This document shows, one piece after another, positions 1-25,502 of a stretch of DNA of 25,502 nucleotides (the first letter of the stretch is position 1; each line of letters begins with the position of its first letter). Source of the stretch: a virus; IMG/VR virus record IMGVR_UViG_3300050016_000388, positions 1-25,502 of that record; one strand, written 5' to 3'. The notes below the pieces were generated by a model. That model saw only the letters and a program-made list of their open reading frames with translations. It ran no database searches and was not told the origin of the DNA. The position numbers and the translations under genes are program-made.

Positions 1-150
1 TCACCGGTAGCCGGTCCCCCCCGTCCTGTTGTAATCGATTCCATAGGGCGGATCGCTGACGATCGCGAGCGTGCGGTCGAGGCCCGGCAGGATCTCGCGG
101 CAGTCGCCGAGATACAGCGTGGCGTCGCCGATGGTCACGATCTCAACCAT
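1..150 (-). CDS. DNA methyltransferase, N-terminal fragment at the window edge
   Basis: Forty-nine residues with the N6-adenine/N4-cytosine methyltransferase opening: ATLYLGDCREILPGL, then VSDPPYGIDYN with the catalytic DPPY motif (residues 33-36). The frame ends in TGA at bases 1-3, far short of a full enzyme (usually over 200 residues). A seven-G run on the minus strand (16-22) lies just before the stop; reading it one base differently avoids this stop, so the gene likely continues in another frame beyond the edge. It could be truncated, phase-variable or affected by a sequence error. The ATG at 150 lies five bases after the glycosyltransferase stop. Confidence 0.7.
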   Translation of the reverse strand: MVEIVTIGDATLYLGDCREILPGLDRTLAIVSDPPYGIDYNRTGGTGYR

Positions 151-155
151 CGCGA

Positions 156-1097
156 TCAGGCCTCGTTCGCATCCTCGCGGCGCGACCGCAGGTAGAGATC
201 CCACTCGCGCTCGAGCTCCGGCTTGTTGCCGGCCCATTCGAGAACGCCCGATGTGTTGCGCTTCAGGTCGGTGTCGGGGTCGAACCCGTGACGCGCTAAT
301 AGACCCCAGCGCGAGAGGTAGCCGCGGCTCGCCTTGGGGCCGTGAAAGCGGTGCTCGATTGTCCCCGGCACATAGCCGATGCGGCGGTTGACGACGTGCT
401 CGATGCGCGCCTGCCAACGCTGGAGGTGGCCGATATACGACGCGGCGACACCGCCCGGCACGCTGTTGTCGACGGCACCGACAAGCGCCAGTGCCATGTG
501 GTGGTCGCCCGAACCCATGCCGCCGAGATCGAAGAGGCCCGCGGTCCAGTCGAGAACGGCGCGAGTGGTCGCCCAAGAATAGCCGCTATGGGCGTAATCG
601 TAGGGTCCGCCGTCGAATTTCCACCATCGCGGCCCCCGCGGCACCACCGCGGGGCGGCCGCCGTGCAGATACTGCCGGCAGAACGAATGGTAATGCGCCA
701 GGTGCTCGTCGCGCGGACCCAAATCGTAGGCGTCGGACCACGGCTGCACGACGCGGTAGTGCTGCAACGCCTCGACGGTCTCGCTCGCCCAATGCGGCCG
801 GCGGTGAAACACGTCGGCGTCGTGCCAGCAGATGAATTTGGCCTCTGGCACCCGAGCGATCCCGAGGTTGATCAAATTCTCCTTCGACCACGCCCACGAT
901 TCGGCGCGGACCCCGATATGGTCGACATGCGGCAGGGCACAGGCATAGGCGCGCTCGCCATACTGGCACTCGATGACATGGAGGAGGACGCCCGAATCGA
1001 GCATGTGCCCCACCCAGTCGCGGTAATGCCGGTCGGGCGCTTCCCAGCGCAGCGGGTTGAAGCGCGCGGCAAATACGTGAAGGTCCGGTGCGGTCAT
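156..1097 (-). CDS. GT-A-type glycosyltransferase
   Basis: A 313-residue soluble protein. The metal-binding DxD motif is present as FICWHDADVFHRR (Asp93, Asp95), preceded by WSKENLINLGIARVP, as in family 2-like glycosyltransferases. Further marks are SDAYDLGPRDEH, GYSWATTRAVLD, GGMGSGDHHMALALVG and the closing PGTIEHRFHGPKASRGY with FDPDTDLKRN, a set found in an alphaproteobacterial phage/prophage subgroup. It may add sugar to a virion or host surface molecule; donor and acceptor are unknown. The start ATG 1097 has GAGG upstream; 44 bases separate it from the preceding gene. The stop is five bases from the next ATG. Confidence 0.82.
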   Translation of the reverse strand: MTAPDLHVFAARFNPLRWEAPDRHYRDWVGHMLDSGVLLHVIECQYGERAYACALPHVDHIGVRAESWAWSKENLINLGIARVPEAKFICWHDADVFHRRPHWASETVEALQHYRVVQPWSDAYDLGPRDEHLAHYHSFCRQYLHGGRPAVVPRGPRWWKFDGGPYDYAHSGYSWATTRAVLDWTAGLFDLGGMGSGDHHMALALVGAVDNSVPGGVAASYIGHLQRWQARIEHVVNRRIGYVPGTIEHRFHGPKASRGYLSRWGLLARHGFDPDTDLKRNTSGVLEWAGNKPELEREWDLYLRSRREDANEA

Positions 1098-1141
1098 GTG
1101 GCCTCGGGAGCGAGGGGCGGGTGGAAAGAGGGAACGGGGCG

Positions 1142-1825
1142 CTACTTCGGGTGCCGCAACCGCCAGCGCCGGCCGTGGCGCGCCCGCATATAGGCGATGT
1201 GGTTGGGGGCCATGTCGGTGCCGTAGGCCGAGCTGTAGACCCCGTTTTCGGACCATTCGAGCCAGCCGCGATGCGGGATCTCCGGCAGCGGCTGGGTGAC
1301 CAGCGCCATGATGTCGAAGCGGCTTCCGGGCGGCGCGGCGGGGTCCCACCATGCCGGCGTGACGGCGTTGCTTACCATGACGCCGCCGATCGCGAAGCTG
1401 TCCGAGGTGACCGGGTCGGCGATCTCGACCGGATATTGCCGGCTGCCGGCCGCGGCGAAGCGGTCGAGCGCGGGGTTGATCAGCAATTCGCCGATCTCAT
1501 GGGTTCCGGCGATCGTCCAGGCGACGCCGTATTTCAGGCAGGCATCGAGCTCGACGATTCCGATCGGCAGGCCCGACGGCGACTTCTCGTGATAGCCGAG
1601 CGAATTGGCCATCGTCGTCGTCGGCGCGAGGACGATCTGCGCTTCCTCGGCCGCCACCGTCCCCGGCGTTGCCGTGCGGATCGTGCTGCCGGCGACTTCC
1701 GGCCAGAACGGCGCGAGCCACTTGCCGATCCATTCCTCGGCCGCCGCGACAAAGGCCGCGACGTCCGCATCAGGAAGCGCGGCCTCGTTGACCACCGCCA
1801 GTTTGAACGCAGCCCGCTCGCTCAT
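1142..1825 (-). CDS. Putative zinc metallopeptidase-like protein (HExxE)
   Basis: A 227-residue protein with AGTHEIGELLINPALDRF: His109, Glu110 and Glu113 stand where zincin-type enzymes have HExxH, with Glu replacing the second His. A conserved acidic segment follows (YPVEIADPV, Glu134). Upstream NSLGYHEKSPSGLPIGIVEL and downstream GGVMVSNAVTPAWW match a pattern of uncharacterised proteins seen in phages and soil bacteria with ASHELAEMLVDP-like cores. Peptidase activity is inferred. There is no signal peptide. Start ATG 1825 overlaps the preceding stop (ATGA). Longer in-frame extensions upstream are shadow of the TolB-like gene. Confidence 0.75.
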   Translation of the reverse strand: MSERAAFKLAVVNEAALPDADVAAFVAAAEEWIGKWLAPFWPEVAGSTIRTATPGTVAAEEAQIVLAPTTTMANSLGYHEKSPSGLPIGIVELDACLKYGVAWTIAGTHEIGELLINPALDRFAAAGSRQYPVEIADPVTSDSFAIGGVMVSNAVTPAWWDPAAPPGSRFDIMALVTQPLPEIPHRGWLEWSENGVYSSAYGTDMAPNHIAYMRARHGRRWRLRHPK

Positions 1826-2832
1826 GGCGTCATCTCCTTGATCGGCACCGCGCCGCCGCCGCGCAGCTCCGGCGAGAGCTGTCGCAGGTTGGCGCCGGAT
1901 GGAAAGTCCACCGCGTAGGTGCCGCTGTCGGAAGTGTTGGCCGAGCCCCGGTCGAAGCCCACGGACCTGCCGTCGGGAAAGAGGAACGGGTTGTCCGCCG
2001 CGCGGCATGAGCCCGGTAGGTCAGGCCCCGGGGTGTTGATCGGCGCGCACCCCGTCAAGGTGTGGCGCGGGCCGCCCTCAATAGGGGCCCATGCAATGTT
2101 GCGGTAGCCCCACGGGCCATCCCCGATGGCCGCGAGGCCGGAGAAAAATACGACGACGGAGCCGTCCGGCGAGATCGCCGGCGCATTGGCGTCCGGGTAG
2201 TCGGGGTCGCCCGGCGTGGTGAGTGCGTAGGCATTGCTGCCGTCCACGTTGCTGATCCAGACCTCGCGATGCTCGACGTCAGTCTCGGTTTGCACCATGT
2301 AGGCGACCCGCGACCCATTGAGCGATATCGACGCCTGGGAGCCATTGGCAACGAGGCGCCGCAGGTTGGACCCGTCCTCTTGTATCAGCCAGACCTCATC
2401 GACTGGCCGGATCGTCAACGTAAAAACGATGGTCCCGTTGCGCGCCATCGATGGCTTGTCGACGTTGAGGGCGAACGCCGGGCCGATCTGATGCGGGGAG
2501 CTTCCATCGGCGTTCATGATCCATACCGCGCTGCCGCCAAACGCGTCTGCCCTGCCTACCGCACGGTCAACGTTTGTCGTGGCATAGAGGATGCGCCGCC
2601 CGTCGGGCGTCCAGGATGGGGTGTGCCCCTGTTCCGGCAACACGACCTTCCCGGTGCCGTCGTTGAACACCGTGTAGATCGTGCCGCGCCCGTCATCCAT
2701 GACGAGCTCGTGCGGCGGAACCTGCGCATGGCTTGCCGTGATCCACAGCAGAGCCAGGATTGCGAGCCCGGCGGCCATAAACGCGGCGGCGACGCGGCGC
2801 CGGGCTGCCTCCCCGACGGCAATGTCGCTCAT
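1822..2832 (-). CDS. Exported TolB-like (PD40) beta-propeller protein
   Basis: A 336-residue protein. Residues 13-36 form a signal peptide or signal anchor (AAFMAAGLAILALLWITASH). The rest carries WD40-like PD40 blades: PSWTPDGRRILYAT (72-85), VWIMNADGSSPHQIG (103-117), VWLIQEDGSNLRRL (147-160), VWISNVDGSNAYALT (191-205), PAISPDGSVVVFF (218-230) and a weaker one near 282-294. Host TolB has a similar C-terminal propeller but also an N-terminal domain that is absent here. The protein would be periplasmic. It follows the lysis genes and is coupled (ATGA) to the metallopeptidase-like gene. Such a protein is not a usual virion part; it may be host-derived cargo that acts at the envelope. Confidence 0.82.
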   Translation of the reverse strand: MSDIAVGEAARRRVAAAFMAAGLAILALLWITASHAQVPPHELVMDDGRGTIYTVFNDGTGKVVLPEQGHTPSWTPDGRRILYATTNVDRAVGRADAFGGSAVWIMNADGSSPHQIGPAFALNVDKPSMARNGTIVFTLTIRPVDEVWLIQEDGSNLRRLVANGSQASISLNGSRVAYMVQTETDVEHREVWISNVDGSNAYALTTPGDPDYPDANAPAISPDGSVVVFFSGLAAIGDGPWGYRNIAWAPIEGGPRHTLTGCAPINTPGPDLPGSCRAADNPFLFPDGRSVGFDRGSANTSDSGTYAVDFPSGANLRQLSPELRGGGAVPIKEMTP

Positions 2833-2872
2833 GGCGCGGGGACTTGAACGATCGGCATCGCGATCTCCGCAC

Positions 2873-3247
2873 CTAATGAGAGGCTGCGCTGGTAAGCGTC
2901 GTCACCTGGCCGGCGAGCTGGCCGAGCCAGATTGCTGTCGACAAGGGATCGCTGGCAGGCGGGATGGCGCAGGCCGCGTCGCCAAAGCTCTCGATCGAGG
3001 TCACCTTGAGCGCGGCCGTGCTCGCCACCACGCCGGCGGCGATCGTCGCGTTCGCCGCCGCCTTGCCCTTCTGGTATTCGGCGCAGGCGGTCGCGATGAA
3101 CGGGCTCGCCGCCTCGGTAATCTTGTCGGCCGTCGTATAGAGCGAGCCGGCCGAGGCGAGCCCGCCGAGCACCATCATCGGCACCCCTCCGCAGCCCGAA
3201 AGGACTGCGGCGATCGCTACCAGGCCGAGCGCAAGACGCCGGCTCAC
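2873..3247 (-). CDS. Second small lipoprotein of the lysis region
   Basis: A 124-residue protein with lipobox LSGCG (ALGLVAIAAVLSGC). It is followed by a hydrophobic Gly-rich segment (VPMMVLGGLASAGSLY) and a helical part with two more Cys (TACAEYQKGKAAA and DAACAIPPASDP). The GTG start overlaps the stop of the preceding lipoprotein, so the pair is made together and may form one envelope complex. No family is recognised. Forty bases separate it from the TolB-like gene. Confidence 0.75.
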   Translation of the reverse strand: MSRRLALGLVAIAAVLSGCGGVPMMVLGGLASAGSLYTTADKITEAASPFIATACAEYQKGKAAANATIAAGVVASTAALKVTSIESFGDAACAIPPASDPLSTAIWLGQLAGQVTTLTSAASH

Positions 3248-3561
3248 AGTGCCGGCAGGGTCCAGGTGCAGCCGGCCCCGAGCGCCGTCGATACGGCGGT
3301 GGCATCAGCCGCGGCCGCGGTATGGCCGGTGCTGGTCAGCATGTCGGTGACGGTGTTGGCGAGCGCCTGGCCGGCACACGCCGCCGCCTGCGCCTTGGTC
3401 AAATTCGAGGCGCTCGTCGACTTGATGGTCGTCACCGCCGTCGCGGTCGAGGCGACGGCGGTCTGCGCGTCGCTGACCGTTGTCAGGTCCTGCGCGGCCT
3501 TGCAGCCGGAGAGCGCCAACAATGCCGCGGCGACGGCGGCGATGCGGATTTTCGTGGTCAT
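3244..3561 (-). CDS. Small lipoprotein of the lysis region
   Basis: A 105-residue protein with a lipoprotein signal (RIAAVAAALLALSGCK; lipobox LSGC, Cys20). The mature part is Thr/Ala/Ser-rich and helical, with two further Cys (AAACAGQ and GAGCTWTLPAL). The ribosome binding site is AAAGGGAA. It ends in a GTGA overlap with a second lipoprotein. Outer-membrane lipoproteins in lysis cassettes can be spanin subunits, but these two lack the short Pro-rich form of Rz1, so the role is unknown. Confidence 0.75.
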   Translation of the reverse strand: MTTKIRIAAVAAALLALSGCKAAQDLTTVSDAQTAVASTATAVTTIKSTSASNLTKAQAAACAGQALANTVTDMLTSTGHTAAAADATAVSTALGAGCTWTLPAL

Positions 3562-3591
3562 GGTCGGGTTCCCTTTTCGCGATTGAAGATG

Positions 3592-3789
3592 TCAGTGGGC
3601 CGCCGCCGGCGACGTCTGCTCGGGCACCAAGACGGCAATGAGTCCGCCGAGCGCGGCGACCACGCCGAGGGCGGCGTTGACCAGATCGGGGCTCGCACTG
3701 AGATGCAGGGCGCCGAGGATGAACGCGGCAGCGCCGCCCCAGCTCGAGGCCTCCGTCAGGCGCGTTCCGAGATAAGCGAGGGTGTTCAT
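3592..3789 (-). CDS. Small holin-like membrane protein
   Basis: A 65-residue protein with two hydrophobic stretches (SSWGGAAAFILGALHL, residues about 15-30, and LVNAALGVVAALGGLIAVLV, residues about 36-55) and a short C-terminal tail. Size, two membrane segments and place beside a muramidase fit a small holin that opens the inner membrane for the endolysin. The family match is by pattern only. ATG 3789 has AAAGGAAA upstream; an in-frame upstream start at 3813 would lie inside the terminator and is rejected. Confidence 0.72.
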   Translation of the reverse strand: MNTLAYLGTRLTEASSWGGAAAFILGALHLSASPDLVNAALGVVAALGGLIAVLVPEQTSPAAAH

Positions 3790-3811
3790 CGCGATTTTCC
3801 TTTCGGGCAGC

Positions 3812-3835
3812 AAAAAAGCCGCCCGCGGGCGGCTT
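3812..3835 (-). terminator. Intrinsic terminator between muramidase and holin-like genes
   Basis: On the minus strand, AAGCCGCC / GGCGGCTT forms a perfect eight-pair stem with a CGCG loop, followed by a T tract (six T in all, counting the last two stem T). It lies 25 bases after the muramidase stop and 22 bases before the next ATG. Together with its downstream leader it resembles the terminator in front of the capsid gene. Confidence 0.85.
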
Positions 3836-3860
3836 GGATAGGAAGCGAAGGTGAGGGAGG

Positions 3861-4595
3861 TCAGCCGGCCGGTGCGTCGACAGCGCCCCCCGAATCAGGT
3901 TCGGGGACCGCCGGCAGCGCGCCGGTGGCGTACCACGCCTTGAGATCGGCGAGGGTCCCGACCCAGACCGAGCGGTCGACCGGTGTCGCGATGCCGGCGA
4001 CCCGACCGGCGGGCGTGTATTGGTGGAAATCGTAGGGTCGCGGCGCGTTCGCCTTTGCGCCGCTCCACGCGCCCGGCCGGCCGGGCGGCAGAAGCGGCGG
4101 GCGCTGGACCAGACTGAGATAGCCCCCGGGCGTGGTGCCGCGCGGATATTCCGGCAACATCAGCGGCCAGCGCGACAAATCCGGGCTCGGTTGCCTCAGC
4201 TGTGCGAACCCGTAATAGGCGACGGGATCGCGCCCGGTGTGGGCGGCGACCGCCCGGCCGATCGCGACGAGGGCCGCGAGCGTCGCCGCGGTTTCCCAAT
4301 CGAGCATCGCCGGCTGTGCAGCGCCGATATCGGTCAGGGCGAGGAAATACTCGGCCTGCCGGTCGGCATCTGACGTGTCGACAAAGTGATAGGGCACGGC
4401 CAAGACGCCGGCGTTCACGGCGGCATTCCGGTTCCGCTCGAAGGCCGGATCTGCGAAGCCGACGCCCTGCGTCGCCTTGATGAAGGCGAGCGCGATCCCG
4501 GCGCCTGCCACCGCCGGCCAGTCGATCGCACCGTTGTGATGCGACACGTCGATCACGCCGTCGCAAGTGACGGCGGGCAGCCCATAGGCAGTCAT
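3861..4595 (-). CDS. GH25-family muramidase (endolysin)
   Basis: A 244-residue lysozyme that cuts the glycan strands of peptidoglycan at host lysis. GH25 signatures are GVIDVSHHNGAIDW (Asp16), FIKATQGVGFADPAF, AGVLAVPYHFVD and the catalytic pair in MLDWE (Asp99, Glu101), with YDFHQYTPAG near the end. The catalytic domain ends near residue 225, followed by a Pro/Gly-rich tail and no clear binding domain. There is no signal peptide, so it needs a holin to reach the wall. The gene precedes a strong terminator and the holin-like gene. Confidence 0.94.
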   Translation of the reverse strand: MTAYGLPAVTCDGVIDVSHHNGAIDWPAVAGAGIALAFIKATQGVGFADPAFERNRNAAVNAGVLAVPYHFVDTSDADRQAEYFLALTDIGAAQPAMLDWETAATLAALVAIGRAVAAHTGRDPVAYYGFAQLRQPSPDLSRWPLMLPEYPRGTTPGGYLSLVQRPPLLPPGRPGAWSGAKANAPRPYDFHQYTPAGRVAGIATPVDRSVWVGTLADLKAWYATGALPAVPEPDSGGAVDAPAG

Positions 4596-4597
4596 GG

Positions 4598-4990
4598 CTA
4601 TTTCCGGTTTTGCTTCTGGACGAGTTCGGTGCGCAGGTCGCCGATCCCCTGCATGACGCGGTCGAGCGCGGCGCGCATTTCTGCCTGAAACTGGTGATCT
4701 TCGGTGCGGCGCTCGTCAAGAATGCGCTCGGCAAAAGTGAGGCGCGCCTCATGCCCCGCCAGCGCGACCCGAAACTCGGCGCGCTGCACATCGAGATCGC
4801 CGCGCAGGCTCAGATATGCGCCGACGATCCCGCCCCCTAGTGTGGTGACGATAATGAGCGCCTGCAGCAGGTGGCCGAGATTGATGTCGGGCGTGAAATG
4901 CGGATGAATCATCGCGCCGAGCCAGGTCGAATCGCCGTCGGAGGCGTCCGGCAGCGGGTCTTGCGTTGCGTTCGTCCCAGGGAGCGTCAC
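4598..4990 (-). CDS. Membrane-anchored coiled-coil protein of the lysis region
   Basis: A 130-residue protein with one membrane segment (LLQALIIVTTLGGGIVGAYL, residues about 40-60) followed by a charged helix likely to form a coiled coil (RAEFRVALAGHEARLTFAER, then ERRTEDHQFQAEMRAALDRV). It stands directly before the muramidase, two bases from its start. Proteins of this shape in lysis cassettes may act as holin partners or spanin-like anchors, but no family is recognised. The start is uncertain: GTG 4990 overlaps the previous stop, while ATG 4912 gives 104 residues and keeps the membrane segment. Confidence 0.7.
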   Translation of the reverse strand: MTLPGTNATQDPLPDASDGDSTWLGAMIHPHFTPDINLGHLLQALIIVTTLGGGIVGAYLSLRGDLDVQRAEFRVALAGHEARLTFAERILDERRTEDHQFQAEMRAALDRVMQGIGDLRTELVQKQNRK

Positions 4991-6030
4991 AGCGTGCCCG
5001 TGAGGGTCCAGGCGAGGTTGGCGAGGGTCGCGTCGGGCGAGGCCGGCGCGTTGATGGTCAGCACATCGCCGCCGGCGAAGCTGGTCGCGCTGGCCACCGT
5101 GAAGCTGGCGCTCGTCGCGCCGGCAGCCAAGGCCATCGTGCCGACCGTCGACCCATTCTTCTGAATGGCAAAGTTGGCGAGGGCGGTGGCCGCCGTGCCG
5201 GCCGTCCCAAAGCTGCCCGCGAGCCCGGCCGCGAAGGTCACCGGGGTGGCGAAGATATAGCGCTCGATCACCTGGCTGGCGCCGGGGCTTCCGGCCCACG
5301 AGCCGGAGACATAGGCCGGGGCCTGCACTGCGCCGTCGCCGGTCAGCGTGTAGCTGGTCGGCGTCAGCCCGGCGAGGCTCTGCAAAGCCTGCCCGAAGGT
5401 GTTGAAGGCCGGCAGTTTCACATGGATCGTCTGGCCGATAAAGCTGGAGGGATAGCGATAGCGGAAGAGGGATGGGTCGTTCGGGCCGAAGCGCGCGAAG
5501 TTCGCGCCCGCGGAATGGCTGCCGATCGGCGTGCCGTAGACCCCGCGCCGCAGGTAGGTGAGGTTGTACTTGTAGGAAGCGGTGAGGGTCGCAGTCTGGT
5601 AACTCACCAGCTCGCCATCGCAGTAGCACAGCGTCACAAAATGGTCGGCGTCGGCCATCGTCCCCGACAAGAGCTGCCCCTGGCTCTCGGTCAGATCGAC
5701 CGACACCGTGTCGGCGGTGTCGGGATCGGTGTGGCTCGGCAACGCCGCGGTCAGAACGCCCTGACGGGCGCCGCGGTAGATCGTGCCGGCCAGTGCGTAG
5801 GTATTGCCGTCGCTCGACACCCAGACCTGGCAGCCGCCCCAGTTCGTCCCGCCCGAGGCGATCAGCCAAACTTCGAGGTCGCCGCCCGACAATCCCGATG
5901 GCGGCTCGAAGATGATCGGCGCATTGGTGTTGCCGGGAGCGACCAGCATGTCGAGGCCGGACCCGGCCGTCGTCAGCTTCGGATAGAGCGTCGCGGTGCC
6001 GACCCCGATCGCGGTTATTGTGCCGGGCAT
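4987..6030 (-). CDS. Tail tip / host specificity protein, C-terminal part
   Basis: A 347-residue protein that looks like the second half of the gp15-like tip protein. It contains SGGDLEVWLIASGGTNWGGC with VWVSSDGNTYALAG, then LLSGTMADADHFVTLCYCDG, ELVSYQTATLTASYKYNLTY and LRRGVYGTPIGSH, all usual in one continuous polypeptide with the previous gene's domains. Residues about 205-347 are a beta-rich end, with VIERYIFATPVTFAAGLAGS, that probably forms a surface module. The start ATG 6030 overlaps the TGA of the 31-residue frame. The first residues (GVGTATLYPK) resemble the expected junction after GVTP. The stop overlaps a GTG start (GTGA). Confidence 0.85.
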   Translation of the reverse strand: MPGTITAIGVGTATLYPKLTTAGSGLDMLVAPGNTNAPIIFEPPSGLSGGDLEVWLIASGGTNWGGCQVWVSSDGNTYALAGTIYRGARQGVLTAALPSHTDPDTADTVSVDLTESQGQLLSGTMADADHFVTLCYCDGELVSYQTATLTASYKYNLTYLRRGVYGTPIGSHSAGANFARFGPNDPSLFRYRYPSSFIGQTIHVKLPAFNTFGQALQSLAGLTPTSYTLTGDGAVQAPAYVSGSWAGSPGASQVIERYIFATPVTFAAGLAGSFGTAGTAATALANFAIQKNGSTVGTMALAAGATSASFTVASATSFAGGDVLTINAPASPDATLANLAWTLTGTL

Positions 6031-6125
6031 CAGGGATCAGGGATCATAAGACAGGGATCCGGGATCAGAAAGGCAATGACCCCGCACGCTGCTCTGCAAT
6101 CCCGGATACCTGTCTTCTGGTTCAT
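6030..6125 (-). CDS. 31-residue bridging ORF inside the inverted-repeat element
   Basis: The ATG overlaps the stop of the tail-tip gene (ATGA) and the TGA overlaps the ATG of the downstream part (TGATG), so ribosomes could pass from one to the other through this frame. The peptide (MNQKTGIRDCRAACG, ending PDPCLMIPDP) looks like translated repeat DNA, not a folded protein. It may matter only as a coupling device. Whether it is translated is inference. Confidence 0.4.
   Translation of the reverse strand: MNQKTGIRDCRAACGVIAFLIPDPCLMIPDP
6032..6116. repeat. Palindromic insertion element splitting the tail-tip gene
   Basis: Two arms, 6048-6066 and 6098-6116, are inverted repeats matching at 17 of 19 bases (AAGACAGG-x-ATCCGGGAT) around a 31-base loop. 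On the left flank the unit GGGATC is repeated at 6033, 6040, 6055 and 6061. Such short palindromic units resemble REP- or MITE-like intergenic elements of alphaproteobacteria. It separates two parts of one protein. Confidence 0.7.
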
Positions 6126-7489
6126 GGCGTCACTCCCGGGACCTCTTCGGCGGTGACGGTCAGCTCGCCGTTGTCGTCCTCGTCGATCTGGATGATCCGC
6201 ACCGCCGCGCCGGAGAGGCCCAGCGTCGCGTCGGTCAACAGCACGATGTCCATCGGCTCCAGGAGCGAGTAGCGCCAGCCGAGCTTCCACTTGTAGGTGT
6301 TTCGCACGTAGGCGTTGCGCTGCAGCTGGAGCTGCGCCGAGACCGTCGCGCTCGTGGGGTTGGTGAACTCGTGGGCCTGGACCGATGGCTCGCTCCGGAG
6401 CCCGTATTGGTCAATCAGGCCCTGGTCCCATACCGGCAGGATCTGCGGGTTGTAGGAGTTGCTCGAATCCATGTACTCGACGCTGAGCCAGTTGGTCGCC
6501 GCGGACGGGTCGCTGCGGGTCAGCATGACCGGGTCGCTGCCGCCGCCGAAATCGAGGAAGTCTGAGTCGGCGAGGCTGTATTGCCAGGTCAGGTTGGGCG
6601 TCCAGCTTGCGCCGTTGTCGCTAAGCGCCGTGTCGCCGTAGGGGATGATCTTTAAGAGACTGCCCGACCACACCACCGCCGCGACGGCGAGTTGGGCGAT
6701 CTCCTCGAGCCATCGTGCGCAGGGTTGCTGCCGGTCGAGCAGCAATGACATCGCGAGCTGCGCAGCCTGGCAGTAGGTGGCGAAATCGGCGATCGAGCCG
6801 GCGCTGTCGAGGTTGGCCAAGGGGAAGCCGGCGCCGTAGCGCGGGTTGGTCAACAGATCGGTGACGATCGAGGCTGGGTTCGCGTCGCCCGGGAAACCCG
6901 ATCCGACCGTGCCGACCTCGAACCCGGTGATCTCGGCCGAGAAATTCGGCAGGGCCGGGGTTGACCCCAATTGCAGCGGCGTGCCGGTGACGTAAGAGGT
7001 GCCGGAATAGCCGAGAACCGGGGTGTTGGTGTCGCTGCTGGCAAACACCGGGTCGGCTGCCTGGCCGTCATTGCCGGCATAGAAATTTACCCCGACCTCG
7101 TCGGAGCCGGCGACCGACCCGTTGGCCCATACGCGGTTGACGTTGGGCGGGCCGCCGGGCGGAACGAAGCCGTTTGGCGCCCCGGTATCCCCAACCGGCC
7201 CCTGGCACAGCCCGAAGGCGACGTCGACCGAGTAATTGGCGCCCGAGCCCTTCTTGCCGCCCGAGCTGCCGAGCCCCTTGCCGCCCTTGCTGGTGCTGCC
7301 GAAACCTTGCGCCCCCCAGAATTCCAGCAGGTTGATCGACACCCGGTGGGTCCCATAGCAGATTGGCACCGGGCTGCCGGCCTGGCTGGTGTTGTAGCGT
7401 AAGGAGGAGATCGTCGATGGCTTAAAGGCATTGCTGAACGGAGTCGGGCCGCCGCCCTTGCCGCCCGGGAAATCGCCGCCGTCAGGCAT
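6122..7489 (-). CDS. Tail tip / host specificity protein, N-terminal part (RcGTA gp15-like)
   Basis: A 455-residue protein. The opening is the family's SLRYNTSQAGSPVPICYGTH segment, then a Gly/Lys/Ser-rich loop (GGKGLGSSGGKKGSG) and YSVDVAFGLCQGPV. Residues about 210-440 resemble the Phage-tail_3 domain (DLLTNPRYGAGFP, ARWLEEIAQLAVAAVVWSG, YKWKLGWRYSLLEPMDIVLL). It stops just after TVTAEEVPGVTP, which in related proteins is mid-domain and continues. The rest appears as the next gene, across an inverted-repeat element. The start is ATG 7489 with GGTGAGG upstream; a GTG at 7498 is also in frame. Full-length relatives are usually much longer. Confidence 0.88.
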   Translation of the reverse strand: MPDGGDFPGGKGGGPTPFSNAFKPSTISSLRYNTSQAGSPVPICYGTHRVSINLLEFWGAQGFGSTSKGGKGLGSSGGKKGSGANYSVDVAFGLCQGPVGDTGAPNGFVPPGGPPNVNRVWANGSVAGSDEVGVNFYAGNDGQAADPVFASSDTNTPVLGYSGTSYVTGTPLQLGSTPALPNFSAEITGFEVGTVGSGFPGDANPASIVTDLLTNPRYGAGFPLANLDSAGSIADFATYCQAAQLAMSLLLDRQQPCARWLEEIAQLAVAAVVWSGSLLKIIPYGDTALSDNGASWTPNLTWQYSLADSDFLDFGGGSDPVMLTRSDPSAATNWLSVEYMDSSNSYNPQILPVWDQGLIDQYGLRSEPSVQAHEFTNPTSATVSAQLQLQRNAYVRNTYKWKLGWRYSLLEPMDIVLLTDATLGLSGAAVRIIQIDEDDNGELTVTAEEVPGVTP

Positions 7490-7922
7490 GAGCCTCACCG
7501 AATGGCGTAAAGAGCCGCATCTCGCGCCTCTTCAGCGGATGGAGCGTCGCGTCGCCCCACACGACGCCGATCGCCCAATAGGCGTGAACGAGACGCGGCC
7601 AATCGACGACGATCGCGCCGTGCGAGAACACCCGCCCGAATTTGAACAGCGCGATATCGCCCGGCTGCGGCGGTCCTTCGATCTCGCGCGCGTAGCCGAG
7701 AAGCCCCTCCATATAGCGCTCAGCAGCGCGGTGCATATGCCAGTCTGGTACATAGAAAGGCGGCTCGACATGCGGGGCGATTCCGGCGCGCTCGTATACT
7801 TCGGCCAACAGCATCAGACAGTCGACCCCGGCGCCCTTGATCCGCGCGGCGTGGTGGAACGGTGTGCCGATCCAGCTTTCGGCCTCGGCTATGACGGCCG
7901 CGCGCCAGACATCCTCGCTCAT
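7482..7922 (-). CDS. NlpC/P60 tail peptidase (RcGTA gp14-like)
   Basis: A 146-residue cysteine peptidase of the NlpC/P60 fold that is carried in the tail tip and probably cuts peptidoglycan peptides during DNA entry. The catalytic Cys35 is in KGAGVDCLMLLAEVY, and His101 is in RVFSHGAIVVDW. The N-terminal WIGTPFHHAARIKG is the family signature of the phage-specific subgroup. The protein is close to the usual 140-150 residue size. There is no signal peptide, as expected for a virion enzyme. Its last codons overlap the start of the tip gene. Confidence 0.94.
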   Translation of the reverse strand: MSEDVWRAAVIAEAESWIGTPFHHAARIKGAGVDCLMLLAEVYERAGIAPHVEPPFYVPDWHMHRAAERYMEGLLGYAREIEGPPQPGDIALFKFGRVFSHGAIVVDWPRLVHAYWAIGVVWGDATLHPLKRREMRLFTPFGEAHA

Positions 7923-7925
7923 GCC

Positions 7926-8873
7926 CTAGACCGCTACTTCCGGCGGCGGGATGTAGGGGAAGCCGCCGAACCGCAACAAATTCAGAAACGTCCCGTTACA
8001 GACCGCGGTCGTGTGATCGCATCCCGGCAGCATTGTGAATGTATCGCCGGCCGTGATCGGAAAGAGCCACGCCCGTATCACCTGAATTTGCGAGCCGTTT
8101 CCGGTGCTGACGATCGTGCGGATGGCGCCCGCGTTGGCACCAGCCAGCCCGGTAACCGTACCCTCGACGTAATTCGGGACCGTGGTGGTGCAGTTCATGG
8201 TCGCCTGATCGGAGCCAGCCGCGGCAGTGACAGTCGCTTGGCCGACCCCGGTGGAAGCGCCGAGTGCGTTCTTGCCGGCGACCCGGTCATAGCCGCACAT
8301 CGCATCGCCGAAGATGTGGCTGCACGCCGCGCCATAGAGCCGGCGCGGCATCTGCTGGATCGCCAAGAGGTTCATCAGCGACTTGACCTTGACCGCGATC
8401 TTCGAGCGCCCGACATCGCAATCGGCGATCCGGCCGTAGAACCACAACAGACAGCCGAGCCTGGTGTCGAGCGCGCCCGAACCCGCGACCTGCGGCGGGG
8501 CGAAGAAGCGGTCGATCTCGACCGTCGCGCCGTCGAAGATCCCCATCCGCACCGCGTCAGCGATCGGAAACGTGCCGACCAAATCGTCGGCGCCGGCCAT
8601 AATTTCGATGTCGAGCTCGCCCGGTTGGACGCCGATCTTCGTCGTGACCTTCGAGCGCCCGAAGCGCGGGCCGAGCGCAAAGGTCTGCTGCGCACCATGG
8701 TTGAAGCTGCCGACCGGGAACCCGGCGGCGGGGATGGTCAGCGCCGTGTCGCCGCCCGACCAGCGCAACACCTCGCCCGAGGTAAGAGCGAACGTGTAGA
8801 GGTCGACCTGCACGACCGTCAGATCGGCGGCATTGTTGAGGTAGCTGGTCAGCGCGGCCGAGCAGGGTCTCAT
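7926..8873 (-). CDS. Tail hub protein, DUF2163/BR0599 family (RcGTA gp13-like)
   Basis: A 315-residue protein. The N-terminal DUF2163 part runs from residue 5 (LTSYLNNAADLTVVQVDLYT) to about 165. The C-terminal BR0599 part carries the four conserved Cys C184, C193, C285 and C292 (ACSHIFGDAMCGY and PGCDHTTAVC), followed by FLNLLRFGGFPYIPP. Such a four-Cys set in tail hubs (lambda gpL is a known case) binds an iron-sulfur cluster; binding here is inferred. The hub is expected to be trimeric and to hold the tip protein. It is coupled to the DUF2460 gene (ATGA) and separated by three bases from the peptidase gene. Confidence 0.92.
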   Translation of the reverse strand: MRPCSAALTSYLNNAADLTVVQVDLYTFALTSGEVLRWSGGDTALTIPAAGFPVGSFNHGAQQTFALGPRFGRSKVTTKIGVQPGELDIEIMAGADDLVGTFPIADAVRMGIFDGATVEIDRFFAPPQVAGSGALDTRLGCLLWFYGRIADCDVGRSKIAVKVKSLMNLLAIQQMPRRLYGAACSHIFGDAMCGYDRVAGKNALGASTGVGQATVTAAAGSDQATMNCTTTVPNYVEGTVTGLAGANAGAIRTIVSTGNGSQIQVIRAWLFPITAGDTFTMLPGCDHTTAVCNGTFLNLLRFGGFPYIPPPEVAV

Positions 8874-9496
8874 GAGAGCACCGATTGCAGCTTGACTTGC
8901 TTCAACGACCAGAGCTGGTACATGAAATTCTCAAATTCGGCGGTGTCGTCGGCAAACCGCACCCGGAAGTAATAAGTGAAGTCGGCGGTGATCGCGTGGC
9001 TGGTCGGTGGTGCCGTGGTGAACGTGACGAGGCCGGTCGTCGCGTCGACCGTGTAACCGGCAGCGGACTGCAGGACCCCATTGAAATAGATCGCGCTGAC
9101 CACATTGGGCGCGACGATCGGCTCGCTGAAGCCGCCGAAATTCCGCACCAGCTGAAACACCGTCGTGCTCGAATTACCGGTGCCGATCGACTGCCCGGCG
9201 ACGGTGTCGTCGGTCGGATCGTCGAACAGGAACGGCGCAAAAGCCCCCTGCTGTTGCAGAAAGAAGCCGGCGAGCGTGCGCAGCTCGTCATAGCCCGCGC
9301 CGAGGCCGTTTGGCCCCCGCGTGTCGTGTTTGTCGCGCAGGATTTCGTAGGTCAGCGTGAAGGTCCAGATCGGATTGAACTGGTCAATGACGCGCAACTC
9401 GCGCCCGGATATCGCCTTCTGCGTGCGGGTGGCAAAGCGCGGCGCCTTCGAAACCGACCAGCCGAGGCCGGGAAGGGCTGGAAAAATCGCGGTCAC
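8870..9496 (-). CDS. Distal tail protein, DUF2460 family (RcGTA gp12-like)
   Basis: A 208-residue protein of the DUF2460/TIGR02217 family, which forms the ring joining the tail tube to the tip. Family marks are FPALPGLGWSVSKAPRFATR, IWTFTLTYEILRD, ELRTLAGFFLQQQGAFAPFL with FDDPTDD, and the closing FENFMYQLWSLKQVKLQSV. The start is GTG 9496 with GAGG upstream. The stop overlaps the hub gene start (ATGA). It is the first of four genes in the same order as RcGTA genes 12 to 15. Confidence 0.93.
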   Translation of the reverse strand: MTAIFPALPGLGWSVSKAPRFATRTQKAISGRELRVIDQFNPIWTFTLTYEILRDKHDTRGPNGLGAGYDELRTLAGFFLQQQGAFAPFLFDDPTDDTVAGQSIGTGNSSTTVFQLVRNFGGFSEPIVAPNVVSAIYFNGVLQSAAGYTVDATTGLVTFTTAPPTSHAITADFTYYFRVRFADDTAEFENFMYQLWSLKQVKLQSVLS

Positions 9497-9505
9497 GGAG
9501 CCTCG

Positions 9506-9859
9506 TCAGATCGTGCGTGGAGTCAGCGCGTTCGAGCGCAGCATGTTGCGCACGACGCCGGGATTGCGGGCCATCAGCCCGGTGAACCAGCGCTCGACCG
9601 CTGGGCCGTCGGAGGGTCCATGAAAATGCAGGTGCATGTCGCCGCCTCCCTCTCCCTGTGCCCCGCCTTGAGCGATCATGCTCTGGAGTCCTTCGCTGAT
9701 CGAGGCCGGGAGGACCATCTCGCGCGAGTGCAGGAGCGCCGGCCTGGCGCCCGCGAAACTCGGCAGAGCCCACCCGCCGGCGGCCGACGGCACGATGCCG
9801 CCTTGCGAGAACGCGAGCAGGCCGCCGAGCCAGCCGAACAAACCGCCGCCGCCGGCCAC
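9506..9859 (-). CDS. Tape measure protein, C-terminal part in the -1 frame
   Basis: From GTG 9859 this frame gives GGGLFGWLGGLLAFSQGGIV, then LPSFAGARPALLHSREMVLP and DMHLHFHGPSDGPAVERWF. The segment with HSREMVLP is the common end of phage tape measure proteins (compare the frequent pattern GEAVIP). GTG 9859 has no clear ribosome binding site, so this is best read as the continuation of the preceding frame after a -1 shift at the G6 run. Natural mutation, a sequence error, or programmed slippage would all give the same picture. The distal tail gene starts ten bases after the stop. Confidence 0.7.
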   Translation of the reverse strand: MAGGGGLFGWLGGLLAFSQGGIVPSAAGGWALPSFAGARPALLHSREMVLPASISEGLQSMIAQGGAQGEGGGDMHLHFHGPSDGPAVERWFTGLMARNPGVVRNMLRSNALTPRTI

Positions 9860-10413
9860 AGCCCCCCGGCGGTGGCGGCGGCGCTGGCGCCGGCGGCTGC
9901 GGCACCGCCGCCCACCGCGGCCGTGCCGGCGGCCATCGTGGTGGCGAGCGCTGCAAGGGCGGCCGTGTTCGTCGACAATGCGGCGGTGTTGGCGGCCTGG
10001 TCGCCGGTGTCGAGCAGGTTGCCCAATCCGAATTGCTTGCCGATAAGGCCGCTGAGCCCGCTGCCCAATACCGAGCCGACACCCTGCCCGGCAGCGGGTG
10101 CTGCCAGCCCGAGCAGCGCGGCGAGCGGGCCGGCCGCCGCTTGCGAAAGCGCGGTCTCGGCGAGCGAGACGAACCCCGTCTCGACCGCGCGCGTCGCGGC
10201 GACGCCGGCCTGCTGCCAGGTCATCGTGCCCGCGAGCAGCCCGGCTGCCGCGCGCTTCCAGCCGGCGCCGATCTGGTCGAAGGCTTGCGTGTAGCCTCGC
10301 GCCATCTTGGCCGCCGCGCTGGCCGTCGCGCTGCTCATCGACGCGCTCAGCGCCGAGATCTCGTTCAGCTGGTCGGCGATGTCGCTGTAGCTGGAAGGGG
10401 AACTCGATCGCAT
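9676..10413 (-). CDS. Tape measure protein, N-terminal part, frame broken at a G6 run
   Basis: The frame opens at ATG 10413 (GAGGGAG upstream). It encodes WKRAAAGLLAGTMTWQQAGV, then a hydrophobic stretch (GPLAALLGLAAPAAGQGVGS), both typical of the C-terminal half of tape measure proteins that set tail length. At residues 183-184 (six G on the minus strand, 9862-9867) sense coding moves to the -1 frame; after that this frame reads only Arg/Ser/Cys-rich nonsense to its stop at 9676. The intended protein is therefore 9506-10413, about 302 residues. This lacks the long N-terminal helical part of ordinary tape measures but is in the size class of the short GTA tape measure. Confidence 0.7.
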   Translation of the reverse strand: MRSSSPSSYSDIADQLNEISALSASMSSATASAAAKMARGYTQAFDQIGAGWKRAAAGLLAGTMTWQQAGVAATRAVETGFVSLAETALSQAAAGPLAALLGLAAPAAGQGVGSVLGSGLSGLIGKQFGLGNLLDTGDQAANTAALSTNTAALAALATTMAAGTAAVGGGAAAAGASAAATAGGLWPAAAVCSAGSAACSRSRKAASCRRPPAGGLCRVSRAPGRRSCTRARWSSRPRSAKDSRA

Positions 10414-10478
10414 CGGCGCAGCTCCCTCGTGGTCAGACCTGTGGATATGGGGCGGGCCGCCGGGCCGCGCCGGTGCTG

Positions 10479-11144
10479 CTACTGCAGTTCGATCGAGGAA
10501 AACTGGGTCCGCTTAGCCGCGGCTTCCGGGTCCTTGGACCCCCGCCACTCGATGAGGTGGGTGTAGGCGAGGGTGACGCCGCCGCAATACGGCACACCGG
10601 CGGCGTGCCACACGATCCGGTGCAGCCCGTTGAGGCCGGTCGAGAGATCCTGCTGTTGATGCGCGATCCGGGGTTTCAGCGAATTTTCGAAAAACTGGTA
10701 CAGCTCGATCTTGCGGATCCCCGGACAACGGCGGCCCAGCAGACGCGAGACGATGTCATAGAGCTTGCTCTGGTCGTAGAACTGCTCGGTCCGCGCCGTG
10801 AGCAGATTGTGCAACAGGTTCGATTCGACGCTCCGCACCGTATCGTCCGGCCGCAGATGCAGTAGGAGGACGAAGGCGTCGAGCTCCCCCGGGAGTTTGG
10901 CGTAGACCGTGACCAGCCCGCTGCCGATCGGCCTGCCGTTGACGTCGGTGTCGTGGCGATGAGCCATCGTGTCGGCGAGAAAATTCTGGTCGATTGTCAT
11001 CGTCGCCCGCAGCCAGCGCACGCATTCCTTGACCGTGACGCCAAGGCACCCCGGCCCGTCAGCCGGCTGGGCGGCAGAGGCCGGTGCCGGAGGCGCGCCG
11101 GCAGCGATCCCGAGCGCCAGGCCGCAGAGAAGCAGCCACCGCAT
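10479..11144 (-). CDS. Exported protein of unknown function between tail chaperone and tape measure
   Basis: A 221-residue protein with a Sec signal peptide (MRWLLLCGLALGIAAG, then PASAAQ). The mature part has four Cys (GPGCLGVTVKECVRWL, RRCPGI, PYCGG), suggesting disulfides in the periplasm, and a central helical domain (SNLLHNLLTARTEQFYDQSK). I do not recognise a family. It interrupts the normal order tail chaperone then tape measure, where no exported protein is expected. It has its own candidate promoter and a good ribosome binding site (GAGGGA). It may be a cargo gene acting on the host envelope, for example in superinfection exclusion, but nothing in the sequence proves this. The 65-base gap after it is GC-rich with no T tract. 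Confidence 0.75.
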   Translation of the reverse strand: MRWLLLCGLALGIAAGAPPAPASAAQPADGPGCLGVTVKECVRWLRATMTIDQNFLADTMAHRHDTDVNGRPIGSGLVTVYAKLPGELDAFVLLLHLRPDDTVRSVESNLLHNLLTARTEQFYDQSKLYDIVSRLLGRRCPGIRKIELYQFFENSLKPRIAHQQQDLSTGLNGLHRIVWHAAGVPYCGGVTLAYTHLIEWRGSKDPEAAAKRTQFSSIELQ

Positions 11145-11177
11145 TACCGTCCCTCAGCGTCGTTTGTCGTCGCGGAG

Positions 11178-11205
11178 ATTATGCGGCACAGCCGCTCTTC
11201 GACAA
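11178..11205 (-). promoter_or_regulatory. Candidate sigma70-type promoter for the exported cargo gene
   Basis: On the minus strand, TTGTCG (11205-11200; four of six to consensus) and CATAAT (11183-11178; five of six) are 16 bases apart, in the 66-base gap between the chaperone stop and the next start. The ATG lies about 34 bases after the -10 element. An independent promoter is typical of phage cargo (moron) genes. Confidence 0.45.
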
Positions 11206-11210
11206 TGACG

Positions 11211-11498
11211 TTAGCGGATCGCTGCGCCTCGGTTCCGCCATGCGATAGCAACCGCCCGAGTCCGGTTGCGCGCGCGCAGCGCGTCGCGGTCGAGCGGCGC
11301 CGGCATGCCGAGATCGTCGCCCCGCGCCACCGTGAGCCCGGGCGGTGCAGCGGCGGCGATCTCCTCGATCGGCGGTGCGCCTGCGGGTGCAGAGCGGGGC
11401 ACCCAGCCGAGCGTGTGGGCGATCGTCTGCAGCATCAGATGCGCCGGCGGGTTCTCTTCCCAATATCCGAAGATCTCCCCGGCCTCGGCGAGCGTCAT
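11211..11498 (-). CDS. Tail assembly chaperone, downstream (-1 frame) part
   Basis: A 95-residue reading frame from ATG 11498 with MTLAEAGEIFGYWEENPPAH. The M-T-L ... Y-W-x-x-x-P pattern is the mark of the C-terminal part of frameshifted tail chaperones (lambda gpT role). The same frame stays coding-like for at least 20 codons before this ATG (REQLGAVYGALATG, then YRVIDGM). It has no other start codon there, so it is most likely reached by ribosomes slipping -1 from the preceding gene rather than started alone. The fused product would be about 225 residues if the slip is at the G run near 11605. Confidence 0.75.
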   Translation of the reverse strand: MTLAEAGEIFGYWEENPPAHLMLQTIAHTLGWVPRSAPAGAPPIEEIAAAAPPGLTVARGDDLGMPAPLDRDALRARNRTRAVAIAWRNRGAAIR

Positions 11499-11890
11499 GC
11501 CGTCGATGACCCGGTAGGAATAGGAGCAGCCGGTGGCGAGGGCGCCGTAAACGGCGCCGAGCTGTTCCCGGAAGTTTCGTCCGGGCTCGCCACCGGCCGC
11601 GCTTCCCCCGTGGCGTTCTCCATGGGGGTCAACCCGGCGACGCGCAGAACAGCCGCCACGGCGGCGTTGAGTTCCTCGAGCGTCGCTTCGAGATCGAGCA
11701 CGGCCTCGGCAGTGAGGTCGGGCTGCGCCGGCGCGAACCCGGCCGTCACCACCTTGGCGGCGGCCTCAATCAACGCGCCGCCCGATTTGCCGGTCATGTC
11801 GTCGAGCGCATCGAGCAGATGGCGCAATTGGCCGAGCTTCAGCGGGCGGATCTCAAAACCTCGTCCGCCGAGGGTGATAGTCTCGCTCAT
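11495..11890 (-). CDS. Tail assembly chaperone, frame-0 product
   Basis: A 131-residue protein starting MSETITLGGRGFEIRPLKLG, the usual opening of tail assembly chaperones, followed by LRHLLDALDDM and an acidic helix (EAVLDLEATLEELNAAVAAV). The last 40 residues are Pro/Ser/Thr-rich and low in structure. It would bind the tape measure protein and guide tube assembly. It has the lambda gpG role by position, just after the tube protein and before the tape measure. The reading frame is open upstream, but earlier codons are shadow of the tube gene; ATG at 11890 is chosen for its match to the family. It overlaps the next reading frame, which appears to be its -1 frameshift extension. Confidence 0.85.
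   Translation of the reverse strand: MSETITLGGRGFEIRPLKLGQLRHLLDALDDMTGKSGGALIEAAAKVVTAGFAPAQPDLTAEAVLDLEATLEELNAAVAAVLRVAGLTPMENATGEARPVASPDETSGNSSAPFTAPSPPAAPIPTGSSTA
11602..11611 (-). other. Candidate -1 ribosomal frameshift site in the tail chaperone
   Basis: The minus strand has a run of five G followed by AAG (frame-0 codons ACG GGG GAA). The peptidyl tRNA on GGG can re-pair after slipping back one base, and GAA to GGA needs only a wobble. A second possible site is the C run ACC CCC at about 11624-11629. Neither is a perfect canonical heptamer, so the exact site is uncertain. Confidence 0.4.
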
Positions 11891-11895
11891 CGCGG

Positions 11896-12660
11896 CTACT
11901 CGTTGACGCTCAACGTGCCGATCGTGCCGGTCGCATCGGCGAAGGCGCTGAAGTCGAATTCCTGGATCTCGTAATCGTCGATCTTGGTCGGCAGTGACAA
12001 TTTCATCGCGGTGCACGCGTTCAACACCAGCGTCAAACCGGCCGGCGTGCCCTGAATCGTCTTGGTCGTGTAGAAGGTTGCCTTGAAGGTTGGCGTGTAG
12101 CCCATGAACTGGTTGGTCAGCACCAGTTTTTTGCCGGCGGTGTTGTTGTACAGATAACTGATGAGCAGTGACGTGGTCGCATCGCCGGCCGAAACGGTGT
12201 AGATTCCGGTCGACAGATTGACCGAATACTGGCCCGCTGCCGATGGCGTTGTGACCCGTGTGAAGCGGTTTCCGGCACTGGCGCCAGTGGCGTAAAACAC
12301 GCCGAGATCGTCGACGTAGCTTGCGGCGTTGGCGACCGTTACCGTATAGGGAGTCGTCGCAGGAACCGTCGCTGCTTCGTTTTCGGAAACGGTCAGCTGG
12401 CCCGTCACCGGTGTCTGCCCGAAGAACAAATCGCCGTAGATCGCGCCGAAAATGCGGGCGAATTTCGCCTTGCCGGCGATCTTGCCCTGGCCGCGGGCGA
12501 TATCGACCGGGAACTGGAACTGGCCCCACAATTCCTTAGTTTGCCAGTCCCAATCGATCTGCACGTCTTGGAGGATGCCGAACTGGTCGGGGCCGATACC
12601 CGATCCGGTGGCATCGGTTCGGTTGCCCCACAGCGCCCCGGCGCCGAATGCGAGCTGCAT
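11896..12660 (-). CDS. Major tail tube protein
   Basis: A 254-residue protein that likely stacks as hexameric rings to form the tail tube. The start is typical of alphaproteobacterial tube proteins: LAFGAGALWGNRTDATG, then QFGILQDVQIDWDWQTKELW and KIAGKAKFARIFGAIY. The end is the conserved YEIQEFDFSAFADATG. The middle (residues about 80-170) holds a Thr/Ala-rich beta segment that may be an extra surface domain. The start at 12660 has GGAGGAG upstream, lying within the end of the preceding gene. Five bases separate the stop from the tail chaperone gene. Position matches RcGTA gene 9. Confidence 0.88.
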   Translation of the reverse strand: MQLAFGAGALWGNRTDATGSGIGPDQFGILQDVQIDWDWQTKELWGQFQFPVDIARGQGKIAGKAKFARIFGAIYGDLFFGQTPVTGQLTVSENEAATVPATTPYTVTVANAASYVDDLGVFYATGASAGNRFTRVTTPSAAGQYSVNLSTGIYTVSAGDATTSLLISYLYNNTAGKKLVLTNQFMGYTPTFKATFYTTKTIQGTPAGLTLVLNACTAMKLSLPTKIDDYEIQEFDFSAFADATGTIGTLSVNE

Positions 12661-12661
12661 G

Positions 12662-12871
12662 TCAGAGGACTCCTCCAGAGAGATTGACGAGGCGCCGCTT
12701 CAGCTCTTCCTTGGCGGCAAAAGCATGGTTCCAGGCCAGCGTCACTTGGGCCACTGGCGATCCGGGGAAATGATCGGCCCACCAGCGCTCCACGAGGTCC
12801 TCGAACCGTCCCGATGCCACCGAGACGCTCGGTGGCGGCCTCGCAACGTCGAGACCGGCGGTTTCTTCCAT
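12662..12871 (-). CDS. Small hypothetical tail-region protein
   Basis: A 69-residue protein with a strong ribosome binding site (AGGAGT, six bases before the ATG at 12871). It contains FEDLVERWWADHFPGSP and a helix (WNHAFAAKEELKRRLVNL). There is no signal or membrane segment. It sits between the tail terminator-like and major tail proteins, with only one base between its stop and the next ATG. I do not recognise a family. The strong start signal and tight packing argue that it is a real gene. Confidence 0.7.
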   Translation of the reverse strand: MEETAGLDVARPPPSVSVASGRFEDLVERWWADHFPGSPVAQVTLAWNHAFAAKEELKRRLVNLSGGVL

Positions 12872-12884
12872 GGGTCAACTCCTG

Positions 12885-13319
12885 CTAGAGGCAGAGGATT
12901 TCGATCGGGATGATCACGAGCGCCTGGTCGCGGAGCACCCCTTCATCGGTTAAAATTTTGCCGGCGATGTAGGCGTGCTGAACCGTCGCCGGCAACCCCA
13001 GGTTCTGCACCCCGGTCGCCGGCGATGGGGCGAGCGCCGCCTCGACGCTATCGACCAGCGGATTGAGCACCGTCGCCGGCGCCACGTAGGGGTCGCTAGC
13101 ATGCGCGTAGACGTAGAGCTCGACGGTGAGCGTCCACACGCTCGGCGCGCCGAGCGTCGCAACCGATGCGAGCTCCGCCTTCTGGCGCATTAACAGCGCG
13201 GGCTGCTCTGCGGGGGTCAGGCTGCTCCAGTGACGCAATCGGCGCGACGTCGTGACAAAATTAGCCGCGTCTGCAACCAGCGCGAACAGCGCGGCATAGA
13301 TCGGTTCGCGCGTGATCAT
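12885..13319 (-). CDS. Tail terminator-like / tail completion protein
   Basis: A 144-residue protein starting MITREPIYAALFALVADAA. It continues with SRRLRHWSSLTPAEQPALL and a beta core (WTLTVELYVYAHASDP). The sequence and place, after the connector and before the major tail protein, match the small proteins that cap the tail tube and join it to the connector, the position held by gp8 in RcGTA. It is translationally coupled to the connector through ATGA. The family assignment is moderately sure; the role is inferred from synteny. Confidence 0.82.
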   Translation of the reverse strand: MITREPIYAALFALVADAANFVTTSRRLRHWSSLTPAEQPALLMRQKAELASVATLGAPSVWTLTVELYVYAHASDPYVAPATVLNPLVDSVEAALAPSPATGVQNLGLPATVQHAYIAGKILTDEGVLRDQALVIIPIEILCL

Positions 13320-13954
13320 AACGCGGCCGCCACCAGCGCGGGATCGGTCGCGGTGGCGGCGAGGCGCCGGGCAAAGCCCGACACCGGCGCCCGGGCACGA
13401 TATTGCGCGAGCAGCAGCTTCACGTCGTCGGTCATGTCCTGCTGGGAATAGGTGACGGTTTCGCCGCCGCCCAGGGCACTCGATACCTCGCTGATGTGGG
13501 CGCGCTCGCGATATCGCAGGGACACCAGCTCGATGCAGGCTTGGGCGATGTCCAGCGGGGTCGCCGCAAAGCCCGCGGTGTAGCTGACGATCACATTCTG
13601 TGCCCGCCGGGTGAAGACATAACCGCGCAAGGCCAGCTCGGTTGGGCTGAACACATACCCGGCGCCATAGCCGCCGTCGCTCGGGGACGCCGGTATTTCA
13701 AGGCCATCGATCGACAATGACAGCACCGCGGTGACCGGAAAGTTGGCGAAGGCGAGGCGCTGTCCGCCGGTGCCGTCGCGAACCTCCTGCCAATCGCTGG
13801 GCGCGATTTGGCGTTGCAGCCAGCTCTGGACGAACTGGCTGGCCCCGGTGATCAGGCGCGCCAGTAATGCGTCGTCCGTAGACGGGTACGGGTCCTGTCC
13901 GGTCTGCAGCCAGGCCTTGACATCGTCAAGAGTGGTCAGATCGCCAAACGCCAT
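13316..13954 (-). CDS. Head-tail connector protein (gp6-like)
   Basis: A 212-residue protein of the phiE125 gp8 / HK97 gp6 connector type, which closes the portal after packaging and joins head to tail. Evidence is the N-terminal LTTLDDVKAWLQ helix, LLARLITGASQFVQSWLQRQ, the beta segment with an RRAQNVIVSYTAGFA strand, and the closing helix DIAQACIELVSLRYRERAH. The start at 13954 has GGGGTGGAG just upstream. It corresponds in place and type to RcGTA gene 6. Its stop overlaps the next start (ATGA). Confidence 0.9.
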   Translation of the reverse strand: MAFGDLTTLDDVKAWLQTGQDPYPSTDDALLARLITGASQFVQSWLQRQIAPSDWQEVRDGTGGQRLAFANFPVTAVLSLSIDGLEIPASPSDGGYGAGYVFSPTELALRGYVFTRRAQNVIVSYTAGFAATPLDIAQACIELVSLRYRERAHISEVSSALGGGETVTYSQQDMTDDVKLLLAQYRARAPVSGFARRLAATATDPALVAAAL

Positions 13955-13983
13955 CGCTCCACCCCTTAAAATAATTCACCGCG

Positions 13984-14034
13984 GCGGCAGTGAGGCGACG
14001 AGAAGGGAAGATCATCCTCACCTCTCGCTGCCGC
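13984..14034. other. Interrupted palindrome between connector and capsid genes
   Basis: GCGGCAG at 13984-13990 pairs with CTGCCGC at 14028-14034, and inside it TGAGG at 13991-13995 pairs with CCTCA at 14016-14020, separated by unpaired bases. No T tract follows on the minus strand (the next T-rich stretch comes about ten bases later), so it is not a standard terminator. It fills most of the 98-base gap between capsid stop and connector start, and could protect or separate the capsid message. This is inference. Confidence 0.4.
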
Positions 14035-14052
14035 ACTGGCGAACGAGCGCGA

Positions 14053-15540
14053 TTACCCGTTGCCGATATTGGTGATGACCCCCATCGCGAACGGCGCGTA
14101 GACCGCCAGCACCTCTTCGGCGTAGACGCCAGCCTGGCGCTGACGGGTCACCACCGGCCAGTCGATCTGGTAGTAGTCCTGCCGGGTCTTTACCTCGGCG
14201 ACGTTCGGTACCTCATTCGACTGGTACTGAACGGGCAGGTGCTCGGCCCAGCCGATGATGGTGCCGGGCGGCACCCGCGGGTGAATGCGGACCGGAATAC
14301 GCAACCCACCGTTCATCGTGAACGGATTGAAGTAGAACGAGACTGCGCCCGCTGCCACGAGATCATAGGCGTTGCCGTCGCCGCTTACCTCGTAGCGCAG
14401 CAGCGGCCCCGAAGCATTCGACAGCACCTTGTTGGTGATGTTCTTCAGCTCCTGGACATTGACGTAGAGCACGGTCGGCGACACCTGGTAAAGGTTCCAC
14501 ATCTGCTGGAACATCGTGTCGATCTCTACGACCGAGCCACGACCCGACGCGGTCAGCGGCGTGCCGGTGCCGGCGGTGCCGGTCGGCAGGATGCTGACAT
14601 AGGCGTTCGAGCCCGCCTTCAACGCGGTGGTGAGAAGCCCGTCATAGGCATAGCTCGGGTTGGCCGAATTGTCGGCGGTCACCGCCGACACCGCCTGCTG
14701 TCCACCGGTCAGCGGTGCCGCGACGCTGGCGCTATTGATCGCGGTGATCGCCTGTAGCGTCTCCGAACCGGCGGTACCGACAAACCAGGCATAGGCGACC
14801 GCGCCCTGGATCGCAGTGACGCTGGCGAATAGCGTCTGGCCCAAGGTTACCGCCTGGGTCGCATTCACGCTTTTGTTGGACGAGCCGCCAGCCAGCACGA
14901 AGGTCTTGCCGTCGGCGCCGTTGATCGTTTTGGTCGTGGCGATCCCCGTGGCCAGGCTCGAGTTCTGGTAGCCTTCGAGGGTCAGTGCGACGACGATGAC
15001 CGAATAGGTCGCGCTCGGCAATGTCGCCCCGGAACCCGAGGCCGACAGCACGGGCGTTGTCGGGGTGCCCAGTTGCACGGAGGCGTTGCCAGCGAGGATC
15101 GCCATCTCCTCCTTTAGCATCAGTTTTTGCAACAGGCGAAACGTCATGCGGGCCTGTATGTCCTCGAAATGGCGGCCGGCGCTGATCGCCTCGTAGGTCG
15201 CGGCGTCTTCCTCTCCGATCGTCACATAGGCCGCCGATTTGGAGGCGGTCGAATATGCCATCTGGCCTGAACGCTGACCTTCCGGGACCCAGCCCATCGA
15301 GTCGAAGCCGGAACCGGTCAGAGCGGTCACCTGGCGCCAATTGGTCGCCGTGCCGGTACCGCCGCCGACCCGCGCTATCGAATTGCGGATGGGCGTCACG
15401 ACGGGGTAAAGGTTTTTCGCCGGCGCTTGCAGGTCGAAAGCAACAAGGCCGGTGCCGGTGGAGATCGATTTGGTGATTCGGTCGTCGGGCGTGCGCAGCG
15501 CGCCCTTCACCAGATCGAGCGTGTCCTGGGTCGGGTTCAT
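14053..15540 (-). CDS. Major capsid protein (HK97-fold type) with an inserted Ig/FnIII-like domain
   Basis: A 495-residue coat protein. The N-terminal part (KNLYPVVTPIRNSIARV, then DSMGWVPEGQRSG and the long helix EDIQARMTFRLLQKLMLKEE) is typical of HK97-fold coat proteins. The C-terminal part has an NGGLRIPVRIHPRVPPGTII segment and ends with EVLAVYAPFAMGVI. Residues about 158-275 interrupt the fold with a beta-rich stretch (LPSATYSVIVVALTLEG, then GAVAYAWFVGTAGSE) that reads like a fibronectin- or Ig-like domain, probably exposed on the capsid. The start at 15540 has GGAAGGA six bases upstream. An ATG 39 bases earlier lies in the terminator and is rejected. Gene order protease, capsid, connector supports the call. 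Confidence 0.92.
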   Translation of the reverse strand: MNPTQDTLDLVKGALRTPDDRITKSISTGTGLVAFDLQAPAKNLYPVVTPIRNSIARVGGGTGTATNWRQVTALTGSGFDSMGWVPEGQRSGQMAYSTASKSAAYVTIGEEDAATYEAISAGRHFEDIQARMTFRLLQKLMLKEEMAILAGNASVQLGTPTTPVLSASGSGATLPSATYSVIVVALTLEGYQNSSLATGIATTKTINGADGKTFVLAGGSSNKSVNATQAVTLGQTLFASVTAIQGAVAYAWFVGTAGSETLQAITAINSASVAAPLTGGQQAVSAVTADNSANPSYAYDGLLTTALKAGSNAYVSILPTGTAGTGTPLTASGRGSVVEIDTMFQQMWNLYQVSPTVLYVNVQELKNITNKVLSNASGPLLRYEVSGDGNAYDLVAAGAVSFYFNPFTMNGGLRIPVRIHPRVPPGTIIGWAEHLPVQYQSNEVPNVAEVKTRQDYYQIDWPVVTRQRQAGVYAEEVLAVYAPFAMGVITNIGNG

Positions 15541-15565
15541 CGGTGTATCCTTCCGCTCGGGCATC

Positions 15566-15590
15566 AAAAAACCCGGCATTGGGGCCGGGT
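15566..15590 (-). terminator. Intrinsic terminator just before the capsid gene
   Basis: On the minus strand, a perfect seven-pair stem ACCCGGC / GCCGGGT with a six-base loop is followed directly by a T tract (the last stem T plus five more). It lies 27 bases after the protease stop and ends 25 bases before the capsid ATG. The structure meets the standard rules for a rho-independent terminator. Its place inside an operon, right before the most abundantly needed protein, is unexpected. Confidence 0.8.
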
Positions 15591-15617
15591 CCGGTTAAGG
15601 GGTTCAGGCTGCGGGCG

Positions 15618-17057
15618 CTATCGCGCCGCGAATCCCGCGGGCCGGCTAAGAGGAGTTATCGGGTTGGCGTGCGCCGCCTTGATCAGGGTCAGGGTGCGTT
15701 CCTCATCGCTCATTCGCGCGAGCGCGGCGACGACGTCCTCGGCGGGCGGGATCGTGCCGCCGGCATCTTCCCGCTTCGAGATTCCAACAAATCCGCGCGC
15801 GACGGTCTGCGGCGGCAGCGGCGTGCGGGCGATCTCCTCAACTCGTTTTTGCAGTGCATCGAGGCGCGGCACGATCTCGCCGGCGAGCTTGGCAAGGCCA
15901 CTGGCGAGGGGCGCGAGATCCGGCTGGCGCGCCTTGCGCAGATTGTCGGAGATGGCCATCGCGGCCAGGTCGACCTGAGCCGATCCGGCGCTGCCATCGA
16001 CCAGCTCGCCGCTTTCTTCGGCGACCAGCGATTGGAGGAAGTCGCACAATTCGGCAATGATCCCCTGCAGCCGTGGTGCCAGGGGCGAGTCGTCCGCTTC
16101 CATCGCCGCCTCGATCGCAATGCGGTCATGGAGCCAATCGAGATCGATGATGAGCTGCGCCAGTCGCCCGGCCTCGGCAAGGCTTTTGCGCGTTGGTTCG
16201 GCCGCACGGCCAGGCTCGGAGGCGACCGCCGGCGGCCCGGCGCGATCGATCTTCTCCTGCCAGGCGGCGACGATCCGCACCTTGATGCGCTCGAGTTGGC
16301 CCGCCGTGTAGCGGCGCGCGTTACCGGGCTGATGGATAAAGGCCCAGGCGCTGCGGATATGGCGCTCGGTGTCAATCGGATAGCGCTTCTTTCCGTCCGG
16401 ACGATAGCCGGGATCGGCATAATCGACCTTGCCATAGGGGTCGTCGTCGCCGCTGTCGGCCGCATCCTCGTGATGGTCGTCCGCCGCTGTCGCGGCGGCG
16501 GGCTCATGCCCTTCGAGGCAGCGCACCGCCTCCGCCTTCGCGAGATGGCGGTGACCGGCAACCCCACAATCCCAGATCTGCACGGGTGCGCCGGTTGTCG
16601 CCGCAATAGTGGCCATACTGCCTCCTGTTGGCCCGGTGGAAAATTTCCAGCAATCGAATACCGCATCGGGGTTGGCCGGACGGTCGACCACCGAGATTTC
16701 GGTCAGGCGAAGAGCGGTGATCAGCCGCCGGTCGGCGGGATCACGGGCGGTCACCCTGCCGCCGATTGAGAAACCCTTGTAGACGCCTTCGACCACCTTC
16801 TGCCAGGCATCGCCATCGACGATCTTGGCGCCGAGATAAAGGCCCTTGTCGTCGACGCCGGCTTCCTTGGCGACGCCGACAGCCGAGGGCTGGTGCATTT
16901 CGCGGATGTTGGCGAAGCGCATATAGTCGTCGAGCGCCGCCGCCAAAGCCTCGCGCGAGACGGTCTCGCCCTGGTCGTCCTCGGCCTCGGTCGAGGCATA
17001 GCCCCACACCATCCGCTGCTCGGCGTCGACCTTGGCGATTGGCCAGTAAAAGCGCAT
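15618..17057 (-). CDS. Prohead protease (XkdF/HK97-like) with long C-terminal extension
   Basis: A 479-residue protein. Residues 1-140 form a phage serine protease domain that cleaves scaffold during capsid maturation. It has the opening segment VWGYASTEAEDDQGE, candidate catalytic His55 in REMHQPSAVG, Ser97 in YKGFSIGG, and the ISVVDRPANP strand. Residues 150-180 hold a Cys/His cluster (CGVAGHRHLAKAEAVRC) that could bind a metal. Residues about 195-260 contain DPGYRPDGKKRYPIDT and HIRSAWAFI, resembling the DUF6582-type domain often fused to phage proteases. The rest is helical and charged, consistent with a built-in scaffold. The start at 17057 is set by GGGGAGA seven bases upstream; the frame is open earlier, but without such a site. 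The capsid gene follows after an intrinsic terminator. Confidence 0.9.
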   Translation of the reverse strand: MRFYWPIAKVDAEQRMVWGYASTEAEDDQGETVSREALAAALDDYMRFANIREMHQPSAVGVAKEAGVDDKGLYLGAKIVDGDAWQKVVEGVYKGFSIGGRVTARDPADRRLITALRLTEISVVDRPANPDAVFDCWKFSTGPTGGSMATIAATTGAPVQIWDCGVAGHRHLAKAEAVRCLEGHEPAAATAADDHHEDAADSGDDDPYGKVDYADPGYRPDGKKRYPIDTERHIRSAWAFIHQPGNARRYTAGQLERIKVRIVAAWQEKIDRAGPPAVASEPGRAAEPTRKSLAEAGRLAQLIIDLDWLHDRIAIEAAMEADDSPLAPRLQGIIAELCDFLQSLVAEESGELVDGSAGSAQVDLAAMAISDNLRKARQPDLAPLASGLAKLAGEIVPRLDALQKRVEEIARTPLPPQTVARGFVGISKREDAGGTIPPAEDVVAALARMSDEERTLTLIKAAHANPITPLSRPAGFAAR

Positions 17058-17103
17058 TGGAAAATCTCCCCGGTTCGTACCGTCCACGCTTCGGCGACCC
17101 GTC

Positions 17104-17601
17104 TTACAGTTCGAAGGCGCTGATCGACACATTCTCGATCGTTGCGGTGCCGCCCGTAATCGCGGCGAGCGCTACGTCGATCCAGATCGCTGTTCCGATC
17201 GTGAGCCCGGTGACGACACAGTTGACCGTGAATGGTGCCTTCTCGGCCGTCGTCGCGGCGATGTAATTCACGAAGCCGCCGCAGGTGTTCCCAGTCAGCG
17301 CCCCGGCGTTTGCCGGCACTCCGCCCGTGCCGGTGCGCATCTGCACCTTCCCGCCATCGGCGATCGCCGTGGCGTTGAAGATGTCGCCGCTGATGACGAC
17401 CAATACGTTGCCGCTGAACACGGGCGTGAGCGCGCCGGCGAGGCCCATCATCAGCCCGGTCGTGTTGGTCGTGCCGGCCGGAGAGGCGACGTTGGTCTGC
17501 GACGAGTTGTTATAGGAGGTGCCACGAACCGCCGTCGCGGCACGCGCCGATGACACCGCGACGGTGAGCAGCAGCGCAAGGAGGAGGAAAAGCCATTTCA
17601 T
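17104..17601 (-). CDS. Small exported fibre-associated protein
   Basis: A 165-residue protein with a strong Sec signal peptide (MKWLFLLLALLLTVAVSSARA). The mature region is beta-rich with two Cys, in GNTCGGFVNYIAA and VNCVVTGL, and ends IENVSISAFEL. This resembles small jelly-roll modules at fibre tips, without a firm family match. I chose ATG at 17601 because GGCGGGGA lies six bases upstream. A second ATG at 17619, directly after the fibre stop codon TAG, is possible and would add six residues. It lies between the second fibre and the protease, so it belongs to the same exported group as its neighbours. Confidence 0.75.
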   Translation of the reverse strand: MKWLFLLLALLLTVAVSSARAATAVRGTSYNNSSQTNVASPAGTTNTTGLMMGLAGALTPVFSGNVLVVISGDIFNATAIADGGKVQMRTGTGGVPANAGALTGNTCGGFVNYIAATTAEKAPFTVNCVVTGLTIGTAIWIDVALAAITGGTATIENVSISAFEL

Positions 17602-17619
17602 CTCAATTCCCCGCCTCAT

Positions 17620-19485
17620 CTAATTAACCGTCCATGTGCCGGTGACGCTGCGCGCCACCCACTGCGATGCCGCATGGGCCTCGATGCAGGCTTGCGAGAA
17701 CGCCGCCGTCGCCGTGATGTTGCCGCTCGCCGCGCTGTTGGTCAGGCCGATCGCGACTTTCTCGCCCGATGCCGCGGCCACCACGACGGTCTGCGCCGCC
17801 GACACCAGGAAGCAATAGTTCAAGCCCGGCGCCGCCGCCGGCAATGTGAAGGTGACCGAGCCAGCCGCGCCGATATTGTCGAAATGCGTGCCCGCATCGC
17901 CGGCGACGACCGGGTACGCGCCGGTCTTCGATACCGTCAGCGCTTTGTGCAGCAGCGTTCCGCTCGTCGCGATATTGCCCGCCCAGTTGATCGACCCCGC
18001 CGTCAGGGTGCCGACCGTCGTGATATCGGAGGCGACCAGCTTCGAGGCGGCGATCGAGCCGGCCAGCATCGTGTTGGTTACGGTGCCAGTGTCGCCCGAG
18101 CCGATCACCGTGTAGGATGCGGTGTTCGGGAAGGTGATGGTATTTGCGGTTGCGCTTAGGGCTAGCGTGTGCGCAACATTTTTCATGTCGAGCGTCAAAG
18201 TGCGCCCGGCTGACAGCGCCGTCGACGAGGTCCCCGCCAGCGTCACATCAAAGGCAGCCGACGTGTCGCGGATCGCCAGCCCGGTCAGGCCGGTGGCAGT
18301 ACCGCCCGCAATTGTCGGCGTCGTCAACGTCGGAGAGGTCGCCCGCACATAGCCGCTGCCGGCGGTCCCGGTCGGCGCGATGCCCCGGTCATCGACATCG
18401 CCGGCAACACCGAGATTACCGGTTGGTGAAATACTGGCCAGCAAAGTCGCGGTCGAAGCGCTTGTTTTTTGGTAGAAGCTAAAACTTGTCGGCGCCAAGG
18501 TGTCGTTGTTAAAGAAATCTACCTCTCTTTGAGAGGCAAAATGGTCCGTGATAGCGAACGACGTTGTCGCGCTCGGCGGATAGGCGCCCGCTGTGTTGGC
18601 TACGGAATAAATCGACGCATTAGTGCTTGCTACAGCCGTTTTAGTGTCAATAGCCGTACCAGCACCAAATTCGCCGCCGCCCTGGTTATTAACAGAAAAG
18701 GCGTTGGACGCGAAAGGGTTGCCAGATATTGTTGCCCCGGTAAAATCCAGCCCCGACGTATGTGTGCCGACGGCCTTAAAAATCGTCGCGCTGTTGCTGT
18801 CGTCGTAAAACGCGGCCTGCGCAAAGGGGTTAACACTATCTCCCGAAATTTGATGCGCCCAGAAACCGTAGTTGACGTTGCGCTGCGCAAGATATCCGTT
18901 ATAGGACCAATTCGAGCCGTCAGGTAAGCTAGCGGTGCTTGTAAAGCCTGTGGTAGATTTATGGATGCCGCCCGATACCGCCGACACTATGGTTTTCTGT
19001 AGGGTGGTGTTTGGCGTGGATACTTCGGTAGCGGCGTTATTCATGTCAAATTCGGCCGTGGTCGCTGTCGCGTCTGCGCCATTGAATACATCAACAATTG
19101 GATTGATGGACCAAATAGATGTTCGGCCGTTACTGGAGTTGATATAGGGATAGAATGCGACAAAATCCCCGGCAGCCGGGCTGGTGGCCCAACTACTCTC
19201 GGTGCCGGCGGCAATACCGATTCTCAGTCCGGACACATTGCCGATGCCGGTGGAACTGGGATTGGTCAGCAATGAGGCCTTGCCGCCCAAAATTAGTCCC
19301 GCGAAGGTCGGGCTGTTCGCCGTACCGAGGCCGAGATTGTTGAGCGCGGCGGGCAGCGTTGCGTTCGCAGCGTTGGCGGCAAGGCCGGGCGGCGGCTGGA
19401 TCGGCGGCACCTGGGCCGCCGCGGGCAGCGTCAGCGCGAAAGCCGCCTGCCAGATGGCTAGATAGCCGAGGAGCTTCATCATCAC
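17620..19485 (-). CDS. Exported tail-fibre-like protein with an AT-rich central module
   Basis: A 621-residue protein starting with a Sec signal peptide (LLGYLAIWQAAFALTLPAAAQ). A Pro/Ala/Asn linker follows (PPGLAANAANATLPAALNNL), as in fibre shafts. The middle, residues about 95-350, is Ser/Thr/Asn-rich and encoded by clearly less GC-rich DNA than its flanks. The C-terminal part has SPTLTTPTIAGGTATG, a shaft-type repeat common in fibres, and ends with a compact module (FTLPAAAPGLNYCFLVSAAQ) frequent at the tips of phage fibres. The start region reads GTG-ATG-ATG (19485, 19482, 19479); all three are in frame and any could be used. No catalytic motif is seen. A receptor-binding or virion-surface role is likely, with the exact partner unknown. 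Confidence 0.82.
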   Translation of the reverse strand: MMMKLLGYLAIWQAAFALTLPAAAQVPPIQPPPGLAANAANATLPAALNNLGLGTANSPTFAGLILGGKASLLTNPSSTGIGNVSGLRIGIAAGTESSWATSPAAGDFVAFYPYINSSNGRTSIWSINPIVDVFNGADATATTAEFDMNNAATEVSTPNTTLQKTIVSAVSGGIHKSTTGFTSTASLPDGSNWSYNGYLAQRNVNYGFWAHQISGDSVNPFAQAAFYDDSNSATIFKAVGTHTSGLDFTGATISGNPFASNAFSVNNQGGGEFGAGTAIDTKTAVASTNASIYSVANTAGAYPPSATTSFAITDHFASQREVDFFNNDTLAPTSFSFYQKTSASTATLLASISPTGNLGVAGDVDDRGIAPTGTAGSGYVRATSPTLTTPTIAGGTATGLTGLAIRDTSAAFDVTLAGTSSTALSAGRTLTLDMKNVAHTLALSATANTITFPNTASYTVIGSGDTGTVTNTMLAGSIAASKLVASDITTVGTLTAGSINWAGNIATSGTLLHKALTVSKTGAYPVVAGDAGTHFDNIGAAGSVTFTLPAAAPGLNYCFLVSAAQTVVVAAASGEKVAIGLTNSAASGNITATAAFSQACIEAHAASQWVARSVTGTWTVN

Positions 19486-19943
19486 CAGCTCCTCGCGGCC
19501 ATTTGGCAGGCGGCCGAGCTCGAATAGATCCGGATGCGTCCGGTATGCGGGATCCCCGCCATGCTGAGCGAGCCGCCCTGGCCGCCATTCGCGGTTGCTC
19601 CGGCGATCACGATCATCATCGGGGTAAGGGTGCCGGCCTGGTCATCGAGCACGACCGTCAGCCCGGCGGTGCATTGTGCCTGGACGACATATCCAAGCCG
19701 CGGCACCGACGGCGCCGGGATCGTCGCGAGCAACGAGAGGCCGGCGAGCGAAGGCGCATTGGCGCTGTAATCGGTGCCAATCTGTCCGGGCGAGGCCATT
19801 GCCTCATTGGCGCCGAGCTGGCGGTAGGCTGGCACATCGACTGATTTGCTCTGCGCCAAGGCGCTGCCGGACGAGCCCAAGGCAGCAGCGACGAGCGCCG
19901 CCGGTAAGAAAGCCGCCCGGAGGCAGCGCGGGGAGATGGTCAT
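19482..19943 (-). CDS. Small exported protein of the head/fibre region, unknown function
   Basis: A 153-residue protein with a clear Sec signal peptide (FLPAALVAAALGSSGSALAQS, cleavage expected after ALA). The mature part holds a Cys-containing core (VQAQCTAGLTVVLDDQAG), a Gly-rich segment (GATANGGQGGS) and a C-terminal RIRIYSSSAACQMAARSW. No known family is recognised. I chose the ATG at 19943. A TTG at 20000 would add 19 residues before the signal peptide and lacks a good ribosome binding site. There are 84 bases between the portal stop and this start. Its stop overlaps the start cluster of the next fibre gene. It may assemble with the fibres, but this is inference. Confidence 0.75.
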   Translation of the reverse strand: MTISPRCLRAAFLPAALVAAALGSSGSALAQSKSVDVPAYRQLGANEAMASPGQIGTDYSANAPSLAGLSLLATIPAPSVPRLGYVVQAQCTAGLTVVLDDQAGTLTPMMIVIAGATANGGQGGSLSMAGIPHTGRIRIYSSSAACQMAARSW

Positions 19944-20027
19944 GCTGGGATTACCGTCAGTTACCGGTATATTCACGGGGATGGGGGGAAGCGGCCCCAA
20001 TTCAGCTTCACCTGAAGTTGCGCGTTT

Positions 20028-21377
20028 TCAGGGTTGCTTGAGCGATGTTCGCCGCGTCAGCGCAGGGAGCGAGACCGGTCCGTCGCGGCCATAGACCATC
20101 GGCTGTTCGCCGCCGGCGACTGGATCAAAGCCAAGGATGTCGCGCACCTCGTTGATCGCGTAGATCCCGTCCCGGACGTAGATGTCGAGCATCTTGGCTT
20201 GGTCGGCCGGGTCGGCCGGGCGCAGATCGACCCAGCCGAACTCGAGGTCGGCATGGCCCATCCGGTCCTGGATGACGTGGTCGGCGAGCCGCTTGACCCA
20301 GCCCATCAGCGGCGCCATTCCCTCGGCGAGCGCGGCCTCCTGCGCCGTCTCGGCGGTGGCGCGGTTGACTTGCCGGGTAAACGCGCTGGACGGCAATGAG
20401 AAGGCGTAGCAGACGATGCGTGCCAGCCACTCGTCGAACTCGTCCTTGTAGGGCGCCTCCTTGAAGGGCTGGTACTTCGCCCCGCTTGGGCCCCATACGA
20501 GCCTCGATCGCGCGCCGGTATTGCCCGCGAGCACGCTGTCGAACCATTCCTGGAACTGCCGGATCTGTTCGACGTTCCACCCGTCCGGTGCATTCAGCAA
20601 CCCGGGCGGCACATTGCCCTCGGTGAAGTGCTGCAGCTGCATCACCTGCCGCCGCAGGGCGATGTTGACGGTCATGACGATCTGCTCGACCGGGCCGAAG
20701 CCGTAGGCCTTGTGCGGGCGCGGATTGCGCGGCAGGTAGAGCAGCTCGTCGCTCGTCAAGAGCTTCCATGGCCGGCCGTGGATCACCTGCTCGAAAGCCG
20801 GTGCCGGCGGTTTGGGCCGGCGTCCGGTCTCGTCGAACAACACCTTGATGGTGGCACCGTCGACGACATCGAGACCAATGATCTCGCCGCTGCGGTTGCG
20901 GCGCAGCTCAAGTGCCGGAGCATCGAGCACCAGAACGTCTTCGAGAAGCTCGCGCAGCCAGCTCGCGAACGGCCGCTCACCATCCGGTTGGCGCCAGAAA
21001 TCGGCAAGGTGTGCGCTGCGCGTCGTCGCGTCTGCGGCCGGAATCTGTGTCGTGCGCGGCTTGATCGTCCAGTCGAGCTTCTCGATCTGGTCCTTGCGGG
21101 TCTCGATCGCCAGGCGCGTGATGTCATGGGCATCGGCCAGGGCGCGCAGCTCGTCGAACGCGATCGGCTCATAGGCGCGCGGCGTGTAGATCGTGTTGAC
21201 GCCGACCGGAAAATCCCAAAGCCGCACTCGCTCGGGCTCGGGCGGCGCCAGCGGATAGCCGGGCGAGAAGATCCCTTGGCCCGGTTGGAACACGGCGCCA
21301 AACTGCGCCTCGAGGCCCTGCTGACCCCAGGTGTAGGAAGCAGTCAGGGGCTTGCGCGTACCACTTTCGGGAGGCAT
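20028..21377 (-). CDS. Phage portal protein
   Basis: A 449-residue protein that would form the dodecameric ring at the capsid vertex through which DNA enters and to which the tail attaches. Recognisable portal features are the early DITRLAIETRKDQIEKLDW helix, the DVLVLDAPALELRRNRSG strand pair, the LLYLPRNPRPHKAYGFGPVE loop and the helix segment AFSLPSSAFTRQVNRATAE, followed by a C-terminal NEVRDILGFDPV motif. The reading frame is open further upstream, but the start is the ATG at 21377. That ATG shares a base with the stop of the fibre gene (TGATG) and has GGAG upstream; sequence before it is out-of-frame fibre coding. Position between terminase and protease fits, except that a 2.8-kb fibre gene separates it from the terminase. 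Confidence 0.93.
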   Translation of the reverse strand: MPPESGTRKPLTASYTWGQQGLEAQFGAVFQPGQGIFSPGYPLAPPEPERVRLWDFPVGVNTIYTPRAYEPIAFDELRALADAHDITRLAIETRKDQIEKLDWTIKPRTTQIPAADATTRSAHLADFWRQPDGERPFASWLRELLEDVLVLDAPALELRRNRSGEIIGLDVVDGATIKVLFDETGRRPKPPAPAFEQVIHGRPWKLLTSDELLYLPRNPRPHKAYGFGPVEQIVMTVNIALRRQVMQLQHFTEGNVPPGLLNAPDGWNVEQIRQFQEWFDSVLAGNTGARSRLVWGPSGAKYQPFKEAPYKDEFDEWLARIVCYAFSLPSSAFTRQVNRATAETAQEAALAEGMAPLMGWVKRLADHVIQDRMGHADLEFGWVDLRPADPADQAKMLDIYVRDGIYAINEVRDILGFDPVAGGEQPMVYGRDGPVSLPALTRRTSLKQP

Positions 21378-24187
21378 CAGAAGCTGCTCCAGGCTGATCG
21401 CTTCCAGGTATTGGGTGCGGTGCAGGCGTAGAGGTAATTCGAGTCGAATTGGAGCGCGCCGGTCTGGCAGGCCGTCGAGCTCGACGCCGGCGTCCCGATC
21501 GGCATCGCCATGCCGTTGATGCTGGCAGTCAGCGGGGTCGCGTAGATGATGCGGAAATTGCTGCCGTCGAATTGCAGGATAACGAGCTCGTAGGCGCTGG
21601 TGTTGGTCGAGAGCGCCAGCGAGGTCTTCGCCCCGAGCGTTCCCGGCACCAGGATCTTCTCGCCGCCGCCGCCATTGACCGCGACGCTCATCGTCTTTGA
21701 GTTGTCGGTCGCGATGCCGATCGTCCAGCCGGGCGAGAGCGTGCCGATTGCCGGCAGGGTCACCGCGAGGCCGGCGCCCGGCGCGTTGAAGCTTGATAAG
21801 GCGTTGCCGCCATCCGCGGCGGTCGCCGTGTAGGTGTTGACGGACGGGAACGACCATCGCGTCGTCGCGCCGGCGCTGCCCGGGAATGCCAGGCCTTGCG
21901 CCGTCAGCGGGGTCACCTGGGCGACGCGAAAATTCGACCCGTCGAATTGCAGGACCGCGAATTCGTAATTGCCGGCGGCGAGGGCCAGCGAAGTGATCGA
22001 CGGGCCGCTGCCGGGATAGAGGATCTTGCCGCCGCTAGTCGGGTTGACCTGGACCGCGGCGAGCTTGCCGTTGTCATTGGCGATCGCGATCGTCCACCCG
22101 GCGCTGATCGCATTCGTCGACGGCAGCGTTACCGTCAGATATCCGAGCGGCGAGTTGTAAGCCGAAATCGCGTTGCCATTGTCGGCGAGGGCGGCGCTGT
22201 AGGCGCTCACAGATGGGAAACTCCATCGGCTGATGCCGCCGATGCCGGCCATGCCGATCTGCGTTGCTGTCGCTGGCGTCGCCTGCTCGATCCGGAAATT
22301 GCCGCTGCCGTCATACTGCAGCACGATGAATTCATAGTTATTGCCGGCGAGGCTCAGCGAGGTCACGAGTGCGCCGCTGTTCGGGTAGAGCAGATGCCCC
22401 CCGCTCGTGCCGTTGACCTGCACGGCGAGGCTCTTGCCGTTCTCGGCGGTAAAGCCCATCGACCAGCCCGATGACAGCGTGGTCGTCGACGGCAGCGTCA
22501 CCGTCAATCCCGCGCCTGTGTTGTAGCTCGACAGCACATTGCCGTTGTCGGCGAGCGTTGCGCTGTATCCCGCGCTCGACGGGAAGAGCCAGTTTCCCGG
22601 CCAGTTGCCGGGTTCGATCCCGTTGGCGATGCGCGTGTTGCGGGTCGAGGTGCGCACCCGGTAGTTCGAGCCGTCGTTGACCAGCTCGACATATTCGTAA
22701 TTGCCGGCGCCGAGCGTCAGCGCCGCGAGCGCCTTGCCCCCGGAGAGGATCGATCCCGACGGCGGCGTCAATGTCATGCCCTTGCCGTTGTCGCTGGCAA
22801 ATCCCATCCACCAGCCGATCTCGACCCCGGCCGGCGCCGGCAAGGTGATCGCCATCGAGGCGCCGGGTGCGTTGTAGCTCGAAATCGCCGTGCCGCTATC
22901 GACGCCAACGGCGGTGTAGCTGGCGACGGAAGGGAACTGCCACGGCACCCGGTTGCCGGTGCCGATCACCTGGATCGAGGATGATTGCGGGCCGCGATTG
23001 ACGACATTGCCGCCATAGTTCGGGTTGATCAGCACATTGCGCGTCGAAGCCGTCGCGCTGACCGCCGTGACGCAGTTGAAATAGGGCGAGATGAACGTGT
23101 TCTGCCCGTCATGGGCGAAGGTGATCGAGAGGCACGTCGGCGAGACTTCGAGATCGAGCCCGAGAAAGGTGTTCGAGAAGTTGTAGCCATTTTCGAGCAC
23201 GAGCCCGGCGCCGCCGGTGCCCTGCGCCGTGCCGGCGCCGCTGATCCGCGAGAACTGCGTCTCTTCGAGCGCGAGACCCGCGGCGCCGCCGCCCGAGACG
23301 CACACGGCCCAGAGGTCGCTGTCGAGCACATAGTTGAACTGACAGCCGCCGGCACCGGCCGCGGTACTGGCGTTGTTGACCGCCAGATGATCGATCTTCG
23401 CCGAATTGTGCGCGTCGGCGAAATTGTAGGTGCCGAGCATGAACGGATAGGAGGGCCGCGACAAATTGGCGTTGATGTCGGCCGCGGACGGCAACCCGGT
23501 GTGCAGCGTGATGCTGACCCCGGGGTTGATCGCATCAATGGGCGCGGCGAAGCTACCCCCGCCGTGCAGCGCGACGATGACCGTGCCGCCTGATGTAAAC
23601 GGCGCCGTCGTCGATACGCCGAGCACGGTGGCGCCGGCGCTGTAGCCGGCGGTCAGGGTCGCGAGGTTCTGCTCAGCCGAATTGGCCAGGATATCGAGCG
23701 TACCTTCGATCTTCAGATAGAAGCAGCCGGTCGGGCTTCCGACCGACCCGCCCGAGCACAGCACCTGCAGCACCGGGCCCGAGCCGATCGAGCGCCCGTC
23801 GAGGATCGCGCCTTCGGAAATCAGGCGAAAACCAGTCGCCGCCTGGCTGGCGTAATCGGCGGTGAGGAGGCTGGTAATCTTATATTCCCCGGCCGGGATA
23901 TGCACCGGCCAGTTGCTGGCGATTCCTGCGTTGATGGTGGCCTGAAGTGCGCTGGTGTCGTCATGGCTGTCGTCGCCGACCGCGCCATTGCATTTGACAT
24001 CGATCCACGGCCGCCCCGAGCACATCAAGACGTCGCCGTTGAGGGTCGCCGTTCCGGTCGTCGACAGCGTCGAAAAATTGCCCGGCGACTGCGCCAGCGC
24101 GCTCCAGGCGACCAGAACTCCCGCGATCAGTGCCGCTGCCGTGAGCGTACGGTCGATCCATGTCGTCGGGGGCATCAGGGTTACCAC
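21377..24187 (-). CDS. Exported tailspike/fibre-like protein, beta-helix head plus four tandem repeats
   Basis: A 936-residue protein that is probably a receptor-binding fibre or tailspike. Residues 5-34 form a Sec signal peptide (hydrophobic core LTAAALIAGVLVAW, end ALAQS). Residues 60-400 look like a pectate-lyase-type right-handed beta-helix: the entry motif WIDVKCNGAVGDDSHDDTSA is the usual start of such domains, and HIPAGEYKI follows. Residues 414-885 hold four repeats of about 105-120 residues. The last 40 residues (ACQTGALQFDSNYLYACTA, then WKRSAW) resemble a small C-terminal module shared by many fibres. The start is GTG at 24187, overlapping the previous stop; an ATG at 24175 is a good alternative and still leaves a complete signal peptide. 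The stop shares one base with the portal start (TGATG). A signal peptide on a fibre is odd and is discussed in the findings. Confidence 0.85.
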   Translation of the reverse strand: MVTLMPPTTWIDRTLTAAALIAGVLVAWSALAQSPGNFSTLSTTGTATLNGDVLMCSGRPWIDVKCNGAVGDDSHDDTSALQATINAGIASNWPVHIPAGEYKITSLLTADYASQAATGFRLISEGAILDGRSIGSGPVLQVLCSGGSVGSPTGCFYLKIEGTLDILANSAEQNLATLTAGYSAGATVLGVSTTAPFTSGGTVIVALHGGGSFAAPIDAINPGVSITLHTGLPSAADINANLSRPSYPFMLGTYNFADAHNSAKIDHLAVNNASTAAGAGGCQFNYVLDSDLWAVCVSGGGAAGLALEETQFSRISGAGTAQGTGGAGLVLENGYNFSNTFLGLDLEVSPTCLSITFAHDGQNTFISPYFNCVTAVSATASTRNVLINPNYGGNVVNRGPQSSSIQVIGTGNRVPWQFPSVASYTAVGVDSGTAISSYNAPGASMAITLPAPAGVEIGWWMGFASDNGKGMTLTPPSGSILSGGKALAALTLGAGNYEYVELVNDGSNYRVRTSTRNTRIANGIEPGNWPGNWLFPSSAGYSATLADNGNVLSSYNTGAGLTVTLPSTTTLSSGWSMGFTAENGKSLAVQVNGTSGGHLLYPNSGALVTSLSLAGNNYEFIVLQYDGSGNFRIEQATPATATQIGMAGIGGISRWSFPSVSAYSAALADNGNAISAYNSPLGYLTVTLPSTNAISAGWTIAIANDNGKLAAVQVNPTSGGKILYPGSGPSITSLALAAGNYEFAVLQFDGSNFRVAQVTPLTAQGLAFPGSAGATTRWSFPSVNTYTATAADGGNALSSFNAPGAGLAVTLPAIGTLSPGWTIGIATDNSKTMSVAVNGGGGEKILVPGTLGAKTSLALSTNTSAYELVILQFDGSNFRIIYATPLTASINGMAMPIGTPASSSTACQTGALQFDSNYLYACTAPNTWKRSAWSSF
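21533..22948 (-). repeat. Four tandem protein-level repeats in the tailspike-like gene
   Basis: Four diverged copies of a 105-120 residue unit lie at residues about 414-515, 531-637, 653-760 and 776-885. Each follows the same order: a W-x-F-P-S opening, DxGxxxSSYN, a TVTLP strand, GW followed by DNGK or ENGK, a Gly-rich turn such as KILYPGSG, SLAL, and a closing YEFxxLQFDGSNFR. Copies 2-4 are closer to each other than to copy 1. Such arrays usually arise by unequal recombination and set fibre length. Confidence 0.85.
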
Positions 24188-24624
24188 TGGCGGGCCGCAA
24201 AGCCCTGGCCCGTTGTCGCGCCGTAAAGGCTCACCGCCCCGGCGGGCTTATACCCGGAGGGGGTGGCGTACAGACCCCCATTCGCGGCGAGTTGGATGCT
24301 GGCGCCGCCCGCCGAGGCGACCCCAACGTCCGAGATCCACAGCGCGGCGGACGAATTGTTCTGCACGACAAACCCGTTCACCGGGACGAGCCCGCCGAAC
24401 AGCGCTTGGGCGCTGCCCCCGGTGGAGACCGCGCCGCTGCCGTCGCTCGCCACGGCGCCGGCCGTGTTGATCACCGGCAGCGGGTTTTGCAGCCCGACTG
24501 GGGTCGATATGCCCTGCGCATTGGTCGCGGCCGGCGCGTGCAACGGCACGAGGTTGCCGTTGCTATCGACCTCGGTCGCCAGCGACTGCACCATGGTATT
24601 GGCGTCTTTGACGAGCAGCGTCAT
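24181..24624 (-). CDS. Small beta-rich phage protein, unknown function
   Basis: A 147-residue protein with no signal peptide or membrane segment. It is rich in Gly, Ala, Ser, Val and Asn. Its second half (FVVQNNSSAALWISDVG, then GLYATPSGYKPAGAVSLYG) reads like the short beta-sandwich modules found in capsid decoration or fibre-associated proteins, but I do not recognise a named family. It starts inside the terminase stop (ATGA) and its own stop overlaps the GTG start of the next gene, so it is embedded in the operon. A structural role is inferred from position and composition only. Confidence 0.8.
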   Translation of the reverse strand: MTLLVKDANTMVQSLATEVDSNGNLVPLHAPAATNAQGISTPVGLQNPLPVINTAGAVASDGSGAVSTGGSAQALFGGLVPVNGFVVQNNSSAALWISDVGVASAGGASIQLAANGGLYATPSGYKPAGAVSLYGATTGQGFAARQW

Positions 24625-25502
24625 GGAGCTTCACTCTCCTTTGCAGCGAGCCGCCGATAAGTCTCGAAAATTCCGTCCCCCGCACGGGGCTCGACCAGCA
24701 GCTCGGTGATGGCCCAAACCAGCGCGTCGACCCGGTCCGGCGAGTAGCCGGCCGCTGTCCGATCGAAATCGCTGGTGAAGGCGCACATCTGGTCTTCGAG
24801 CTGCGGGAAGGCGCCGAGGTGGTGAATTCGGCCCTGCTCATAGAGCGCGGCCACCGGCTCGGCTCGCGCGACCTTGCCGCGCGCCGCCCTGACCGCGCTG
24901 AACGGCACGTTCGGGTCAATCATCCGCAGCGTCGCCTCGACCATGTCTCCGCCATTGTTGATTTCAGCAACAATGCGGTCGGCCTGGTGGGTGCCGTAAG
25001 CGGCGATCGCGACGCGCGCCCATTCCGCCGGCGCATAACGGCCCGAAGCGTCGGCGAGCACATAGCCGTGCCCGTTCGCGTCCCGGCCGGCGACGATGAT
25101 GCCGGTCTCGTCGGAATCCTCGTGCGAGCTTACCGCCGGGTCGATCGCGACGACGATTCGCGCCAGTTCCGGCCGCGCCAGTTCCGGCAAGGCGGTCATG
25201 CGCGTTGCTTCGATCATTCCGTGCGTCCACAGCGCGCCAGGCATGTGGTCGAGGATCTCGCCGTCGAGCTCCTGGCGGCCGAGCCGCGTGCCCTGATAGC
25301 GGCGAACGATCTGGTCGAGGAAGGCCGCCGCCAGATTCTCCTCATTCTCAATTGTCCGGCCGCGGGTCGTGACCACTTTCGGGTCGGCCAGCAACTCGCG
25401 CAGCAGCTTGATCGGCCGCGGCGTGGTCGTCACCACGGCGCGCGGATCCTCGCCGAGGCGCAGCCCGAACATCAGCATGTCCCAGGCAGCCGGATAGCGC
25501 CA
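24621..25502 (-). CDS. terL: Terminase large subunit, C-terminal part (5' end outside window)
   Basis: ATP-driven packaging motor and nuclease that cuts phage DNA and pumps it into the prohead through the portal. The visible 293 or so residues hold the end of the ATPase domain (WRYPAAWDMLMFGLRLG, then TTTPRP) and the RNase H-like nuclease. Likely metal-binding acidic residues are the Asp in VVAIDPAVS, the Glu in VAEINNGGD and the Asp in DRVDALVWAIT. This layout is typical of the Terminase_6 family with its C-terminal nuclease. The reading frame is open to the right edge, so the N-terminal Walker A part lies beyond base 25502; the first ATG in the window (25478) is internal. The stop overlaps the next start by four bases (ATGA), implying coupled translation. 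The small subunit is not in the window. Confidence 0.95.
   Translation of the reverse strand, partial: WRYPAAWDMLMFGLRLGEDPRAVVTTTPRPIKLLRELLADPKVVTTRGRTIENEENLAAAFLDQIVRRYQGTRLGRQELDGEILDHMPGALWTHGMIEATRMTALPELARPELARIVVAIDPAVSSHEDSDETGIIVAGRDANGHGYVLADASGRYAPAEWARVAIAAYGTHQADRIVAEINNGGDMVEATLRMIDPNVPFSAVRAARGKVARAEPVAALYEQGRIHHLGAFPQLEDQMCAFTSDFDRTAAGYSPDRVDALVWAITELLVEPRAGDGIFETYRRLAAKESEAP

Follow-up and report, generated by a model that had tools for sequence, protein, structure and literature searches.

Tailed-phage tailspikes, such as those of Sf6 and Dettilon and gp12 of phi29, typically fold in the cytoplasm and are not known to carry signal peptides. Lambda proteins of the Lom/Bor type are exported and encoded among the late genes, and these are outer-membrane proteins or lipoproteins of the lysogen. 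Tailspikes are not expected to be exported because particles assemble inside the cell, and the lack of signal peptides in phage receptor-binding proteins has been taken to favour a phage origin (PMC6199706). In RcGTA, TspA (rcc02623) is a tailspike that degrades biofilm, is only loosely attached, and may also be freed at lysis (PMC13420450). WceF of Pantoea stewartii is an exported protein with a tailspike fold that acts on exopolysaccharide (PMC7949094), and the MAT fibres of Bdellovibrio combine a signal peptide and a conserved, beta-rich N-terminal domain with variable, phage-fibre-like tips (PMC10769870). Our literature search, which covered mostly papers outside subscription journals, found no description of a tailed phage with a conserved exported spike.

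Here we analyze a locus that may encode such a spike. The window, meaning the whole stretch of DNA analyzed, is a 25.5-kb IMG/VR contig with nearly all of its genes on the minus strand. Read from the right, the gene order is TerL, dec147, F936, portal, S153, F621, S165, S78 protease, and major capsid protein (MCP); downstream of the MCP lies an RcGTA-like tail module that closes with Phage-tail_3 and Rcc01698_C proteins plus a GH25 lysozyme. The features are as follows.

Terminase large subunit (TerL): 24621..25502, minus strand; Terminase_6C (1e-18); cut by the contig end.
dec147: 24181..24624, minus strand; 147 aa, precedes F936; phrog_22789; without signal peptide, mostly 0 Cys.
F936: 21377..24187, minus strand; 936 aa; predicted signal peptide (24092-24187), beta-helix spike, and phage-fibre C-terminal module.
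Portal: 20028..21377, minus strand; Pfam Phage_portal (7.6e-26).
S153: 19482..19943, minus strand; 153 aa; signal peptide (19854-19943) and 123-aa mature part.
F621: 17620..19485, minus strand; 621 aa; signal peptide (19414-19485).
S165: 17104..17601, minus strand; 165 aa; signal peptide (about 17539-17601) and mature part of about 144 aa.
S78 prohead protease: 15618..17057, minus strand.
Major capsid protein: 14053..15540, minus strand; assigned by position; phrog_13692 (2.9e-103); order matches relatives.
sp221: 10479..11144, minus strand; predicted exported, with 4 Cys in the mature part; flanked by the tail chaperone region and the tape measure.

A sequence-only reading of the window had proposed that four proteins of 936, 153, 621, and 165 aa flank the portal between terminase and protease. 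We found all four on the minus strand with matching sizes, between the terminase (24621-25502) and the S78 protease (15618-17057). The F936 stop overlaps the portal ATG (TGATG), and ORFs overlap in dec147/F936/portal and in S153/F621. Promoter- and terminator-like sites in the window were not above shuffles in a scan of the sigma70 type, a type that does not cover alphaproteobacterial promoters. Because their ORFs overlap those of head genes and such sites do not exceed shuffles, the four genes are probably expressed with the particle genes.

The same reading gave each of the four a Sec signal. We scored N-termini with a home-made model of the tripartite Sec signal, which looks for a charged n-region, a hydrophobic h-region, and an AxA c-region; OmpA, PhoA, MalE, and LacI served as sanity checks. 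The scores were 3.7 for F936 (from its ATG), 5.9 for S153, 5.0 for F621, and 5.4 for S165, with no match in the window's TerL, 147-aa gene, portal, protease, or MCP. With the cleavage site marked by a slash, the signals end in ...LIAGVLVAWSALA/QS, ...AALGSSGSALA/QS, ...FALTLPAAA/QV, and MKWLFLLLALLLTVAVSSARA/AT. Each protein has the charged n-region, h-region, and AxA site of Sec signal peptidase I substrates, and none of the four has a visible lipobox, twin arginine, or membrane or outer-membrane anchor; for want of a lipobox and a twin arginine, lipoprotein and Tat export were rejected for them. When single N-termini were shuffled, 13-113 of 2000 shuffles reached the observed score, which is only moderately discriminating. 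Because single-sequence shuffling is weak, the case for signal peptides is a comparative one that depends on conservation and cysteines.

For this comparison, 80 viral loci were fetched by portal and 27 bacterial-genome loci by portal alignment, and a codon model trained on the window predicted their genes. With any in-frame start allowed and a score cutoff of 4.5, signals were present in 17/17 relatives of S153, 6/7 of S165, 3/4 of F621, 6/6 of sp221, and 44/64 of F936, where most failures were truncated or miscalled starts. Among F936 sequences with an intact N-terminus, a signal followed by A/Q was found in 51/51. The controls were near zero: portal 0/104, protease 0/95, MCP 0/79, HT212 0/46, MTP 0/28, and TerL 1/50. 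The 147-aa gene was signal-bearing in 2/50, both apparently the signal-bearing paralogues of relatives L034 and L038. These scores, relatives, and controls bear out the proposed Sec signals. Identity of F936 relatives to the window is 31% across the last 28 signal residues versus 81% across the next 45, the mature N-terminus. Keeping the type of signal but not its sequence, beside a near-fixed predicted cleavage site, is what selection for export produces. The protein sp221 is a fifth predicted exported protein, inside the tail genes, which the earlier reading missed; its relatives in L078 and L079 are lipoprotein-like.

Cysteines provide a second line of evidence. Across 53 F936 sequences, Cys occur in the pairs 56-66, 144-155, 282-296, 352-372, 773-793, and 907-922, and none of the 53 has a half-present pair. 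Two of these pairs replace each other, with 282/296 in 32 sequences and 773/793 in the other 21. The mature parts of S153, F621, and S165 have 2 Cys each, conserved in S153. Among signal-bearing genes of both intervals (TerL/dec147 to portal and portal to protease), 38 have an even, non-zero number of mature Cys and 5 an odd number (19:3 by clusters), and in signal-less genes of the two intervals the ratio is a random 54:57 (22:20 by clusters). The cluster counts are the safer ones, because parity rests on predicted gene starts and the relatives are not independent of one another. In the Klebsiella phages Whistle and AloofButler, the matching fibre C-terminal module lacks the first Cys of a pair but has the second, and the signal-bearing dec147 paralogue of L034/L038 has 2 Cys, whereas dec147 itself usually has 0. 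Because of the pairing, the even parity, and these two contrasts, disulfide bonds, and hence real export, are indicated. By these sequence criteria, the mature domain of F936 appears adapted to an oxidizing compartment. The earlier proposal that the proteins are exported is thus strongly supported, by a signal whose function is kept while its sequence diverges and by pairing cysteines, and we regard export of the family from the cytoplasm as very likely.

F936 is present in 56/62 TerL/dec147-to-portal intervals from about 110 related loci. It matches Pfam PF12708 (1.4e-6), and an AlphaFold monomer model (44 mature sequences; mean pLDDT 75.6, pTM 0.44) has a beta-helix followed by repeated beta domains, with about four repeat domains and a phage-fibre module in the C-terminal part. 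Foldseek matched the model to the tailspikes of Dettilon, Sf6, and phi29 gp12 (E 1e-4 to 4e-4), to viral tail fibre/pectate-lyase proteins, and to alginate epimerases, the Vibrio polysaccharide lyase RbmB, and the surface adhesin PfbA. The C-terminal module matches the fibres of Whistle and AloofButler. The model has moderate confidence, and we consider it highly probable that F936 is a beta-helix spike. The description of all four proteins as fibre-like stands for F936 and is plausible for F621, a long, Ala/Thr/Ser-rich protein in which the N-terminal stretch NAANATLPAALNNLGLG follows the signal. S153 and S165 are small proteins that are assigned to no kind of fibre.

The F936 domain also occurs in hosts. 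Stand-alone chromosomal proteins of 280-320 aa, outside any phage context in 4 genomes of the carrier family, combine the F936 beta-helix, with matching Cys, and an N-terminus that is hydrophobic and signal-like. Their signal scores are clear in two (6.3, 6.1) and borderline in two (3.5, 3.3). In two genomes the gene lies near mraZ, and one such contig also has mraW-ftsL-ftsI-like genes. In a midpoint-rooted tree (n=4 stand-alone proteins, no outgroup), all F936 form one clade within the more diverse stand-alone proteins, and because of this nesting, the sequences suggest that the phage took an exported host beta-helix domain together with its signal. No full-length F936 was found away from a portal. 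Isolated phages yielded no family member, only generic pectate-lyase and fibre C-terminal matches, and an operon megablast against phages gave no match. The nearest isolates are the Brevundimonas phages Polewnik and Strzyga (43% portal); in the Polewnik annotation, TerL directly adjoins the portal, without these genes. A candidate from the class-wide genome search (G215, locus L184) was rejected as a generic beta-helix protein with no obvious signal.

The remaining genes vary more. The sequence-only reading had suggested searching related prophages for the same four-gene block. The F936 part of the block recurs across relatives, and S153, F621, and S165 are lineage-specific, which by sequence comparison makes F936 the conserved core and the others accessories. 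The portal-protease gap spans 0 to 5.5 kb across relatives, with at least one signal-bearing gene in 26/76 complete intervals. In the window's own subgroup, the gap is usually filled by signal-bearing proteins (S153; long proteins); the proteins found there in other subgroups (368, about 500, and 125 aa) lack signals. The long cargo proteins share a stretch like NAxNAxLPxARxNLGLG after the signal and differ in the rest, and one ends in a GDSL esterase. Some larger exported proteins have a relative of S165 as their C-terminal domain. These comparisons support the view that the gap is a slot in which predicted exported cargo is swapped. Tat-like signals are present on cargo genes of two relatives (L046, L062). 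The commonest cargo is S153, with a predicted all-beta core; its AlphaFold model is of low confidence (pLDDT 63.5), nothing in the PDB matched the model below E 0.03, and a PDB sequence search gave no significant match. A profile comparison of S153 with dec147 (E 0.01 but probability 4%) was not taken as proof of homology. With F936 in most intervals and a slot that swaps exported cargo, the suggestion of a distinct exported system within the head operon is supported.

How does this system compare with those described above? F936 resembles the tailspikes of Sf6, Dettilon, and phi29 gp12 in the right-handed beta-helix and receptor-binding-type C-terminal part of its model, and it differs from them in its predicted export, with a signal in 51/51 intact sequences in place of signal-free cytoplasmic folding, and in its conserved Cys pairs. 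Like WceF, it would be an exported protein with a tailspike fold, but WceF is a host gene in an exopolysaccharide cluster, with a Tat signal and no phage operon. The Bdellovibrio MAT fibres are predation adhesins outside any head operon, in contrast to F936. Lom/Bor-type proteins share with F936 export and a place in the late genes, but are not spikes. The closest functional parallel appears to be TspA of RcGTA. Both would be beta-helix spikes made with particles, and both elements have the same type of baseplate gene. TspA is a matrix depolymerase with weak attachment, whereas for F936 we infer a glycan activity; TspA is encoded outside the structural cluster, with no signal peptide mentioned (PMC13420450), whereas F936 lies between TerL and portal, with a conserved signal peptide and paired cysteines. 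The two are likened by role, not homology.

The parallel may extend to the carrier. The gene order of the window and its relatives is of the RcGTA type, and GTA-type baseplate/tail genes are present (Rcc01698_C, 6.5e-15; Phage-tail_3, 3.2e-25). F936 occurs in 10/39 genomes of one alphaproteobacterial family, where a few genomes have only the stand-alone form or fragments, and in 2/385 genomes sampled across the class, where one of the two matches is generic. On two MAG contigs, host genes bound the element, which measures 22-27 kb and has an S24 repressor at its start. One copy has rpsF/rpsR/rplI plus an MBL gene to one side and cysND to the other, and the second lies at a different site. The MBL neighbour is common to L018, L024, and L091 (86-88% identity), with other neighbours elsewhere. 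Among the genes identified by prediction in the two MAG copies, no integrase or replication gene was recognized, and a relative (L073) carries an integrase. Because two chromosomal copies have no recognized integrase, the carrier may be a resident element resembling a GTA, or it may be a temperate phage. The carriers are soil-bacterium phages or phage-derived elements.

On balance, we lean toward exported, periplasm-folded spikes that are released at lysis and act outside on glycans, free or loosely docked. F936 and its companions would be Sec substrates of a phage-type late operon, translated alongside head proteins, with the signal cleaved at A/Q in F936, S153, and F621. They would fold and form disulfides in the periplasm, while particle assembly goes on separately in the cytoplasm. 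F936 would form a beta-helix spike whose signal and oxidized helix are shared with a bacterial exported protein and whose C-terminus is shared with phage fibres. At lysis, the periplasmic pool would meet matrix, neighbouring cells, and new particles, and the spike would bind or degrade matrix or surface glycans, as an exported counterpart of the detachable RcGTA tailspike. Contact with the outside is most likely at lysis because the four have no lipobox or membrane anchor, and because no outer-membrane export route was found for them, they would need either lysis or a host system to act outside. Such action outside the cell, following lysis, is probable, and the sequences fit free release and capture by particles equally well.

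A different outcome is that the oxidized, exported spikes are virion parts that dock permanently on heads or tails after lysis through the conserved mature N-terminus, so that the particle would gain components folded outside the cytoplasm. F936 adjoins the portal and dec147, is kept in 56/62 intervals, ends in a fibre-type C-terminus, and is most conserved at the mature N-terminus (81%), all of which would suit a structural part, but there is no known docking partner, and our literature search found no tailed-phage precedent. We consider such docking unlikely, and the same low credence applies to its fuller version, in which a cytoplasmic capsid and periplasmic, disulfide-locked spikes mix at lysis, the spike having been captured with its signal from a bacterial exported beta-helix protein. 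(The degrees of certainty that we attach to export, the spike fold, action outside the cell, and this assembly are judgements, not computed values.) Less likely still are lysogenic-conversion (moron-like) proteins, such as adhesins or receptor maskers, that alter the producer cell and are unrelated to particles. Signal peptides, stand-alone host homologues, carriers resident in chromosomes, and the exported phage-fibre-like adhesins of Bdellovibrio (PMC10769870) would agree with such a role; however, the ORFs overlap head genes with no promoter or terminator of their own above chance in the sigma70-type scan, the four lack a lipobox or surface anchor, and full-length F936 was seen only beside a portal. 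The envelope structure or permanent host decoration raised by the sequence-only reading likewise found no positive support, given the overlapping ORFs and the lack of a lipobox or outer-membrane anchor. Finally, cytoplasmic folding with N-termini cut as assembly or targeting peptides by the prohead protease, which is the explanation given for predicted signal peptides on capsid proteins of Porphyromonas phage (PMC10367356) and which the adjacent S78 gene might suggest, is very improbable and was rejected as a general explanation on Cys pairing and parity, AxA/Q sites that persist despite divergent h-regions, the presence of signals on stand-alone chromosomal proteins whose surroundings contain no prohead protease, and cargo of unrelated sequence that has only the type of signal in common.

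A conserved exported spike with paired cysteines in a head operon breaks the no-signal rule across a whole family. It would imply either that particles assemble in two steps or that a soluble spike is sent out by a phage or GTA, a strategy not known for phages according to the authors of the TspA work (PMC13420450). The family thus offers a testable case in which a phage spike and a host chromosomal gene share an exported domain.

The tail region of the window also encodes a predicted exported protein, sp221, placed with tail chaperone-like genes on one side and the tape measure on the other, and two further genes lie 3' of the lysozyme.

Window genes
1822-2832, minus strand: signal-bearing PD40 beta-propeller protein, 3' of the lysozyme
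3244-3561, minus strand: small lipoprotein-like gene, 3' of the lysozyme
about 9506-10300, minus strand: broken tape measure
10479-11144, minus strand: sp221, with four mature cysteines

The relatives of sp221 are signal-bearing without exception, and the versions in the related loci L078 and L079 are lipoprotein-like. Fragments of the tape measure match a 357-408-aa homologue but are split over two different frames, a pattern that likely reflects a frameshift or an assembly error in the window.

Predicted exported proteins also occupy the TerL-portal interval of related loci, and homologs of the N-terminal half of F936, the window's predicted beta-helix spike, stand alone on host chromosomes.

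Genes in related loci and on host chromosomes
L046 7133-7996: TerL-portal cargo gene, Tat-like signal (SRRRFLTGL)
L062 7085-7996: TerL-portal cargo gene, Tat-like signal (SRRRFMTGL)
L093 4134-5761: two signal-bearing genes, TerL-portal slot of a Binataceae MAG
L250 5658-6605, L251 2147-3109, L252 2865-3704, L253 2154-3002: stand-alone host beta-helix proteins

Each Tat-like cargo protein has one mature cysteine. The L093 portal is 53% identical. No similarity was detected between the two slot genes of L093 and the window's proteins. The four stand-alone proteins have signal-like N-termini, and in two of these genomes mraZ lies close by.

Two 22-27-kb blocks flanked by host genes (L185-L187, G011:C142; L197-L199, G012:C283) combine an RcGTA-like gene order with an S24 repressor, the former also carrying a DUF6456 gene and a GH25 lysozyme. 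With no recognizable integrase or replication genes in either block, they are candidates for a GTA-like or integrase-less provirus family.

Other phage gene sets on the two long contigs likewise have signal-bearing proteins (Sec or Tat-like) in their fibre region, as does the tail end of the element belonging to L021.

Signal-bearing fibre-region proteins, two long contigs and L021 element end
L195 12210-16533
L188 2569-5048
L189 14744-15594

Their recurrence in further gene sets suggests that the phages infecting these soil bacteria may often encode fibre-like proteins destined for export.
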